DNA from: Cellulophaga omnivescoria | GTDB taxonomy: Bacteria; Bacteroidota; Bacteroidia; Flavobacteriales; Flavobacteriaceae | Length of the DNA stretch: 64,000 nt | NCBI RefSeq assembly: GCF_001999725.1 | Contig: NZ_MDDP01000006.1 | Coordinates: 1-64,000, forward strand | Reading direction: 5' to 3' | Shown: piece by piece, positions 1 through 64,000 of the stretch | Layout: each line of letters starts with the position of its first letter | Numbering within the stretch: the stretch's first letter is position 1 | Notes under the pieces: generated by a model | Databases searched by the model: none | The model's input: only the letters and a program-made list of their open reading frames with translations | Told to the model about the DNA's origin: nothing | Program-made: the position numbers and the translations under genes

Positions 1-861
1 TAAAAAAATAAAGTTTACAACCACCAATACCAGGCTAAAAGAAATCATATTTTTTTGTGCGTCTTTTAATGTTTTGCAACTCAGGTTTTTTTGCATCATA
101 TCTTGGTCTAAGCCTGTCATACAAATAGCAATAAACATACCCCCAAAAAACGATTTTATAAAGTGGTTTTTTGCTAAAAAACTATCTGTGTAAAAAATTT
201 TATTGTATTGTTTTAGTTCTTCAGAGGCTAATAAATTTCCTAAACTCATATCTAGCTTATCAGTAATAAAATAGATAGATAAACCAACAGATATTAGCAT
301 AAAAAGTGTTTGTAGGGTATCTGTCCATACAATGGTTTTTATTCCGCCTTTAAAAGTGTAAATCCATATAAGAAGTATGGAGAGTATTACCGTAATTTCA
401 AACGGAATGTTTAAATCATCAAAAACAAACTGCTGTAATACTAATGCCACTAAAAATAACCTAAAAGAGGCTCCTAATACCCTAGATATAAAGAAAAAGA
501 AAGCGCCAGTTTTGTAACTAACTAAACCAAAACGCTCTTTTAAATATTCGTATATAGAAGTAACATTTAATTTATAATAAATTGGCATTAAAAGATAGGC
601 AATAACAAAGTAGCCTATAAGGTAACCAAACACAACCTGCATATAACTAAATTGTGAGCCTTGTACCCATCCCGGAACAGATATAAAAGTTACACCAGAT
701 AAAGATGCGCCAACCATACCAAAAGCAACTACATACCAAGGAGATTGTTTGCCAGCTTTAAAAAAATCTTCATTAGAGTCGTTTTTGCCGGTTAAGTAAG
801 ATATTAATAGTAAAACTAAAAAGTAACAACCTATTAGTAGTAATATATGCGTAGATGTCAT
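1..861 (-). CDS. Sodium:solute symporter (SSS family), N-terminal part
   Basis: The reading frame opens at an ATG (minus strand, 861) and stays open to the left edge, giving the first 287 residues; the C-terminus lies outside the window. The protein is strongly hydrophobic with repeated membrane segments. It starts [23 protein letters not shown] and then reads [37 protein letters not shown]. This '[34 protein letters not shown]' pattern is typical of the solute:sodium symporter family, and the [20 protein letters not shown] loop near residue 265 is also typical. The family couples uptake of sugars, amino acids, sialic acid or other solutes to sodium influx; the substrate cannot be told here. 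It is divergent from recR with about 108 bases between starts. Confidence 0.9.
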
Positions 862-969
862 GAGTAGTAATTTGTGATTGCAAAGTACAAAAAGAAAAAA
901 TATCATCATAGGATTAATAGTCGCCAAAAAACAAGAATAAATTGTAAATTTGTATAGAAAATTAATAGT

Positions 970-1590
970 ATGGATTTCTCTTCTAAATTGTTAGAAAATG
1001 CAGTGTATGAAATATCTCAATTACCTGGTATTGGTAAGCGTACAGCTTTGCGTTTGGCATTACATTTATTAAAACAGCCAAAGGATCAAACTAGTGCATT
1101 ATCTAATAGTTTACTAAAATTAAGAGAAGAAATTAAGTTTTGTACCAACTGTCATAATATATCAGACGTTGCTTTGTGTGAAATTTGTGCTAATCCAAAA
1201 AGAGATGAGTCTATAGTTTGTGTTGTAGAAGATATTAGAGATGTAATGGCTATAGAAAATACAGGACAATTCAGGGGTCTGTATCACGTTTTAGGAGGGA
1301 GAATTTCTCCAATGGAGGGAGTGGGTCCGCAAAATTTAACAATAAATTCTTTGGTAAATAAATCTAAAGAAGGTATAATTAAAGAGTTAATTTTTGCTTT
1401 AAGTTCTACTATGGAAGGTGATACTACCAACTTTTATATTTACAAACAAATAGAAGGTATGGGCTTAAAAACATCTACAATTGCACGTGGTATTGCCGTT
1501 GGTGATGAGTTAGAATATGCAGATGAGGTAACCCTTGGTAGAAGTATATTAAATAGGGTTCCTTTTGAGAATTCTTTAAAATTAGGATAG
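970..1590 (+). CDS. recR: Recombination mediator protein RecR
   Basis: RecR works with RecO (and RecF) to load RecA on gapped single-stranded DNA during recombinational repair. The 206 residues have the family layout. A helix-hairpin-helix with [13 protein letters not shown] lies at about residues 18-30. A zinc finger has C58-x2-C61 and C70-x2-C73. A Toprim domain starts near residue 82 ([14 protein letters not shown]) and continues through [12 protein letters not shown]. Length is normal. A TAAATTTG -7-like element at 945-952 precedes the ATG. The gene stands alone between the divergent symporter and the E2 gene. Confidence 0.97.
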
Positions 1591-1685
1591 TTTAAATTAA
1601 AATAAATGCACTAAATTTAATTAAATGACGTTTTAATTAGTATTTTTGCAAAATTAAGTATATAAATTGCTTTTAAAATAGTAAT

Positions 1686-3029
1686 ATGTCAAAATTTGAA
1701 TTAAAATTACCTCAGATGGGAGAAAGTGTTGCAGAGGCAACATTAACTACTTGGTTAAAAGAAGTAGGAGATACCATTGAGATGGATGAGGCTGTTTTTG
1801 AAATTGCCACTGATAAGGTAGATTCTGAAGTGCCTTCTGAAGTAGAAGGTGTCTTAGTTGAAAAACTTTTTAACGTTGATGATATAGTACAAGTAGGACA
1901 AACTGTTGCCATTATAGAAATTTCTGGAGAAGCAGAAACCTCTAATGAAACAGAAAGTAATACGCCAGCGGTAGAAGAAAAAGCAGAAGAAACACCAGAA
2001 GTTGCTGCCATAGAAAGTTCTATTGCTGTGGCAAAAGAAACGGTAGCTACATCGCAAGATTTTAGTGATTCAGACAAATTTTACTCTCCTTTAGTTAAAA
2101 ATATAGCTAAAGAAGAAGGTATTACTATAGCAGAGTTAGATGCTATAAAAGGTACAGGTAAAGAAGGCAGAGTTACTAAAACAGATATATTAAATTACGT
2201 AGAAAACAGAACAGTACCTAGTACTAATGGTAGTGCAGAAGCGCCAAAAAGTGCACCAGCTCCGCAGCCACAACCTGTAAAAACACCAGCTCCTAAAGCA
2301 GCACCTGTAGTAGCATCTGCTGGAGATGAGGTTGTTCCTTTGTCTCGTATGGGTAAATTAATAGCGCAGCATATGACTGCTAGTGTGGCTACATCTGCTC
2401 ACGTACAAAGTTTTATAGAGGTAGATGTTACTAACCTTGTAAACTGGAGAAACAAAAACAAAAATGCCTTTTTAAAGAGAGAAGGAGAAAAACTTACGTT
2501 TACACCAATATTTATGGAGGCAGTTGCTTTTGCAATTAAAAAGTTTCCTTTAATAAATATTTCTTTTGACGGAGAGTCTGTAATTAAAAAGAAAAATATA
2601 AACCTAGGTATGGCAGCAGCATTACCAGACGGAAATTTAATTGTACCTGTAATTAAAAATGCAGATCAGTTAAACTTAGTTGGTATGGCTAAAGTTGTAA
2701 ATGATTTAGCAGACAGAGCAAGAAACAATGCTTTAAAGCCAGATGATATCCAAGGTGGTACATATACTGTAACCAATGTAGGTACATTTGGTAGTGTATT
2801 TGGTACACCAATTATTAACCAGCCGCAAGTAGCAATTTTAGCCTTAGGAGCCATACGTAAAGTGCCATCTGTTATAGAAACACCAGAAGGTGATTTTATA
2901 GGTATACGTTCTAAAATGTTTTTATCTCATAGTTATGATCACCGTGTTGTAAATGGTGCTTTAGGAGGTATGTTTATAAAAGCAGTGGCAGAATACTTAG
3001 AAGCTTGGGATGTGAACAGAGAAATATAA
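1686..3029 (+). CDS. Dihydrolipoamide acyltransferase (E2) of a 2-oxo acid dehydrogenase complex
   Basis: This is the E2 core, which moves acyl groups from the E1 decarboxylase to coenzyme A on a swinging lipoyl arm. Domains in order: lipoyl domain, residues 1-80, with the lipoylation site K44 in ATDKVDS; an Ala/Pro/Glu-rich linker; a peripheral subunit-binding domain at about 133-172 (SPLVKNIAKEEGI...GKEGRVTKTDIL); a second Pro/Ala linker; and the catalytic domain from about 215 to the end. The active-site block reads SYDHRVVNGALGG, with H419 present but Asn at 423 where the HxxxDG motif usually has Asp. The family resembles branched-chain or generic flavobacterial E2 proteins. No E1 or E3 gene is adjacent, so the substrate is not certain. 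A TATTTTTG element at 1641-1648 is a likely -7 box. Confidence 0.93.
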   Translation: MSKFELKLPQMGESVAEATLTTWLKEVGDTIEMDEAVFEIATDKVDSEVPSEVEGVLVEKLFNVDDIVQVGQTVAIIEISGEAETSNETESNTPAVEEKAEETPEVAAIESSIAVAKETVATSQDFSDSDKFYSPLVKNIAKEEGITIAELDAIKGTGKEGRVTKTDILNYVENRTVPSTNGSAEAPKSAPAPQPQPVKTPAPKAAPVVASAGDEVVPLSRMGKLIAQHMTASVATSAHVQSFIEVDVTNLVNWRNKNKNAFLKREGEKLTFTPIFMEAVAFAIKKFPLINISFDGESVIKKKNINLGMAAALPDGNLIVPVIKNADQLNLVGMAKVVNDLADRARNNALKPDDIQGGTYTVTNVGTFGSVFGTPIINQPQVAILALGAIRKVPSVIETPEGDFIGIRSKMFLSHSYDHRVVNGALGGMFIKAVAEYLEAWDVNREI

Positions 3030-3056
3030 AACAATACCAACATAATAACACAATAA

Positions 3057-3087
3057 AATGCCCTGTTTTTTAATAGGGCATTTTTTA
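3057..3087 (+). terminator. Rho-independent terminator after the E2 gene
   Basis: AATGCCCT and AGGGCATT form an 8-bp stem around a T-rich loop, followed by a run of T. It lies 28 bases after the E2 stop codon and before the exonuclease promoter. Confidence 0.85.
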
Positions 3088-3148
3088 TACCCATTTTATT
3101 TTTTCTAAAAGTTGCTATTCATTTATCTTTGTGTTAAAACACAGTAAA

Positions 3149-3925
3149 ATGGATTTAAAATTAACACGCCCAATTTGTTTTTTTGATTTAGAAACAACTG
3201 GTATAAACGTGGCTAAAGATAGAGTGGTAGAGATTTCCATTTTAAAAGTATACCCTAACGGAAATAAAGAAAGTAAGACGTGGCTGGTAAATCCAGAAAT
3301 GCATATTCCAGATGAGGTAGTTGCAGTACATGGTATTAGCAATGAGAAAGTTGCAAATGAACCTACTTTTGCACAATTATCTAAAGAAATTTACGCAATA
3401 ATTAAAGATTGTGACTTAGGTGGTTACAATTCAGATAGGTTTGATATTCCTCTTTTAGCAGAAGAAATGCTTCGGGCTGGAGTAGATTTTGATATGAAAA
3501 ATACAGTTTCTGTAGATGTGCAAACCATCTTTTTTAAGATGGAGAAAAGAACATTAGAAGCTGCTTATAAATTTTATTGTAATAAAGAGCTCACCAATGC
3601 ACACAGTGCAGCGGCAGATACTAATGCCACTTTTGAGGTCTTAAAATCGCAATTAGATCGGTACCCAGAGTTAGATAATGATATTAAAAAATTATCAGAA
3701 TTTACCACTCGTAAGAAGTTTGCAGACTTTGCAGGTTTTATAATTATAGACCAAGATGGTGACCCAGCTTTTTCTTTTGGTAAGCATAAAGGTAAAAAGG
3801 TAGATGATGTTTTAGAGAAAGAACCAGGCTACTTTGGGTGGATTTTAAATGCAGATTTTCCGTTGTACACAAAAAAAGTACTTACTCAAATAAAACTTAG
3901 TAAGTTAAACAATAAGTTAAGCTAA
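3149..3925 (+). CDS. DnaQ-like DEDDh 3'-5' exonuclease
   Basis: A stand-alone 3'-5' exonuclease of the DNA polymerase III epsilon type, likely acting in proofreading or DNA repair. Exo motifs are in order: CFFDLETTG with the DxE metal ligands (exo I), LGGYNSDRFDIPLL (exo II), and AHSAAADTNATFEVL with the His and Asp of exo III. The C-terminal stretch FSFGKHKGKKVDDVLEKEPGYFGWIL resembles the small domain found at the end of ExoX-like nucleases. The GTG at 3131 would add six residues, but it sits inside a TATCTTTG -7-like element (3124-3131), so the ATG at 3149 was chosen, giving 258 residues. The next gene follows after three bases. Confidence 0.88.
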   Translation: MDLKLTRPICFFDLETTGINVAKDRVVEISILKVYPNGNKESKTWLVNPEMHIPDEVVAVHGISNEKVANEPTFAQLSKEIYAIIKDCDLGGYNSDRFDIPLLAEEMLRAGVDFDMKNTVSVDVQTIFFKMEKRTLEAAYKFYCNKELTNAHSAAADTNATFEVLKSQLDRYPELDNDIKKLSEFTTRKKFADFAGFIIIDQDGDPAFSFGKHKGKKVDDVLEKEPGYFGWILNADFPLYTKKVLTQIKLSKLNNKLS

Positions 3926-3928
3926 ATA

Positions 3929-4843
3929 ATGAGATTTTTCTTTTTGCTTTTTTTTAGTGTTGTTAGTTTGTCTGCACAAGAAATTTTAATAGACGGCACC
4001 ATATACAACGCAAAAACACAAGAGCCAATACCATATGTAAATGTTAGTTTTTTAAACACCTTAAAGGGTGCTTCTACAGATGAAAAAGGATATTTTTTTG
4101 TAGATGTACCTTCCTCTTTTTTAGAAAAACAAGTGCACTTATCTTCTTTAGGTTTTAAAGACACAATTGTAGCTGTAAAAAAACTAGTAGAAGAAAAAAA
4201 GTTTGGTATGTTAGAAGAGTCTTTTGAGTTAGATGAGGTTGTTGTGGCTAAGTCTTTAGGAGACTCATTTGTATTAAACCCTATTGCTAGTTATGATTTA
4301 AAAAGCGGATTTTCGTCTTCTTCTACACCTTGGGTTTTGGCAACTTATTATCCTAATATAGGAGCTCAAAAAAAATATGTAAATAAGGTAACTGTATTTT
4401 TTCAAAAAAATGAAGGGTTTAAAAGAAGAGCATCTAAATTTAGAATTCGTGTGTACGACGTAGATCCGGAAACTAAAAAACCAGCTAAGGATTTGTTACG
4501 CAAAAGTATAATTTTAGAGACCTTTGTAGAAAATGATTTTGTATCTATAGATTTATCGGCCTTTAATATAAAAATGCCTAGACAAGGCTTATATATTGGA
4601 TTAGAGTGGCTGTTTGTGCCTTACAATTGGTATGCAATAAAAGGTAAAGATCCTTTAACTAATGAGCTTACAATTGAAGATAGGTTTGCCCCAACATTTG
4701 GTGGTGTTTACAATAAAAACCAAAATTTTAAAGTTATGGTTTATGGTATGGGAGAATGGACAGATTTTAAGGTGAAATCTAAAGATAATACCAAGCACTT
4801 AATACCAGCAGTGAGTTTAAAATTGTCTAAAGAAAAGCAGTAA
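3929..4843 (+). CDS. Secreted CarboxypepD-reg-like domain protein
   Basis: This 304-residue exported protein starts with a signal peptide (MRFFFLLFFSVVSLSAQ). Residues about 20-85 are a CarboxypepD-regulatory-like beta-sandwich (IDGTIYNAKTQEPIPYVNVSFLNTLKGASTDEKGYFFVDVP), the same fold as the N-terminal domain of SusC proteins but without a plug or barrel. The rest of the chain, from LDEVVVAKSL to the end, is conserved in Bacteroidetes proteins of unknown role and has no catalytic motif I recognise. It likely faces the periplasm or the outer membrane. It is three bases after the exonuclease and 16 before the FAH gene, so the genes are probably cotranscribed. Confidence 0.75.
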   Translation: MRFFFLLFFSVVSLSAQEILIDGTIYNAKTQEPIPYVNVSFLNTLKGASTDEKGYFFVDVPSSFLEKQVHLSSLGFKDTIVAVKKLVEEKKFGMLEESFELDEVVVAKSLGDSFVLNPIASYDLKSGFSSSSTPWVLATYYPNIGAQKKYVNKVTVFFQKNEGFKRRASKFRIRVYDVDPETKKPAKDLLRKSIILETFVENDFVSIDLSAFNIKMPRQGLYIGLEWLFVPYNWYAIKGKDPLTNELTIEDRFAPTFGGVYNKNQNFKVMVYGMGEWTDFKVKSKDNTKHLIPAVSLKLSKEKQ

Positions 4844-4859
4844 ACTAATAAAGCATATT

Positions 4860-5471
4860 ATGAAAATTATTTGTATTGGTCGTAATTATACAGATCATAT
4901 TAAAGAATTGGCCAATGAAAAGCCTACAGATCCTGTTGTTTTTATTAAGCCAGATTCTGCTGTGTTGCCTAAAGAACAAGATTTTTACATACCAGAATTC
5001 TCTGATAATATCCATTATGAAGTAGAGGTATTAGTTAAAATTAAAAAAGTAGGAAAACATATAGAACAAAAATTTGCTGCCAATTATTATGATGAAATTG
5101 GGTTAGGAATAGACTTTACAGCACGTGATTTACAATCTAAGCTAAAAGAAAAAGGTTTACCTTGGGAAAAAGCAAAAGGTTTTGATGGTGCGGCAGTAAT
5201 AGGTAAATGGTTGCCAAAAAGTAAATTTTCTTCTGTAGATAATATAAATTTTTCATTGTTTAAAAATGAAGAAATAGTACAAAAGGGAAATACAAATTTA
5301 ATGTTGTGGAAAATAGACGAGCTTATATCGTATGTTTCTCAATACTTTATGTTAAAAAAAGGAGATGTTATATTTACAGGTACACCAGCAGGTGTAGGAC
5401 GGGTAGATGCTAATGATTATCTTTGTGGCACCTTAGAAGGTGAAGAAATGTTTACATTAAATATAAAATAA
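4860..5471 (+). CDS. Fumarylacetoacetate hydrolase (FAH) family protein
   Basis: This is a compact 203-residue FAH-fold enzyme. The family hydrolyses or decarboxylates beta-diketo acids such as fumarylpyruvate, acylpyruvates or oxaloacetate with a divalent metal. It has IGRNYTDHIKEL at the start, PVVFIKPDSAVL near residue 25, the metal-ligand pattern HYEVEVLVKI (ExE) at about 52-61, GIDFTARDLQ, KAKGFDGAAVIGKW and the terminal GDVIFTGTPAGVGRV block. This matches the short bacterial YcgM/FAHD1 type. Exact substrate is unknown. It abuts the Hpt gene with no spacer. Confidence 0.9.
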   Translation: MKIICIGRNYTDHIKELANEKPTDPVVFIKPDSAVLPKEQDFYIPEFSDNIHYEVEVLVKIKKVGKHIEQKFAANYYDEIGLGIDFTARDLQSKLKEKGLPWEKAKGFDGAAVIGKWLPKSKFSSVDNINFSLFKNEEIVQKGNTNLMLWKIDELISYVSQYFMLKKGDVIFTGTPAGVGRVDANDYLCGTLEGEEMFTLNIK

Positions 5472-5810
5472 ATGATTTATAGTCTTGATAAATTAAATGA
5501 AATGGCAGATGGTGATAATGATTTTATCAATTCTGTAGTATCTGTATTTTTAGAAGAAGTACCAGAAGATTTAGGTCTTCTAGAAAAAGCAATTGAAAGT
5601 AGAGATTATGAGCCAACTTACCAATTAGCTCATAAAATTAAACCTAATGTAGATTTGTTGGGTATGGAGCAAACTATGGCTGCGGCTTATGAAATAGAGT
5701 CTCTGGGTAAGCAACAAGGAGATTTTAATAAAATTGATGAAATTTTTAAAACCTTAAAGGTTGATATAGAGCAGGTGGTGTCTGAATTAAAAAATGATTT
5801 TAGTCTGTAA
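5472..5810 (+). CDS. Hpt-domain protein (phosphorelay)
   Basis: This 112-residue single-domain histidine phosphotransfer protein would carry phosphate between a hybrid kinase and a response regulator. The phospho-accepting residue is H54 in the block YQLAHKIKPNVDLLGM, which matches the Hpt signature (AHxLKgxsxxlG). The Asn-Val in place of the usual small residues after Lys-x-x is a mild change. The sequence is all alpha-helical in character. It starts right after the FAH stop codon, and its own stop overlaps the start of cinA (TAATG), so it is translated within one operon. No partner kinase is nearby. Confidence 0.85.
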   Translation: MIYSLDKLNEMADGDNDFINSVVSVFLEEVPEDLGLLEKAIESRDYEPTYQLAHKIKPNVDLLGMEQTMAAAYEIESLGKQQGDFNKIDEIFKTLKVDIEQVVSELKNDFSL

Positions 5811-7057
5811 TGCTTGCAGAGATAATTACCATAGGTGATGAGTTACTCATTGGTCAGGTAATAGACACCAATTCAGCTTTTATAGGTAAGGAGTTAAATA
5901 AGATTGGAGTTGCTGTTTATCAGATTACATCTGTACAAGACAATAAACAACAAATTCTTTCGGCTTTAAATGATGCGTCTAAAAGAGTAGACATAGTTTT
6001 AATAACTGGCGGTTTAGGTCCTACTAAAGACGATATTACCAAGCATACATTGTGTGAGTTTTTTAATGATGTCCTGGTTCAGGACAATAAAGTTTTAGCT
6101 CATGTAGAGGAGTTGTTTAAAAAGTTTTCAGATAAACCTATACTAGACGTAAACCGTCAGCAAGCCAAAGTATTATCTAAGGCTACCGTATTACATAATG
6201 TTAAAGGTACTGCTCCAGGGATGTGGATTAAAGATGCAGATACTGTATTTGTGTCAATGCCAGGAGTGCCTTTTGAAATGCGTTATTTAATAACAGAAGA
6301 GGTTATACCTCGTATTACAAAAGAGTTTAAAAGGCCGCATATTATACACAAAACATTTATAACATACGGAGTTGGTGAAAGTACTTTAGCAGAGCAAATA
6401 AGTAGCTGGGAAAATCAATTACCACCTTTTATAAAACTAGCATATTTACCAAGTTTAGGATCTGTACGTTTGCGTTTATCTGGAACAAGTGTAGATAAAG
6501 ATAGTTTAGAAAAAATTATAAAGGAAGAAAGCTTAAAGTTAAAAACTCTAATAGGGGATATAATTTATGGCGATGAAGGTGAGGATGAGTTAGAGGTTGT
6601 AGTAGCTAAATTGTTTACAGAAAAAAGAAAAACTTTAGCTACAGCAGAAAGTTTTACTGGAGGTAAAATTTCAGAAATTATTACATCAATTCCAGGGGCT
6701 TCAGCATATTTTAAAGGAGGTATTGTAAGCTATGCTACAGAGGTTAAATCCGCTTTGTTAGGTGTTTCAGAAGATCTTATTAAACAACACTCTGTAGTTA
6801 GTGAAGAGGTTGCTATGGCAATGGCAAAAAATGTAAAAAAAATGCTTAATACAGATTTTGCAATAGCCACTACAGGTAATGCTGGGCCAACAAAAGGAGA
6901 TTCTGATGCCGAAGTGGGAACTGTTTATATTGGTGTGGCAACACCAACAAAAATTTTTGCCGTATACCATCAATTAGGAGGGCAAAGAGAAAGAGTGGTA
7001 AATAAAGCTGTAAGCAAGGCTTTAGAACTGTTGTATAAAGGAATATTAGGTTGCTAA
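5810..7057 (+). CDS. cinA: CinA-family protein (competence/damage-inducible, nicotinamide-nucleotide amidase)
   Basis: A two-domain protein of 415 residues. The N-terminal half (1-170) is a MoCF-biosynthesis-like domain with EIITIGDELLIGQVIDTNSAFI and the LITGGLGPTKDDITKH signature, associated in CinA with ADP-ribose pyrophosphatase activity. The C-terminal half (about 255-413) is the CinA/PncC domain (TLATAESFTGGKISEIITSIPGASAYFKGGIVSYA...), which deamidates NMN to NaMN in pyridine nucleotide recycling. Both halves look intact and the length is normal. The start codon overlaps the Hpt stop. Confidence 0.94.
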   Translation: MLAEIITIGDELLIGQVIDTNSAFIGKELNKIGVAVYQITSVQDNKQQILSALNDASKRVDIVLITGGLGPTKDDITKHTLCEFFNDVLVQDNKVLAHVEELFKKFSDKPILDVNRQQAKVLSKATVLHNVKGTAPGMWIKDADTVFVSMPGVPFEMRYLITEEVIPRITKEFKRPHIIHKTFITYGVGESTLAEQISSWENQLPPFIKLAYLPSLGSVRLRLSGTSVDKDSLEKIIKEESLKLKTLIGDIIYGDEGEDELEVVVAKLFTEKRKTLATAESFTGGKISEIITSIPGASAYFKGGIVSYATEVKSALLGVSEDLIKQHSVVSEEVAMAMAKNVKKMLNTDFAIATTGNAGPTKGDSDAEVGTVYIGVATPTKIFAVYHQLGGQRERVVNKAVSKALELLYKGILGC

Positions 7058-7110
7058 ATAGCAACAATTTAGAGGTAGATAAAATAATTTTAAAAATTTG
7101 ATGAAAAGAA

Positions 7111-7142
7111 TTTTGTCTACCCAAAAAAAAGCTATAAATTTG
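7111..7142 (+). promoter_or_regulatory. Bacteroidetes-type promoter for the L28/L33 cluster
   Basis: TTTTG at 7111-7115 (-33) and TAAATTTG at 7135-7142 (-7) are separated by 19 bp, inside the range known for Flavobacterium primary sigma promoters. The ATG of rpmB is 33 bases further on. Confidence 0.65.
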
Positions 7143-7175
7143 CAGCCTGTTTAAAATAACACAAAATCTAGCATA

Positions 7176-7412
7176 ATGTCAAAAGTTTGTGAAATCACTG
7201 GAAAGAAAGCAATGTTTGGAAATAACGTGTCTTTCTCTATTAATAAGACAAGAAGAAGGTTTGATGTAAATCTTTCCAAAAAACGTTTTTACATTCCAGA
7301 GGAAGATCGTTGGATAACTTTAAAAGTATCTACAAGAGCTCTTAAGAGTATCAACAAAAAAGGAATCTCTGAAGTATTAAAAGAGGCTAAAGCACAGGGG
7401 GTTATTAAATAA
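7176..7412 (+). CDS. rpmB: 50S ribosomal protein L28
   Basis: A 78-residue large-subunit ribosomal protein. The start MSKVCEITGKKAMFGNNVSFSINKTRRRFDVNL and the block RFYIPEEDRWITLKVSTRALKSINKKGI are diagnostic for L28. It is the first gene of the rpmB-rpmG-DUF4295 set that often precedes ftsY in Bacteroidetes. Confidence 0.98.
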   Translation: MSKVCEITGKKAMFGNNVSFSINKTRRRFDVNLSKKRFYIPEEDRWITLKVSTRALKSINKKGISEVLKEAKAQGVIK

Positions 7413-7433
7413 TCTCTTTAAAAAATAATAAAG

Positions 7434-7616
7434 ATGGCAAAGAAAGGTAACAGAATACAAGTTATTTTAGAGTGTACAGAGCATAAAGAATCTGGGCAAC
7501 CAGGTACTTCTAGGTACATTACCACTAAAAACAAAAAGAACACTCCAGACAGAATTGAGTTAAAGAAATTTAACCCAATCCTTAAGAAAATGACTGTTCA
7601 TAAAGAAATAAAATAA
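7434..7616 (+). CDS. rpmG: 50S ribosomal protein L33
   Basis: A 60-residue ribosomal protein. [21 protein letters not shown] followed by [24 protein letters not shown] is the L33 pattern. Only one cysteine is present (C14), so this is the form without the zinc-binding cysteine pairs. It lies 21 bases after rpmB. Confidence 0.98.
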
Positions 7617-7658
7617 TTTAAATTTCCTTTAGTAAGGAAATTGTTAAACTATAAAGTT

Positions 7659-7811
7659 ATGGCAAAGAAAACAGTAGCAAGTTTACAGACCAGCTCAAAG
7701 AGATTAACTAAAGCCATTAAAATGGTAAAGTCTCCTAAAACAGGAGCTTACACGTTTGTGGAATCAGTTATGGCTCCAGAATTAGTAAACGAGTGGTTAG
7801 CTAAAAAATAA
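7659..7811 (+). CDS. DUF4295 family small protein (50 residues)
   Basis: A 50-residue basic protein read directly from the sequence: it begins MAKKTVASLQTSSKRLTK, has MVKSPKTGAYTF in the middle and ends VNEWLAKK. It matches the DUF4295 family, which is confined to Bacteroidetes and is regularly encoded right after rpmG. Its small size, basic character and position suggest a role at the ribosome, but this is inference. A terminator follows. Confidence 0.9.
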   Translation: MAKKTVASLQTSSKRLTKAIKMVKSPKTGAYTFVESVMAPELVNEWLAKK

Positions 7812-7834
7812 TATCAATATACAGTATTGATAAT

Positions 7835-7867
7835 AAAGCTACTTTCATTAGAAAGTGGCTTTTTTTA
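7835..7867 (+). terminator. Rho-independent terminator after DUF4295 gene
   Basis: GCTACTTTC and GAAAGTGGC pair around an ATTA loop, followed by seven T. It closes the ribosomal protein unit before the ftsY promoter (TATCTTTG at 7874-7881). Confidence 0.85.
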
Positions 7868-7901
7868 TTTTTATATCTTTGGTAAAATTACAGGATAAAA
7901 A

Positions 7902-8864
7902 ATGAGTCTATTTAAAAATATATTTTCTTCAAAAAAGAAGGAAAGCCTTGATAAAGGTTTAGAGAAAAGTAAAAGTAGCTTTTTTTCTAAGTTGAGTAAA
8001 GCTGTTGCTGGTAAAGCTAAGGTAGATGATGATGTGTTAGATAACTTGGAAGAAATTTTAGTTACTTCTGACGTTGGTGTAGATACTACCTTAAAAATTA
8101 TAGATCGTATAGAAGCACGTGTTTCTAAAGATAAATATTTAGGGACAGATGAGTTAAATGTAATTTTACGAGAAGAAATTGCGGCTTTATTATCTGAGAC
8201 AAATACTGGTAATGAAACCGAGTTTACTGTACCTAAAGATGTAAAGCCTTATGTAATTATGGTTGTTGGTGTTAATGGTGTTGGTAAAACTACTACCATT
8301 GGAAAAATGGCTTATCAATTTAAAAAACAAGGTTTAAAAGTTGTTTTAGGTGCTGCAGATACTTTTAGGGCTGCGGCAATAGATCAACTACAGGTTTGGG
8401 CAGATCGCGTAGATATTCCAATTGTAAAACAAAAAATGGGTAGTGATCCTGCTTCTGTTGCTTTTGATACCTTAAGTTCTGCTGTAACACAAAATGCAGA
8501 TGTGGTAATTATAGATACTGCTGGCCGTTTGCATAATAAGGTAAATTTAATGAATGAGCTTACTAAGGTAAAACGAGTAATGCATAAGGTTGTAGATAAT
8601 ACGCCGCATGATGTAATGCTTGTTTTAGATGGTTCTACTGGTCAAAATGCTTTTGAGCAGGCCAAACAATTTACTAAAGCTACAGAGGTAACTTCATTAG
8701 CAGTTACTAAATTAGACGGTACTGCAAAAGGTGGTGTTGTAATAGGGATCTCAGATCAGTTTCAAATTCCGGTTAAATATATTGGGGTAGGAGAAGGTAT
8801 AGAGGACTTACAGGTTTTTAATAAGTATGAGTTTGTAGACTCATTCTTTAACCTAAAAAAATAA
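7902..8864 (+). CDS. ftsY: Signal recognition particle receptor FtsY
   Basis: FtsY is the membrane-associated GTPase that docks the SRP-ribosome complex at the Sec translocon. The 320 residues have a short charged N-terminus, the helical N domain (about 20-100), and the SRP-type G domain with GVNGVGKTTTIGKMA (P-loop, G1), DTFRAAAIDQL (G2), IDTAGRLHNK (G3), VTKLDGTAKGGVV (G4) and IGVGEGIEDLQVF (G5). The acidic A domain of E. coli FtsY is missing, as is usual in this phylum. Confidence 0.98.
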   Translation: MSLFKNIFSSKKKESLDKGLEKSKSSFFSKLSKAVAGKAKVDDDVLDNLEEILVTSDVGVDTTLKIIDRIEARVSKDKYLGTDELNVILREEIAALLSETNTGNETEFTVPKDVKPYVIMVVGVNGVGKTTTIGKMAYQFKKQGLKVVLGAADTFRAAAIDQLQVWADRVDIPIVKQKMGSDPASVAFDTLSSAVTQNADVVIIDTAGRLHNKVNLMNELTKVKRVMHKVVDNTPHDVMLVLDGSTGQNAFEQAKQFTKATEVTSLAVTKLDGTAKGGVVIGISDQFQIPVKYIGVGEGIEDLQVFNKYEFVDSFFNLKK

Positions 8865-8870
8865 TTTTAT

Positions 8871-8897
8871 AAAGCCTCCTTGCGGAGGTTTTTTTGT
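8871..8897 (+). terminator. Rho-independent terminator after ftsY
   Basis: GCCTCC-TTGC-GGAGG hairpin followed by a T tract, starting about ten bases after the ftsY stop codon. Confidence 0.85.
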
Positions 8898-8913
8898 TTA
8901 AAACTATCTGGTT

Positions 8914-10584
8914 ATGAAAAAAATATTAGTAGTTGTATTGGTTTTACTTACTTATGCTTGTAAAAACAAAAAAGAAACGTCTAATGAAGAAGTTGTATTG
9001 TGGGCTCCATATAACGACTCTTTAGAGTTGGAAAAAAATAAAACGCATAAAAACTCTAGAATGCGTTATAAACTTTTACAATCTAAAGTAATTGATAAAA
9101 ATGCAATTTTTCTTCCCTTATATCCAGAGGTTCAAAAATTATCAGAAGAAGAATATACGGCATTAAAGCCACTTATTTTGGAGCAGAATATATATGATTT
9201 GCGTAAACAAATAGACGAAGGGAAATTAACTTATGAAAAGCTGGTACTTTTTTATTTATACAGAATTTATAAATATGAATTGGATAATGCTACAACCTTA
9301 AATACGGTAATTGCTTTAAATAGTGAAGTAGTTAAGCAGGCTCGTAAGTTAGACGAGCTTAAAAAAACAGATAATGAGCCAAGTAATAAGCACCCCATAT
9401 ACGGTATGCCTATATTGTTAAAAGACAATATTAATACTAAGAATATGGTAACTACAGCTGGTGCAATAGCATTAAAAAATAACAGTACAGATGATGCTTT
9501 TATAGTAAAGCGACTAAAGAAAAATGGTGCTCTAATTTTAGGAAAAGTTAATTTAAGTGAATGGGCTTACTTTTTGTGCTCTGGTTGCCCTGTTGGTTAT
9601 AGTGCTGTAGGCGGGCAAACATTAAATCCGTATGGTAGAGCAGTTTTTGAGACTGGAGGTTCTAGTGCTGGCAGTGGTACTGCTGTAGCGGCTAATTATG
9701 CAGTAGCAGCCGTAGGTACAGAAACATCTGGTTCCATTTTGTCTCCATCTAGTCAAAATTCTGTTGTTGGTTTAAAACCAACTATTGGTTTTTTAAGTAG
9801 AACAGGTATAGTGCCAATTTCTAGTACTTTAGATACACCTGGGCCAATGGCAAAGAATACTATTGATGCTGCAATATTATTAGATGCTATGAAAGGCAAA
9901 GATGAGTTAGATGGTAAATCTATTGCTGTAGAAACTGGAGTGCTATCAGCTACTTTATCTAGTAATAGTTTAAAGGGTAAACGTTTTGGAGCTATAAAAA
10001 GTTTATTAGAAACAGATTCTATTTATAAAATAACAATAGATAAATTAAGAGAACAAGGCAGTGTAATTATAGAAATTACTCCTCCAGAGGTATCAATGGA
10101 TGGTTTTTTAAGTATTTTAAATATTGATATGAAATACGATTTGCCAACCTATATAAACAGTCAAACTAAAAATAAATTACCAATAAAAGATATAAAATCT
10201 GCCGTAGCATTTAATGAAAAAGACTCTGTTGTAAGAATACCTTATGGGCAAGCCTTATTTAGAGGAATTTTAGCGGATACCACTACAGTTGAACAACTAG
10301 CTGTTATTGTTAGTGATTTAGAGCAAAGCGGAAGACGTTATTTTAATGAAGCTATGAATGCTTATAATTTAAATGCAATTTTATCTATAAATAATTATCA
10401 TGCTGGTTATGCAGCAGTAGCTAAATATCCTGCAATTACAGTACCAATGGGATATAAAAAAACAGGGGAGCCAATTAGTTTAACTTTTATAGCAAAACAA
10501 TTTAACGAGGCAGACTTGTTGCGTTATGCAGCAGGTTTTGAGTCTGTTTTTAATGTGAGAAAAATGCCAAAAGATTACAACTAG
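8914..10584 (+). CDS. Secreted amidase-signature-family lipoprotein
   Basis: A 556-residue amidase with a lipoprotein signal (MKKILVVVLVLLTYAC), so it is probably anchored outside the cytoplasm. The Ser-cisSer-Lys triad region is intact: Lys in PILLKDNINTK, the Gly/Ser-rich block FETGGSSAGSGTAVAANYAVAAVGTETSGS, then GLKPTIGFLSRTGIVPIS and DTPGPMAKN. Unlike GatA it is exported and carries an extra N-terminal region of about 120 residues, as in the peptide-amidase-like group. It would hydrolyse an amide in the periplasm; the substrate is unknown. The last four bases overlap the end of the convergent serine hydrolase gene. Confidence 0.9.
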   Translation: MKKILVVVLVLLTYACKNKKETSNEEVVLWAPYNDSLELEKNKTHKNSRMRYKLLQSKVIDKNAIFLPLYPEVQKLSEEEYTALKPLILEQNIYDLRKQIDEGKLTYEKLVLFYLYRIYKYELDNATTLNTVIALNSEVVKQARKLDELKKTDNEPSNKHPIYGMPILLKDNINTKNMVTTAGAIALKNNSTDDAFIVKRLKKNGALILGKVNLSEWAYFLCSGCPVGYSAVGGQTLNPYGRAVFETGGSSAGSGTAVAANYAVAAVGTETSGSILSPSSQNSVVGLKPTIGFLSRTGIVPISSTLDTPGPMAKNTIDAAILLDAMKGKDELDGKSIAVETGVLSATLSSNSLKGKRFGAIKSLLETDSIYKITIDKLREQGSVIIEITPPEVSMDGFLSILNIDMKYDLPTYINSQTKNKLPIKDIKSAVAFNEKDSVVRIPYGQALFRGILADTTTVEQLAVIVSDLEQSGRRYFNEAMNAYNLNAILSINNYHAGYAAVAKYPAITVPMGYKKTGEPISLTFIAKQFNEADLLRYAAGFESVFNVRKMPKDYN

Positions 10585-11669
10585 TTAATTAGGTTGTTTA
10601 TTTTTTCCCAAAGTAAATTGTCAAAACTAGACGGACCAAGTAGTTCATCATTAGCAGCATCACCTAAACGTACAACAACTAAGTTTTTACTAGGTGAAAT
10701 GTATAGTTTTTGGTCATCCTTGCCTAAGGCGGCTATTAAATCGTTGGGTGCATTAGGTATTAATTTACCTGCGTAATCTAGTTCTGAAGCAGGTAATTTA
10801 TATGATGCTTTTCCGTTTAGCCACCAAAAATAACCGTATGCATCATTTAAGTTCTGAGACGTGCTTGTCATTTCGTTAAAATATGTTTCTGATTCTAACA
10901 CCGGAATTCCGTCCCAATTTCCTTTATTTAGATTTAAAATTCCATACCTGGCCATACTTCTGGCGTTACTGTAATACAATTTAAAATAACCAACTGGCAA
11001 CCAACTACCTTGCATGCCAATTACATTTTTAAGTTTATTATTAAAATAAGTGTTAAAATTTTGCTGTGCGGCTCCTTCTACAATATTGTGTGTAATAGTG
11101 TATGCTCCATTATGATAGTACCAAAATGTGCCTGGTAAATTTTTAAAAGTGAAACACTCTGGGTCTGTGCAGTTGTTGTTAGTTACAGTGTAGTCTAAAC
11201 CAGTAGTCATTGTTAAATGGTTTTTAACTGTAATGTTTTGTTCTTGGGCAGAGGTTAAAGAAGACCAGCCTGTACCCAAGTAATTGCTAGATGGTTTGTT
11301 AATGTCTAGTAAGCCTTCATCAATAGCAATTCCTGCGGTAAAAGATACTAATGTTTTTGCTGCAGAATTCCAAGCTAAATTTGTAGTTGCATTAGCACCG
11401 TTTCCATACCATTCAACTATAATTTTCCCGTTATTAAGTATTAAAAAAGCTTTTGTTTTGTTGGCTTCAACAAAACTTAAAAGCGGTTGTAAAGCATCTT
11501 CATCCCAGCCTAAATTTTCGACTGTATTAGTTTTCCACTCGTCAGAGTTAATAGGCGGAAAATACATTTCATTAGAATCTGTATCGTCTATACTATTTTC
11601 TTTATCTGTAGAACAACTACAAATTGTGCAAAGCAATACTATTAAAAAAAAATATTTGTGACTAGTCAT
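10581..11669 (-). CDS. Beta-lactamase-related serine hydrolase (class C type), lipoprotein
   Basis: A secreted penicillin-binding-protein-like hydrolase. The catalytic Ser-x-x-Lys is in WNSAAKTLVSFTAG and the Tyr-x-Asn motif is probably LYYSNARSMARYG; the family also shows YGYFWWLNG near the end. These enzymes hydrolyse esters, amides or D-amino acid peptides; true beta-lactamase activity is unlikely. An in-frame ATG lies nine codons upstream, but the start at 11669 gives a clean lipoprotein signal (MTSHKYFFLIVLLCTICSC), so it was preferred (362 residues). The gene converges on the amidase with a 4-bp overlap and no room for a terminator. Confidence 0.86.
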   Translation of the reverse strand: MTSHKYFFLIVLLCTICSCSTDKENSIDDTDSNEMYFPPINSDEWKTNTVENLGWDEDALQPLLSFVEANKTKAFLILNNGKIIVEWYGNGANATTNLAWNSAAKTLVSFTAGIAIDEGLLDINKPSSNYLGTGWSSLTSAQEQNITVKNHLTMTTGLDYTVTNNNCTDPECFTFKNLPGTFWYYHNGAYTITHNIVEGAAQQNFNTYFNNKLKNVIGMQGSWLPVGYFKLYYSNARSMARYGILNLNKGNWDGIPVLESETYFNEMTSTSQNLNDAYGYFWWLNGKASYKLPASELDYAGKLIPNAPNDLIAALGKDDQKLYISPSKNLVVVRLGDAANDELLGPSSFDNLLWEKINNLIN

Positions 11670-11793
11670 TGTATTTATTTTTATGTTAGATAACATTAAA
11701 GACTAATGGTTTAACGTAAAAATCATAAAATTAGTTCTATATAGCTGTCATTCCTTAAGCAAGTTGTATTTTTGCAGCCAATTTTAATAGATT

Positions 11794-13095
11794 ATGCGCA
11801 CAAAATCACTAAAAACAAACAAAATTAATGTAGTTACTTTGGGTTGCTCTAAAAATGTGTACGATTCTGAAGTACTAATGGGGCAATTAAAAGCAAACGG
11901 TAAAGAAGTGGCTCATGAAGAAGAGGGTAATATTGTTGTAATAAATACGTGTGGCTTTATTGATAATGCAAAAGAAGAAAGTGTAAATACTATTTTAGAT
12001 TTTGTACAGAAGAAAGAAGCTGGTGAGGTAGATAAGGTTTTTGTTACTGGGTGTTTAAGTGAGCGTTATAAGCCGGATTTAATTAAGGAAATTCCAAATG
12101 TAGATGAGTATTTTGGTACTAGTCAACTACCTAGTTTATTAAAAGCTTTAGAGGCAGATTATAAGCATGAATTAATAGGAGAGCGTGTAACAACAACTCC
12201 TAAAAACTATGCTTACTTAAAAATAGCTGAAGGTTGTGATAGGCCTTGTTCTTTTTGTGCAATACCATTAATGCGTGGTAAGCATAAAAGTACACCTATT
12301 GAAGATTTGGTTACTGAAGCTAAAAAATTAGCAGCCAAAGGTGTTAAAGAGTTAATATTAATTGCCCAAGATTTAACATACTATGGTTTAGATTTATATA
12401 AAAAACGAAATTTAGCAGAACTGTTAGAGGCATTAGTGAAAGTGGATGGTATAGAATGGATACGTTTGCACTATGCGTTTCCTACTGGTTTTCCTATGGA
12501 TGTTTTAGATTTGATGAATAAGGAGCCAAAAATTTGTAATTATTTAGATATTCCTTTACAACATATATCAGATGCTATTTTAAAGAGTATGCGCCGTGGA
12601 ACTACACAGGCAAAAACCACTAAGTTGTTGCAAGATTTTAGAGCTACGGTGCCAAATATGACAATTAGAACAACATTAATTGTTGGTTACCCTGGAGAAA
12701 CAGAAGAAGATTTTGAAACTTTAAAACAATGGGTAACAGATATGCGTTTTGAACGCTTAGGTTGTTTTACATATAGTCATGAAGAAAACACCCACGCCTA
12801 TAACTTGGAAGATAACGTGCCAGAAGAGGTAAAGCAAGATAGGGCCAACCAAATTATGGAGATTCAATCACAGATTTCTTGGGAATTAAATCAAGAAAAA
12901 ATTGGGGAAACTTTTAAGTGTATTATTGATAGAAAAGAAGGTAATTATTTTGTGGGAAGAACAGAGTTTGATTCTCCTGATGTAGATAATGAAGTTTTAA
13001 TTGATGCTACCAAGCATTACCTAAAACAAGGAGAATATGCTAATATAAAAATTACAGAAGCTGCAGACTTTGATTTGTACGGAGAACCAGTATAA
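11794..13095 (+). CDS. rimO: Ribosomal protein S12 methylthiotransferase RimO
   Basis: RimO is a radical SAM enzyme that adds a methylthio group to an aspartate of ribosomal protein S12. The 433 residues show the UPF0004 N-terminal domain with cysteines in TLGCSKN, NTCGFIDNAKEES and VTGCLSERY (first iron-sulfur cluster). The radical SAM motif CDRPCSFCAIPLMRGKHKS (CxxxCxxC) follows, then the TRAM domain at the C-terminus. Length is normal. A TATTTTTG -7-like box lies at 11767-11774. Confidence 0.97.
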   Translation: MRTKSLKTNKINVVTLGCSKNVYDSEVLMGQLKANGKEVAHEEEGNIVVINTCGFIDNAKEESVNTILDFVQKKEAGEVDKVFVTGCLSERYKPDLIKEIPNVDEYFGTSQLPSLLKALEADYKHELIGERVTTTPKNYAYLKIAEGCDRPCSFCAIPLMRGKHKSTPIEDLVTEAKKLAAKGVKELILIAQDLTYYGLDLYKKRNLAELLEALVKVDGIEWIRLHYAFPTGFPMDVLDLMNKEPKICNYLDIPLQHISDAILKSMRRGTTQAKTTKLLQDFRATVPNMTIRTTLIVGYPGETEEDFETLKQWVTDMRFERLGCFTYSHEENTHAYNLEDNVPEEVKQDRANQIMEIQSQISWELNQEKIGETFKCIIDRKEGNYFVGRTEFDSPDVDNEVLIDATKHYLKQGEYANIKITEAADFDLYGEPV

Positions 13096-13111
13096 CTAAA
13101 AATAAATAAAA

Positions 13112-13146
13112 AAAAGCCCTAGAACTTAAATTCTAGGGCTTTTTTT
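13112..13146. terminator. Bidirectional terminator between rimO and the DUF3999 gene
   Basis: AAAAGCCCTAGAA and TTCTAGGGCTTTT form a 13-bp stem around CTTAAA. T tracts lie on both strands, so it can serve rimO (+) and the convergent DUF2339/DUF3999 unit (-). Confidence 0.9.
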
Positions 13147-14395
13147 ATTTATTTTCTTCGGGCTTATTGCTTAGCATTTTATAAGAAAACCATCCAATAA
13201 TAGTCATAATTAAAACCATTATAACCCACAGCCATAATTTGTTATTAAAAAGTGGCTCTTGGGTTTGTTTTTCTTTTTTAGCTATAAAAACAGGTTCACC
13301 TAGGGAGAGTTTTTTTATGTTTTTAGGCATTTTTATGTTTAACTGTGCAATATCGTAACTAGGACCATAGGCATCTTTGTTACCATATGTTAAATAGTAT
13401 GTAGCTGGCTCAGTAAACCTAGCAGTAAGTAAATACTTGTATCCTTTAGCAGATATGTTTTTTATTTTTAAAGGTTGATTGTCAAAATTTAAAATAGTTA
13501 TGCGTATCTTTTTTGAGAAGGTATTGTCAAAAGTAAATGTATTATTTTCTATTGAGGATAATGTTCCTACACTTAAAGTGTTGTAGTCGTATAAATAACC
13601 TTTATCAGTTTTAACACTGTCCAAAAGTTCCTCAATTTTTATAGGTCTATAATAGTCAATATCATCACTAACATTTATTGTTACTTGGTGAGTGGGAGCC
13701 TTTTTTGTAAGGTTAACATTAATAATGGTTTTTTTGTTTTTTTTGTCTTCGTTAATGTTGTAAGACTTTAATTTTCTGTCTGTAATATTGGCAGTTGTTT
13801 TTTGTTTAAGCTCTAAAGTTGCTCTTTTTAATATAGGTTCTTCATCACTTTTAATTCCTATTCTAAAATAGGTGTATTCCGCTGCACTAAAATTAATGTC
13901 TGTAAAACTATAATTTGTTAGGTTATTTTTAATGGCAACAATTCTATAATCATCATATATTTTAAACCATTTTTTTTGATGATGACTAGCTTCAACCGAA
14001 ACTTTCCAATCAAAATTAGTATTCTCAAAATCTAATTTTATATGGTTTATAGGATCTTTGGAAGGTACTTTTAATGTAAAGTAGTATATACCATCTTTAG
14101 TACTTGCATTTAATAATTTATATTCTACCGTTTTAGTTTTTAATTCTGGTGATGTGTAATTAAAAAGGTATGGAGCTTCAATAGTATCATTTTTTGGAGT
14201 TATACCATAAATACGAATATCACTTAAATGATCTTGGGTATTAGCAAATACAGTATCTGGTAAAACAATATTATGCCAAGTATCTGTAATGTTTTTAAGC
14301 TCAATTTTGGCATCATACTTTTGCATTTGTGCATAAAATACAGTAGTAACTAGTAAAAAAAATAATACGGCTTTATTCTGTTTTTGATTCATCAA
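13145..14395 (-). CDS. DUF3999-family envelope protein
   Basis: A 416-residue protein with a signal peptide (LFFLLVTTVFYAQ), a long beta-rich exported domain and one C-terminal membrane helix (LWLWVIMVLIMTIIGWFSY) ending in a short basic tail. The sequence, from YDAKIELKNITDTWHNIVLPDTVFA through DIRIYGI, matches DUF3999. Genes of this family usually sit beside a DUF2339 gene, and here the start lies inside the DUF2339 gene with a 23-bp overlap, so the two are translationally linked. Function is unknown; a membrane complex of the two proteins is a reasonable guess. Confidence 0.8.
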   Translation of the reverse strand: MMNQKQNKAVLFFLLVTTVFYAQMQKYDAKIELKNITDTWHNIVLPDTVFANTQDHLSDIRIYGITPKNDTIEAPYLFNYTSPELKTKTVEYKLLNASTKDGIYYFTLKVPSKDPINHIKLDFENTNFDWKVSVEASHHQKKWFKIYDDYRIVAIKNNLTNYSFTDINFSAAEYTYFRIGIKSDEEPILKRATLELKQKTTANITDRKLKSYNINEDKKNKKTIINVNLTKKAPTHQVTINVSDDIDYYRPIKIEELLDSVKTDKGYLYDYNTLSVGTLSSIENNTFTFDNTFSKKIRITILNFDNQPLKIKNISAKGYKYLLTARFTEPATYYLTYGNKDAYGPSYDIAQLNIKMPKNIKKLSLGEPVFIAKKEKQTQEPLFNNKLWLWVIMVLIMTIIGWFSYKMLSNKPEENK

Positions 14396-16751
14396 AAATT
14401 TTGTTTTTGTACTTGTTGTATAAAAATGAAACTCCTAAAATTAATAGTCCTAAAATAACTAAAACAATAGTTTTAGATATGGTATTTAAAGAGGCTAAAT
14501 CTAAAAAGAAAAGTTTAATAATAGTAACGCCAAAAAGGATTATGCCGCCAATACGTATGTATTTTATTTTTTTCCATATTCCTTTTGCTACTAAAAAGAA
14601 TGAATATACACCCCACAAAATACTTAATTCTAGCCCGTATGTTTGTTCTGCACCAGACAAGTCTATCCAATTAATAAGTTCGCTACTTAAAACCCAAAGT
14701 ACTGTTATATTAAGTAATATAGAAAACGCAATTTTAAAGTTTATGCGCATAAAACTTTGTTTAGTGTAACTATAAGTACAGTAAACTATTAGTGCTGTAA
14801 ATGCATAAAGTATATACCTTACTGCAAGGTGCATACTTCCAGAGTTGTAATATTCAGACGGATTTAAATAACTATCTCTTAAGTCACTTAAAATAAGTAG
14901 ACCAATTGTTAAAGAAATAAATAAAACAAGACTGTTAATGCTAATGTTTGCAATACCTAATGCTCTGTTTTTTATCTTTTTAATATTTATAATACTTAGT
15001 ATAGAAAAGAATAACAAGGTGTAGCATACAAGTGTTAGTATGCTAAAGCTATTAATGTCATAATTAATAGGGTTGCTATAAATGTCTGTTTTGTCTATTA
15101 TAATTTTAGACTTATCTAGAGCTAAATTAAAGTAGTGTATTATTTCTACAAAGAAACTATTAAATGTTACTAATATTAATAGTATTGGGGTAATGTAAGA
15201 TAAAACGTTGTTTTTGGTATTGTGTTTTTTATTGGTTGTATAAATGAAATGCAAAGAGGTAATGCTAAGTAAAGATCCTAATAAATTTACGTTTAATAGT
15301 GGAGTAACATTACCTGCGTAATCACTATAATAACTATGATCTAAGTAGTATGTTCCCCAATCTTGAAACAAGCTTAGCAGAGATAATATTATTAACGGAT
15401 AAGAGATTTGCTTTAATATAGGAGCGCCTTTTGATGAGCCAATATAGAAAAGTAAAGCGGCAATAGTAATCCATAAAATAGTAACGTAATTACCGTCTAG
15501 TTGTACAGGTACAGCAATGGTGATAAAAACAAAGACCATACCTAATATAAAATATAAAAGCTTGCTATCTGCTAGTTTTTGTTTGTATAAAATAGTACCA
15601 GCAATAAAATGCAACAACGCATTTGCAACCGTAAATAAGCCTAAATAACCTTTGTAATCTTGATTATAACTTAGTAGGTAAAAACCATAACCAAAAAAGA
15701 TAAAAGAGTTTACTAAAAGTATTAAAATAGAGCTAGGATTAAAAGCGTGGTTCTTTTTTATTTTATTAACTATAAATGTTGTGTAAAATATCAGAAAAAA
15801 TATAAACAAGAATAAAAAGGCTTTTGTAAAGTAGTCATAATTATAGCTAAATAAAAACCACGAACCGTATATAAACCAAGTAAATATAAAAGCAGAGTAG
15901 AATAAGCCCTTCCAATCTTTTTTAAATGACAATGTTAAAATGCCTATATTAATTATAGACATATACGTAAATAAAATACCAACTTCACCAGAGCCGCTAC
16001 TTAATAAAAAAGGAACTGCATAAGCGCCAACCAGCCCAATATGTGCAATGGTTTGTTTGTTGTAGTTGGTAGCAGCAATAATGGTAAACACAGTAAGTAT
16101 TACCATTATTGCAAAAGCGGGTATTTGCGGTAGAATATTATAAAAGCTATAAGCGGCAAACGTTATAAAATACATTATAGCTATAGATCCGCTTACTAAA
16201 ACAGCACTGTAATTTGTATATTTTTGTTTTAGTTTAATGCCCAGACCAAGTAAACCTAGACCAGTTAAGTAACCTAAAATTATTCTGGTTAGCGGACTAA
16301 TTAAATTATTTTCTATAGAGTATTTTGCGCCAATTGCAACACCAATTATTAGAATAAGAACACCTATTTTACTTAGTAAGTTTTCACCAATAAACTTTTC
16401 AATATTAGATTTGGCTTTAGGTTTAGATATTTTTGTTTTTATATTTTGTTTAGGTTGTGTAGTTGCATTTTTCGGGACAGTAATAGGGTCTTTATAAACA
16501 TCTTTTGTCACTTCTATAACAGGTTCTTCTACTGTAGGCTTTTCTGCTGTAGGTTCTGTAATAGGAGTAACTTCTGGTGTTGTAATAGTTGCAGTCTTTT
16601 CACTACTTTTTTGTTTAGGAATACCCTCTTTTTTGAGTCGCTCTATTTCTTTGTGAAGAACCATAAGTTCCTTTGCAAAATGCTCTTGCTTGCTTAAAAG
16701 AATTTCAAACTGTTTGGTTAGGTTATTTAAATATTCTTGGTCGTTTGCCAT
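14373..16751 (-). CDS. DUF2339-family polytopic membrane protein
   Basis: A 792-residue inner-membrane protein. Residues 1-45 are a predicted coiled coil (YLNNLTKQFEILLSKQEHFAKELMVLHKEIERLKKEG), followed by a Thr/Pro/Glu-rich linker. Then comes an almost unbroken series of about 20 hydrophobic helices from FIGENLLSKIGVLILIIGVAIGAKYSIENNLISP to the C-terminus. The FIGxNLLxKIGilxLiiGvayflKyai motif is the DUF2339 signature. No enzymatic residues are recognised. It forms an operon with the DUF3999 gene. Confidence 0.85.
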   Translation of the reverse strand: MANDQEYLNNLTKQFEILLSKQEHFAKELMVLHKEIERLKKEGIPKQKSSEKTATITTPEVTPITEPTAEKPTVEEPVIEVTKDVYKDPITVPKNATTQPKQNIKTKISKPKAKSNIEKFIGENLLSKIGVLILIIGVAIGAKYSIENNLISPLTRIILGYLTGLGLLGLGIKLKQKYTNYSAVLVSGSIAIMYFITFAAYSFYNILPQIPAFAIMVILTVFTIIAATNYNKQTIAHIGLVGAYAVPFLLSSGSGEVGILFTYMSIINIGILTLSFKKDWKGLFYSAFIFTWFIYGSWFLFSYNYDYFTKAFLFLFIFFLIFYTTFIVNKIKKNHAFNPSSILILLVNSFIFFGYGFYLLSYNQDYKGYLGLFTVANALLHFIAGTILYKQKLADSKLLYFILGMVFVFITIAVPVQLDGNYVTILWITIAALLFYIGSSKGAPILKQISYPLIILSLLSLFQDWGTYYLDHSYYSDYAGNVTPLLNVNLLGSLLSITSLHFIYTTNKKHNTKNNVLSYITPILLILVTFNSFFVEIIHYFNLALDKSKIIIDKTDIYSNPINYDINSFSILTLVCYTLLFFSILSIINIKKIKNRALGIANISINSLVLFISLTIGLLILSDLRDSYLNPSEYYNSGSMHLAVRYILYAFTALIVYCTYSYTKQSFMRINFKIAFSILLNITVLWVLSSELINWIDLSGAEQTYGLELSILWGVYSFFLVAKGIWKKIKYIRIGGIILFGVTIIKLFFLDLASLNTISKTIVLVILGLLILGVSFLYNKYKNKIFDESKTE

Positions 16752-16913
16752 AAGCTGGTTCCTAAAAATTACTAGTTATTATAGTAGTGTGCAATGTAGC
16801 TATTACTATAAGTAGGTTTGTACCCTGTAAACCGTGAAAATATAACAGTTTACATATTAAATTGGTTATATACTATAACAAGTTTAAGCGTTAAATAGTA
16901 TAATAGGTTATTT

Positions 16914-18032
16914 TTAGTTCTGCTTTTTTTGTAGGTTGTAATTGTAAAATTCTCTACCTAACTCTGCTAAAAATGGAATTCCCACAGTTTCATACTCGTA
17001 GTTATTGTCATTAAAAACCTCATTTTTATTTACCAGTATTGTTGCTGTAAGCATATAACTAATATCGTTTTCTGTGTCTTCAATAAAAGCACAGTCTGTT
17101 AAAGTGCCATAGTTGTAACCAATATTATTGTATATTTTTATGTTATTTGGTATTGGCTTTTTTGTATCGTCATACATAAAAAACTTAGCATAACTTGCTT
17201 CTTTAGGGATGCTGCTCATTACTTTTGTCAAAAACGATAAATCATCTTCATATAAATTAAATTGCTGCTCTTTTTTAAATGACTCAGGAAAAATTATGCG
17301 CTGTAACACCTGTTGTTGAGCATCAATACTATAATAGTTTTTTAGGCTAAAATCTAGAGGTTCTTTTTGTAGAATTTCGTCGTTATCAATATAAGCGGTA
17401 CCCTTTTTTACCTTATCAAGTTGTAAAGGAGTAATAGGGCTGTTAATTATAGCCTTAGTATTTATGGTTGTACTGTCATTTAAATAAATAACTAAAGGTT
17501 TTGTAGTAACATTATCAGCATCTTCTGTAGCTAATCTATGAGCTATTCTAACATTTTCTACACCTTTTTCTTTAAGTTTTTGGTTAATATAATCCTGACC
17601 CAAAAACTCAAATAATCTATTGTAAGCATCATTGTTATTTAAGGTAAATAATTTAATAATTTCCTTAGCAAATGTTGTTTTTAAAGTATCACCTTCAATA
17701 AAAAACTCGGTATCCTTAGTGTAGCCTTCGCTTTCAAATATTTTTTCTAACGTTAAAACAGCAATAGGTAATTTTACAGAGCTAGCTGGATAAAAGTAAT
17801 TATTTGAATTGGTGTTAAAATCAAAATTATTAACCACAAAAACACCATTGGTCTTTTTTATTTCGGTATATCTAAATTGTACTTCATGATTAGTAATGCT
17901 ATCTAACACCTTTTTTATATTATCACTTTTAGATGCAATAATATAATTAATAGGATGGTTTATTTTTTGCTGTTTTTCCTTACAAGAAAATAGTAATGCA
18001 AATAATAAAAAGCTTAGTGTGTATGGTTTCAT
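16914..18032 (-). CDS. Class A beta-lactamase-like serine hydrolase, lipoprotein
   Basis: A 372-residue lipoprotein (MKPYTLSFLLFALLFSC) with a class A-type serine hydrolase fold. The catalytic Ser-x-x-Lys is in YPASSVKLPIAVL, and the block FTLNNNDAYNRLFEFLGQDYIN fits the second (SDN-like) motif region. NIGYNYGTLTDCAFI near residue 305 sits where the K-T-G strand would be but lacks that motif. A beta-lactamase function is therefore not supported; a peptidase or esterase of the cell envelope is more likely. The start overlaps the stop of the small upstream gene by four bases. Confidence 0.78.
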   Translation of the reverse strand: MKPYTLSFLLFALLFSCKEKQQKINHPINYIIASKSDNIKKVLDSITNHEVQFRYTEIKKTNGVFVVNNFDFNTNSNNYFYPASSVKLPIAVLTLEKIFESEGYTKDTEFFIEGDTLKTTFAKEIIKLFTLNNNDAYNRLFEFLGQDYINQKLKEKGVENVRIAHRLATEDADNVTTKPLVIYLNDSTTINTKAIINSPITPLQLDKVKKGTAYIDNDEILQKEPLDFSLKNYYSIDAQQQVLQRIIFPESFKKEQQFNLYEDDLSFLTKVMSSIPKEASYAKFFMYDDTKKPIPNNIKIYNNIGYNYGTLTDCAFIEDTENDISYMLTATILVNKNEVFNDNNYEYETVGIPFLAELGREFYNYNLQKKQN

Positions 18033-18271
18033 TTTGTAGTATATAATTCTCCTCTATGAGGTTTTAATGCGTCTCTCACAGCAATCATTTCTTTTTCATT
18101 AACAACTAAGTATGCTATACTATGCATATCTGTTATAACTGTGTATCCGGTTATATTAAGGTCTAGTTTTTCGGCACTAATAAATTCTTTTAAATGTATT
18201 TCATGATGTTCTGCCGTTTTTTCTGCAGCTGGGCCTCTAAAATCCCATATAAGTTTTATTTGTTTAGCCAT
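18029..18271 (-). CDS. Small conserved hypothetical protein (80 residues)
   Basis: I do not recognise a named family. The start at 18271 (MAKQIKLIWDFRGPAAEKTAEHHEIHLKEF) was chosen over an upstream start that would add 26 residues without coding character. The protein is small, soluble, and has a His-rich helix (AEHHEIHL) and an alternating alpha/beta pattern like a ferredoxin-like fold. The final four bases overlap the serine hydrolase start, so the two are cotranscribed. Confidence 0.6.
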   Translation of the reverse strand: MAKQIKLIWDFRGPAAEKTAEHHEIHLKEFISAEKLDLNITGYTVITDMHSIAYLVVNEKEMIAVRDALKPHRGELYTTK

Positions 18272-18447
18272 GTAATTTAAGTTGATATAAATAATATTTA
18301 GAGGTAAAACTACTATTTCTTTATGTAAATTAGAGGTAACAGGCAACAATTAAAATACTCCTGTTAATCTAAATGCTTGTTTTTTGCAGTAAAATTTACT
18401 TTTTTTTAGTATTTAGTGCCAAAAAGTGTTAATCATTTTACAATAAA

Positions 18448-18479
18448 TCTTGTATCGCAACATCTAATTGTTATTTTTG
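18448..18479 (+). promoter_or_regulatory. Promoter of the SurA-like lipoprotein operon
   Basis: TCTTG (18448-18452) and TATTTTTG (18472-18479) are separated by 19 bp, a good Bacteroidetes -33/-7 pair. Transcription would start near 18485, which favours the ATG at 18496 for the next gene. Confidence 0.6.
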
Positions 18480-18495
18480 CGTGATGCACCAATTT

Positions 18496-19377
18496 ATGCA
18501 ACATATAAATAAGTTAGTTTTCTTGTTAGGAATACTTTATGGCACGTTAACACTTAGCTCATGCCAAGGTGTTTTTGTTAGTGATAAAGACAAGGTTGCC
18601 ATAGCAAGGGTAGGAGAAAACTTTTTGTATAAAGAAGATATACAAGATTTAATACCAAAAAACACCTCAAAAGAAGATAGCACCACTTTGGTAACCAATT
18701 ACATTAATAATTGGGCTTCTAAGCAGTTGTTAATGTCAAAATCTAAAGTAAACCTGTCTGAAGAGCAATTGGCGGAGTTTGATAGGCTTGTGGCAAATTA
18801 CAAAACAGATTTATACACTGGAGCTTACAAAGAAGCTCTGGTGCAAAAAGAACAAGACACCGTTATAAGCAAAGAGGAGTTAAATACTTTTTATGAAAAA
18901 GAAAAAGAAAATTTTAAGCTTAACGAGAAAATTGTAAGAGTGCGTTATGTAGAGTTACCACCACAATTTTTAAATAAATCTGCAGTAATAGAAAAATTAA
19001 AAGGGTTTACAGATAAAGACCGTATGTATTTAGACTCTATTAGTGTACAATTTAGAAAAGTTAATTTTAACGATTCGGTTTGGGTAGAAGCCTCTAGGCT
19101 AAAGAGTGAAATACCTCCTTTAACATCAGAAAATGAAGACCAATACTTAAAAAAAGCACAATTTTTTGAGATGCAAGATTCATTAGGGGTATATTTGACC
19201 AAGGTTGTAGATATGTTAAATAAAAACGAACCTGCACCTTTACAGTATATTACGCCAACAATTAAACGTGTTTTATTAAACCGTAGAAGACTAGAATACT
19301 TAAGGAAACTAGAAGTAGATATTATAGATGAAGCTATTAAAAATAAGGAATTTGAGATATATGAAAAACAAGAATAA
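18496..19377 (+). CDS. SurA-like periplasmic lipoprotein without a clear parvulin domain
   Basis: A lipoprotein (MQHINKLVFLLGILYGTLTLSSC) with a SurA-type N-terminal region: VAIARVGENFLYKEDIQDLIP, then helices around TTLVTNYINNWASKQLLM and the ISKEELNTFYEKEKENFKL block seen in peptidyl-prolyl isomerase chaperones. No full rotamase domain (the HILxxxP and GGxxG elements) can be seen, so it is probably a holdase-type partner rather than an isomerase. It likely helps outer membrane protein folding with the next gene, whose start lies inside its 3' end. An alternative start is the ATG at 18484. Confidence 0.75.
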   Translation: MQHINKLVFLLGILYGTLTLSSCQGVFVSDKDKVAIARVGENFLYKEDIQDLIPKNTSKEDSTTLVTNYINNWASKQLLMSKSKVNLSEEQLAEFDRLVANYKTDLYTGAYKEALVQKEQDTVISKEELNTFYEKEKENFKLNEKIVRVRYVELPPQFLNKSAVIEKLKGFTDKDRMYLDSISVQFRKVNFNDSVWVEASRLKSEIPPLTSENEDQYLKKAQFFEMQDSLGVYLTKVVDMLNKNEPAPLQYITPTIKRVLLNRRRLEYLRKLEVDIIDEAIKNKEFEIYEKQE

Positions 19378-20788
19378 CAACATTACTTTTTTACTTGCAA
19401 TGTTATTAACTGTTACGTTTACAGCTAATGCAATGCAAGAACAAGAGCAAGCAGATGATGTTGTGCAAATTGCACAAGACACTATAAAATCTAACTTTAA
19501 AAGAGTAAAATTAGATGGTGTTTCTGCTGTTGTGGGTGATTATGTAATATTAGATTCTGATATAGAAAAAACACTTATAGATTTACGTAGTCAAGGTGTT
19601 TCTGAAGATGATGTAACTAAATGTGGTTTGTTAGGTAAATTAATGGAAGACCGTTTGTACGCACACCAAGCAGTACAAGATAGTTTGTTGGTTTCTGATG
19701 ATGAAGTTAATGCAACAAGTGAAAGACAAATACAAGGTTTAGTAGGGCAAATTGGTTCTATGGACAAATTACTTAAGTATTATAAAAAAGACTCTCAAGA
19801 AGCATTAAGAGAAGATCTTTTTAAAATTAATAAGCTAAGAATGTTGTCTGAAAGAATGCAGCAAAAAATTGTAGAAGAAATAGAGATTACTCCAGAAGAA
19901 GTAAGACAGTTTTACAAAAAGATACCAAAAGAAGAAAGACCAGTTTTTGGTGCACAGTTAGAGATTGCACAAATTGTAAAGCAACCAGAAGCTAGTGATG
20001 AGGAAAAACAAAAAGTAATAGATAAGCTTAATAAAATAAGAGAAGATGTTTTAGAAGGTGGTTCTAGTTTTAAAATTAAAGCAATTATTTCATCTGAAGA
20101 TGAAGGTTCTAGATCTAATGGTGGTTTTTATAAACTTACTAAAGAAACTAATTTTGTTAAAGAATTTAAAGATGTAGCTTTTGGTCTAAAAGAGGGAGAA
20201 GTTTCTGAGCCTTTTGAAACTAAGTTTGGATTTCATATTATTTACCTAGAAAAAATTAGAGGTCAGGAAAGAGATGTAAGGCATATTCTTATGGCTCCTA
20301 AAGTATCTGATGAAAGACTAGAAGAAGCTAGGATAGAGTTAGAGAAGATTAGACAGAGAATTTTAGATGGAGAATTAACATTTGCAGAAGCTGCTTTAAA
20401 TTTTTCTGATCAGAAAGAAACAAAATACGAAGGGGGGCAATTAAGAAACCCACAAGATTTTGGAACTAAGTTTGAGCTTACTAAAATGCAGCCTGAGTTG
20501 TATAACCAAGTTAGAGATATTAAAGATAATGAAATCTCTATGCCAATTTTAGAGGTAGAGCAGCAGGGTGGTGCAAAAAAGTATAAGATAATGAAAATTA
20601 CCAATAGGTATGATGAGCACGTAGCAGATTTTGCACAAGATTATACTAAAATTCAGGAGTTAGCGTTAACGCAAAAAAGAGTAGACGCTATACAAAAATG
20701 GATGGTAGAACATATTAATGATACTTATGTAAGTATTAATAAAGACAATAAAGATTGCGAGTTTAAAAACAACTGGTTTAAAAAATAG
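19361..20788 (+). CDS. surA: SurA-type peptidyl-prolyl cis-trans isomerase
   Basis: A periplasmic chaperone for outer membrane proteins. The start at 19361 (MKNKNNNITFLLAMLLTVTFTANAM) gives a good signal peptide and overlaps the upstream gene by 17 bases. The N-terminal chaperone region begins KLDGVSAVVGDYVILDSDIEKTL. Two parvulin domains follow: one at about 210-305 (LEIAQIVKQPEAS...SNGGFYKLTKET...FGFHIIYLEK), and one at about 310-420 (RDVRHILMAPKVS...EGGQLRNPQDFG...YKIMKITNRYDEH). The 475-residue length fits SurA. Confidence 0.9.
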   Translation: MKNKNNNITFLLAMLLTVTFTANAMQEQEQADDVVQIAQDTIKSNFKRVKLDGVSAVVGDYVILDSDIEKTLIDLRSQGVSEDDVTKCGLLGKLMEDRLYAHQAVQDSLLVSDDEVNATSERQIQGLVGQIGSMDKLLKYYKKDSQEALREDLFKINKLRMLSERMQQKIVEEIEITPEEVRQFYKKIPKEERPVFGAQLEIAQIVKQPEASDEEKQKVIDKLNKIREDVLEGGSSFKIKAIISSEDEGSRSNGGFYKLTKETNFVKEFKDVAFGLKEGEVSEPFETKFGFHIIYLEKIRGQERDVRHILMAPKVSDERLEEARIELEKIRQRILDGELTFAEAALNFSDQKETKYEGGQLRNPQDFGTKFELTKMQPELYNQVRDIKDNEISMPILEVEQQGGAKKYKIMKITNRYDEHVADFAQDYTKIQELALTQKRVDAIQKWMVEHINDTYVSINKDNKDCEFKNNWFKK

Positions 20789-20797
20789 TAAAACTTT

Positions 20798-21751
20798 ATG
20801 TCAGACGTAACTGCTGTTAAAAATCTAGTTGAAAAACACCAAGCACTAAAGCAAGAAATTGCTAAAGTTATAGTTGGGCAAGATGTAGTAATAGATCAAA
20901 TTTTATTATCTATTTATACAGGTGGCCATTCTTTATTGGTTGGCGTGCCCGGTTTAGCAAAAACCTTAATGGTAAATACAATAGCCCAAACCTTAGGGTT
21001 AGATTTTAAACGCATACAGTTTACGCCAGATTTAATGCCTAGTGATATTTTGGGTAGTGAAATATTAGACGAAAAAAGAAACTTTAAATTTATTAAAGGC
21101 CCTATTTTTTCTAATATTATTTTAGCAGATGAAATAAACAGAACACCGCCTAAAACGCAAGCGGCTCTTTTAGAAGCAATGCAAGAAAGGGCTGTAACAA
21201 TAGCTGGTAACCATTACAAATTAGATCTTCCTTATTTTGTGCTAGCAACACAAAACCCTATAGAGCAAGAAGGTACATATCCTTTGCCAGAAGCACAGTT
21301 AGATAGGTTTATGTTTGCTATAGAATTACAATACCCATCTGTAGCAGAAGAAATAGAGGTTGTTAAACGTACAACATCAGACAATAAACCGGTAATTAAT
21401 GCCCTTTTTAGTGCAGAAGAAATTGTAGCGGTACAACATTTAGTGCGCAAAATTCCAGTGCCAGACAATGTTGTAGAATATGCCGTTAAATTGGTAAATA
21501 GTACTAGACCTAATCTAGAAACAGCTACCGATTATGTTAAACAATATATAGATTGGGGAGCAGGGCCAAGAGCTTCACAAAATTTAATATTGGCAGCAAA
21601 AGCACACGCTGCTATTAATGGTAAATTTTCACCAGATATAGAGAACGTTCAATCTGTGGCAACTGGTATTCTTAGACACAGAATAATTAAAAATTACAAG
21701 GCAGAAGCAGAAAATATCTCTGAAGAACAAATTATTGCTAAATTATTCTAA
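20798..21751 (+). CDS. moxR: MoxR-family AAA+ ATPase
   Basis: A 317-residue ATPase of the MoxR/RavA group, which acts as a chaperone with von Willebrand A-domain proteins. Walker A is GVPGLAKT, Walker B is IILADEINRTPPKTQAALLEAMQE, sensor 1 is VLATQNPIEQEGTYPLPEAQLDRF, and the lid region ends with GPRASQNLILAAKAHA. It lies nine bases after surA. The DUF58 and VWA genes that normally follow moxR are absent here; aconitase comes next after a 200-bp gap. Confidence 0.93.
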   Translation: MSDVTAVKNLVEKHQALKQEIAKVIVGQDVVIDQILLSIYTGGHSLLVGVPGLAKTLMVNTIAQTLGLDFKRIQFTPDLMPSDILGSEILDEKRNFKFIKGPIFSNIILADEINRTPPKTQAALLEAMQERAVTIAGNHYKLDLPYFVLATQNPIEQEGTYPLPEAQLDRFMFAIELQYPSVAEEIEVVKRTTSDNKPVINALFSAEEIVAVQHLVRKIPVPDNVVEYAVKLVNSTRPNLETATDYVKQYIDWGAGPRASQNLILAAKAHAAINGKFSPDIENVQSVATGILRHRIIKNYKAEAENISEEQIIAKLF

Positions 21752-21951
21752 ATTAAAGAAAAATCAATTTCAAACGTTTTCGTAAACAATTTGATAAAAT
21801 TTTAAGTAAAAAATGATGCATTCATTTTTACAGGTACTTTTTTTTGTTTTTTTAGCAAAATAACATGAATCGTTGGTTAATTTCTTCGTTTACCCTTTAG
21901 ATTTTATTAATTTTGTGGAATTGCAATAAATTAAACTCAAAACTAAAAGGA

Positions 21952-24219
21952 ATGGCATTTGACATTGATATGATAAAAGGGGTTTATGCCCGTATGGCTG
22001 AACGAGTAGATATGGCTCGTGAAATAGTAGGAAAGCCACTTACACTTTCAGAAAAAATATTGTATTCTCACTTATGGGATGGTAAACCAAATACTAAATT
22101 TACAAGAGGTAAAGATTATGTAGATTTTGCACCAGACCGTATTGCTTGTCAAGATGCCACCGCACAAATGGCATTATTACAGTTTATGCAAGCTGGTAAG
22201 CCAAAAGTTGCAGTTCCTACAACAGTACACTGTGATCACTTAATTCAAGCTAAAAGTGGTGCTGCACCAGATTTAAAAGTTGCAAACACAACAAGTGCAG
22301 AGGTATTTAACTTTTTAGAGTCTGTTTCTAATAAATATGGTATTGGTTTCTGGAAACCAGGAGCAGGTATTATTCACCAAGTAGTTTTAGAAAATTATGC
22401 ATTTCCTGGCGGAATGATGATTGGTACAGATTCTCATACAGTTAACGCTGGTGGTTTAGGTATGGTTGCTATAGGTGTTGGTGGTGCAGATGCTGTAGAT
22501 GTTATGGCAGGTATGGCTTGGGAACTAAAGTTTCCAAAATTAATTGGTGTTAAATTAACTGGTAATATCTCTGGTTGGACATCAGCAAAAGACGTTATAT
22601 TAAAAGTTGCAGGTATTTTAACTGTAAAAGGTGGTACAGGTGCAATTGTAGAATATTTTGGAGAAGGTGCTAAAAACCTTTCTTGTACTGGTAAAGGTAC
22701 AATTTGTAATATGGGTGCAGAAGTGGGTGCAACTACATCTACATTTGGTTATGATGAGTCTATGGAACGTTATTTACGTGCAACAGACCGTAATGATGTT
22801 GCAGATGCAGCAAATGAAGTAAAAGAGCACTTAACTGCAGACCCAGAAGTTTACGCTAATCCAGAGCAATATTTTGATGAGGTTATAGAAATTAATTTAG
22901 ATGAGTTAAGACCTCATTTAAACGGACCTTTTACTCCAGATTTAGCTACACCAGTTGGTGAGTTAGGAGAAAAGGCAAAAGCAAATGACTGGCCTTTAAA
23001 AGTAGATTGGGGATTAATAGGTTCATGTACTAACTCTTCTTACGAAGATTTAACAAGAGCAGCTTCTATTGCTAAGCAAGCAGTTGATAAAAAAATTAAG
23101 CCAAAATCAGATTTTGGTATCAATCCAGGTTCAGAGCAAATTCGTTTTACTGCAGAAAGAGATGGTATTTTAGAAATTTTTGAAAATTTAGGAGCAACAG
23201 TATTTACTAATGCTTGTGGTCCTTGTATTGGGCAATGGGACAGAAGTGATGCTAAAGGTGATGAGAAAAACACAATTGTGCACTCATTTAACCGTAACTT
23301 CTCTAAAAGAGCAGATGGTAACCCAAATACACACGCATTTGTTGGTTCTCCAGAAATGGTTGCTGCAATAGCAATATCTGGTCGTTTAGATTTTGATCCT
23401 ATGAACGATACATTAATTAACGAAGATGGTGAAGAGGTAAAATTAGATATGCCATTAGGTATAGAGTTGCCACCACAAGGTTTTGATGTAGAAGATGCTG
23501 GTTACTTAGCTCCAGATGAAGATGGTTCTGGTGTAGAGGTTAAAGTTTCTCCAGATTCTGAAAGATTACAATTATTAGAGCCATTTACGCCTATTAAAGA
23601 TGAAAGTTTAATAGGAGCTAAATTGCTTATTAAAGCTTTTGGCAAATGTACAACAGACCACATTTCTATGGCTGGTCCTTGGTTACGTTTCCGTGGGCAT
23701 TTAGATAATATTTCTAACAACTGTTTAATTGGAGCTGTTAACGCTTTTGGTAAAAAAACAAACTTTGTTAAAAACCAATTAACAGGAGAGTACGGTGGTG
23801 TTCCAGATACCGCACGTGCATACAAAGCTGCAGGTGTTAGATCTGTAGTTGTGGGAGACCATAACTATGGAGAAGGATCTTCTCGTGAGCACGCAGCTAT
23901 GGAGCCAAGACATTTAGGTGTTGCAGCGGTAATAGTTAAGTCTTTTGCACGTATTCATGAAACAAACCTTAAAAAACAAGGTATGTTAGGTTTAACATTT
24001 GCTAATGAAGCAGATTATGACTTAATTCAAGAAGATGATACATTTAACTTTGTAGACATAGCAGAATTTGCGCCAGACAAACAATTAACTTTAGAGTTAG
24101 TTCATGCAGATGGTAGTAAAGATGTTATTAAACTAAACCACACGTACAATCAACCTCAAATAGATTGGTACAGAGAAGGTTCTGCGTTAAATGTAATTAA
24201 AAAAGAAAACGCGGCATAA
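21952..24219 (+). CDS. acn: Aconitate hydratase (mitochondrial-type)
   Basis: Aconitase interconverts citrate and isocitrate in the TCA cycle using a [4Fe-4S] cluster. The cluster ligands are C359 ([11 protein letters not shown]), C422 and C425 ([12 protein letters not shown]). The substrate-binding signatures [37 protein letters not shown] and the swivel domain are all present. The 755-residue length and residue numbering match mitochondrial aconitase, not the longer AcnA or AcnB forms. A start 13 codons upstream is possible but lacks homology; [15 protein letters not shown] was chosen. Codon use looks like that of a highly expressed gene. Confidence 0.97.
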
Positions 24220-24242
24220 GCCAAGTTTGTTTTAATAAAAGA

Positions 24243-24272
24243 AAACTCCCGAAGTAATTCGGGAGTTTTTAT
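24243..24272 (+). terminator. Rho-independent terminator after aconitase
   Basis: AACTCCCGAA and TTCGGGAGTT form a 10-bp stem with a GTAA loop followed by T residues. Confidence 0.9.
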
Positions 24273-24321
24273 TTTTATATGAATTTATCTTCCTATTTTA
24301 GGGGTTATTATACAATATAAA

Positions 24322-24876
24322 ATGAAAAAGAAAACAGTTTTTACTCTTTTAATAATGCTTCTTGTAGCAGCATTTTTTTGGACTCCCTTAGGGCATATGG
24401 GAAAAATATTTTTAAACAATATGGTAGCAACTGCTCCTTCTGTTATTACTAAAGAAAATCAGAAAAAGGTAACAGATTATGACTGGGTTTTAAAAGATGA
24501 AGACCATAACTTATTTAATTTTACCAAATCTAAAGGAAATGTAATTTTCATAAACAATTGGGCTTCGTGGAAAGTGCATTGTGAAGCCGAACTACAATCC
24601 ATACAAAAGTTTTATAATGACTATAAAAATAAAGTAGATTTTTATATAATTACTAATGAGGAAAAAGATGTGGTAGAAGAATTTATGCAGCTTAAAAAAT
24701 TTAATTTTCCTGTTACTTATTTAATTATTGATGCTAAACACGCTGTAAATACAACAAAAGTACCATCTAGTTACGTTATAGATAAACAAGGTAATATTGT
24801 TATTTATGAGGAAGGCATATCTAACTGGGATAACAATAAAGTATACCAAACTATAGACAAACTTTTAGCCAAATAA
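24322..24876 (+). CDS. TlpA/ResA-like thioredoxin-fold protein with degenerate active site
   Basis: A 184-residue membrane-anchored protein with one N-terminal hydrophobic segment (VFTLLIMLLVAAFFWTPLGHMGKIFL) and a thioredoxin fold outside the membrane. Where the next gene has W-C-P-P-C, this one has NWASWKVHCEAEL: K84 replaces the first cysteine and only C87 remains. It therefore cannot form the usual intramolecular disulfide and is not a standard thiol-disulfide oxidoreductase. The cis-Pro region (TKVPSSYVIDKQGNIVIYEEG) is kept. The two genes are one base apart and clearly paralogous, so this is a tandem duplicate that has lost or changed its redox function. Confidence 0.85.
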   Translation: MKKKTVFTLLIMLLVAAFFWTPLGHMGKIFLNNMVATAPSVITKENQKKVTDYDWVLKDEDHNLFNFTKSKGNVIFINNWASWKVHCEAELQSIQKFYNDYKNKVDFYIITNEEKDVVEEFMQLKKFNFPVTYLIIDAKHAVNTTKVPSSYVIDKQGNIVIYEEGISNWDNNKVYQTIDKLLAK

Positions 24877-24877
24877 A

Positions 24878-25438
24878 ATGCCTATTACTAAAAAAAGAAT
24901 ATTAAATATTGTTTTTTATGTACTTTTAATTGCTATAGTATTTACGCCGTTAGGATTTAAAGTAAAGGTTTTTACAAGCAGAGTTTTTTCGGGAAGTGCA
25001 ACTGTTCTAAATGAACAAGAACAAGTTATGGTGCAAAATTTTAATTGGAAATTTGTAGACGCCAACGGCAATAACTTCAATTTAAATAATTACCAAGGTA
25101 AAGTAATTTTTATCAATTTTTGGGCAACTTGGTGTCCGCCTTGTGTAGCAGAAATGCCAAGTTTACAAAAGTTATATACTGACTATAAAAATGATGTAGA
25201 GTTTATTTTTTTAGCAAGCGATAAGGTAAACAAAGTAAAGGCATATTTAAACGACAACAATTTTAGTTTTAATGTGTATTATTCTAATTACATGTTACCA
25301 AAAGAGCTTAAACATACAGTAATTCCAACAACATTTGTATTAAATAAATCCGGAAAAATTATAATTAAAGAAACAAGTGCAAAAAATTGGAATAGCGAAA
25401 AAACACGAAAATTATTAGATAAACTTTTGAAAGAATAA
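24878..25438 (+). CDS. TlpA/ResA-like thiol-disulfide oxidoreductase
   Basis: A 186-residue membrane-anchored thioredoxin-like protein. An N-terminal membrane helix (ILNIVFYVLLIAIVFTPLGFKVKVF) is followed by the redoxin domain with the intact active site C86-P-P-C89 in FWATWCPPCVAEMPSLQKLY and the cis-Pro loop TVIPTTFVLNKSGKI. It should reduce or oxidise disulfides of exported proteins, as ResA/TlpA do in cytochrome c maturation. It pairs with the upstream degenerate copy. Confidence 0.9.
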   Translation: MPITKKRILNIVFYVLLIAIVFTPLGFKVKVFTSRVFSGSATVLNEQEQVMVQNFNWKFVDANGNNFNLNNYQGKVIFINFWATWCPPCVAEMPSLQKLYTDYKNDVEFIFLASDKVNKVKAYLNDNNFSFNVYYSNYMLPKELKHTVIPTTFVLNKSGKIIIKETSAKNWNSEKTRKLLDKLLKE

Positions 25439-25456
25439 AATATAGATTGAAAAAAT

Positions 25457-25487
25457 AAAAAAGCGCTTTGTAAAAAGCGCTTTTTTT
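25457..25487. terminator. Bidirectional terminator between the TlpA-like gene and tRNA-Leu
   Basis: AAAAAGCGCTTT and AAAGCGCTTTTT arms pair around a short loop (GTA), with T tracts on both strands. It can end the thioredoxin operon (+) and the tRNA transcript (-). Confidence 0.8.
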
Positions 25488-25488
25488 G

Positions 25489-25572
25489 TGACTACGACTG
25501 GAGTCGAACCAGCACGTTCTTAAGAACACTACCCCCTCAAGGTAGCGCGTCTACCAATTCCGCCACGTAGCC
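25489..25572 (-). tRNA. tRNA-Leu (anticodon GAG)
   Basis: On the minus strand the sequence folds into a class II tRNA. The acceptor stem is GGCTACG/CGTAGTC, the D-arm contains GCGGAATTGGTAGACGC, and the anticodon stem is CTACC/GGTAG with loop TTGAGGG (anticodon GAG). A long variable arm typical of tRNA-Leu is present, and the T-arm is CTGG-TTCGACT-CCAG. The CCA end is not encoded. Confidence 0.93.
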
Positions 25573-25587
25573 ATTGGTAAAATAATA

Positions 25588-25615
25588 TATAGCACAAATA
25601 TAACTATGTGCTATA
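25588..25615. repeat. Perfect inverted repeat upstream of tRNA-Leu and photolyase
   Basis: TATAGCACA (25588-25596) and TGTGCTATA (25607-25615) are perfect 9-bp arms around a 10-bp AT-rich spacer. It lies just upstream of the tRNA on the minus strand and about 120 bp upstream of the photolyase. It has no T tract, so an operator is more likely than a terminator; which gene it serves is not clear. Confidence 0.5.
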
Positions 25616-25732
25616 GATAAATAAACTTTTTAATTTGATATTTTATGTCTTTAATATGTGCATTAGCATAGTATATAATAGCTTTTTAAGTGAATAGGCC
25701 TTATTTTTGATACAAGCATAATTATAGTTTTT

Positions 25733-27022
25733 ATGAGTGATAAAATTTCTGTTTTTTGGTTTAGGAGAGATTTAAGAATTGAAGACAATACGGCACTGTG
25801 TAATGCATTAAAATCTGGTAATTCCGTACTTCCTGTTTTTATTTTTGATAAAAATATTTTAAATGAACTAGATGAAGATGATGCAAGAGTAACGTTTATA
25901 CATAAAACTTTATCGGTTATAAATTTAGCTTTAAAAGAATATAATAGTAGTGTACTATGCTTGCATACAACACCAGAACTTGCTTGGAAAAAAATAGTAA
26001 GTACATACAATGTAGAGCGTGTTTTTTTCAATAAAGACTATGAGCCATATGCAAGAGAAAGAGATCAGAAAATAACTTCATTTTTAAACGATAAATCTAT
26101 AGAGGTTAAGTCTTATAAAGACAGTGTTATTTTTGAAGAGGATGATGTTTTAAAGAATGACGGTGATCCCTATACAGTTTATACTCCTTATAAAAATAAA
26201 TGGCTATCTAAATTTACTCCAGACCTAATTGAAGATAAGAAATGTGATTTTAAAGGTAAATTATTAGAGTTTAATGCAGACTTTCCTTCATTAGAAAATT
26301 TAGGATTTAGTGCATCTAATATAACTGTAGAACCATACAATTTAGAGCATTTAGATGTTTATGCAGAAAAAAGAGATTTTCCGTCTGATAATATAACAAC
26401 GTATTTAGGCCCACACTTGCGTTTTGGAACCGTAAGTGTACGCAAATTAATTAGAGGTTTAGATGGTTTAGAAAGTGTGTTTTTAAGTGAATTGGTTTGG
26501 AGAGAATTTTTTACTCAAATCTTATTTCATTTTCCAAAGGTTGTTACCCAAAATTTTAGATCTAAGTACGATGGTATAAAATGGCGTAACAATAAAGACG
26601 ATTTTGAAAAATGGTGTTCTGGTAATACTGGTTATCCTATGGTAGATGCTGGTATGAGACAGTTAAACAAAACAGGTTATATGCACAATAGAGTGCGTAT
26701 GATTACTGCTGGCTTTTTATGTAAGCATTTATTAATAGATTGGCAGTGGGGAGAGGCTTATTTTGCTAAAAAGTTGTTAGACTATGAGTTGGCCTCTAAT
26801 AATGGCAATTGGCAATGGGCAGCAGGTACTGGTTGCGATGCTGCTCCGTATTTTAGAATATTTAACCCTATTACACAATTAAAAAAGTTTGATAAAGATT
26901 TTAAATATGTAAAGCATTGGATTCCTGAGTTGGATGGTTTTAATTATCCGCAGCCAATGGTAGAGCATAAAGCAGCCCGAGAGAGAGCACTAAAAGTCTA
27001 TAAAGAAGGTATAGAAGATTAA
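25733..27022 (+). CDS. phrB: Deoxyribodipyrimidine photolyase (CPD class I/cryptochrome family)
   Basis: A 429-residue flavoprotein that repairs UV-induced pyrimidine dimers with blue light. The N-terminal alpha/beta domain starts ISVFWFRRDLRIEDNTAL. The FAD-binding domain contains YLGPHLRFGTVSVRKL, LVWREFFTQILFHFP, GYPMVDAGMRQLNKTGYMHNRVRMITAGFLCKHLLIDWQWGEAYFAKKLLDYELASNNGNWQWAAGTGCDAAPYFRIFNP in pieces along the chain, including the Trp residues used for electron transfer. A TATTTTTG box at 25702-25709 is a likely -7 element. The stop codon abuts the stop of the convergent carotenoid operon, so both light-linked units end at the same point. Confidence 0.95.
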   Translation: MSDKISVFWFRRDLRIEDNTALCNALKSGNSVLPVFIFDKNILNELDEDDARVTFIHKTLSVINLALKEYNSSVLCLHTTPELAWKKIVSTYNVERVFFNKDYEPYARERDQKITSFLNDKSIEVKSYKDSVIFEEDDVLKNDGDPYTVYTPYKNKWLSKFTPDLIEDKKCDFKGKLLEFNADFPSLENLGFSASNITVEPYNLEHLDVYAEKRDFPSDNITTYLGPHLRFGTVSVRKLIRGLDGLESVFLSELVWREFFTQILFHFPKVVTQNFRSKYDGIKWRNNKDDFEKWCSGNTGYPMVDAGMRQLNKTGYMHNRVRMITAGFLCKHLLIDWQWGEAYFAKKLLDYELASNNGNWQWAAGTGCDAAPYFRIFNPITQLKKFDKDFKYVKHWIPELDGFNYPQPMVEHKAARERALKVYKEGIED

Positions 27023-27706
27023 TTATTGATTTTGTTTGTTAAAGTAACGAAACAACTCAATATTCATAAAAATAAGTACAAGTCCGTAAAAACAATCTTC
27101 TACAGGTATAGTACCTATTCTAACACCTAAATTTTCTGCATTGTTATACCAAACAATAGGAGACTCTAAAAAACTGCCAGTTAACAAACCATTACTGGCT
27201 AAAAAAAACGGTATAATTATTAAATACGTTAAATAATGATAGCTAAGGTTTGTTTTTTTATAGTACAAATAAACTAAAAAAAGGACGGCTAAAATACCAG
27301 TTGTACACGTGTATAGCTTGTTTAAGTTAAATAGAGCGGTAATTAAACAAGCAGCAATTATTGTAAATGTAATGTATTTTTCAATTTTTTGTAATGGATT
27401 ATTTTTTATTAAATATAATAAAGCAAAGTATGTAAAAACGCATGCATATGGTATTGCAATAAAAAATAATATTTCTTCAATAGGTAATTCACCTAAAAAT
27501 ATACCACTAAGGTAATCTTTATTAAAGCCCCAAACACCTATGGCGGTAAACCAGTAATCCCAAATTATAAAAAACAAAGCTACCGGTATACAGGCTTTAA
27601 AAAATGCTTCCCATTTTTTGTAAAAAGCGTGTTTTGGGTAAAAGCTAGCAATAAAAGGTATACTAATACAGGCAAAATTTATAAGTAGGTAAAAAAGGGG
27701 CTTCAT
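27023..27706 (-). CDS. crtY: Lycopene beta-cyclase (CrtYcd type)
   Basis: An integral membrane cyclase that closes the beta-rings of lycopene to make beta-carotene. The 227 residues have about six or seven membrane helices and two copies of the CrtYc/CrtYd motif: DYWFTAIGVWGFNKDYLSGIFLGELPIEEILFF (first) and NLGVRIGTIPVEDCFYGLVLIFMNIELF (second). Both keep the P-[IV]-E-[ED] acidic pair. This fused form is typical of Bacteroidetes. The ATG at 27706 overlaps the crtZ stop (TAATG); a longer frame to 27760 would run into crtZ and was rejected. Confidence 0.92.
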   Translation of the reverse strand: MKPLFYLLINFACISIPFIASFYPKHAFYKKWEAFFKACIPVALFFIIWDYWFTAIGVWGFNKDYLSGIFLGELPIEEILFFIAIPYACVFTYFALLYLIKNNPLQKIEKYITFTIIAACLITALFNLNKLYTCTTGILAVLFLVYLYYKKTNLSYHYLTYLIIIPFFLASNGLLTGSFLESPIVWYNNAENLGVRIGTIPVEDCFYGLVLIFMNIELFRYFNKQNQ

Positions 27707-28164
27707 TAAGGTTTGTATTGTTTGTGATATTTTTTTGGGACATATAACATTCCAAAACACTCTCCGTGTTCTTTACCTAAGTGTTTGTGGTGTACTTTGT
27801 GTGCTTTACGTAAGCCTATTAAATATTTATTTTTAGTTTTTTTAAACCACTTAAAACGTTGGTGTATTAAAACATCATGTATTAAAAAGTAAGCAATGCC
27901 ATAAAATAAAATGCCTAATCCAATAAAAAACATAAAGTTTAGTTCAGGTCTAATACCAAAGAAAAATAAAGCAATACTTGGTATTGCAAATATTACAAAA
28001 AACAAATCATTTTTTTCAAAAGGGTGTGGGTATTTTGGCTGATGATGGTCTTCATGTAAAATCCATAAAAAACCGTGCATTACGTATTTGTGAGTTATCC
28101 AAGTAATAACTTCCATAACAGTAAATGTAACAATTGTAACTAGTATAAAAAGTACTATTTTCAT
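27706..28164 (-). CDS. crtZ: Beta-carotene hydroxylase
   Basis: A 152-residue di-iron membrane hydroxylase that adds 3-hydroxyl groups to beta-carotene, giving zeaxanthin. All four histidine clusters are present: HKYVMH, HEDHH, HDVLIH and HKVHH. Four membrane helices surround them. It overlaps both neighbours at single start/stop junctions in the crt operon. Confidence 0.96.
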   Translation of the reverse strand: MKIVLFILVTIVTFTVMEVITWITHKYVMHGFLWILHEDHHQPKYPHPFEKNDLFFVIFAIPSIALFFFGIRPELNFMFFIGLGILFYGIAYFLIHDVLIHQRFKWFKKTKNKYLIGLRKAHKVHHKHLGKEHGECFGMLYVPKKYHKQYKP

Positions 28165-28622
28165 TAATTTGGGCTTATTGTATTTATATTTTTTAAAATT
28201 ACTTTTTTGTAGCTTTTAGGTAACGGGGATGCGTTTAAATTATCTAAAATAAATTTTTTATCTGCTGCAATTCTTGTGTTATACCCTAAAAAACTAGGAA
28301 TGTTATTTTGCACTAAGTACCTTACATACCTAGCTTCAATATCATTAGGATATGTTTTTATATAATCTTCTAAAGTTTTTTTACCTTCATTAAAATATGC
28401 TAATTTTCTAAAAGGCCACACGGTAAACTCTGCTTTTTTCATAGTGCATGAGGCTATGTAAGGTGTCACTTTATTGCAATTAATTTTTTTACTAGCTTCT
28501 ATAAATTGCTTTAAATCATTATTAGTTTTTATAGTATGAAATGTATTTCTAACATTGTCTAAATTAGAACAATCTGTATATTGATTATAGATTATAGCAA
28601 ACAAGAGAAAAAATAATTTCAT
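28164..28622 (-). CDS. Conserved hypothetical exported protein inside the carotenoid operon
   Basis: I do not recognise a family. The 152-residue product has a weak signal sequence (MKLFFLLFAIIYNQYTDC) and a TPR-like helical body, with ISCNK/CTMKKAEF containing three more cysteines. The block FNEGKKTLEDYIKTYPNDIEARYVRYLVQNNIPSFLGYNTRIAADKKFILDNL resembles a tetratricopeptide-type repeat. It lies between crtB (53 bases) and crtZ (shared base, stop/start overlap), so it is cotranscribed and translationally linked to crtZ. A role in assembly or placement of the carotenoid enzymes is only a guess. Confidence 0.7.
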   Translation of the reverse strand: MKLFFLLFAIIYNQYTDCSNLDNVRNTFHTIKTNNDLKQFIEASKKINCNKVTPYIASCTMKKAEFTVWPFRKLAYFNEGKKTLEDYIKTYPNDIEARYVRYLVQNNIPSFLGYNTRIAADKKFILDNLNASPLPKSYKKVILKNINTISPN

Positions 28623-28675
28623 TAACTAAGTTTAAAAGTCCGTACTAATAAACTATAAAGTTATAAGAAAATACT

Positions 28676-29512
28676 TTATATGATATTAAATTTAAATCTA
28701 ATATATGCTTTGGTTAAAATTAAAAACTTTAGCGGGTTAGAAATGCGTATTCTACTATTCATAATACTACTGGTATCTGCCTTTTTTAATTTATTAAGTA
28801 ACTTAGAGTAGTATTTATAAGCTACAAAAACTCCTAATCTACTTTCTAAAGGAAGTTGTACAATACCTTTATAAGCTTCTGCAAAATCGTTTTCTATATC
28901 TTGTAAAATACGATCTTTAGCTGTGTGAGTAAGGGTGTTAGTATTTAACTCCGGAAAATAAGATCTTCCTAACTCATTAATATCATCTTTAAAATCTCTT
29001 AAAAAATTTACTTTTTGAAAAGCAGACCCTAAGTACTGAGCAGATTCTTTTAAGTGGTTAAACCTTTCATTATCATTGTTTACAAAAACACGTAAACACA
29101 TTAAGCCAACAACATCTGCAGAACCATAAATATATTCTTTATACTCTTCTCTTGTGCTGTATTCGGTTTTATTAAGATCAAAACGCATACTAGTTAAAAA
29201 TGCGTCTACATACTCTTGTAGTTCATATTTTAAAACCACTTCTTGAAAAGAGTTAATTATAGGATTTAAACTTATTTTACGTACAAGAGATTTTCTGTAT
29301 TCTTCTTCAAACTCATTTAAAAGTATTTCTTGATCGTAATCATGAAAAGTATCAACAATCTCATCTGCATACCTTACAAAACCATATATGGCATATATTG
29401 CTGGTCTAATAGATGGGGCAAAAAGTTTTATACCTATAGAGAATGATGTACTATACGTTGTGGTTATTAATTTGCTACAATTAACGCTAGAAGAATCAAA
29501 CAGAGCTTTCAT
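28676..29512 (-). CDS. crtB: Phytoene synthase
   Basis: This enzyme condenses two geranylgeranyl diphosphates to phytoene, the first step of carotenoid synthesis. The 278 residues contain the first aspartate-rich motif in GFVRYADEIVDTF (DExVD) and the second in AFQKVNFLRDFKDDINELGRSYFP. YIYGSADVVGLMCLRVF is also conserved. The ATG overlaps the crtI stop (TAATG at 29512). Confidence 0.95.
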   Translation of the reverse strand: MKALFDSSSVNCSKLITTTYSTSFSIGIKLFAPSIRPAIYAIYGFVRYADEIVDTFHDYDQEILLNEFEEEYRKSLVRKISLNPIINSFQEVVLKYELQEYVDAFLTSMRFDLNKTEYSTREEYKEYIYGSADVVGLMCLRVFVNNDNERFNHLKESAQYLGSAFQKVNFLRDFKDDINELGRSYFPELNTNTLTHTAKDRILQDIENDFAEAYKGIVQLPLESRLGVFVAYKYYSKLLNKLKKADTSSIMNSRIRISNPLKFLILTKAYIRFKFNII

Positions 29513-30972
29513 TATTTACTGTGTTTTAAAATTAGTTCACTTACTACTTTGCCAGAAATTAATGATGGTGGCACACCTGGACCTGGAACAGTTAATTGTC
29601 CGCAGAAATATAAATTGTCTATTTTTTTACTTTTTAATTTGGGTCTTAAAATATGGGTTTGCAATAATGTATTTGCTAAACCATAGGCATTACCTTTGTA
29701 TGAGTTGTAATCATCTTTAAAATTATCTACACAGTAGGATTCTTTAAACAAAATATCCTCTTTTAAACTTTGGTCTGTAAGTATTTCAACTCTTTCTATA
29801 ATTTGATTAAAATAATGCTCCCTTAGCTCATTTGTATCTTCAATATCTGGAGCAATTGGAACTAAAAAAATAGCAGCTTCTTTACCATTTGGTGCACTGG
29901 TAGCATCTGTTTTACTAGGAAAACTAGCATAAAACAATGGTTTGTTTGGCCATTCTTTAGTGTCATAAATAGTTTTAGCGTGCTCTTCAAAATCAGTATC
30001 AAAAAATAAAGTATGATGATTTACTGCTTCAATTTTTTTGTTGAAACCCACAAAAAATAATAGAGCAGAAGGGGCAAATATTTTTTTGTCCCAGTAGCTC
30101 TCTGTGTATTGTCTGTATTGTTTAGGAAGTAAAGTTTCTGTGTGGTGGTAGTCTGCACCACTTAAAAGAATATCACATTCTAGGTATCCACTTTTGCTCT
30201 CTACACCTTTTACTTTACCATCTTTAATGTCTATTTTTAAAACAGGGCTATCTGTAATGGTTTTTACACCTAAGCTCTGTGCTAATGTTTGCATACCTTC
30301 TACAACCTTATACATACCACCTTGTGGGTGCCAAGTACCAAGTTTTAGATCTGCATAGTTCATAAAATTGTAAAAAGATGGTGTGTTACTTGGTTTTGCT
30401 CCTAAAAATAAAACGGGAAACTCTAAAACTTTACGTAGCTTATCATTTTTTACATAACCAGATACCTGATTTTTAATTGTTAAAATAAACTCGTACAACT
30501 TAGTTATTGTTTTGCGGTTTATAATCTCAAATATATTTTCTCCTGGGTTGTAAACAAGCTTTTTTATAGCAATGTCGTAATTAATGCGTGCTTTGTTTAT
30601 AAACCGCTCTAATTGTTTACCGCTACCTGGTTCTATTTTCTCAAACGTATCTCTAGTTTCGTTAAAATCTTCAGAGATAGAAATAGCATCTTTTTTACCA
30701 AAATAAATTTGGTAAGCAGGATTTAACTGGTCTAATTGATAATAATCACTTGTTTTTTTATTAAAATCAGTAAAAAACTTATCAAAAACATCCGGCATCC
30801 AATAAAAAGTTGGACCAATATCAAAAACAAAACCATTTGTTTTTAATTGTCTAGCTCTACCACCAGTTGTTGTGTTTTTTTCTAGTATAGTAACGTCATA
30901 ACCTGCTTTAGCTAAGTAACAACTAGCAGATAATGAAGAGAAACCAGAGCCTATAATGATTATTTTTTTCAT
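29512..30972 (-). CDS. crtI: Phytoene desaturase
   Basis: A 486-residue FAD-dependent desaturase that converts phytoene to lycopene. The N-terminal dinucleotide fold reads KKIIIIGSGFSSLSASCYLAKAGYDVTILEKN, followed by TTGGRARQLKTNGFVFDIGPTFYWMPDVF. The C-terminal CrtI signature is YFCGQLTVPGPGVPPSLISGKVVSE. Both ends look intact. It is the first gene of the crtI-crtB-unknown-crtZ-crtY operon; with no ketolase gene (crtW) here the predicted end product is zeaxanthin. Confidence 0.96.
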   Translation of the reverse strand: MKKIIIIGSGFSSLSASCYLAKAGYDVTILEKNTTTGGRARQLKTNGFVFDIGPTFYWMPDVFDKFFTDFNKKTSDYYQLDQLNPAYQIYFGKKDAISISEDFNETRDTFEKIEPGSGKQLERFINKARINYDIAIKKLVYNPGENIFEIINRKTITKLYEFILTIKNQVSGYVKNDKLRKVLEFPVLFLGAKPSNTPSFYNFMNYADLKLGTWHPQGGMYKVVEGMQTLAQSLGVKTITDSPVLKIDIKDGKVKGVESKSGYLECDILLSGADYHHTETLLPKQYRQYTESYWDKKIFAPSALLFFVGFNKKIEAVNHHTLFFDTDFEEHAKTIYDTKEWPNKPLFYASFPSKTDATSAPNGKEAAIFLVPIAPDIEDTNELREHYFNQIIERVEILTDQSLKEDILFKESYCVDNFKDDYNSYKGNAYGLANTLLQTHILRPKLKSKKIDNLYFCGQLTVPGPGVPPSLISGKVVSELILKHSK

Positions 30973-30984
30973 AGATTGTTAACA

Positions 30985-31003
30985 AGTATCTTCCTAAGAT
31001 ACT
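30985..31003 (-). repeat. Inverted repeat in the crtI leader
   Basis: AGTATCTT-CCT-AAGATACT is a perfect 8-bp inverted repeat with a 3-base loop, 12 bases upstream of the crtI start codon. It could be a repressor site or an RNA hairpin affecting crtI translation. Confidence 0.5.
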
Positions 31004-31023
31004 ATTTGTTTTTAAATATAATA

Positions 31024-31054
31024 TTAAAAACCGGTGATTTTTACATCACCGGTA
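31024..31054 (-). terminator. Rho-independent terminator after the fasciclin gene
   Basis: On the minus strand ACCGGTGAT and ATCACCGGT pair around a 6-base loop, followed by TTTTTAAT. It lies about 45 bases after the fasciclin stop, between that gene and crtI. Confidence 0.85.
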
Positions 31055-31098
31055 CAACAACCAAATTAACCCAACCAACAGGTTAACTTAATTTAATG

Positions 31099-33060
31099 TT
31101 AATGAGTATCTGGCATTAACACTTTATTTATAATATGTACAACACCATTGCTAGCTTCTACATCTGCTGTAGTAACTTCTGCATTACTATCTGTAGCATC
31201 TGTAATAAATACACCACCCGTTAAGTTAACAGTAACATCTTGTCCTAGGGCAGTAGTTACCATTTGTCCGTCTGTTAGGTCTGATGATAATACAGCAGCT
31301 CCAGATACTACATGGTATTTAAGTATGTTTGCTAAAAGTGTTTTTTCATCTTCAGTATCAAAATCTGCTAAGCTTGTATAATCTGGTCCTAAATCTTCTA
31401 ACAAAGCTTCAAAAGCAGCGTTTGTAGGTGCAAATACCGTGTACGGTCCTTCCATACCTAGTAGTTCTACCAAGCCAGCATCTGCTTGTTGTAGAGCAGT
31501 TACTAATAAGGATAAATCGTCTGTTGCAATTGCAAGTTCAACGATATTAGGTTGTAAAGCATCTACAATTTCTTGTGGTAATAACACCTTATCTATAATG
31601 TGTATAACTCCATTTTTTGCTTCAATATCAGCAGTAGTTACCGCTGCGTCTGTATCTGTAGCATCTTGTATAAATACGCCACCAGTTAAATTAACTGAAA
31701 CTTCTTCACCTTGTGCAGTTGCAATCATTTGCTCATTACTTAAATCTGTAGAAAATGCAGCCGTTCCTGCCACTACATGATATTTTAAAATTGTAGCTAA
31801 CATTGTTTTTTCTTCTTCAGTATCAAAATCAGCTAATTCGTTGTAATCATCTCCTAACTCTTCTAACAAAGCAGCGAATGCAGCGTTTGTAGGTGCAAAA
31901 ACTGTAAATGGCCCTTCTGTACCTAATAAATCTACTAAACCAGCATCTGCTTGTTGTAAAGCACCAACCAATAATGACAAATCATTAGTAGCTATTGCTA
32001 ATTCTACAATAGTTGGTTGTTGATCAGCAATAAAATCTACTGCAGACTGTGGTAGTAATACTTTATCTATAACATGAGCAACACCATTAGAGGCCATAAT
32101 ATCTACAGCAGAAATATTGGCATTAACATCTGATGCATCAGAAATAACAAAAGTACCTTCGTTATCTACTACTTCAATAGTATTGTCTGCCAAGGCAGTA
32201 CCTACTTCACCAGCGGCTAAATCTGTAGATAATACTTTTGCAGGCACTACGTGGTATAATAAAATATCTTTTAATAATTGTATTTCTTCATCAGTATCAA
32301 AGTCATCTAAAGAAGTATAATCATCTCCTAACATATCTAAAAGAGCAATAAATGCAGTATCTGTAGGAGCAAATACAGTAAAAGGCCCATCAGAGTTTAA
32401 TGTGTCTACTAAACCAGCTTTAATAACAGCAGCTTCTAAAACAGTAAGTGCATCACTGCCTACAACTACATCAACTAAGGTTCCTAAGTTAATGGCGTCT
32501 ATTACGGCTTCAGGTAACAAAACTTTATTTATAACGTGTACTATACCGTTTGTGGCATCTACATCTGCCGTAACAACTTGTGCATCTGTATCTGAAGCAT
32601 CACTTACAAATACGCCATTATTAAGCGTAATGCTTAAGTCATCTCCTTGTAGCGTTGTAACAGTTTGTCCGTCTGTTAAGTCGCTAGATGCAACAGCTGC
32701 ACCAGCAACAACATGGTACTTTAAAATAGAAGCCAATAAAGCTTTTTCTTCTTCTGTATCAAAATCATCTAAAGAAGAATAACCATCTAAACTTGCAAAT
32801 AATGCTGTAAATGCATCATTTGTAGGTGCAAAAACTGTAAAAGGACCTGTACCGCTTAAAGCAGATATTAAGTCTGAGTTTGGACTCTCGTCAGATTTTG
32901 CTAAAGCAGCAACCAAAGAGCTAAGCGCATCCGTGCCAGATGCCGTCTCTACAATGTTTAATTGAGCTTCTTTTTCTTGAGGTGTGTCATCATCATCATT
33001 ACAAGATGTGAATGCAAATAAGAAAAGAACTAATGCCGAAAAATAAATTTTAATTTTCAT
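31099..33060 (-). CDS. Fasciclin (FAS1) lipoprotein with four tandem domains
   Basis: A 653-residue exported lipoprotein (KIKIYFSALVLFLFAFTSC) followed by an Asp-rich linker and four FAS1 domains of about 145-155 residues. Each has the H1 box (GPFTVFAPTNDAFTAL, GPFTVFAPTDTAFIAL, GPFTVFAPTNAAFAAL, GPYTVFAPTNAAFEAL) and the H2 box (NGIVHVINKVLLP, NGVAHVIDKVLLP, NGVIHIIDKVLLP, NGVVHIINKVLMP). FAS1 domains mediate adhesion or bind hydrophobic ligands. The repeats are very similar, so the gene likely grew by internal duplication. It is very acidic. Its promoter faces the MerR/CarH-like gene, and it sits directly upstream of the crt operon on the same strand. Confidence 0.93.
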   Translation of the reverse strand: MKIKIYFSALVLFLFAFTSCNDDDDTPQEKEAQLNIVETASGTDALSSLVAALAKSDESPNSDLISALSGTGPFTVFAPTNDAFTALFASLDGYSSLDDFDTEEEKALLASILKYHVVAGAAVASSDLTDGQTVTTLQGDDLSITLNNGVFVSDASDTDAQVVTADVDATNGIVHVINKVLLPEAVIDAINLGTLVDVVVGSDALTVLEAAVIKAGLVDTLNSDGPFTVFAPTDTAFIALLDMLGDDYTSLDDFDTDEEIQLLKDILLYHVVPAKVLSTDLAAGEVGTALADNTIEVVDNEGTFVISDASDVNANISAVDIMASNGVAHVIDKVLLPQSAVDFIADQQPTIVELAIATNDLSLLVGALQQADAGLVDLLGTEGPFTVFAPTNAAFAALLEELGDDYNELADFDTEEEKTMLATILKYHVVAGTAAFSTDLSNEQMIATAQGEEVSVNLTGGVFIQDATDTDAAVTTADIEAKNGVIHIIDKVLLPQEIVDALQPNIVELAIATDDLSLLVTALQQADAGLVELLGMEGPYTVFAPTNAAFEALLEDLGPDYTSLADFDTEDEKTLLANILKYHVVSGAAVLSSDLTDGQMVTTALGQDVTVNLTGGVFITDATDSNAEVTTADVEASNGVVHIINKVLMPDTH

Positions 33061-33061
33061 A

Positions 33062-33146
33062 TTGTCTAACTTTTATAAGGTTATTGTTAGACAAATGTAT
33101 TAAATTATTTTAAAATGTCTAGTAAAAAGAATAAAAAATTAGACAA
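33062..33146. promoter_or_regulatory. Four TGTCTA boxes between fasciclin gene and MerR/CarH gene
   Basis: TTGTCTAAC (33062-33070) faces GTTAGACAA (33086-33094), and ATGTCTAGT (33115-33123) faces ATTAGACAA (33138-33146). The sites form two inverted pairs in the shared promoter region of the divergent genes. The second half-site overlaps CAAATGTA (33092-33099), the reverse of a TAnnTTTG -7 box for the fasciclin gene. They are good candidate sites for the MerR-type protein encoded next door. Confidence 0.6.
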
Positions 33147-33201
33147 AATATGATTTGAGTGTATTTTTCAATTATTTTTGCAAACAGAAAATTGTAAACA
33201 A

Positions 33202-34074
33202 ATGGGTAGTTATTCAATGTCTCAGGTAGCCACATTAACTGGTATTAATGCACACACTCTACGAAAGTGGGAGAGCAGATATTCCTTTGTACAACCAGAG
33301 CGTACCGATACTAACATTAGATATTATACAGATGAGTTGTTGCGTAAGTTATTAAACGTTAGTATTTTACATAGGAATGGTTTTAAAATATCTAAGATAG
33401 ATAAGATGTCTAATGAAGAGTTGCACGCCAATGTAACAGAGGTTTTATTAAAGCCTATAGATGGTGATGTACTTACGGCTTTAATGTTGTGCTTGTTAGA
33501 AATGAATGAACGAGAATTTGTGAAAATTTTAGATGGTCATATCTTAAATAAAGGACTTTTACAAACGGTTTCAGATCTAATTTATCCTTTTTTAAACCAA
33601 ATAGGAGTGCTTTGGGGTATAGACAAAGTGATGCCCGCTCAAGAGCATTTTGTTTCTAATTTAATTAGACAAAAAGTTATAGCTGCTATTGATAATTTGA
33701 CCTTGCCAGAATCAGATGCATCTAAAATAGTAATGTTTTTACCAGAAAATGAACATCATGAAATAGGATTATTACTTGCGCAATATATAGCAAAAGACTT
33801 AGGCTGGAATGTTTATTATTTAGGGCAACATGTACCACTAGAAAATTTAAAATCTGTGCAACAAATTGTGAAGCCAAATTTAATGCTTACAATGTTTATT
33901 ACCACAATACCCGATAGAGTAAAAGATAAAATTGAAGAGATACTTAATAATACATCTGCACATTTGCTAGTAGCCGGTAACCCCATTAATTTAAAAGAAA
34001 AATATTTTGAAGAAAGAACAACTTATGTGGCTAACCCGTCAGAACTAATAACTATTCTTCAAGAAAAAAAATAA
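33202..34074 (+). CDS. MerR-family regulator with B12-binding domain (CarH-like photoreceptor)
   Basis: A 290-residue transcription factor. Residues 1-70 are a MerR winged helix (MSQVATLTGINAHTLRKWESRY...NIRYYTDELLRKL). Residues 85-165 are the helical B12-cap and residues 170-290 the cobalamin-binding Rossmann domain. All CarH light-sensing residues appear: W138-x9-E148-H149 (VLWGIDKVMPAQEHF) and the E184-x-H186-x-x-G189 motif whose His ligates cobalt. CarH proteins repress carotenoid genes in the dark with adenosylcobalamin and release DNA on light. Position beside crt genes and photolyase supports this. The upstream TTG at 33178 lies within a TATTTTTG -7-like box, so the ATG at 33202 was used. 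Confidence 0.9.
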   Translation: MGSYSMSQVATLTGINAHTLRKWESRYSFVQPERTDTNIRYYTDELLRKLLNVSILHRNGFKISKIDKMSNEELHANVTEVLLKPIDGDVLTALMLCLLEMNEREFVKILDGHILNKGLLQTVSDLIYPFLNQIGVLWGIDKVMPAQEHFVSNLIRQKVIAAIDNLTLPESDASKIVMFLPENEHHEIGLLLAQYIAKDLGWNVYYLGQHVPLENLKSVQQIVKPNLMLTMFITTIPDRVKDKIEEILNNTSAHLLVAGNPINLKEKYFEERTTYVANPSELITILQEKK

Positions 34075-34095
34075 AAAGTTTATTACTTCATCTAT

Positions 34096-34128
34096 AATCC
34101 GAAAACTTATGGTTTTCGGATTTTTTTT
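34096..34128 (+). terminator. Rho-independent terminator after the MerR/CarH-like gene
   Basis: AATCCGAAAAC and GTTTTCGGATT form an 11-bp stem with a short loop, followed by eight T. Confidence 0.92.
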
Positions 34129-34271
34129 CTATTCCCTTAAAATTAACCATTTATGTTACAATTTTAAACACTACTATTACTAGACAAACCATAGTATAGC
34201 TAATTTTATGAAACTAAATAACTAAATTTAGTAACATACCTTATAACTAATAAAAATAACAACCTATAACT

Positions 34272-35594
34272 ATGAAGGACACAAAAAGTACTAAAAAACC
34301 AAAAACAAAATCTAACATATCTAGAAGAGGTTTTATTACAAAAACAGCTTTAGCAACAGGAGCCATTACTATTTTGCCAAGGCATATTTTTGGAAGAGGG
34401 TTTGTTGCTCCAAGCGACCGAGTTAATATTGGATTTATTGGCTTAGGAAAACAAAGTAGGGGGTTGGCTAATAATTTTGTGGGTGTTACCAACTCACAAA
34501 TTGTGGCAGCGTGTGATGTTTGGTCTACTAAAAATGAATGGTTTAAAGGTACCGTAAATAAAATTTATGCAGACAAAAGAAACCAAAATAGTTACAATGG
34601 AGTTTCTACATACACAAATTACAAGGAGTTGTTAAACCGTAATGATATAGATGCTGTGGTTATTGCAACACCGGATCATTGGCATGCAATACAAGCTATA
34701 GACACTATGAAGGCAGGTAAAGATGTTTATTGTGAAAAACCTTTAACTCATAATATTAATGAGGGTATAGATCTAGTTAAAACAGCAAAAAAAACAGGTA
34801 AAATATTGCAAACTGGTAGTATGCAACGTTCTAACAAAAATTTTAGAAGAGCCTGTGAACTTGTTAGAAATGGTTACTTGGGAGATATAAAACAGGTACT
34901 TGTAAATGTAGGAGACCCTGCAGTACCATACAATTTAAAAGCAGAAACACTACCAAGTGAGGTAAATTGGAACAATTGGTGCGGACCTGCACCTTTATTA
35001 GACTATAACCACAGGTTAGCACCTTCTCGTAACGATGTTGATTTTTGGCCAGACTGGAGACTTTATGAAGAAGTAGGTGGTGGTATACTTTGTGATTGGG
35101 GAGCTCATATGTTTGATATTGTACAATGGGCATTGGGTATGGATAGATCAGGACCAGTTAAGTATGTGCCGCCAACAGATAGAACAGCTGTTAGAGGTTT
35201 AAAAATGTATTATGATAATGGAGTAGAAATGATACACCAAGACTTTGGTAGAAAATGGGGTGTACGTTTTATAGGGTCTAAAGGGAATATGGACATAAGC
35301 CGTAACTATTTTGAGACTACACCTCAAAATTTAATAAACGCAGAGTTAACCTCGTCTGATACAAAATTGTATGACACAAAAGGGAATCACTACCAAGATT
35401 GGATTACTTCTATAAAAAATAGAACTCAACCTATTTGTGATGTAGAAACAGGTCACCGTTCTGCAACAGTATGTAATATTGCTAATATTGCGTATAATTT
35501 AGGTAGAGATTTAGATTGGGATCCTGTTAAAGAAAAGTTTTTAAATGATAGAGAAGCTAATAAAATGCGAGGTAGAAAAGAACGTAAGTTTTAA
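34272..35594 (+). CDS. Tat-exported Gfo/Idh/MocA-family oxidoreductase
   Basis: A 440-residue NAD(P)-dependent sugar oxidoreductase. The N-terminus carries a twin-arginine signal (NISRRGFITKTALATGAITI), so the protein is exported folded with its cofactor. The Rossmann domain reads VNIGFIGLGKQSRGLANNF, and the family's catalytic EKP motif is in AGKDVYCEKPLTHN. The C-terminal alpha/beta domain includes NWNNWCGPAPLLDYNHRLAPSR and GGGILCDWGAHMFDIVQWALG, common in the exported Bacteroidetes/Planctomycetes branch. Substrate is unknown; sugars or sugar acids are likely. It converges with the AraC regulator 21 bases away. Confidence 0.9.
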   Translation: MKDTKSTKKPKTKSNISRRGFITKTALATGAITILPRHIFGRGFVAPSDRVNIGFIGLGKQSRGLANNFVGVTNSQIVAACDVWSTKNEWFKGTVNKIYADKRNQNSYNGVSTYTNYKELLNRNDIDAVVIATPDHWHAIQAIDTMKAGKDVYCEKPLTHNINEGIDLVKTAKKTGKILQTGSMQRSNKNFRRACELVRNGYLGDIKQVLVNVGDPAVPYNLKAETLPSEVNWNNWCGPAPLLDYNHRLAPSRNDVDFWPDWRLYEEVGGGILCDWGAHMFDIVQWALGMDRSGPVKYVPPTDRTAVRGLKMYYDNGVEMIHQDFGRKWGVRFIGSKGNMDISRNYFETTPQNLINAELTSSDTKLYDTKGNHYQDWITSIKNRTQPICDVETGHRSATVCNIANIAYNLGRDLDWDPVKEKFLNDREANKMRGRKERKF

Positions 35595-35615
35595 TACATA
35601 ATAACCTTATTACAT

Positions 35616-36485
35616 TTATATATTCACCTGCTCCTTTCTAAAAGAAGCAGGTGTTTTTTCGGTATGCTTTTTAAAAGATCTAGAAAAGTATGATACATTT
35701 TCAAAACCAACCTTTTGTGCCACCTCTTCTAAAGAGTCGTTTGTGGTTAATAGCAGTAGTTGTGCACGCTCTATTCTTTTGGTTTGTATGTATTTATTAG
35801 GTCTAATACCATAGGTTTGTAAAAATAACTTAGAAAAATAATCTGTACTGTAATGGCACTTATTAGCAAGCTCATCTATAGAAATTGGTAAATGAAGATT
35901 TTTATTAATGTAGTTTAGTATTTGGTTTAAATTAGAGTTGGTTAGGTTTATTTCTTTAGGGAGTTTATTATTTGTTATAAATTTAGATATTAATATATTT
36001 AATATTCCTTGGGTTTCTATAAACTCTTTTGTGGTTAAATTTTCATTTTGTTTAATAAAGTCTAATAGTGTAGGTCTATTATCATACGTTTTAGGGTCAC
36101 TATTTTTAATTTCCCTATTGGCATTTAAGTCAACCAATCTTTTAAAATAATACAAGCTTTTTTCATCTGCTTTTACTTCGTAGTCAAAATTTTTAAAATT
36201 GTATATAGACAAGCCATTATTAATTTCCTCTAAAAAACTAATGTAATATTGCTCATGATAATCCTCACAAATATACCTAGCATAAGTATAGCTAGGAATT
36301 AAGTATAGGTAGCCAGGCTTTAAAATGTAAACTCCATCATTATGGTACACTTTAGCAGTGCCTTTTGTAATGTAATACATTCTGGTAAACGGACTAATAA
36401 CATTGTCAAAATTCCATGATGTACCTAATTTGGCATAGCCAGTGTTAAGTAAAGTTAACCTTAAAGATTGTAGAATTTCTATCAT
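35616..36485 (-). CDS. AraC-family transcriptional regulator
   Basis: A 289-residue regulator with an N-terminal cupin-like sensor (residues about 20-110, ISPFTRMYYITKGTAKVYHNDGVYILKPGYLYLIPSYT) and a C-terminal double helix-turn-helix (about 190-285, ISIDELANKCHYSTDYFSKLFLQTYGIRPNKYIQTKRIERAQLLL...SLEEVAQKVGFENVSYFSRSFKKHTEKTPASFRK). It likely binds a sugar and activates nearby catabolic genes. It is divergent from the cytochrome operon and faces the oxidoreductase, and it is the only AraC-type DNA-binding protein in the window, so it is a candidate regulator for the glycan genes. Confidence 0.92.
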   Translation of the reverse strand: MIEILQSLRLTLLNTGYAKLGTSWNFDNVISPFTRMYYITKGTAKVYHNDGVYILKPGYLYLIPSYTYARYICEDYHEQYYISFLEEINNGLSIYNFKNFDYEVKADEKSLYYFKRLVDLNANREIKNSDPKTYDNRPTLLDFIKQNENLTTKEFIETQGILNILISKFITNNKLPKEINLTNSNLNQILNYINKNLHLPISIDELANKCHYSTDYFSKLFLQTYGIRPNKYIQTKRIERAQLLLLTTNDSLEEVAQKVGFENVSYFSRSFKKHTEKTPASFRKEQVNI

Positions 36486-36564
36486 ATTTAGTACTTATTC
36501 TTCTAAAATAGCTGATTTAGTATTTTTCTAAAACTAGACACTTTTTTAAACAACTACTTAAATC

Positions 36565-36591
36565 TCTACTAAAATAGCAAATTTTAGTAGA
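36565..36591. promoter_or_regulatory. Perfect 11-bp inverted repeat between AraC gene and cytochrome operon
   Basis: TCTACTAAAAT and ATTTTAGTAGA (36565-36575 and 36581-36591) flank a 5-base spacer (AGCAA). It lies in the 223-bp divergent promoter region, about 80 bases upstream of the AraC start and 118 bases upstream of the cytochrome gene start. A TATTTTTG -7-like box for the latter is at 36676-36683. An operator is likely. Confidence 0.55.
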
Positions 36592-36708
36592 TTATATCAC
36601 TAGATAAAAACTGAACATAACGGAAATGTATATTTTATAAGCTGATTTGGTCAATAAAATGGCTACAAGTTATTTTATTTTTGAGATGTTAAATAATCGT
36701 CAAATTTT

Positions 36709-39700
36709 ATGTTAAAAAATAAGATACTGTTAATTATAAGTGGTGTTTTTTTGTTATTGTGTTCTTGTGGAGGTCCAAACTTACCAGAGTTGGTGGCTGT
36801 AGAATATAACAACTTACCAGAAAAAGTAGATTTTAATCAGCATGTAAAACCAATTTTGTCTGATAAATGCTATTTGTGCCATGGTCCAGATAAAGGAAAC
36901 ATAAAAGGTGGCTTGCAATTACATGAGGCTAGTTTTGCTTATGCAGAATTAACAGAGACTCCAGGAAAATTTGCAATTACTCCAGGTAATTTAAATAAAA
37001 GCGAGTTTTTTCATAGAATAATTACAGATGATCCTAAATTAATAATGCCAGAACCTAGTTCTCATTTAACCTTAACAGATTATGAAAAAGCTGTTTTAAT
37101 TAAGTGGATTGAAGACGGAGCTGAGTATAAAGATCATTGGGCATTTATTAAACCAGAAAAGCCAGTTGTACCAAAAATTAAAGAGCCTAATTTAGCTGCA
37201 AATGCTATAGATAATTTTGTTCTTGCAAAATTAGAAGAAGTAAACCTTTTACCTTCTAAAAAAGCAAACAGGCATATGTTACTCCGTAGGGCTTCTTTAG
37301 ACCTAACAGGCTTGCCACCAACACAGCAAGAAATACAAAATTTTATAAATGATACTTCTACTAATGCTTTTGAAAAACAAATAGATAGGTTATTAGCATC
37401 TCCGCACTTTGGAGAGCAAATGACATTAGATTGGATGGATGTTTCTAGATATGCAGATACTCACGGTTATAGTAATGATAGGTATAGAGATACTTCTCCG
37501 TGGAGAGATTGGGTAATAAAATCTTTTAATGAAAATATGCCTTATAATGAGTTTTTAACTTGGCAATTGGCAGGAGATTTATTTGATGACCCAACAACAG
37601 AACAAAAAATAGCAACAGCTTTTAACAGACTGCATCCGCAAAATTTAGAAGGTGGTATTATAGATGAAGAATTTAGATCTGAGTATGTTGCAGATAGGAC
37701 CGCTACAGTAACACAAGGTATGTTAGGCTTGTCTTACGCTTGCGCAAAATGCCATGACCATAAGTATGACCCTATTTCGCAAAAAAACTATTATGAGATG
37801 TATAGTTTTTTTAATAATATAGATGAAACTGGCTTAATTCCTTGGGATTTAGCTACACCAGTTCCTGCAATGATGCTGCCAACTAAAGAGCAAGAAGGGG
37901 TAATTGCTTATCTAGAAAAAATTGTAAATACTACAGAAAATAAACTAGCGCAAACTGCACAAAATGAAACCACAAAAGCAAACAAGTGGTTAGCCAATAA
38001 TAGTCATCAAAAAATACCATTGCAGCCAACACCAAATGGTTTGGTGGCCTCTTTTAATTTTAATACTCCAAAAATAACAAATGCTATAGGTGGTAACGGA
38101 CAAAATAATATAAGAATGCGCCAGCAATTTGTAGATAATGAAAAACCTATTTACAAAAAAGGAGCTAGTGGTAACGGTTTGTTTATGAATGGAGATACTT
38201 GGTTAGATTTAGATAAAATTGGTATTTACCAAAGAAATCAGCCATTTAGTATAGGTATAAAAGTATTTATACCAAAAGATTTAAAAGAGGGAGTTATTTT
38301 TCATAAAATGAATAGCCCAGAGCTACACAGTTTTAGAGGGTATCATTTAAAAATAAAAAACAATAAACTAGAGGCTTTACTAGCTCATGTATATCCAGAT
38401 AATGCTATAGTAATAGAGTCTTTAAATAATGTACCAAAGGAAAAATGGATACAACTTACTATGACCTATGATGGCTCTAGTAAAGCAGACGGGGTAGCTA
38501 TTTATGTAAATGGAGAAAAACAAAAAACAAAAACTGTTTATGATAATTTATATAAAGATATTGTATTTCATGAGATAAGATTATACGGTCCAGAGAGTGA
38601 AAAACTAGAACCAGGTTTGCGTATTGGAGCAGTATGGAGAGGTAAAGGTATTGGAGGAGCCACTGTAGATGATTTGCTGGTTTACAATAAAGAATTAAGT
38701 GAAATTGAAGTGTTGCAAATTGCAGATACAGAAAAACTAAAAACATTTAAAAATAAAACCTTTGCTAATTTATCTAAAGCAGAAAAAGATAAACTATTAA
38801 AATATTACCTACATACCAACTCTGAGTCTTACACTGCTATGCTAAAAAAATTAGAAAAAGACAGACTTGTTTTAGTAGATAGTATAGACCCTGTTAAGCA
38901 GATTATGGTAATGAAAGAGCGTAAAACGCCAAGACAAACCTATATTTTAGATCGTGGTAATTATGATTCTCCTACAGATTCTGTTTTTCCTAATGTGCCA
39001 GAAGATATACTGCAATGGAATAATAGCTGGCCTAAAAATAGGTTAGGTTTAGCCAAGTGGATTACAGATAAAAACAACCCTTTAACTGCCAGAGTAACGG
39101 TAAATAGGTATTGGCAGAATTTATTTGGTAGAGGTCTTGTGTTAAGTTCAGAAGACTTTGGTAACCAAGGAAATCTGCCTACACACCCTAAATTGTTAGA
39201 TTGGTTAGCAGTTAGTTTTGTAGAGTCTGGTTGGGATGTAAAAAAACTATTTAAAACTATAATGCTAACAAATACATACCAGCAGAGCTCTGTAATATCT
39301 GAAGAGTTATTGGCTGTAGATGTAGAAAATAAATGGTTGTCTCGCGGTCCGTCCTCAAGGTTATCTGGAGAAATGTTAAGAGATAATGCCTTATTAGCAT
39401 CTGGTTTGTTAAACAAAAAAATTGGAGGAGAAAGCGTAAAACCTTATCAACCTAAGGGATTATGGAAAGTAAATAGTGATGAGTATGTTCAAGACGGGGA
39501 AGAAGATTTGTACAGAAGAAGTATGTATACCATTTGGAAACGCTCCGTGCCAAACCCAACTATTGCAACTTTTGATGCTCCTACTAGAGATTTATGCTCT
39601 TCTCGTAGACAAAAAACCAATACACCATTACAAGCTCTTGTTGTTCTTAATGATCCTACATACATAGAAGCATCTAGGGTGTTGGGTAAAAAAATGTCTG

Positions 39701-39963
39701 AAATAAAAGATGAAAAAGAGGCAGTTAACTTAGCCTTTTTAAGGCTTACAGGAAGAAATGCCAATCAAAATGAACTAAAACTACTAATTAATTTACAAAA
39801 ATCAGAATACGAGAAATTTAGTGCCAATTTAGATAAAGCAAAAGGTTGGTTACAAACAGGGGCTTTTAAATTGTCGGACACAGATAACAAAGCTCTGGTA
39901 GCAGCAAATGCTGTTGTAGCTAGTACAATAATGAATGCAGATGCAACAATTACTAAAAGATAA
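36709..39963 (+). CDS. Planctomycete-type cytochrome c / DUF1549 / LamG / DUF1553 protein
   Basis: A large exported lipoprotein (1084 residues; signal KILLIISGVFLLLCSC). Domains in order: PSCyt1 cytochrome c with heme motif C54-Y-L-C57-H58 (about 45-125); DUF1549 (about 160-370) with a second CxxCH, C345-A-K-C348-H349, in CAKCHDHKYDPIS; a LamG/concanavalin-like insert (about 440-675, NGLVASFNFN...VDDLLVYNKELSEIEVL); and DUF1553 (about 750-1035, LAKWITDKNNPLTARVTVNRYWQNLFGRGLV, SVPNPTIATFDAPTRDLCSSRRQKTNTPLQALVVLND). These proteins are common in Planctomycetes and some marine Bacteroidetes and their reaction is unknown; two heme sites suggest electron transfer from a sugar or polysaccharide. 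First gene of a five-gene operon. Confidence 0.9.
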   Translation: MLKNKILLIISGVFLLLCSCGGPNLPELVAVEYNNLPEKVDFNQHVKPILSDKCYLCHGPDKGNIKGGLQLHEASFAYAELTETPGKFAITPGNLNKSEFFHRIITDDPKLIMPEPSSHLTLTDYEKAVLIKWIEDGAEYKDHWAFIKPEKPVVPKIKEPNLAANAIDNFVLAKLEEVNLLPSKKANRHMLLRRASLDLTGLPPTQQEIQNFINDTSTNAFEKQIDRLLASPHFGEQMTLDWMDVSRYADTHGYSNDRYRDTSPWRDWVIKSFNENMPYNEFLTWQLAGDLFDDPTTEQKIATAFNRLHPQNLEGGIIDEEFRSEYVADRTATVTQGMLGLSYACAKCHDHKYDPISQKNYYEMYSFFNNIDETGLIPWDLATPVPAMMLPTKEQEGVIAYLEKIVNTTENKLAQTAQNETTKANKWLANNSHQKIPLQPTPNGLVASFNFNTPKITNAIGGNGQNNIRMRQQFVDNEKPIYKKGASGNGLFMNGDTWLDLDKIGIYQRNQPFSIGIKVFIPKDLKEGVIFHKMNSPELHSFRGYHLKIKNNKLEALLAHVYPDNAIVIESLNNVPKEKWIQLTMTYDGSSKADGVAIYVNGEKQKTKTVYDNLYKDIVFHEIRLYGPESEKLEPGLRIGAVWRGKGIGGATVDDLLVYNKELSEIEVLQIADTEKLKTFKNKTFANLSKAEKDKLLKYYLHTNSESYTAMLKKLEKDRLVLVDSIDPVKQIMVMKERKTPRQTYILDRGNYDSPTDSVFPNVPEDILQWNNSWPKNRLGLAKWITDKNNPLTARVTVNRYWQNLFGRGLVLSSEDFGNQGNLPTHPKLLDWLAVSFVESGWDVKKLFKTIMLTNTYQQSSVISEELLAVDVENKWLSRGPSSRLSGEMLRDNALLASGLLNKKIGGESVKPYQPKGLWKVNSDEYVQDGEEDLYRRSMYTIWKRSVPNPTIATFDAPTRDLCSSRRQKTNTPLQALVVLNDPTYIEASRVLGKKMSEIKDEKEAVNLAFLRLTGRNANQNELKLLINLQKSEYEKFSANLDKAKGWLQTGAFKLSDTDNKALVAANAVVASTIMNADATITKR

Positions 39964-39988
39964 ATAGACCATTTTTTAAAGATATATT

Positions 39989-41503
39989 ATGTGTAATAAT
40001 CATCACCAAAAAATAAAATCTGTTCATAAAGATTTACAAGAACTAGAAAAACAAGTAGACCGAAGAGATTTTTTAAAAAAGACATCTTTAGGTATAGGTG
40101 CTTTAGCTTTAGGAACATTGTTAGGAGCAGATAAAATGTTTGCGTCTATAAATAAGAATAGTTCTGCAGAAGATATATTAAATACGTATAACAAAAACAG
40201 GCTTGGTTTACCTCACCATTTACCAAAAGCAAAAAGAATTATTTACTTGTTTCAGAGTGGAGGTCCATCACAAATGGATTTGTTTGACTACAAACCTAAA
40301 CTAACAGATATGTTTGGTAAAGAGTTACCAGAGTCTATTATAGGCGGACAAAGGTTAACTGGTATGAGTGGCAACCAAAGTACGTTACCTATAGCGCCAT
40401 CTTCGTTTACATTTAAGCAATACGGAGAGTCTAGAGCTTGGGTTAGTAATGCAATGCCTTATTTGTCTGAGGTTGTAGATGATTTATGCTTTATAAAAGG
40501 AATGCAAACAGACCAAATAAACCATACACCAGCAGTTACTTTTATGCAAACAGGTAACCAGTTGCCAGGTAGGCCATCCATTGGATCCTGGCTTAGCTAT
40601 GGTTTAGGATCCGACAATGAAAATTTGCCAACGTTTATAACTTTAGTTTCTAAAAATGGTAAGGGCCAACCTTTAAAAGCAGCTTTGTGGGGTAATGGTT
40701 TTTTACCCACAGAACACCAAGGAGTACAGTTTAGATCTGGTAAAGATCCCGTATTGTACTTAAGTGATCCAGAAAATTATGATGGTAATGACCGTAGACA
40801 TATGCTAAATTATTTAAAAGATTTAAATAGTTTACAAACTGATGCTTACGGAGACCCAGAAATACAAGCAAGAATGTCTCAGTATGAAATGGCATTTAAA
40901 ATGCAAACTTCTGTGCCAGAGGTAACAGACTTGTCTGATGAGCCAGATAAAATTTTTGAAATGTATGGTAAAGACAGTAGAGATCCTGGTACTTATGCAG
41001 CAAATTGCCTAATGGCCAGAAAACTGTTAGAAAAAGGCGTAAAGTTTGTACAACTATACCATCAGGGTTGGGATCAACATAGTTACTGTCCAGGAGGTGT
41101 AAAAAGTCAATCTAAAAAAACAGACCAGCCAACTGCAGCATTAATAAAAGATCTAAAGCAACGAGGTATGTTAGATGATACCTTGGTTGTTTGGGGAGGA
41201 GAGTTTGGCCGTACAGTATACTCACAAGGTCAATTAACCAAAGAAAATTATGGTAGAGATCACCATCCAAAGGCATTTACAATGTGGATGGCAGGAGCCG
41301 GTGTTAAACCAGGTTTTACTTATGGAGAAACAGATGATTTTAGTTACAACGTAGTAAAAGATCCTGTACATGTACATGACTTTCATGCAACACTTTTACA
41401 TTTATTTGGTATAGACCATGAACGCTTAACATTTAAGCACCAAGGCAGAAGATATCGTTTAACAGATGTACACGGTAATGTTGTAAAAGATTTATTAACC
41501 TAA
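39989..41503 (+). CDS. DUF1501 family exported protein
   Basis: A 504-residue protein with a twin-arginine-like signal (VDRRDFLKKTSLGIGALALGTLLGA) and the DUF1501 domain, which has a sulfatase/alkaline-phosphatase-like fold. Typical blocks are AKRIIYLFQSGGPSQMDLFDYKP, FIKGMQTDQINHTPAVTFMQTG, RPSIGSWLSYGLGS, LYHQGWDQHSYCPGG and VVWGGEFGRTVYSQG...GRDHHPKAFTMWMAGAGVKPGFTYGETDDF. DUF1501 genes are almost always paired with a DUF1549/DUF1553 cytochrome gene, as here (25 bases apart). The reaction is unknown; removal of sulfate or phosphate esters is suggested by the fold only. Confidence 0.92.
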   Translation: MCNNHHQKIKSVHKDLQELEKQVDRRDFLKKTSLGIGALALGTLLGADKMFASINKNSSAEDILNTYNKNRLGLPHHLPKAKRIIYLFQSGGPSQMDLFDYKPKLTDMFGKELPESIIGGQRLTGMSGNQSTLPIAPSSFTFKQYGESRAWVSNAMPYLSEVVDDLCFIKGMQTDQINHTPAVTFMQTGNQLPGRPSIGSWLSYGLGSDNENLPTFITLVSKNGKGQPLKAALWGNGFLPTEHQGVQFRSGKDPVLYLSDPENYDGNDRRHMLNYLKDLNSLQTDAYGDPEIQARMSQYEMAFKMQTSVPEVTDLSDEPDKIFEMYGKDSRDPGTYAANCLMARKLLEKGVKFVQLYHQGWDQHSYCPGGVKSQSKKTDQPTAALIKDLKQRGMLDDTLVVWGGEFGRTVYSQGQLTKENYGRDHHPKAFTMWMAGAGVKPGFTYGETDDFSYNVVKDPVHVHDFHATLLHLFGIDHERLTFKHQGRRYRLTDVHGNVVKDLLT

Positions 41504-41515
41504 ATAACCAAATAA

Positions 41516-42622
41516 ATGTCTTCTAGAAGAAATTTTATAAAAAATACAGCTCTAGCTAGTGCAGCTGTTACAGCTACGCCTTCTATAGGTTTTTCAATTC
41601 TTAAGAAAAGCAAGCACAACCAAACTATTTTAGGCCACGGAGATTATACGTATAAAGTACATAACGACTGGGCACAAATAAGTGCAGTGCATACTCCTTT
41701 GTTAAATTGTCATGAAATGGAAATGGACAGTAAAGGAAGGTTAATAATGATAGGTGACCATACCAAAAATAATATTATAATTTTTGATAAATCTGGTAAG
41801 GTTTTAGATGCTTGGGGAACAGCTTACCCTGGTGGTCATGGACTTAAAATATCTAATGAAGGTGGTGAGGACTTTTTGTTTATAGCAGATTCTGGTTGGT
41901 ATTTACATAAAACAGGAAAATGGGTTAAGCATAATGGAAGAATAACCAAAACAACTACAGATGGTAACGTTATTTTTGATATTGGTCATCCGCAAACAAT
42001 AGGAGTTTACAAGCCTGGAGAAAATTTTTGTCCAACCGAAATTGCCATAGGTCCTAACGGAGATATTTATGTGGCAGATGGTTACGGACAAGATTACATT
42101 TTGCAATACAATTATAAAGGAGAATTTATTAGACGTTGGGGCGGACATAACAACACCAATAAAAATTACAATTTGCAAAATGCACACGGTGTTGCTATAG
42201 ATTACAGAGATAAAAACAACCCTATGGTTGTGTGTACCTCAAGAAATGAGCAGTGTTTTAAATGGTTTACCTTAGAGGGTAAGTACGTTAAAACATTAAA
42301 ATTACCCAATATGCAAGTGTGCAGACCAGTTTTTAATGATGCTAACATATATGCAGGTGTGTGCTGGTCTCAGCCCAAAGTTGGAAAAACAAACTGGAAA
42401 GACCATACTGGTTTTGTTACTATTTTAGATGGTGATAAGGTGGTTTCTAATCCGGGAGGCACTGCTCCAGAGTACAAAAACGGAGCTCTTCAAAAATCAT
42501 ATCAATTAAAAAATAAACCCATTTTACACGGTCATGATGTATGTGTAGATGAAGATAAAAATTTGTATATCTGCCAATGGAATGCTAATAAAACGGCTCC
42601 AATAAAATTAGAGCGCGTTTAA
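41516..42622 (+). CDS. Tat-exported six-bladed beta-propeller (NHL-type) protein
   Basis: A 368-residue protein with a twin-arginine signal (MSSRRNFIKNTALASAAVTATPSIG) and NHL-like repeats, for example HEMEMDSKGRLIMIGDHTKNNIIIFDKSGKVLDAWG, CPTEIAIGPNGDIYVADGYGQDYILQYNYKGEFIRRWGG and NAHGVAIDYRDKNNPMVVCTSRNEQCFKWFTLEGKYVKTL. This forms a beta-propeller as in peptidyl-glycine lyases and sugar lactonase-like proteins. No catalytic residues can be assigned. It lies 12 bases after the DUF1501 gene and 15 before the next, so it is part of the same exported system. Confidence 0.85.
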   Translation: MSSRRNFIKNTALASAAVTATPSIGFSILKKSKHNQTILGHGDYTYKVHNDWAQISAVHTPLLNCHEMEMDSKGRLIMIGDHTKNNIIIFDKSGKVLDAWGTAYPGGHGLKISNEGGEDFLFIADSGWYLHKTGKWVKHNGRITKTTTDGNVIFDIGHPQTIGVYKPGENFCPTEIAIGPNGDIYVADGYGQDYILQYNYKGEFIRRWGGHNNTNKNYNLQNAHGVAIDYRDKNNPMVVCTSRNEQCFKWFTLEGKYVKTLKLPNMQVCRPVFNDANIYAGVCWSQPKVGKTNWKDHTGFVTILDGDKVVSNPGGTAPEYKNGALQKSYQLKNKPILHGHDVCVDEDKNLYICQWNANKTAPIKLERV

Positions 42623-42637
42623 AATTATAAGTTAAGT

Positions 42638-44023
42638 ATGGAAAATAGTGTCCCAGATATTGTATTATTTTTAGGTAGGTTTCATCCACTTGTGGTGCAT
42701 TTACCAATAGGTTTTTTAGTATTTGCCTTTTTATTAGAGGTCTTTAGCAGGGTTAAAAAAAATTCTGTACTAACAACGGCTATTCCTTTAGCATTGTTTT
42801 TAGGAGGTGTAAGTGCATTGGTAGCTTGTATTTTAGGTTATATGTTATCATTAAGTGGAGATTATGATGAAAATGCGTTGGATTCTCACTTTTGGTTTGG
42901 TGTAGTAACAACAGTACTAGCCTTTGTAGCTTGGTTAATTAGAATTGAAAAAATAAAATTATCAAACTATAAAAAATTACAACCCAATATAGCCGCTCTT
43001 ACTTTATTAGTCATTGTAATAAGTGTAACCGGGCATTATGGTGGTAATCTTACTCACGGTAGTGATTATCTAGTAAAGTACTTACCTTTTAACAAAGAAA
43101 AAAAAACAGAACTAGCAGCTGTTACAAATTTAAAAGAAGCTGAGGTTTACGGACATTTAGTGGCTCCAATTTTAGATAATAAATGTATTAGCTGTCATAA
43201 CCAGAGCAAAAAAAAGGGAGGTTTGTCTATGGTAGACAGCGTGTCTATACATAGTGGAGGAAAAAATGGACCTATTTTAGTACCTGGTAGCGCTACCAAA
43301 TCTGAACTGGTAAAAAGAGTATTACTAGATCCGCATAGCAAAAACTTTATGCCTCCGGAAGGGAAAACACCCTTAACTGATGAGGAAATTGCTATTATTA
43401 CTTATTGGATAAATAACTCTAACGCTGGCTTTAAAACCAAAGTAGCTAATGTAAAAACACCAGAAAATATAACCACAATTGCTAGCACTATGTTGGGGCT
43501 TACTAATAGTAACTCTTCGGAGGCATTGCCTACTGTAACTAAGGTAAGTGAACAGTTAATAGCAAGTATAGAAAAAGAAGGTTTTAGAGTAAGAGAACTA
43601 GTGTTTGATTCTAGTTTATTTGAGGTAGTTTTAGGAGAAAATACACTACAAGAAGGAACTAAAGATCAGCTTCATGACAAATTAGAAAAGTTGTTACCTA
43701 TCAAAGAAAATATCATATGGTTATCTTTAGAAAGTAAAGGGATAACAGATGAAAATGTAAAAGTGATAAGTCAATTTACAAATATTCAAAAGTTAAAGCT
43801 TGGTAAAAACCCAATATCAGATAATGCTGTAGAGTATCTTACAAACCTACAAAAAATGACATCAGTTAATTTATTTGAAACTAATATTACAGCTAAAAGT
43901 TTACGCGTGTTTTCTAAAATGAAGAACTTAAAATATGCTTATGTTTGGAAAACCAATATAAAACAAAAAGATTTGGAAGGCTATAGCAGTAACAATACTC
44001 CTAAAATAGTATTAGGAATGTAA
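42638..44023 (+). CDS. DUF2231 membrane domain fused to cytochrome c and leucine-rich repeats
   Basis: A 461-residue membrane protein with an unusual domain order. Residues 1-150 are a DUF2231 domain of four membrane helices with FHPLVVHLPIGFLVFAFLLE and SVTGHYGGNLTHG, whose histidines could bind heme. Residues about 165-270 are a PSCyt1-type cytochrome c with heme motif C183-I-S-C186-H187 and the axial Met region NFMPPEGKTPLTDEEI. Residues about 345-455 are leucine-rich repeats (IIWLSLESKGITDENVKVISQFTNIQKLKLGKNPISDNAVEYLTNL). It could be the membrane electron acceptor for the exported cytochrome protein. It lies 15 bases after the propeller gene. Confidence 0.85.
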   Translation: MENSVPDIVLFLGRFHPLVVHLPIGFLVFAFLLEVFSRVKKNSVLTTAIPLALFLGGVSALVACILGYMLSLSGDYDENALDSHFWFGVVTTVLAFVAWLIRIEKIKLSNYKKLQPNIAALTLLVIVISVTGHYGGNLTHGSDYLVKYLPFNKEKKTELAAVTNLKEAEVYGHLVAPILDNKCISCHNQSKKKGGLSMVDSVSIHSGGKNGPILVPGSATKSELVKRVLLDPHSKNFMPPEGKTPLTDEEIAIITYWINNSNAGFKTKVANVKTPENITTIASTMLGLTNSNSSEALPTVTKVSEQLIASIEKEGFRVRELVFDSSLFEVVLGENTLQEGTKDQLHDKLEKLLPIKENIIWLSLESKGITDENVKVISQFTNIQKLKLGKNPISDNAVEYLTNLQKMTSVNLFETNITAKSLRVFSKMKNLKYAYVWKTNIKQKDLEGYSSNNTPKIVLGM

Positions 44024-44045
44024 ACTCCAAGTTATTTAACCTACT

Positions 44046-45533
44046 ATGAAAAACAGAATTTTTATAAAAGCTTGTTTGGTATTACTTTTTACAGGTTGTG
44101 CTAGTAAAAAAGTAACAACAGAAATACCTAATAAGAGCCTAAAATATACTGCAGATTGGGAGTCTTTACAGCAGTATAATGTGCCAGAATGGTATAAAGA
44201 TTTAAAGTTTGGAATTTATTTTCATTGGGGGCCATATTCTGTATCAGCGCATAAAAATGAGTGGTACTCTAGATGGATGTATGTGGACGGACACCCAATA
44301 AATGAACATCATAAAAAAACGTATGGTAGTTTAGATACCTTTGGTTATAAAGATTTTATACCAATGTTTACTGCAGAAAAGTTTAATGCAGATGCTTGGG
44401 CAGATTTATTTGTAAATGCAGGAGCACAATTTGCAGGACCAATAGCAGAACACGCAGATGGTTTTGCCATGTGGGATAGTAAGTTAACCAACTGGGATGC
44501 TAAAGACAAAGGGCCTAAAATAGATGTTGTTGGTGCTATGGAAAAAGCTATAAAGGCCCGTGGTTTAAAATTTATTACTACTTACCACAGGCATTGGTTA
44601 TACGCTTGGTACCCAACTTGGGATAAAAATACAGATGCTTTTAATACAGAATTTAGCGGTTTGTACGGCCCTAAAGTTCCAGAGGGCACTTTTGTTATGG
44701 CTAATAAACCTACAAAACCTTTACCAAATAAGGCGTTTAATGAAGAGTGGTTAAACAGACTTACAGAATTAACTACTAAGTATGACCCTGATATTGTTTG
44801 GTTTGATAATAAAATGGATATTATTAATGAAGAATACAGAAAACAATTTTTAGCAAACTTTTACAACCAAGGGTTAAAAAATAATAAGGAAGTTGTTGTA
44901 ACCTATAAATTTAAAGATTTAGCAGTTGGCTCTGCGGTTTTAGATTTAGAACGTTCTAGAATGAGTGATAAAAAAGACTTTACTTGGTTAACAGACGACT
45001 CAATAGATTGGAATTCTTGGAGTCATATAAAAAATCCTAAATATAAATCTACAAACAGACTTGTAGATTTTTTAGTAGATGTAGTAAGTAAAAACGGAGC
45101 AGTTTTATTAAACATAACTCCAACTGCAGAGGGAGAAATTCCTGCAAAAGTTAAAGAACGTTTGCTGCAAATGGGAACTTGGTTAAAAGTAAACGGAGAA
45201 GCTATATATGGTACAAGAACTTGGGAGGTTTTTGGAGAAGGTCCCGCCAAAGTGGTAGAAGGGCATTTAAGCGAGCATAAAAATAAAGACAACACAGAAA
45301 AAGACATTAGGTTTACAACAAAAGATGGTATACTGTATGCTATAGTTTTAGATTGGCCTAAGGATAAAGTTTTTATAACATCATTAGCAAATACAAAACA
45401 TCAAATTAAAAAAATAGAAATGTTGGGTACTAACCAAAAAATTGTTTGGGAACAAACAAAAAATGGTTTGGTTATACAACCTTCAAAAACAAAAATTGGT
45501 AACTATGCTTTTGTGTACAAAATAGTATTTTAA
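44046..45533 (+). CDS. GH29 glycosidase (alpha-L-fucosidase family), lipoprotein; copy 1
   Basis: A 495-residue lipoprotein (KACLVLLFTGC) of glycoside hydrolase family 29, retaining exo-enzymes for alpha-L-fucose or related L-sugars. FGIYFHWGPYSVSAHKNEWYSRWMY opens the TIM barrel, and the nucleophile is D254 in PDIVWFDNKMD. The usually invariant HHDGF reads H136-A137-D-G-F here, so one active-site His is replaced. A C-terminal beta-sandwich follows (DIRFTTKDGILYAIVLDWPKD). It is the last gene of the cytochrome/DUF1501 operon (22 bases after the DUF2231 fusion), 293 bases before susC. The target could be fucose or L-galactose of porphyran. Confidence 0.93.
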   Translation: MKNRIFIKACLVLLFTGCASKKVTTEIPNKSLKYTADWESLQQYNVPEWYKDLKFGIYFHWGPYSVSAHKNEWYSRWMYVDGHPINEHHKKTYGSLDTFGYKDFIPMFTAEKFNADAWADLFVNAGAQFAGPIAEHADGFAMWDSKLTNWDAKDKGPKIDVVGAMEKAIKARGLKFITTYHRHWLYAWYPTWDKNTDAFNTEFSGLYGPKVPEGTFVMANKPTKPLPNKAFNEEWLNRLTELTTKYDPDIVWFDNKMDIINEEYRKQFLANFYNQGLKNNKEVVVTYKFKDLAVGSAVLDLERSRMSDKKDFTWLTDDSIDWNSWSHIKNPKYKSTNRLVDFLVDVVSKNGAVLLNITPTAEGEIPAKVKERLLQMGTWLKVNGEAIYGTRTWEVFGEGPAKVVEGHLSEHKNKDNTEKDIRFTTKDGILYAIVLDWPKDKVFITSLANTKHQIKKIEMLGTNQKIVWEQTKNGLVIQPSKTKIGNYAFVYKIVF

Positions 45534-45557
45534 ACAATTTTACATCGGCTTTTTACA

Positions 45558-45598
45558 ACCATCAGCATTATTTTATAGGTAGTGTTGGTGGTTTTTTT
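45558..45598 (+). terminator. Rho-independent terminator after GH29 copy 1
   Basis: ACCATCAGCATTA pairs with TAGTGTTGGTGGT (13 bp with three G-T pairs) across a short loop, followed by TTTTTTT. It separates the cytochrome/GH29 operon from the susC promoter. Confidence 0.8.
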
Positions 45599-45626
45599 GT
45601 GTCTTTATCAATTTGCATAATTAATG

Positions 45627-45649
45627 TGTTAATTTTTTATAAATTAACA
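45627..45649. repeat. Inverted repeat in the susC upstream region
   Basis: TGTTAATTT and AAATTAACA are perfect 9-bp arms around a 5-base spacer. It sits about 180 bases upstream of the susC start and 90 bases upstream of the 21-bp-spaced half-sites; possibly a second operator. Confidence 0.4.
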
Positions 45650-45740
45650 TTTTTATACTGTTTAAATTACATAAATAATACAAAACCAACATATTTACTG
45701 GTTTGAAAGCGTTTTAGTTAACACTTTTTTAAGATTTTAT

Positions 45741-45770
45741 ACATATGTTTTACTTAAAAAAACATTTGTT
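45741..45770 (+). promoter_or_regulatory. Tandem half-sites (21-bp spacing) upstream of susC
   Basis: ACATATGTT (45741-45749) and ACATTTGTT (45762-45770) repeat at exactly 21 bp. An AAnnTTTG element like the -7 box begins at 45795, 32 bp after the C of the second half-site. The same arrangement occurs upstream of three other units of this locus. The spacing fits tandem binding by an AraC-type dimer. Confidence 0.6.
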
Positions 45771-45826
45771 ACTACGCTTAAAGTAAATAAAATCAACATT
45801 TGTGTAACTAAACTTAAAAAACGATT

Positions 45827-48800
45827 ATGGAAATGAAATTTAATTTACTTGTTAAGTCTAGACATAAAGCTTTGTTAACAATTTTATTTTTTGTTATGGG
45901 CTTTGGTTTGGCTCTAGCACAAACAAAAACCGTAACAGGTAATGTTAGCGCAGACGGCGAGCCACTTTTAGGGGTAAGTGTTGTTGTAAAAGGCACTACA
46001 AACGGTGTAGTTACAGATTTTGATGGAAACTACACTATACAAGCACAGCCAAGTAGTGTTTTAATATTTAGCTATATAGGATATGTAGCGCAAGAGATTA
46101 CCGTAGGTTCTAAAAGTACCATTAATGTAAGCTTGTTAGAAGATATAGAAGCATTAAAAGAAGTGGTACTTATTGGATACGGAGTACAAAAGAAAAGAGA
46201 GGTAACAGGTGCCGTTGCCCAAGTACAAGCAGAGGATATTGAAAAAATATCTACTGCAGACGTTGGTAGTGCACTGCAAGGGCAAATTGCAGGTGTAAAC
46301 GTAACTTCTAGTAGTGGACAACCAGGATCAGATGCTGTAATACTTATACGTGGTATTAACTCTGTTTTTGGTAGTAATTCTCCTTTGTATGTAGTAGATG
46401 GTATACCGCAAGATGGAAATCCGCAATTAAGTATTGCAGAAATAGAAACTATAGATGTACTAAAAGATGCAGCTTCTGCAGCTATTTATGGTACTAGAGG
46501 TTCTGCTGGTGTAATTTTAATTACTACCAAATCTGGTAAAGTTGGTAAAATGGATATTGGTATAACTAGTTATATGGGTGTACAAGACATTATCTCTTCT
46601 GTACCTTTAATGAATTTTGAGGACTCTATGTACAGTCAGTTTGTAAGGTTAAATAATATTAATGGAACTTTTCCAAATAATTCATTTACAACATTAGAGC
46701 AAAATCGTTACGACTTTACTAACAATACCTCATTAATGGATATTCTTCAGGAAGATATGGCATTAATACAAAACCATAATCTTAATATTTCTGGTGGTAA
46801 AGAAGGTTTAAGGTTTAATGTATCTGTAAACTATTTTGACCAACAAGGTTCATTAATTAATTCTGGTTTAGAAAGGTTAAATGTAAGGGCAAATACAACT
46901 TATAAAAAAGGAAAATGGACCTTTACAACTGGTATTGGTTTAAGAACAGATGAGCAAGAGTATACGCCATGGCAAATATTGTTAGATGGTTACAGATACA
47001 AACCTTATCAGCAATTAATAGACCCAAGCGCACCAACTGTAGATGATAGTGCTGGTACCACAAATAACAATGATGCCAGAAACTTAAGTTTTTTAATGGC
47101 AAAGCTTAAACAATCAGACGTTAGAAAAGGTGATAATTTTGATGCTCGTATGCAAATAGATTATCAATTACTTAATAGTTTAAAGCTAACAACACGTGCA
47201 TCATTAAGTAGAACAAATAACACAAGAGTAAGAATAAATCCTTTATTTACAGCATATTCTGTAGAGGGAGATTTAATACCACAACAAGTTAGATCTGGTG
47301 TTTATAACCAAAGTGATAGATCTACCAGCGCAACAATAGACGGTATTGCAACTTTTGATAAAACATATGGGGACCACCATGTAACTTTAGTTGGGGCTCT
47401 TAGTGCAGAAAAATATACATATGACTCTTTCTTTGCTCAAAAATTTGATCTCTTTAATAATGAAATTACAAATTTAAACGGTGCAACTTTAGATGCCAAT
47501 GTTGGTACAGGTAACGGCTACGGACAAGACAGAACCAATACCTTAATAGGTATGTTAAGTCGTGTACAGTATGATTATAAAGGTAAATACTTAATAAGTG
47601 CAAGTTTAAGACGTGATGGTACTAGTCGTTTTTCTAAAGAAAACAGATGGATATATGCACCATCTGCATCTGCAGCTTGGATTGCATCAGACGAAAAAGG
47701 TTGGGATGATATATTTGGACAAACCTTTAATTTCTTTAAAATGAGGTTTAGTTACGGTACAACAGGTAACCAAAGCATATTAGATTACAGTACTGCACCA
47801 ACTATTGGTTTAGGGCATGACTATGTTTTTGGTACAGGAACAGACCAAGTTTTGGTTTTAGGAGCAATACAAGAAGCATTTAAAAACCCTAAAGCTAAAT
47901 GGGAAAAGAAAATTGAAAAGAACTTTGGTATGGAGTTCGGATTTTTTAACAATAAACTTACAGTAACTAGTGAGGTTTATGATGGGTCTAGAACAAATAT
48001 GCTGTTCCCTGTTATTTTACCACCTACTGTTGGTGGTGGTAACAATTCTAATGTTATATTAAATGTTGGTGATATGCGCAACTATGGTACAGAGTGGAGT
48101 GCTAGTTATAAGCATAGGGGTAAGTTTAGTTGGAACGTTTCTGCTAATTATTCTAAAAACGAAAATAGAATTACAAGAATGAGTGATTCTAACAAGTTCT
48201 CATTCCTGGGGGGCAGTCAAGTTGCACCAGGTTTACCAGGAGAAGATTTGGTAACAGCACTTAGAGAGGGGTATGAAGCCGGTGCTTTCTTTTTAGTAGA
48301 AACAGACGGATTGGTTACTACACAAGCAGAGTTAGATGAATACAGACAAATAGATCCTACAGCAAATTTAGGAGATTTAAAGTACGTAGATCAGTTAACT
48401 GTAGATACAAATAATGATGGAATACCAGATGCTGGTGACGGAGAAATTACTTTAGATGACAGAGTTTATAAGGGTAGCGGAGCTCCAGAATATGAGTTAG
48501 GGTTAAATTTTAACGCAAACTATAAAAATGTAGATTTTTCTATGAACTGGTATGCAGCCATAGGAGGAGAAATAATTAATGGTAGTAAAGCCTACGCATA
48601 CAAGCAAGGTACACACCAAGACTTAGTCCATCAATGGACACAGTCTAATCCAACATCTACAATTCCTGCAGACAGAGGAAGAGATCATTTTAATTATAGA
48701 GGATATACAGACTACTGGTTGCAAGATGGTAGTTTTGGTAGGCTTAGAAACCTAACTCTAGGATACACTTTACCTAAAAAATTAAATGAAAAGCTTAATA

Positions 48801-48967
48801 TTAATAAATTAAGATTTTACATAGCAGCAGACAACCTATTAACCATAACTAATTATGATGGTTTTGATCCAGAAGTGGGTAATGATGGGTTAAGCACACG
48901 TGGTATAGATGCAGGTGTTTACCCAATAAGCACACAATATAGAGCTGGTATTGAATTTAAATTTTAA
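45827..48967 (+). CDS. susC: SusC/RagA-family TonB-dependent outer membrane receptor
   Basis: A 1046-residue outer membrane transporter that imports oligosaccharides together with SusD. A signal peptide (about 1-31, ILFFVMGFGLALAQ) is followed by a CarboxypepD-reg domain (about 35-105, VTGNVSADGEPLLGVSVVVKGTTNGVVTDFDGNYTI). The plug domain is at about 110-235, with LIGYGVQKKREVTGAVAQV, PLYVVDGIPQDGNPQ and the motif ASAAIYGTRGSAGVILITTK. The rest is the 22-strand barrel, ending in an aromatic C-terminus (YRAGIEFKF). It starts 57 bases after the tandem operator-like repeats and is followed by susD after 17 bases. The carried glycan is inferred from the neighbouring enzymes to be agar/porphyran fragments. 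Confidence 0.97.
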   Translation: MEMKFNLLVKSRHKALLTILFFVMGFGLALAQTKTVTGNVSADGEPLLGVSVVVKGTTNGVVTDFDGNYTIQAQPSSVLIFSYIGYVAQEITVGSKSTINVSLLEDIEALKEVVLIGYGVQKKREVTGAVAQVQAEDIEKISTADVGSALQGQIAGVNVTSSSGQPGSDAVILIRGINSVFGSNSPLYVVDGIPQDGNPQLSIAEIETIDVLKDAASAAIYGTRGSAGVILITTKSGKVGKMDIGITSYMGVQDIISSVPLMNFEDSMYSQFVRLNNINGTFPNNSFTTLEQNRYDFTNNTSLMDILQEDMALIQNHNLNISGGKEGLRFNVSVNYFDQQGSLINSGLERLNVRANTTYKKGKWTFTTGIGLRTDEQEYTPWQILLDGYRYKPYQQLIDPSAPTVDDSAGTTNNNDARNLSFLMAKLKQSDVRKGDNFDARMQIDYQLLNSLKLTTRASLSRTNNTRVRINPLFTAYSVEGDLIPQQVRSGVYNQSDRSTSATIDGIATFDKTYGDHHVTLVGALSAEKYTYDSFFAQKFDLFNNEITNLNGATLDANVGTGNGYGQDRTNTLIGMLSRVQYDYKGKYLISASLRRDGTSRFSKENRWIYAPSASAAWIASDEKGWDDIFGQTFNFFKMRFSYGTTGNQSILDYSTAPTIGLGHDYVFGTGTDQVLVLGAIQEAFKNPKAKWEKKIEKNFGMEFGFFNNKLTVTSEVYDGSRTNMLFPVILPPTVGGGNNSNVILNVGDMRNYGTEWSASYKHRGKFSWNVSANYSKNENRITRMSDSNKFSFLGGSQVAPGLPGEDLVTALREGYEAGAFFLVETDGLVTTQAELDEYRQIDPTANLGDLKYVDQLTVDTNNDGIPDAGDGEITLDDRVYKGSGAPEYELGLNFNANYKNVDFSMNWYAAIGGEIINGSKAYAYKQGTHQDLVHQWTQSNPTSTIPADRGRDHFNYRGYTDYWLQDGSFGRLRNLTLGYTLPKKLNEKLNINKLRFYIAADNLLTITNYDGFDPEVGNDGLSTRGIDAGVYPISTQYRAGIEFKF

Positions 48968-48984
48968 TTAAAAAAGAACTAGAA

Positions 48985-50787
48985 ATGAAAAAATTAATAG
49001 TTAAAAAAATAGCTGTTGCTTTACTGCTTATTATAAGCAGTACAGCGTGTTCAGACGATTATTTAGAAGAAACCAACCCTAACGAACTGTCAACAGGCAG
49101 TTTCTGGAAAAATAATGTAGATCTTAATGGAGGTTTAACGGCTGTATATAACGCTTTTAAAAATACAAGTGTTTTTAATATCGTTTCAGACAACCATAGG
49201 GCAGATATGAGTTGGCCAGGATTTGGTAGGCCAAACACACAAAATTCTTTCTACCTACAAACATTTAATGACTCAGAAAACGACATCAGAAATAAGTGGT
49301 CTGCTTTATACACAGTAATTTTTAGAGCAAACCAAGTTATAGCAAACGGAGAAAGATTAATTGAAACCTATGATGACCAAGATAATATAGACTTTGCAAC
49401 TCTAATTATAGCACAAGCAAAGTTTTTTAGAGGAATTGCATACACCTACTTGTATAATATGTTTAACCAAGGTAGTGTACCAATTTTTGATTTTGTTCCG
49501 GAAGCAGAAAGCGATTTTTATCAACCATTAAGTACAGCAGAAGAAGTTAAGGCTTTTTATTTAGCAGATTTAGAATTTGCCTATGAAAATTTACCTCCAG
49601 TGTGGGATGGCAATGCTAATGTTGGTAGGGTTACAGCGGCAGCTGCAGCAGCAGAATTAGGAAGAAGCTATTTGTATGAAGAAGATTATACAACAGCAGC
49701 AGTTTATTTTAATGATATTATTACTAACGGAGAATACGGCAGATCTTTAGTAGATAATATAAACGATAATTTTTCTGAAGCAGGAGAATTTAACTCAGAG
49801 TCTATTTTAGAGGTTAGTTATTCTATAAATTTTAAATCTGAATTAAACCCGTATGATTCTCAAAATGTATCTAATGTTTTAAGTAGAATATTTGCACCAG
49901 CAAACTTAGGAGGTTTTAGAGCTTCATTGCCAAGTGCCTGGTTGCAAATGGCTTATAAATCAGAAGAGTTAGATATGAATGACCCAAGAAACTTTGTGCC
50001 TTGTGAAGATGGTACAGAAGGTTGTGACCCAGTAACATTAATGAGGCCAAGATCATACTCATTACGTGCATCTTATTCTGTTGCGCTAGTAGATGATAAA
50101 GATACTCCTTATTACGGCGGGTTATCTACTGCAGATGCAACTATATTTAATAACAAAGAAACAGCCTATTTTAGGAAATACACAAACTGGGCAACGGTAA
50201 CATCAGAAAATGATATTGTACCAAATACTCGTTCTGGTTTAAATATACGTTTGGTTCGCTTGGCAGATATATACCTAATGTTAGCAGAGTGCTTAATTAA
50301 GGGTGGTACAGATGACGGTGGCGTAGAGCAAGCTATGGCCTTAATTAATGAAGTAAGGCATCGTTCTGCTTTAAAACTAATTGGCCCAGATGGTAGCGGT
50401 GCATACCCTAGTGCAGATCATGACAATATTACTTATGATGCTAATAGTTTAATGGAACATTTAATGTATGTAGAAAGACCATTAGAGTTGGCAGAAGAAG
50501 GGCACGCTGTACGTTTTATAGATTTAAGAAGATGGGGTATTTTAAAAGACCGCTTTCAAGATTTAAGTCAAAAAAGATATTGGGCAGATAATTACCCTTT
50601 TATAGACAAAGAAGGCAAATCTGTTACAAGGTGGGGTTCTGTATTAAAAGAAGGAGAAAGTCCTATAGCAAATGGCTTTATGTTTATAGATTATGCACAA
50701 GCTGCAGTAAATTATAACGAGAGTATACACGGGTATTACCCTATTCCAAATAGTGAAGTTACAGCCAACCCAAATTTGAATAACTAA
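48985..50787 (+). CDS. susD: SusD/RagB-family nutrient-binding outer membrane lipoprotein
   Basis: A 600-residue surface lipoprotein (IAVALLLIISSTACSDD) with the SusD N-terminal helices (YLEETNPNELSTGSFWKNNVDLNGGLTAVYNAFKN) and TPR-like scaffold. The family C-terminal block is at about 440-600 (NIRLVRLADIYLMLAECLIKGG...GVEQAMALINEVRHRSAL...ERPLELAEEGHAVRFIDLRRWGILKD...YYPIPNSEV). It forms the lid of the SusC transporter and captures glycan. Eleven bases separate it from the next lipoprotein gene. Confidence 0.97.
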   Translation: MKKLIVKKIAVALLLIISSTACSDDYLEETNPNELSTGSFWKNNVDLNGGLTAVYNAFKNTSVFNIVSDNHRADMSWPGFGRPNTQNSFYLQTFNDSENDIRNKWSALYTVIFRANQVIANGERLIETYDDQDNIDFATLIIAQAKFFRGIAYTYLYNMFNQGSVPIFDFVPEAESDFYQPLSTAEEVKAFYLADLEFAYENLPPVWDGNANVGRVTAAAAAAELGRSYLYEEDYTTAAVYFNDIITNGEYGRSLVDNINDNFSEAGEFNSESILEVSYSINFKSELNPYDSQNVSNVLSRIFAPANLGGFRASLPSAWLQMAYKSEELDMNDPRNFVPCEDGTEGCDPVTLMRPRSYSLRASYSVALVDDKDTPYYGGLSTADATIFNNKETAYFRKYTNWATVTSENDIVPNTRSGLNIRLVRLADIYLMLAECLIKGGTDDGGVEQAMALINEVRHRSALKLIGPDGSGAYPSADHDNITYDANSLMEHLMYVERPLELAEEGHAVRFIDLRRWGILKDRFQDLSQKRYWADNYPFIDKEGKSVTRWGSVLKEGESPIANGFMFIDYAQAAVNYNESIHGYYPIPNSEVTANPNLNN

Positions 50788-50798
50788 AAAAAGATATT

Positions 50799-52355
50799 AT
50801 GAATAATAGATTAATTTTAATAGCATTAGTTATAGCGCTTTTTACCGCATGTAACAGTGATGATTATGATGCTCCTAATTCGTTCTCAGATGTATCTTGG
50901 TATACAAGTGGTTTTAGAGATACAATTGTAAGTATTAATGTAAACGATTTTGCATCGTTTTCAGATTTATCACAAGGAGAAATATCTCATAAATGGACTA
51001 TAGAAGAAGGTAGTTACTATTTAAAAGGGCCAATTAAGCGTAAAGATTCTATTTATGACGATTTTATTATTACGCCGCAGTCTCTAGAGAGTACAGACAA
51101 AACAGTACATGTTTTGTTTAAAGAAGGTGGCTTAAAAAAAGTAAACCTTTATAATGAGTTTAAAGAATATGTAGAGTTTAAAGGTGCAGATGGTTTTGTT
51201 TTTCCTTCTAAAGAGGTAGGTGGCAAATGGGTTATAGATACTACTTTTGTTGTAGATGTGTATGACACTATTGTACCGCAAATACTAATTCGCCAAAACG
51301 GAGTAGTTGTTCCTCATGAATTAGAGAGTGATGTTATTACGGTAGAAGCAGGGTCAACATTAGAGTTTGTAGACATTACTACTATTGGTCGTCCTAATAC
51401 TAGAGCATGGCAAATAGGAGATATTACCAGTACAGACTCTCTTGCTGTAATACAATTAAACCAATTGGGTTCTTTTAAAGGAGGGCTAAATATAAGTAGA
51501 CAAGGAGAAAATATACCAGCAGATTATGATAGGTACAATATTGCAGCTACCATAAACGTAGTGCCATCATCATTACCTTTTGAGGTTGCCGGTGATTTGG
51601 TAGAATTAGAAAACCAAACTATACAAATACCTTATAATGGAGAATTTAAACCTTTTGCAGACCAAAAAGCTCATTTTACAGTAAACGTAAATGGTACTCC
51701 TTTTACAATTTCTACAATAGGATTAAATTCTTCTAATGCAACAATTTTAGAAATTAAATTACAAGAGCAAATATATAGGTCAGATAATATTACCGTTTCA
51801 TATGATGGTAATGGTACCCTAGAGTCTACAGACACACGTATTCCAGCTGCTTTTACAGATTTGCCTGTTCAAATGTATCAGCATGAGGCAGTACGTTATG
51901 ACATAGAAGATGGTGGTGCCAACTGGACCACTAAAGATGATAATTTGCCAACTACAACTGTTGCTCCTTCTACAGAGCAAGCTGCTAGTGGTCAATACAG
52001 TATTAAGGTAGATGCAGCACAATCTGGTCCATGGTCTGGTTTTCATAACGTAATAGATCAATATACGTTAACAGCAGGGGTAACATACCAGTTAGAGTAT
52101 AAAATTTACAAGCAAGCTGGTGCAGTTATAAATATGAACGGACCTTGGATACAAAAAGACGGAGAAACTGTATTTCAGTTTTGGAATAATATTGTTGCAA
52201 CAGCAGCAGAAGATACTTGGGTTACGGTAAGTCCAGCTCAAAGGTTTACTGCAGCTACTACGGGTAGTGATTATGAAATATATTTAAGACACAATGGTAT
52301 GGGTGTTATATATTTTGATGATATAAGAATTATGGAAGTAGATGAAAGACCATAA
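50799..52355 (+). CDS. Surface lipoprotein with C-terminal carbohydrate-binding module
   Basis: A 518-residue lipoprotein (ILIALVIALFTACNSDD) at the SusE/SusF position. The middle is beta-rich with two or three Ig-like domains and no known name. The last 155 residues (EDGGANWTTKDDNLPTTTV...ASGQYSIKVDAAQSGPWSGFHNVIDQYTLTAGVTYQLEYKIYKQAG...YEIYLRHNGMGVIYFDDIRIMEVDERP) are a CBM4/9-like beta-sandwich. It is likely a surface glycan-binding protein holding the polysaccharide near SusCD. A terminator follows. Confidence 0.8.
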   Translation: MNNRLILIALVIALFTACNSDDYDAPNSFSDVSWYTSGFRDTIVSINVNDFASFSDLSQGEISHKWTIEEGSYYLKGPIKRKDSIYDDFIITPQSLESTDKTVHVLFKEGGLKKVNLYNEFKEYVEFKGADGFVFPSKEVGGKWVIDTTFVVDVYDTIVPQILIRQNGVVVPHELESDVITVEAGSTLEFVDITTIGRPNTRAWQIGDITSTDSLAVIQLNQLGSFKGGLNISRQGENIPADYDRYNIAATINVVPSSLPFEVAGDLVELENQTIQIPYNGEFKPFADQKAHFTVNVNGTPFTISTIGLNSSNATILEIKLQEQIYRSDNITVSYDGNGTLESTDTRIPAAFTDLPVQMYQHEAVRYDIEDGGANWTTKDDNLPTTTVAPSTEQAASGQYSIKVDAAQSGPWSGFHNVIDQYTLTAGVTYQLEYKIYKQAGAVINMNGPWIQKDGETVFQFWNNIVATAAEDTWVTVSPAQRFTAATTGSDYEIYLRHNGMGVIYFDDIRIMEVDERP

Positions 52356-52376
52356 AAAATAATTTTTTTAAAAAGT

Positions 52377-52406
52377 GGCTCTACTGCACTAAGTAGGGCC
52401 TTTTTT
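52377..52406 (+). terminator. Rho-independent terminator after the CBM lipoprotein gene
   Basis: GGCTCTACT and AGTAGGGCC pair (9 bp, one G-T) around a 6-base loop, then TTTTTT. It separates the susCD unit from the GH16 gene, which needs its own promoter. Confidence 0.88.
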
Positions 52407-52504
52407 ATGCCTAAAATACTGGTGTTGTCTATTTTTTGTACAGTTTTTTTTTGTGCTAAAATCACAATCATTCTACAACTTTGAGCCAAACTAATTAATT
52501 TATT

Positions 52505-53494
52505 ATGATGAAATTTAATGTAGCAATAGTACTCTTATTGTTTTATGTAGTGTCTTGTAGTGATAATGAATCTACAGATAAAACTACAGATGAAGAGGTA
52601 ATAGAAACACCAGAAATCCCAACTGAAGAACCAGAAGAAGAACCAGAAGTAACTTGGAAAACCATACCTGTGCCAGCAGAAGCAGGAGAAGGTAATGTTT
52701 GGGAGTTTCAAAATATGTCAGACAGTTTTGATTATGAAGCAGAGGCCGCTAATAAAGGAGCAGAATTTGATGCCAAATGGACCGATTTTTATCATAACCA
52801 ATGGTCTGGACCCGGATTAACAGAATGGAAAAGAGACCATTCTTTAGTTAAAGATGGTTATTTACAAATGGTTGCTAGTAGAGTACCAAATTCTAATAAA
52901 ATTCATTTAGGTTGTATAACCTCAAAAGAACAAGTAGTTTACCCGGTGTATATAGAGGCGTATGTAAAAATTGCAAATACTACGCTAGCATCAGATGTTT
53001 GGCTTTTAAGCTCAGATGATACTCAGGAGATAGACATTGTAGAGGCTTACGGAGCAAGCTACTCAGAGTTAGCACAGGCAGACCAAACTTGGTATGCAGA
53101 ACGTATTCATTTAAGTCATCATATGTTTATTAGAGAACCTTTTCAAGATTACCAACCAACAGATGCAGGTAGTTGGTATAAAGATGAGGTTGGTACATTA
53201 TGGAGAGAAGATTTTCATAGAGTAGGAGTGTACTGGAGAGATCCATTTCATTTAGAGTATTATATAAACGGAGAGTTGGTAAGAACAACCTCTGGAGCAG
53301 AAATGATAGACCCTAATAATTATGCAGATGGTAAAGGTTTAAGTAAACCTATGGATATAATTATTAATGCAGAGGATCAAACATGGAGATCAGATAAAAA
53401 TATTACACCATCTGATGCAGAATTGGCTAATAAAGAAAATAATACATTTAAAGTAGATTGGATTCGTATTTTTAAACCGGTTAAAGCAGATTAA
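52505..53494 (+). CDS. GH16 beta-agarase/beta-porphyranase-type endohydrolase, lipoprotein
   Basis: A 329-residue lipoprotein (VAIVLLLFYVVSC) with a Glu/Pro-rich linker (about 25-52) and a GH16 catalytic domain. The catalytic motif is E175-I-D177-I-V-E180: nucleophile E175, acid/base E180. Blocks shared with algal agarases/porphyranases are TDFYHNQWSGPGLTEWKRDHSLVKDGYLQMVASR, DVWLLSSDDTQ, RIHLSHHMFIREPFQDYQPTDAGSWY and FHRVGVYWRDPFHLEYYINGELVR. It would cut beta-1,4 bonds in agarose or porphyran at the cell surface. Agarase versus porphyranase cannot be decided from these motifs. Confidence 0.9.
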   Translation: MMKFNVAIVLLLFYVVSCSDNESTDKTTDEEVIETPEIPTEEPEEEPEVTWKTIPVPAEAGEGNVWEFQNMSDSFDYEAEAANKGAEFDAKWTDFYHNQWSGPGLTEWKRDHSLVKDGYLQMVASRVPNSNKIHLGCITSKEQVVYPVYIEAYVKIANTTLASDVWLLSSDDTQEIDIVEAYGASYSELAQADQTWYAERIHLSHHMFIREPFQDYQPTDAGSWYKDEVGTLWREDFHRVGVYWRDPFHLEYYINGELVRTTSGAEMIDPNNYADGKGLSKPMDIIINAEDQTWRSDKNITPSDAELANKENNTFKVDWIRIFKPVKAD

Positions 53495-53501
53495 ATGTAT
53501 T

Positions 53502-53533
53502 AATCATATGTTTTATTCATAAAATCATATGTT
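53502..53533 (+). promoter_or_regulatory. Tandem half-sites (21-bp spacing) upstream of sulfatase 1
   Basis: TCATATGTT occurs twice, at 53504-53512 and 53525-53533, inside an identical 11-base direct repeat (AATCATATGTT). A -7-like TAACTTTT begins at 53557. The layout matches the sites upstream of susC and GH29 copies 2 and 3. Confidence 0.6.
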
Positions 53534-53565
53534 ATTCTTTAGTACTAAAAAAAATGTAACTTTTG

Positions 53566-53588
53566 TAAAGCGCTTTAATTAGCGCTTT
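53566..53588. promoter_or_regulatory. Palindrome TAAAGCGCTTTA with flanking hairpin arm
   Basis: TAAAGCGCTTTA (53566-53577) is a perfect 12-bp palindrome of the kind bound by LacI/GalR-family regulators. AAAGCGC can also pair with a second GCGCTTT (53582-53588) to make a weak terminator for the GH16 gene. Either role, or both, is possible. Confidence 0.4.
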
Positions 53589-53616
53589 TACTTTATATAA
53601 CTAAAACCAACCAAAA

Positions 53617-55275
53617 ATGTTTAAAAAGCTATTTTGTTTTTCACTATTTACGGCAACCATTATTTCATGTGCCGAAAAAGAAAAAATTACAATAGAAACC
53701 AAAAAGCCAAATATAATTTACATAATGGCAGACGATCATACGTCACAAGCATTTGGTATATATGGTAGTAGGTTGGCAAGTTTAAATCCTACTCCAAACT
53801 TAGATAAAATTGCTAACGAAGGTATTATTTTTGATAATTGTTTTGTTACAAACTCTATTTGTACACCAAGTAGAGCAACTATGATTACGGGTCAATATAG
53901 CCAAACAAATGGCGTGTTAGATTTAGAAGGGCATATACCCCCAGAAAGGCAATATTTACCACAGGAAATGAAAAAATTAGGGTATGAAGCTGCTGTGGTT
54001 GGCAAATGGCATTTAGAAGATGAGCCTGCTACTTTTGATTATTATGCTGTATTACCAGGACAAGGTAAATACCATGATCCTGAATTTATAGTGCAAGGAG
54101 AACAAGAGTGGCCAAAAAACAGAATACAAACCAAAGGACATTCTAGTGATAATATTACAGATTTAACTATTGCTTGGTTAAAAGACAAACGCAATAAAGA
54201 CAAGCCGTTTTTTTTAATGCACCATTACAAAGCACCTCATGACGATTTTGAGTATGCACCGCGTTATAAAGATTATTTAGAAAATACGTATATACCAGAA
54301 CCAGCAAGTTTGTATGAGAATGGTAATAATGGTTCTATAGCAACAAGGGGTGCTAATGATTCTTTACTGCGTGTTATAGGCTCATCTGTATCTAAAAGAA
54401 ACATTGTGAGAAGTATGGGAATGCGATTGTGGTCTAATGAGTATACTAAAATATCTAACCCAGAGTTTGATGCCTCAAGCATTTCTTTGGATATGACAGA
54501 TAAAGAATACACTCACAAAACGTACCAAGAGTACTTAAAAAGATATTTACGTTGTGTAAAAGGTGTAGATGACAATGTAGCCAGATTGGTAAAATTTTTA
54601 AAAGAAGAAGGCTTGTATGATAATACTATAATTGTGTACACAGGCGACCAAGGTTTTATGCTGGGAGAACATGATTATATAGATAAAAGATGGATGTATG
54701 AAGAATCTATGCGTATGCCATTTTTTGTGCGTTATCCAGAAAAAATAAAGGCTGGTACTAGATCAGACGCAATAATTAACAATGCAGATTTTGCACCTAC
54801 TTTAATAGAGTTAGCTGGTGGCACAGCCCCAGAAAAAATGCAAGGGCATAGTTTTAAGTCTATTTTAGAAACAGGTAAAGAACCAAAAGGGTGGCAGCAG
54901 TCTACTTACTACAGGTACTGGATGCATATGGCACACGCACATGCAAACCCTGCTCACTTTGGTATTAGAACAAAACAATACAAACTAATATTTTTTTATG
55001 GTAAATATTGGGTAGATACTAAAGACCCTAATGCTACATGGAACAAAAAAAGTTGGGGTAATAAGTTTGAGATGGACACACCAGCTGCTTGGGAGTTTTA
55101 TGATTTAACTAAAGATCCTAAAGAAATGAATAATGCCTACAATGACCCTGCGTATAAAGATATAATTAAGGAACTTAAAAAGCAGTTAAAAGCCAAACGT
55201 AAAAGTTTAAAAGAGGAAGATGGTAGTAAGTTTCCGCACATACAAAAGGTAATAGATGAGCATTGGAATGATTAA
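53617..55275 (+). CDS. S1-family sulfatase 1 (lipoprotein)
   Basis: A 552-residue exported sulfatase (signal LFCFSLFTATIISC). The formylglycine motif is C82-T-P-S-R86 in FVTNSICTPSRATMITGQYSQ. Metal-binding blocks are NIIYIMADDHTSQ near the N-terminus and IIVYTGDQGFMLGEHDYIDKRWMYEESMRMPFFVRYP. It needs an activating enzyme to convert C82; none is in the window. It likely removes sulfate esters from algal galactan oligosaccharides, such as the 6-sulfate of L-galactose in porphyran; the position is not proven. It lies 28 bases before the DUF5060 gene, with which it is cotranscribed. Confidence 0.93.
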   Translation: MFKKLFCFSLFTATIISCAEKEKITIETKKPNIIYIMADDHTSQAFGIYGSRLASLNPTPNLDKIANEGIIFDNCFVTNSICTPSRATMITGQYSQTNGVLDLEGHIPPERQYLPQEMKKLGYEAAVVGKWHLEDEPATFDYYAVLPGQGKYHDPEFIVQGEQEWPKNRIQTKGHSSDNITDLTIAWLKDKRNKDKPFFLMHHYKAPHDDFEYAPRYKDYLENTYIPEPASLYENGNNGSIATRGANDSLLRVIGSSVSKRNIVRSMGMRLWSNEYTKISNPEFDASSISLDMTDKEYTHKTYQEYLKRYLRCVKGVDDNVARLVKFLKEEGLYDNTIIVYTGDQGFMLGEHDYIDKRWMYEESMRMPFFVRYPEKIKAGTRSDAIINNADFAPTLIELAGGTAPEKMQGHSFKSILETGKEPKGWQQSTYYRYWMHMAHAHANPAHFGIRTKQYKLIFFYGKYWVDTKDPNATWNKKSWGNKFEMDTPAAWEFYDLTKDPKEMNNAYNDPAYKDIIKELKKQLKAKRKSLKEEDGSKFPHIQKVIDEHWND

Positions 55276-55303
55276 AAAAATATAGCTAAATAAAAACAGT
55301 GTT

Positions 55304-56923
55304 ATGCAAAATGTATTAAAACTTTTAATAGTTACTAGTTTGCTAAGTTTTACAGTAGTAACTAGCCAACTTAAAAAAGAAAACTACACGTTAAACACTG
55401 TTTTTAAAATTCCAAAATGGGAGGTTTTAGATATAACATTTACAACAAACCAAAATGTAGCATCTCCTTATACGGCTAATTTTTATGCAATTTTTACGCA
55501 TAGTAATGGTACAGTACAGCAAGTGCCTGGTTTTTATAATGGGAATAAAGAATGGGTAATACGGTTTTCTAGTTCTTTAAAGGGTAATTGGAAATTTACA
55601 ACCTATGCAGATCTAAAAAAAATACATCATAAAAAAGGTAGTGTAACGGTATCTTCTGCAGCCACTAATAATCACGGAGCATTAGTGATACCAAAAATTG
55701 ATCCTCAAAATTTTTATTATGAAGATGGCACTCCGTACTTTTTATTGGCCTTTGAGTGCGATTGGCTTTATGCCTTAGACTACCACAACAAAAAAGGATT
55801 GCCAAAAACAGAGCATCTTTTAAATCTTTTAAACCAAAACGGATTTAATCAGGTAGTGATGAATGTTTTTTCTTATGATGTTAGCTGGATTAAAGATTCT
55901 AAATTAAAACAACATCCAGAACATGAGTTTGGTGGACCAAAAGATATTTTTCCTTTCCTTGGCAATAATGACAATCCAAATTATTCAGCTCTAAACCCAG
56001 ATTTTTTTAAAAAATTAGATCGTACTATTAGCTTAATGCATAACAAGCGTATAGCTACGCATTTAATGATATATGTTTGGAATAAATTGGTTGCTTGGCC
56101 TAATATGAATACAGATGCAGATAATATGTATTTTGATTATGTAGTAAAAAGGTACCAAGCTTTTCCTAATATAGTATGGGATATTTCTAAAGAGGCGCTA
56201 TACTATGGTAGGGCAGATGAAGCGTATATTCACGGAAGAATAGAAAGGTTAAAAACAAATGACAAATACAACAGGTTGGTGTCTGTACATGATTATAAAT
56301 ATTGCTCTAATTTTCCAGATAAGGTAGATTTTATTTCTTCTCAAAATTGGTCACATAACATTTATAACAAAATGTTAGAAGCCAAAACAAAATTTAAAAA
56401 CAAACCCATATTTAATATCGAGCACGGTGGCTATGAGGAGTCTATGTATACTGTTTTTACAGGAGATTATACCAATGCAGAAACCTGTTTACGTCGCAAT
56501 TATATGTGCTTATTTGCAGGTGTGTACACCACTTATTATTGGCAAGGTACTTCATGGAATGTAATTATTTATAACCCTTTTGAGCAACCTAAAGAGTTTT
56601 ATAAACCAAAGTTTACTTACTTTAATTACGTGCAAAAACTATTTAGTAAGTTTCAGTTTCATAAAATGAAACCTATTCCTTGGCATAACGGTAGTGGTTA
56701 TAACTTAACAGATGATAAAGGCACAGTTCTACTGTACATACACAAAGAAAACTACGGTATAGATGCCGCATTTTTAAAAAAGAAAGATGAAAACCGAACT
56801 ATGCAGTGGTTTAATACCCTAACAGGAGAGTTTACAAAAGAGGTAGCTATTAAAAAACAAGGTAAGTTTAGGTCTCCTTGGTCACAAAAGGCAGATGCAA
56901 TACTTATTTCTAGGCTTAAATAG
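55304..56923 (+). CDS. DUF5060/DUF4038 glycoside hydrolase-like protein (GH140-like barrel)
   Basis: A 539-residue exported protein. After a signal peptide, residues about 28-105 form a DUF5060 beta-sandwich (WEVLDITFTTNQNVASPYTANFYAIFTHSNGTVQQVPGFYNGNKEWVIRFSSSLKGNWKFTTYAD). Residues about 130-450 form a TIM barrel of the DUF4038 type, with PYFLLAFECDWLYALDY, NQVVMNVFSYDVSWIKD, NIVWDISKEALYYGR and FNIEHGGYEESMYTVFTGDY. The Glu residues of DISKE and NIEHGG are where the acid/base and nucleophile of GH140-like enzymes lie. The substrate is unknown; it belongs to the same unit as sulfatase 1. Confidence 0.82.
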   Translation: MQNVLKLLIVTSLLSFTVVTSQLKKENYTLNTVFKIPKWEVLDITFTTNQNVASPYTANFYAIFTHSNGTVQQVPGFYNGNKEWVIRFSSSLKGNWKFTTYADLKKIHHKKGSVTVSSAATNNHGALVIPKIDPQNFYYEDGTPYFLLAFECDWLYALDYHNKKGLPKTEHLLNLLNQNGFNQVVMNVFSYDVSWIKDSKLKQHPEHEFGGPKDIFPFLGNNDNPNYSALNPDFFKKLDRTISLMHNKRIATHLMIYVWNKLVAWPNMNTDADNMYFDYVVKRYQAFPNIVWDISKEALYYGRADEAYIHGRIERLKTNDKYNRLVSVHDYKYCSNFPDKVDFISSQNWSHNIYNKMLEAKTKFKNKPIFNIEHGGYEESMYTVFTGDYTNAETCLRRNYMCLFAGVYTTYYWQGTSWNVIIYNPFEQPKEFYKPKFTYFNYVQKLFSKFQFHKMKPIPWHNGSGYNLTDDKGTVLLYIHKENYGIDAAFLKKKDENRTMQWFNTLTGEFTKEVAIKKQGKFRSPWSQKADAILISRLK

Positions 56924-56943
56924 TAGTAAAAACAGGGAATTAG

Positions 56944-56973
56944 ACATTTGGTCTACTATAAAAAACATACGTT
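56944..56973 (+). promoter_or_regulatory. Tandem half-sites (21-bp spacing) upstream of GH29 copy 2
   Basis: ACATTTGGT (56944-56952, one mismatch to the WCATNYGTT consensus) and ACATACGTT (56965-56973) lie exactly 21 bp apart, 72 bases before the gene. The downstream -7 box is weak. Confidence 0.5.
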
Positions 56974-57044
56974 TTAATGCTTTTAAAACTATAGTTAGAA
57001 TTTCGCTTTAGATAAGTAAGAACAACCTTTAAGATCTATTAGAT

Positions 57045-58592
57045 ATGAAAAGTGGAAAATATATAGTACTTAGCCTTTTTATTCTCTCTTTAACTATTTT
57101 GTCTTGTGCAGATAAAAAAGATAAAAAGCAGGAAATAGCTCAAGAAACTAAGCCAGTTTATGAAGCAAACTGGGAATCAATCAAAAAAAATTATAAAGAC
57201 CCAACTTGGTTCAATAAAAAAAAGTTTGGAATTTTTATTCATTGGGGCGCATATAGTGTTCCAGCATATTCATCAGAATGGTACCCACGTAAAATGTATA
57301 TGGATACGGCTACTTTTTCTGCGCAACTAAATTTAGAAAAAAAGGGACCTTCTGATGTATATAACCACCACAAAGAAAAATGGGGAGATCAAAAAAAGTT
57401 TGGTTATAAAGATTTTATACCAATGTTTAAAGGAGAAAATTTTGATGCGAATGAATGGATAGATTTGTTTAAAAAATCTGGTGCAAAATATGTGATACCC
57501 GTGGCAGAACATCATGATGGTTTTGCAATGTACAAATCTAATGTTACACGTTGGAACTCGGTAGATATGGGACCTAAAAGAGATGTTTTAGGAGAGTTAT
57601 TTAAAGCCGGAAGACAAAAAGGTATGATTATGGGAGCATCTTCTCACTTTGCTTTTAATTGGTCTTTTTTTAACAAAAAAGATCATTTTGATACTACAAA
57701 CCCTGAGTATGCAGATTTGTACTCTACAAAAGGTAAAGATTTAAACGAACCTGTTTCTAAAGAGTTTAAAGAGTTGTGGTGGGCAAGAACTAAAGATATT
57801 ATAGATAATTACCAACCAGATATTATGTGGTTCGATTTTTATTTAGATATTCCAGATTTTGAAGATCAGAGACCAAAATTAGCTGCTTATTACTATAATA
57901 AAGGTATAGAGTGGGGTAAAGAGGTTGTTCTACAAGATAAAAACTTTTCTCATGAAGCTTTCCCTGAGGGTACAGTTATTTATGATCTAGAACGAGGTAA
58001 ACTACCTGGTATACGTAAATTACCTTGGCAAACAGATACCTCTATTGGCAAAAACTCTTGGAGCTATGTTTCTAATTGGCAGTCTAAAACAGCCAACCAA
58101 ATTGTAGATGATTTGGTAGATATTGTTAGTAAAAACGGAAATCTTTTACTAAATGTAGGGCCTAAATCTGACGGTACCATACCAGAAGATCAAAAAGAAA
58201 TTTTACTACAAATAGGAGATTGGTTAACTATAAATGGTGATGCTATTTATAACACTACTTACTGGAAAACCTTTGGAGAAGGACCAACAGAGGTTAAAAA
58301 GGGGCACCACTCTGAAGGGAATAATAAAGACCTTTCTTCTAAAGACATTAGGTTTACAACCAAAGATAATAAGCTTTATGCTATTGTTTTAGATTGGCCT
58401 AAAGATGGTATTGTAACTATAGAGTCTTTAGCTAAAGGATCAGAACATGCTAAAGATTTAAATATTACCAGTGCAAGAGTATTGGGTAGTAAAGAAAAAA
58501 TAAAGTGGAGTCAAGAAAAAGATGGTTTTAAAGTTACAATGCCAAAAGAAAAACCAGGAGACTTTGCATATGTTATTGAGTTAAAAATGTAG
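57045..58592 (+). CDS. GH29 glycosidase (alpha-L-fucosidase family), lipoprotein; copy 2
   Basis: A 515-residue lipoprotein (SLFILSLTILSC) of family GH29. FGIFIHWGAYSVPAYSSEWYPRKMY starts the barrel, the active-site block AEH156-H157-DGFAMYKSNVTRW is fully canonical, and the nucleophile is D264 in PDIMWFDFYLD. The C-terminal beta-sandwich has DIRFTTKDNKLYAIVLDWPKDG, nearly identical to copy 1. Of the three GH29 enzymes this is the most standard. It is preceded by the 21-bp-spaced half-sites and followed by a terminator. Confidence 0.94.
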   Translation: MKSGKYIVLSLFILSLTILSCADKKDKKQEIAQETKPVYEANWESIKKNYKDPTWFNKKKFGIFIHWGAYSVPAYSSEWYPRKMYMDTATFSAQLNLEKKGPSDVYNHHKEKWGDQKKFGYKDFIPMFKGENFDANEWIDLFKKSGAKYVIPVAEHHDGFAMYKSNVTRWNSVDMGPKRDVLGELFKAGRQKGMIMGASSHFAFNWSFFNKKDHFDTTNPEYADLYSTKGKDLNEPVSKEFKELWWARTKDIIDNYQPDIMWFDFYLDIPDFEDQRPKLAAYYYNKGIEWGKEVVLQDKNFSHEAFPEGTVIYDLERGKLPGIRKLPWQTDTSIGKNSWSYVSNWQSKTANQIVDDLVDIVSKNGNLLLNVGPKSDGTIPEDQKEILLQIGDWLTINGDAIYNTTYWKTFGEGPTEVKKGHHSEGNNKDLSSKDIRFTTKDNKLYAIVLDWPKDGIVTIESLAKGSEHAKDLNITSARVLGSKEKIKWSQEKDGFKVTMPKEKPGDFAYVIELKM

Positions 58593-58613
58593 TTAGATTT
58601 TTTTAATGTTAGT

Positions 58614-58653
58614 AAAAGCCAAAATTTTATTAGTTTAAAATATTGGCTTTTTA
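58614..58653 (+). terminator. Rho-independent terminator after GH29 copy 2
   Basis: AAAGCCAAAATTTTA pairs with TAAAATATTGGCTTT (14 of 15 positions), followed by T residues. Confidence 0.88.
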
Positions 58654-58718
58654 TTTTATCTATTGTGTGTGCTAAAACTAATAAACACTTAATTACCTGT
58701 GGTTTTTAGCACAATTCA

Positions 58719-58748
58719 TCATCCGTTCTATATTCTAAAACATACGTT
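58719..58748 (+). promoter_or_regulatory. Tandem half-sites (21-bp spacing) and -7 box upstream of GH29 copy 3
   Basis: TCATCCGTT (58719-58727) and ACATACGTT (58740-58748) are 21 bp apart. A consensus -7 box TATTTTTG (58773-58780) starts 32 bp after the C of the second half-site, so the activator would touch the -33 region. Confidence 0.6.
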
Positions 58749-58864
58749 ATCTGCTAAAGGAGGCTATTAAATTATTTTTGAAATGTGTTTAAGGTAACAA
58801 ACAACACTTTTAGTAATTAGGAGCAAAAAAGAAAAGACTTTGCTACTATAATATCCTTTTTAGT

Positions 58865-60430
58865 ATGGTAAAATTAAAATTAACAATAGCAGTTTTTAGT
58901 ATAGTAGCGTTTAGTTATAGTCAATCTTCAAAAGAACAAAAAAATAGTAATGCGGTATATACAAAAAGTTGGGAGTCTTTAGCAAAGGTAAATGCTACTC
59001 CCAATTGGTTTAAAGATGCTAAGTTTGGAATATATGCCCATTGGGGACCAGTTTCTTCTGCTTTTGAAGGTACAGATGCAGATAAGTATTATGCTGGTTG
59101 GCACGGAATGAAAATGTATGAAGACGGTAAAAAAGTACCAACCAAAAATGGTAAGCCAACAACTAACTACCTACACCACAAAAAAAAGTATGGTAAGCCA
59201 GCAAAATATGGTTATAAGCATATAATAGAACAATTTTCTCCTACTGCTTTTAATGCAAAAGAATGGGCAGAGTTATTTAAAAAATCAGGAGCTAAATTTG
59301 CAGGGCCTGTAGCTATGCACCATGATAATTTTGCTATGTGGAACAGCAAGGTCACACGTTGGAATTCTATAAATTATGGTGGCATAGATCCATCAGCAGA
59401 ATTAAAAAAAGAAATAGAGGCAAAGGGGCTAAAATTTATGGCTTCTTTTCACCATGCATTTACGTGGAAATATTTTGCACCTGCACACAAACATGGCGGC
59501 ATAAACCCTAAAGATTATGACTTATATACAAATCCACATTCATTAGAATCTAATACTCCAGATGAAGATTTTTATAATGATTGGTGGCTTAAAATTAAAG
59601 AATATATAGATGTGTACCAACCAGATTTAATTTGGTTTGACTGGTGGTTAGAGAATATGACAGAAGAAAGTAGACAGCAATTTTTAGCATATTATTACAA
59701 TAAAGGAATTGAATGGAACAAAGAGGTTGTAGTGTCTTACAAAGAATCTACTTTTCCTGAAACCACTGCTGTTAAAGACTATGAGCGTGGAAGACCAAAC
59801 CAGCCAAAGTCTCCTATGTGGTTAACAGATACGTCTCCTGGTGCTTGGTTTTACAGACCCAATGCCAAGTTTAAAACGCCAAATGAGCTTGTAGATATAC
59901 TTGTAGATATTGTATCTAAAAATGGTTTAATGTTGTTAAATGTGCCACCAAACCCTGATGGATCTATACCTCAAGAAATGAAAAACTTATTGTTAGATAT
60001 GGGAAGTTGGTTAGCTGTAAACGGAGATGCAATTTATGGTACAAGACCTTGGACAATTTTTGGTGAGGGGCCTACTCGTTTACCAGAAGGCGGACATAAA
60101 GTTGAAAAATTTAAAATAGCATACACAGATGCAGATATTAGGTTTACTAAAAAATCAGATAAGGAATTTTATATTATAGTAATGGATACTCCTAAAAAAG
60201 AAATTACGGTAAAGTCTTTATCTACCGCTATAGGAGTATTAAACTCTAAAATAGAAAATATAAGTTTATTGGGCAGTAATGAAAAAATTAGCTGGAAAAG
60301 AGACCAAAGAGGACTTGTAATAGCCAACCCAGCTAAACTACCAACAAAATATGCACACGCATTTAAAGTTAGTTTAGAGGGTTATAAAGAAAACAATATT
60401 GGTGGTACAATAGACGCTCATGCAGATTAA
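58865..60430 (+). CDS. GH29 glycosidase (alpha-L-fucosidase family); copy 3
   Basis: A 521-residue protein with a cleavable signal peptide (LTIAVFSIVAFSYSQ), so it is periplasmic instead of a lipoprotein. GH29 features are FGIYAHWGPVSSAFEGTDADKYYAGW and nucleophile D259 in PDLIWFDWWLE. The usual EHHDGF block reads AMH152-H153-D-N155-F: Glu becomes Met and Gly becomes Asn next to the sugar-binding histidines. The C-terminal sandwich is also more divergent than in copies 1 and 2. A different L-sugar or linkage is therefore likely. The GH43 gene follows after 37 bases. Confidence 0.92.
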   Translation: MVKLKLTIAVFSIVAFSYSQSSKEQKNSNAVYTKSWESLAKVNATPNWFKDAKFGIYAHWGPVSSAFEGTDADKYYAGWHGMKMYEDGKKVPTKNGKPTTNYLHHKKKYGKPAKYGYKHIIEQFSPTAFNAKEWAELFKKSGAKFAGPVAMHHDNFAMWNSKVTRWNSINYGGIDPSAELKKEIEAKGLKFMASFHHAFTWKYFAPAHKHGGINPKDYDLYTNPHSLESNTPDEDFYNDWWLKIKEYIDVYQPDLIWFDWWLENMTEESRQQFLAYYYNKGIEWNKEVVVSYKESTFPETTAVKDYERGRPNQPKSPMWLTDTSPGAWFYRPNAKFKTPNELVDILVDIVSKNGLMLLNVPPNPDGSIPQEMKNLLLDMGSWLAVNGDAIYGTRPWTIFGEGPTRLPEGGHKVEKFKIAYTDADIRFTKKSDKEFYIIVMDTPKKEITVKSLSTAIGVLNSKIENISLLGSNEKISWKRDQRGLVIANPAKLPTKYAHAFKVSLEGYKENNIGGTIDAHAD

Positions 60431-60467
60431 ATTAACAACTAACGTAAACCAACATAATTTATATTAT

Positions 60468-61808
60468 ATGAAAAATGTTTTGCAACTACTTACAGTATTA
60501 TTACTACTACTGTGTGCTAGTATAAATGCACAAAACCCTTTGGTAACAGATATATTTACGGCAGACCCAACTGCTCGTGTTTTTAATGGTAAGTTGTATG
60601 TTTATCCATCTCATGATATAGTACCAGAGGAAGGAGTACAAGCACCAGATTTTTGTATGCCAGATTATCATATGTATTCTTTAGAAGGTGGTAATACATG
60701 GAAAGATTATGGTGTTGTTTTAGATCAAAATAGTGTGCCTTGGGGTAAAAAAAAATCCTACGGTATGTGGGCTCCAGATTGTATTAAAAAAGGAGATACA
60801 TACTACTATTATTACCCTGCAGAACCGTTAGATAAATCTTCCTTTAGGCGTATAGGCGTAGGTACTTCTAAAAGTCCTACTGGGCCATTTAAATGGGAAA
60901 AAAATTACATTAAAGGTGTAGAAGGTATAGATCCAGGCTTGTTGTTAGATGATAATGGTAAAGCTTATTTATATTTTGGTGGAGGAGAAAAATTATATGT
61001 TACTCCATTAAAAGATAATATGAAAGAAATAGCTGCAAAACCTATAAAAATAGAAGGGTTGCCAGCAGGCTACAAAGAAGGTTCTTTTCCTATAAAAGTA
61101 AATGGTATGTATTACTTAACTTTTGCGCATGTATTTGCAAATGAAGGATACACTATTGCATACGCTACAAGTAACAATCCTTTAGGGCCTTTTACCTATA
61201 GAGGTAAAATAATGGACAACCTTGGCAATGGTACCAATCACCATTCTGTTGTAAATTATAAAGGAAAATGGATATTGTTTTATCACTGGTGGGAAATTAG
61301 TGGTTACAATAAGTTAAGATCTATGCGTGCAGATTATATGACATTTAAAGAAGATGGGAGCATAGCCCGCGTAAAGCCAACATTAAGAGGCATAGGAGCA
61401 CCAACAATAGGAGAAAAAATACAAGTAGATAGGTATAATAATATTAGTGGAGCAAAAACTAGTTTTGTAGGTGGTAATGAACCAATAGGTTGGATGGTGA
61501 GCGATACTAAAATGATGGGGAATGTTACTTTTAACAATGTAGATTTTGCAAACGGTTCTGCAAAAAAAATAGTTGCACGCGTAGCAAGCGGACAAAGAAT
61601 AGGCTCTATGGAGGTACGTTTGGGAAATCTTAAGGGAGATTTAATTGCAGAGTTTCCTATAAAATATACTGGTGGTTGGAATAGTTGGCAAACCATAGAA
61701 ACAAATCTTTTAAAAGAGGTTTCTGGCATGCAAAATATTGTAGTTGTTTTTAAATCTGTTTGGGGTGCCGATAAAATTGTAAATCTAAATTGGTTAATGT
61801 TAAAATAA
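60468..61808 (+). CDS. GH43-family glycosidase with C-terminal CBM6
   Basis: A 446-residue exported enzyme. The ATG at 60468 gives a clear signal peptide (MKNVLQLLTVLLLLLCASINAQ); an upstream in-frame start would overlap copy 3. The five-bladed propeller has the three catalytic residues of GH43: D33 (FTADPTARVF, base), D155 (EGIDPGLLLDD, pKa modulator) and E204 (YKEGSFPIK, acid). Residues about 330-446 form a CBM6-like sandwich (WMVSDTKMMGNVTFNNVDFANGSAKKIVARVASGQRIGSMEVRLGN...WNSWQTIE). GH43 usually acts on arabinose, xylose or galactose side groups; the target here is unknown. Five bases separate it from sulfatase 2. Confidence 0.9.
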   Translation: MKNVLQLLTVLLLLLCASINAQNPLVTDIFTADPTARVFNGKLYVYPSHDIVPEEGVQAPDFCMPDYHMYSLEGGNTWKDYGVVLDQNSVPWGKKKSYGMWAPDCIKKGDTYYYYYPAEPLDKSSFRRIGVGTSKSPTGPFKWEKNYIKGVEGIDPGLLLDDNGKAYLYFGGGEKLYVTPLKDNMKEIAAKPIKIEGLPAGYKEGSFPIKVNGMYYLTFAHVFANEGYTIAYATSNNPLGPFTYRGKIMDNLGNGTNHHSVVNYKGKWILFYHWWEISGYNKLRSMRADYMTFKEDGSIARVKPTLRGIGAPTIGEKIQVDRYNNISGAKTSFVGGNEPIGWMVSDTKMMGNVTFNNVDFANGSAKKIVARVASGQRIGSMEVRLGNLKGDLIAEFPIKYTGGWNSWQTIETNLLKEVSGMQNIVVVFKSVWGADKIVNLNWLMLK

Positions 61809-61813
61809 GAAGA

Positions 61814-63328
61814 ATGTTTAAAAAGTACATATTTGTGATATGTGTTGTTTTTGCAGCACAGATTTTTGCGCAAAAACAGCCTAATGTAATTGTTGTTTTA
61901 GCAGATGATATTGGTGTAGGAGATATTTCTTATTACAGAAAAATGCATAGTAACAATGTGGTTTTAAAAACACCAGCTATAGATAATTTAGCTAAAAACG
62001 GAATGGTTTTTACAGATGCACATTCTCCTGCGGCATTATGTGCACCATCTAGATATGCAGTAATGACAGGCAATAACTGTTACCGTAGTTATGCTCCTTG
62101 GGGTGTTTGGGGAGCTTATGAGGCATCACCAATTAAGCCAAACCAATTAACTCTTGGTAAGCTTATGAAAAATGCAGGATACCAAACAGCTTTTTTAGGC
62201 AAATGGGGTTTTGGAATGGATTTTTTAAGAAAAGGGAGTGAAACAGAAGTATATAGATCTCCTAGAAAAAGAGTAGAGTTAGGCGTAGATGTACGTAAAA
62301 TAGTAGGTAAAGGACCACTAGATAATGGTTTTGACTATAGTTTAACTTTTCCTGCAGGAATACAAAATGTACCTTATGTGGTGTATGAAAATCAAGAGTG
62401 GATGCCTTTAGAAAGAAACTCAGAAATTGGCTATATATCACAGGAGAATATGACCAAAAAAGGGGTTATTTTAGATAAAGATGAAGGCTTAGGAGATACA
62501 AATTGGGATCCGCACAATATGGGACCTTTACTTGTAAATAAAGCAGTAGATTATATTGCTAAGGCAGATATAAACAAACCTTTTTTTATGTATTACTGTT
62601 CTTTAGCAGTGCATTTGCCACACACGCCTACAAAAAGACTAAATGGTGAAAAAATAGCAGACCAAACACCGTCTAAACATTTAGATATGGTAAAAGAGTT
62701 AGATGTACAAATGGCTATGCTAGTAGCAGCATTAAAAAAGAAAGGTGTTTATGATAATACTATAATTTTGTTTACATCAGACAATGGGGGGTTATTAAAA
62801 AGGAAGAGTATACAATCTGGTCACAAATCTAACGATATTTACAGAGGAGGAAAAAACCAAGCTTATGAGGGCGGACACAGAGTACCTTTTATTGCTTGGT
62901 GGCCAGAAAAAATTAAGAAGAAATCTACATCTAAAACACCAATTTTAACTATAGATATTTTAGCAACCTTGGCAGCAATTACAAGTCAAGAAATTGAAGA
63001 AGGCCAAGCTAATGATTCAGCCAACTTATTACCAATTTTTACAGGAGAAAACAAAAGTAAAAAAGTGCACCCTTATTTAGTTACACAATCTGGTACTGGC
63101 AAAGAAGCAATTATTATTAAAGATGGATGGAAATTAATTATAGCTTTTGATAAAAAAGATAAAACTAATAGTACCAGAACTCCAGTAGCATTATTTAATT
63201 TAAATAATAATGTTACAGAAAATGAAATGCAAAATTTAATACACAAACCAGAGTTTGCATCTAAAATAAAAAGCCTTTTTACTACCTACAACATGTACAG
63301 AGATTCAGGAGAGAAAACTAAAATTTAA
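61814..63328 (+). CDS. S1-family sulfatase 2
   Basis: A 504-residue secreted sulfatase. The ATG at 61814 gives a clean signal peptide (MFKKYIFVICVVFAAQIFAQ) and follows the GH43 stop by five bases. The formylglycine motif is C76-A-P-S-R80 in SPAALCAPSRYAVMTG. Metal-binding blocks are NVIVVLADDIGVGD and IILFTSDNGG. The family subgroup with PWGVWGAYEASPIKPNQLTLG differs from sulfatase 1, so it probably cuts a different sulfate position. A bidirectional terminator follows. Confidence 0.93.
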   Translation: MFKKYIFVICVVFAAQIFAQKQPNVIVVLADDIGVGDISYYRKMHSNNVVLKTPAIDNLAKNGMVFTDAHSPAALCAPSRYAVMTGNNCYRSYAPWGVWGAYEASPIKPNQLTLGKLMKNAGYQTAFLGKWGFGMDFLRKGSETEVYRSPRKRVELGVDVRKIVGKGPLDNGFDYSLTFPAGIQNVPYVVYENQEWMPLERNSEIGYISQENMTKKGVILDKDEGLGDTNWDPHNMGPLLVNKAVDYIAKADINKPFFMYYCSLAVHLPHTPTKRLNGEKIADQTPSKHLDMVKELDVQMAMLVAALKKKGVYDNTIILFTSDNGGLLKRKSIQSGHKSNDIYRGGKNQAYEGGHRVPFIAWWPEKIKKKSTSKTPILTIDILATLAAITSQEIEEGQANDSANLLPIFTGENKSKKVHPYLVTQSGTGKEAIIIKDGWKLIIAFDKKDKTNSTRTPVALFNLNNNVTENEMQNLIHKPEFASKIKSLFTTYNMYRDSGEKTKI

Positions 63329-63343
63329 ATAGATATTTACCAT

Positions 63344-63387
63344 AAAAAAGCCCAAACAGTTAAATTACTCGTTTGGGCTTTTTTTTA
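63344..63387. terminator. Bidirectional terminator between sulfatase 2 and the GH117 gene
   Basis: AAAAAAGCCCAAAC and GTTTGGGCTTTTTT form a 14-bp stem with a 13-base loop and T tracts on both strands. Confidence 0.9.
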
Positions 63388-63399
63388 AGATGTTACTTT

Positions 63400-64000
63400 T
63401 TATTTGGACTTTTGTAATTCCTTATTACTTGCAGTAATGCGTTCTTTTTGTTTTTTACTTAAACTTTGTTTTAAATACACCTCTGGTCTGTGATAAACGT
63501 GGTGTTTTTTCATTTCAGGATCGTTAATGGCAGTACTCAAATCACAGTCAAAACGTACTAAAATAGCATGATTTTTATCCCAAGTTGTTGCATTTGTAAA
63601 ATGAGATAATCCCCAACTAATTCCGGTGCCATTTTTAGTATTTGTAAAGGCATCAGGCACATAAGGTCCTGCTGCTGTAGGCGTCATTTCTACTATAGAG
63701 GCAATTTTAAAATTAACACCATCTTTTGCAAACTGTACGGTGTTGTGCTCATTACCATCTCTAATTGTTAAAGCAGCAATTCCATCTTTAAAAGGGAACA
63801 TAGTAGTTTCATGACCAGATGCTAAAACTGGATTTAGTTTATTTTTAGTAAAAGGTCCAAAAGGAGAATCTGCAGTAGCCAAACCTTGCATTCTTACCAA
63901 ATCAGGTTTTCCATCAAAATCAGACTTGTAGTACAAGTAAATTTTATCTTTATATACTAAAGGATATGGGTCATGTATAGAAAACTGATCCCACGTACCT
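63400..64000 (-). CDS. GH117 alpha-1,3-(3,6-anhydro)-L-galactosidase, C-terminal part
   Basis: The frame stays open to the right edge, so the N-terminus is outside the window. An internal TTG at 63936 is not the start, because the frame upstream reads GTWDQFSIHDPYPLVYKDKIYLYYKS, typical family sequence with the HDP catalytic-base region. Later blocks ASGHETTMFPFKDGIAALTIRDGNEHNTVQFAKDGVNF and AGPYVPDAFTNTKNGTGISWGLSHFTN also match GH117. The family releases terminal 3,6-anhydro-L-galactose from neoagaro-oligosaccharides, the second half of agar breakdown after GH16. The gene converges on the + strand locus. Confidence 0.85.
   Translation of the reverse strand, partial: GTWDQFSIHDPYPLVYKDKIYLYYKSDFDGKPDLVRMQGLATADSPFGPFTKNKLNPVLASGHETTMFPFKDGIAALTIRDGNEHNTVQFAKDGVNFKIASIVEMTPTAAGPYVPDAFTNTKNGTGISWGLSHFTNATTWDKNHAILVRFDCDLSTAINDPEMKKHHVYHRPEVYLKQSLSKKQKERITASNKELQKSK

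Follow-up and report, generated by a model that had tools for sequence, protein, structure and literature searches.

A tandem 21-bp operator, probably of a hybrid two-component regulator, precedes transcription units of a glycan locus in Cellulophaga omnivescoria

The window, i.e., the whole analyzed stretch of 64,000 nucleotides of C. omnivescoria DNA, carries part of a glycan locus of the sulfatase/porphyranase/fucosidase type with susC and susD genes. The genes relevant here were assigned by Pfam domains; the membership of the SusD-like gene in the susC unit was judged from spacing.

45827..48967, forward strand: SusC-like TonB-dependent transporter (Plug, CarbopepD_reg_2), first gene behind the operator
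48985..50787, forward strand: SusD-like lipoprotein (SusD_RagB), susC unit
53617..55275, forward strand: sulfatase 1 (Sulfatase)
57045..58592, forward strand: GH29 copy 2 (Alpha_L_fucos)
58865..63328, forward strand: GH29 copy 3, GH43 with CBM6, and a sulfatase (Pfam)

An earlier note, made from the letters of the window, had described eight half-sites of the form WCATNYGTT upstream of four of these units. All eight were found at their places, seven of them exact and the one at 56944 with a single mismatch (ACATTTGGT), and the repeat distance was 21 bp in all four pairs.

45741..45770, forward strand: operator of the susC unit, half-sites 45741-45749 and 45762-45770, exact pattern
45795..45802, forward strand: -7-like element AACATTTG of susC, at +33
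53504..53533, forward strand: operator of the sulfatase-1 unit, half-sites 53504-53512 and 53525-53533, exact pattern, orthologous sites
53558..53565, forward strand: -7-like element AACTTTTG of sulfatase 1, at +33
56944..56973, forward strand: operator of the GH29 copy 2 unit, half-sites 56944-56952 (one mismatch) and 56965-56973
56998..57005, forward strand: weak -7-like element GAATTTCG of GH29 copy 2, at +33, identical in 8/8 orthologous rows
58719..58748, forward strand: operator of the GH29 copy 3–GH43–sulfatase unit, half-sites 58719-58727 and 58740-58748, exact pattern, orthologous sites
58773..58780, forward strand: -7 element TATTTTTG of GH29 copy 3, at +33

Single half-sites were not enriched in the window (16 observed versus 11 expected). 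The exact pair occurred three times, compared with none in 100 dinucleotide shuffles. Among intergenic pairs with at most one mismatch and spacings of 9–44 bp, four lay at distance 21, and otherwise only a single pair was seen at 34 and another at 41; 100 Markov simulations produced on average 0.01 such pairs at distance 21, and never more than 1. With two mismatches allowed, intergenic pairs in the window numbered six at distance 21 and at most three at any other spacing. Upstream of GH29 copy 1 (44046-45533), no match was found with up to two mismatches.

The distance to the core promoter was equally regular. The earlier note had placed a -7-like box 31–32 bp past the second half-site for three of the pairs; more precisely, all four share an.A..TT element that begins at a distance of exactly 33 bp from the start, and 24 bp from the end, of the second half-site. 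The full.A..TTTG is present at three window pairs, and GH29 copy 2 has the weak variant. Across the loci of ten genomes, counting every intergenic match with up to two mismatches and at most 200 bp from a gene,.A..TTTG stood at +33 in 36 of 65 matches and was absent at all other offsets between +9 and about +60. The loose.A..TT stood at +33 in 55 of the 65, compared with 0/15 matches inside genes and 2/17 intergenic matches far from a gene; of the ten failures, nine were at the promoter of a hybrid two-component regulator (HTCS) or its divergent neighbor, and one preceded the HTCS of genome G409. Many of the tallied rows are orthologues and hence not independent events, and both strands of one near-palindrome are counted separately. 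This tally takes every match and replaces one of 56 hand-picked sites, which omitted mirror-strand, coding and some two-mismatch matches.

In the whole genome, the exact pair occurs four times, including the three in the window, and the reversed pattern does not occur. In the 3.8 Mb genome, a refined pattern matched perfectly at five places, every one inside the glycan locus, although it was fitted to these same five sites; no match with exactly one mismatch was found genome-wide. Genome and family scans with the reversed control showed that close matches are not as frequent at random places. Looser matches are a different matter. A two-mismatch genome scan returned 57 + 75 matches (forward and reverse) versus 85 + 90 in the reversed control, and the refined pattern with up to three mismatches returned 39 versus 38; since the two-mismatch counts do not exceed the control, loose matches alone are noise. 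Weak sites are credible only through their position in the locus together with a box at +33.

The earlier note's set of four units proved too small: all four were found, and the putative operator stands before no fewer than seven units of the locus, three of them beyond the window. The additional sites are listed here together with the regulator gene, which stands at the distal end of this glycan locus, about 22 kb outside the window.

C48:78295, reverse strand: further site
C48:85556, reverse strand: further site
C48:90016, forward strand: further site
C48:85598-89908, reverse strand: HTCS

The fourth exact match in the genome, C43:121694, was not counted with these sites. It is flanked by two minus-strand genes, another HTCS and one of susC type; it faces away from the latter, has no A-rich spacer and, judging by eye, no box at +33. 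It is either a chance match or the own site of that paralogous HTCS.

The HTCS is a single frame of 1436 aa with Reg_prop (propeller repeats), Y_Y_Y, HisKA, HATPase_c, Response_reg and HTH_18 domains (Pfam). Its gene shares a locus with susC/susD and glycan enzymes, as expected of an HTCS-controlled polysaccharide-utilization regulon. The idea of the earlier note that the pairs form the operator of a single regulator for the locus is supported by the sequence evidence. It had left the choice of binder between a one-component AraC protein in the window and an HTCS outside it; the second candidate is favored and the first disfavored. We consider it highly probable that the pairs are the operator of the HTCS at C48:85598-89908, presumably a membrane-anchored sugar sensor that switches these units on.

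This assignment agrees with the conservation of the sites, which were present at orthologous loci of related flavobacteria. Compared with C. baltica over six units, half-sites and box were identical at 144/156 positions and the flanks at 194/348; the susC operator is kept in C. baltica and, with one mismatch, in Galbibacter. Within the genus (18 genomes), at least three perfect sites occurred in 7/7 genomes with an HTCS of at least 76% identity and in 0/11 others (Fisher's test, p = 3e-5), one of these 11 having a single perfect match. A free-spacer pattern at one mismatch matched 17 of the 18 genomes, so such loose matches say little.

In the family set of 397 genomes, the scan returned 23 exact matches in 17 genomes, and the reversed control returned 5. 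Thirteen, spread over 8 genomes, lay directly upstream of a gene on the same strand; all 8 genomes encode the HTCS at 52% identity or more, versus 27/397 overall (p = 1.6e-10); with the genus left out, the figure was 6/6 (p = 3.5e-8). The 27 are the 30 genomes listed minus three at 39–40% identity (G046, G219, G342). Seven of the 23 matches fell inside open frames and were not counted as operators; five of these (G175, G049, G323, G071, G134) lie in frames of 678–679 codons that have nearly identical surroundings and probably represent a single gene. For a further three of the 23 (G179, G346, G199), no gene on the same strand lay within 300 bp. In G061, the counted site runs into the beginning of the predicted reading frame, for which a later start is also available. 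Site and HTCS are on separate contigs in G072, and neither G072 (TTACTTCG) nor G134 (TAAACTAA) has the box at +33.

An exact upstream match is absent in 19 of the 27 HTCS genomes, many of which have weaker sites near the HTCS. No site at a score of 12 or more was found in 10 of the 38 HTCS loci scanned, a set that excludes G180:C74 (50% HTCS). The loci around HTCS orthologues in other genera yielded 39 sites with a weight matrix trained on 55 rows (30 distinct sequences, the HTCS-promoter row dropped), which include other sites of G286, G409 and Galbibacter..A..TTTG stood at +33 in 18 of them and once each at +34, +49 and +58; the exact box is thus absent at +33 in 21, and the loose form was present there in 35. 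In several genomes, the HTCS promoter carries near-palindromic two-mismatch sites without a box at +33, which raises the question of autoregulation.

The other candidate binder and a separate element next to it are as follows.

35616..36485, reverse strand: one-component AraC protein (HTH_18), probably not the binder of the WCATNYGTT pairs
36621..36650, forward strand: separate 21-bp tandem element CGGAAATGT-N12-CTGATTTGG, with TATTTTTG at 36676, kept in 9/9 genomes compared

That this protein binds the pairs would fit the proximity of its gene to the locus, the 21-bp tandem half-sites bound by AraC proteins, and its presence in each of the seven site-carrying genomes of the genus. However, G072, G134 and G061 have exact upstream sites and no AraC orthologue at E 1e-40, contrary to the expectation that sites occur only where the protein does; G409 has the HTCS and a one-mismatch site without an AraC orthologue, and G203 has an AraC orthologue (58%) with neither an HTCS orthologue nor a perfect site. 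As an AraC match (E 1e-40 or better) is present in 20/25 HTCS genomes outside the genus, i.e., the two mostly co-occur, the separation rests on G072, G134, G061 and G409 plus G203. A WCATNYGTT pair was likewise expected in the AraC-flanking promoter; the gap beside the gene matched with 3–5 mismatches at best in nine genomes and holds instead its own tandem element in 9/9, including G203. The HTH domain of the AraC protein is 25% identical to that of the HTCS, which is 75–100% identical in 34 orthologues and 43–51% in 7 paralogues. Binding of the pairs by the AraC protein is therefore improbable. We propose that the element at 36621-36650, whose box stands at +34 in 9/9 genomes, is the operator of the AraC protein itself before the genes at 36709-45533. 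The locus thus appears to be split, with these genes under a second, different operator.

Two further explanations were weighed against the HTCS assignment. A global Crp-like regulator of the BT4338 type could be considered, since the left arm of its consensus wwwTATGTTnTAnAACATAwww (PMC11501099) resembles the CATATGTTnTA of several half-sites and shares the letters TATGTT. That consensus, however, is an inverted repeat with a short 4-bp center, and the sites here are direct repeats. The palindrome TATGTTnTAnAACATA had no exact match at 45–91.5 kb and one match at one mismatch, overlapping the GH29 copy 3 site; two of its four two-mismatch matches (78319, 90025) lay at other operator sites, as the common TATGTT/ACATA letters would give. 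Close matches of the operator are also confined to one locus, and we regard this reading as very unlikely. Equally implausible is a scenario without a regulator, in which the pairs are promoter sequence multiplied as upstream regions were duplicated. Duplication is conceivable given the three GH29 copies in the cluster, but across the seven own units agreement is 80% and 69% for the two half-sites, compared with 32% for the 24 bp before the box and 38% for the 15 bp upstream. In G397, G286 and G409, the operator precedes different SusC-type genes, and between species it changes less than its flanks.

The arrangement resembles that of E. coli AraC at araI1-I2, where two tandem half-sites lie 21 bp apart and the proximal one, beside the core promoter, helps recruit RNA polymerase; AraC, in contrast, is a one-component soluble activator acting at a sigma-70 promoter through different half-sites. 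The sensor of the HTCS would bind a degradation product of a sulfated galactan from red algae, and a phosphorelay inside the protein would let its AraC-type domains bind both half-sites, which, two helical turns apart, would share one DNA face. The promoter-proximal half-site would lie just upstream of the would-be -33 element and may, like that of AraC, help recruit RNA polymerase.

For Bacteroides thetaiotaomicron HTCSs, the accessible text of PMC3878776 gives 16 predicted operator motifs as direct repeats with an average distance of 21 bp, i.e., two-site repeats before operons of HTCSs encoded with susC/susD. The present case differs in belonging to a marine flavobacterium and a sulfated-galactan type locus; a fixed -7 distance, which that text does not mention, is added here. 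Tandem half-sites about 21 bp apart are thus already known for Bacteroides HTCSs, and this operator, its likely owner and the exact spacing were worked out here. Relative to the described HTCS operators, the novelty would be the rigid 33-bp distance from the start of the second half-site to the -7 element. The largely open-access literature, taken without supplements, yielded neither a mapped HTCS operator in a marine flavobacterium nor a stated fixed distance from operator to -7 element.

A broader rule, to which we give slightly less than an even chance, is that AraC-family activators of Flavobacteriaceae, membrane HTCSs and one-component proteins alike, use a 21-bp tandem repeat of any word whose second copy begins about 33 bp before the -7 element. 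Motif-free repeat maps around this HTCS lineage peak at 21 bp, and the +34 box of the AraC element at 36621 points the same way. Near one-component AraC genes of this genome, 6/30 boxes had an 8-of-9 repeat at 21 bp (other spacings: mean 0.11, maximum 1), hinting that these loci follow the same spacing. The 21-bp/33-bp geometry was not found in paralogous HTCS neighborhoods: at 21 loci, 0/52 boxes had an 8-of-9 repeat at 21 bp, and at 7 of 9 there were 4 versus a mean of 2.2. The controls for this paralogue test were not neutral, as the one-component AraC loci showed the geometry and the other control comprised only 10 boxes. If the rule is true, an AraC-type operator would be readable from the promoter without prior knowledge of its motif.

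For a marine algal-glycan locus, a concrete candidate operator, its probable regulator and a set of targets are now available, and the locus would be divided between two regulators. The 21 bp plus 33 bp arrangement offers a testable promoter rule for the sensors that control glycan breakdown in Bacteroidota.

Four pairs of WCATNYGTT half-sites with a repeat distance of 21 bp, proposed in the earlier note as a shared operator, were recovered before susC (45741), sulfatase 1 (53504), GH29 copy 2 (56944) and GH29 copy 3 (58719). Exact pairs occurred three times in the window versus none in 100 shuffles; lone half-sites were not enriched there (16 versus 11 expected). In window intergenic DNA, at up to one mismatch, spacing 21 yielded four pairs, and the remaining 35 spacings (9–44) gave one pair each at 34 and 41. 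The exact pattern matched four times in the 3.8 Mb genome, three matches being window pairs. The fourth (contig C43, 121694; locus L001, 1501–1530) lies between another hybrid two-component regulator (HTCS) and a susC-type gene, pointing away from the latter.

Adding the shared spacer letters gave a refined pattern, CATNYGKTYTAYN5AAANCATNYGT, with five perfect matches genome-wide, all in this locus. The pattern was fitted to these same five sites, which therefore score perfectly by construction; the informative part of the scan is the absence of any other near match. The nearest further matches carry two mismatches (n = 3: the susC-site mirror, C2:71054 elsewhere in the genome, and 78295). At three mismatches, the whole-genome count was background (39 versus 38 in the control).

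Proposed operator sites of the locus on contig C48 (coordinates above 64,000 lie beyond the window)
45742 (+), susC, perfect match to the refined pattern
53505 (+), sulfatase 1, perfect match
56945 (+), GH29 copy 2, perfect match
58720 (+), GH29 copy 3, perfect match
78295 (−), intergenic, 60 bp before a GH2 gene, two mismatches to the refined pattern
85556 (−), perfect match
90016 (+), 92 bp before a dehydrogenase gene, two mismatches to a looser pattern

Between 44 and 91 kb, C48 encodes three GH29 enzymes, SusC, SusD, sulfatases, GH43, GH16, GH2 and a beta-porphyranase-type protein, followed on the minus strand by an HTCS of 1436 residues (85598–89908). From this content, a sulfated red-algal galactan is the likely substrate. 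At 36709–44023, this flavobacterial glycan locus also contains genes of the PSD1/PSCyt, DUF1501 and cytochrome types, which belong to a group that Pfam names after planctomycetes.

The sites co-occurred with the HTCS. Among 18 genomes of the genus, at least three perfect free-spacer matches were found in exactly the seven genomes with an HTCS of at least 76% identity; of the other 11, ten had none and one (G398) had a single match. At one mismatch this pattern was background, matching 17 of the 18. Across 397 genomes of the family, 23 exact matches were obtained in 17 genomes, compared to 5 for the pattern written backwards. Thirteen of the 23 lay directly upstream of a same-strand gene, spread over eight genomes. 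All eight encode an HTCS of at least 52% identity, versus 27 of 397 overall; with the genus left out, the proportion was 6/6. Site and HTCS share a contig in seven of the eight. Outside the genus, they are 16 to 80 kb apart in five genomes and on different contigs in G072.

Genes beside exact sites in genomes outside the genus
G072, sulfatase
G286, sulfatase and SusC-type gene
G213, GH16
G011, GH29
G134, DUF1565 protein
G061, protein whose sole recognised part is a secretion tail

The earlier note had named as possible binder either the one-component AraC protein of the window (35616–36485, −) or an HTCS outside it. The AraC protein is the obvious rival, and its orthologues are present in all seven genus carriers of sites, so the genus alone cannot tell the two apart. 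Outside the genus, three genomes (G072, G134 and G061) carry sites and the HTCS, but none of them matches the AraC protein at E 1e-40. Two genus members also separate the candidates: G409 lacks an AraC orthologue yet encodes a 56% HTCS, with a one-mismatch site preceding the SusC-type gene that adjoins it, and G203 has an AraC orthologue (58%) with neither HTCS orthologue nor perfect site. The best pointer is the promoter adjoining the AraC gene, which carries a different tandem element in 9/9 genomes, including G203:

36621–36650, CGGAAATGT-N12-CTGATTTGG, 21-bp spacing, in the gap separating the AraC gene from the divergently oriented 36709–45533 genes

In all nine, TATTTTTG or TATCTTTG follows at +34, counted from the first base of the second copy (TATTTTTG in the window; element and box span 36621–36683). 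This element is likely the AraC protein's own operator. Co-occurrence supports the HTCS as candidate binder; these genomes and the separate element make the AraC protein the less likely one. The simplest reading of these sequences would have two regulators, AraC for the 36709–45533 genes and the HTCS for the remaining genes of the locus. Compared with the HTH domain of the HTCS, identity is 75–100% across 34 orthologues, 43–51% across seven paralogues, and 25% for the window AraC protein; a long-established operator word would lead one to expect such conservation among orthologues. A near-palindromic site at C48:90015–90043 (locus L006, 7015–7043), between the HTCS gene and the divergent dehydrogenase gene, makes HTCS autoregulation possible; its HTCS side has no box (.A..TTTG or.A..TT) at +33, counted from the start of the second half-site.

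The operator is conserved in relatives. The closest named ones by SusC are Cellulophaga fucicola (94% identical), where the four window sites are letter-identical, and C. baltica (84%), where the spacing and most half-site letters are kept. Galbibacter orientalis (78%) retains the susC site with one mismatch. Over six units compared with G370 (taken as C. baltica), 144 of 156 half-site and box positions were identical, versus 194/348 in flanks and 63/72 in spacers; among the seven units of the genome itself, half-site agreement was 80% and 69%, versus 32–38% in flanks. The operator also precedes other SusC-type genes with a Plug domain (G397:C1:2818591 and G286:C1:286893, both 1099 codons; G409:C6:54491, 1061 codons), so the switch may have stayed conserved while the transporter genes behind it were swapped. 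Behind such a site, G399 (taken as C. fucicola), G402, G397 and G405 carry a sortilin/BNR-repeat protein of 870–882 residues (locus L125, 12277–14889); no site so placed appeared in the portion of the C. omnivescoria genome that was covered.

The distance to the −7 element was fixed. All matches with up to two mismatches were tallied in loci of ten genomes, 65 being intergenic and within 200 bp of a start. The exact element.A..TTTG stood at +33 behind 36 of these 65 and nowhere else between +9 and about +60. The loose form.A..TT was found at +33 in 55/65, compared to 2/17 intergenic matches remote from any gene and 0/15 inside genes. Nine of the ten failures are at HTCS promoters or their divergent neighbour, and one is before the G409 HTCS. 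In other genera (38 loci around HTCS orthologues; 39 intergenic sites called by weight matrix),.A..TTTG stood at +33 in 18/39, with single occurrences at +34, +49 and +58, and the loose form at +33 in 35/39, versus 2/15 sites inside genes or far from one. A motif-free map, in which blocks of nine bases ahead of 126 −7 elements were matched against each other within each promoter, placed its top eight of 754 cells all at spacing 21. With promoters as the unit and agreement at 7 of 9 bases required, spacing 21 reached 22, the next (33) 13, and all other spacings averaged 3.6. The introduction of PMC7366714 gives the Bacteroidota −7 element as TAnnTTTG and describes an unsuccessful search for a −33 element in Flavobacterium. 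Given the fixed +33 geometry, the proximal half-site therefore sits just upstream of the would-be −33 contact. AraC at araI2 has its proximal half-site similarly placed. This placement suggests that the operator works by activation through polymerase contact.

At one-component AraC genes of the same genome (24 loci), an 8-of-9 repeat at 21 bp preceded 6 of 30 boxes, compared to a mean of 0.11 at other spacings; the repeat words differ among these promoters. In promoters at five such loci (L019, L024, L032, L035, L036), words other than the operator's are repeated in tandem at 21 bp, at a similar distance before a −7 element. Around paralogous HTCSs (21 loci), none of 52 boxes had such a repeat. 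The 21-bp/box rule may thus hold for several AraC-type activators but is not borne out for HTCSs generally.

For B. thetaiotaomicron, motifs of 16 HTCSs were predicted by Ravcheev et al. 2013 (PMC3878776), each of them a direct repeat, spaced 21 bp on average. In layout, the operator described here is of the same kind in another class, with a different host and target set. To the HTCS operators described in that work, it adds the distance from operator to −7 element.
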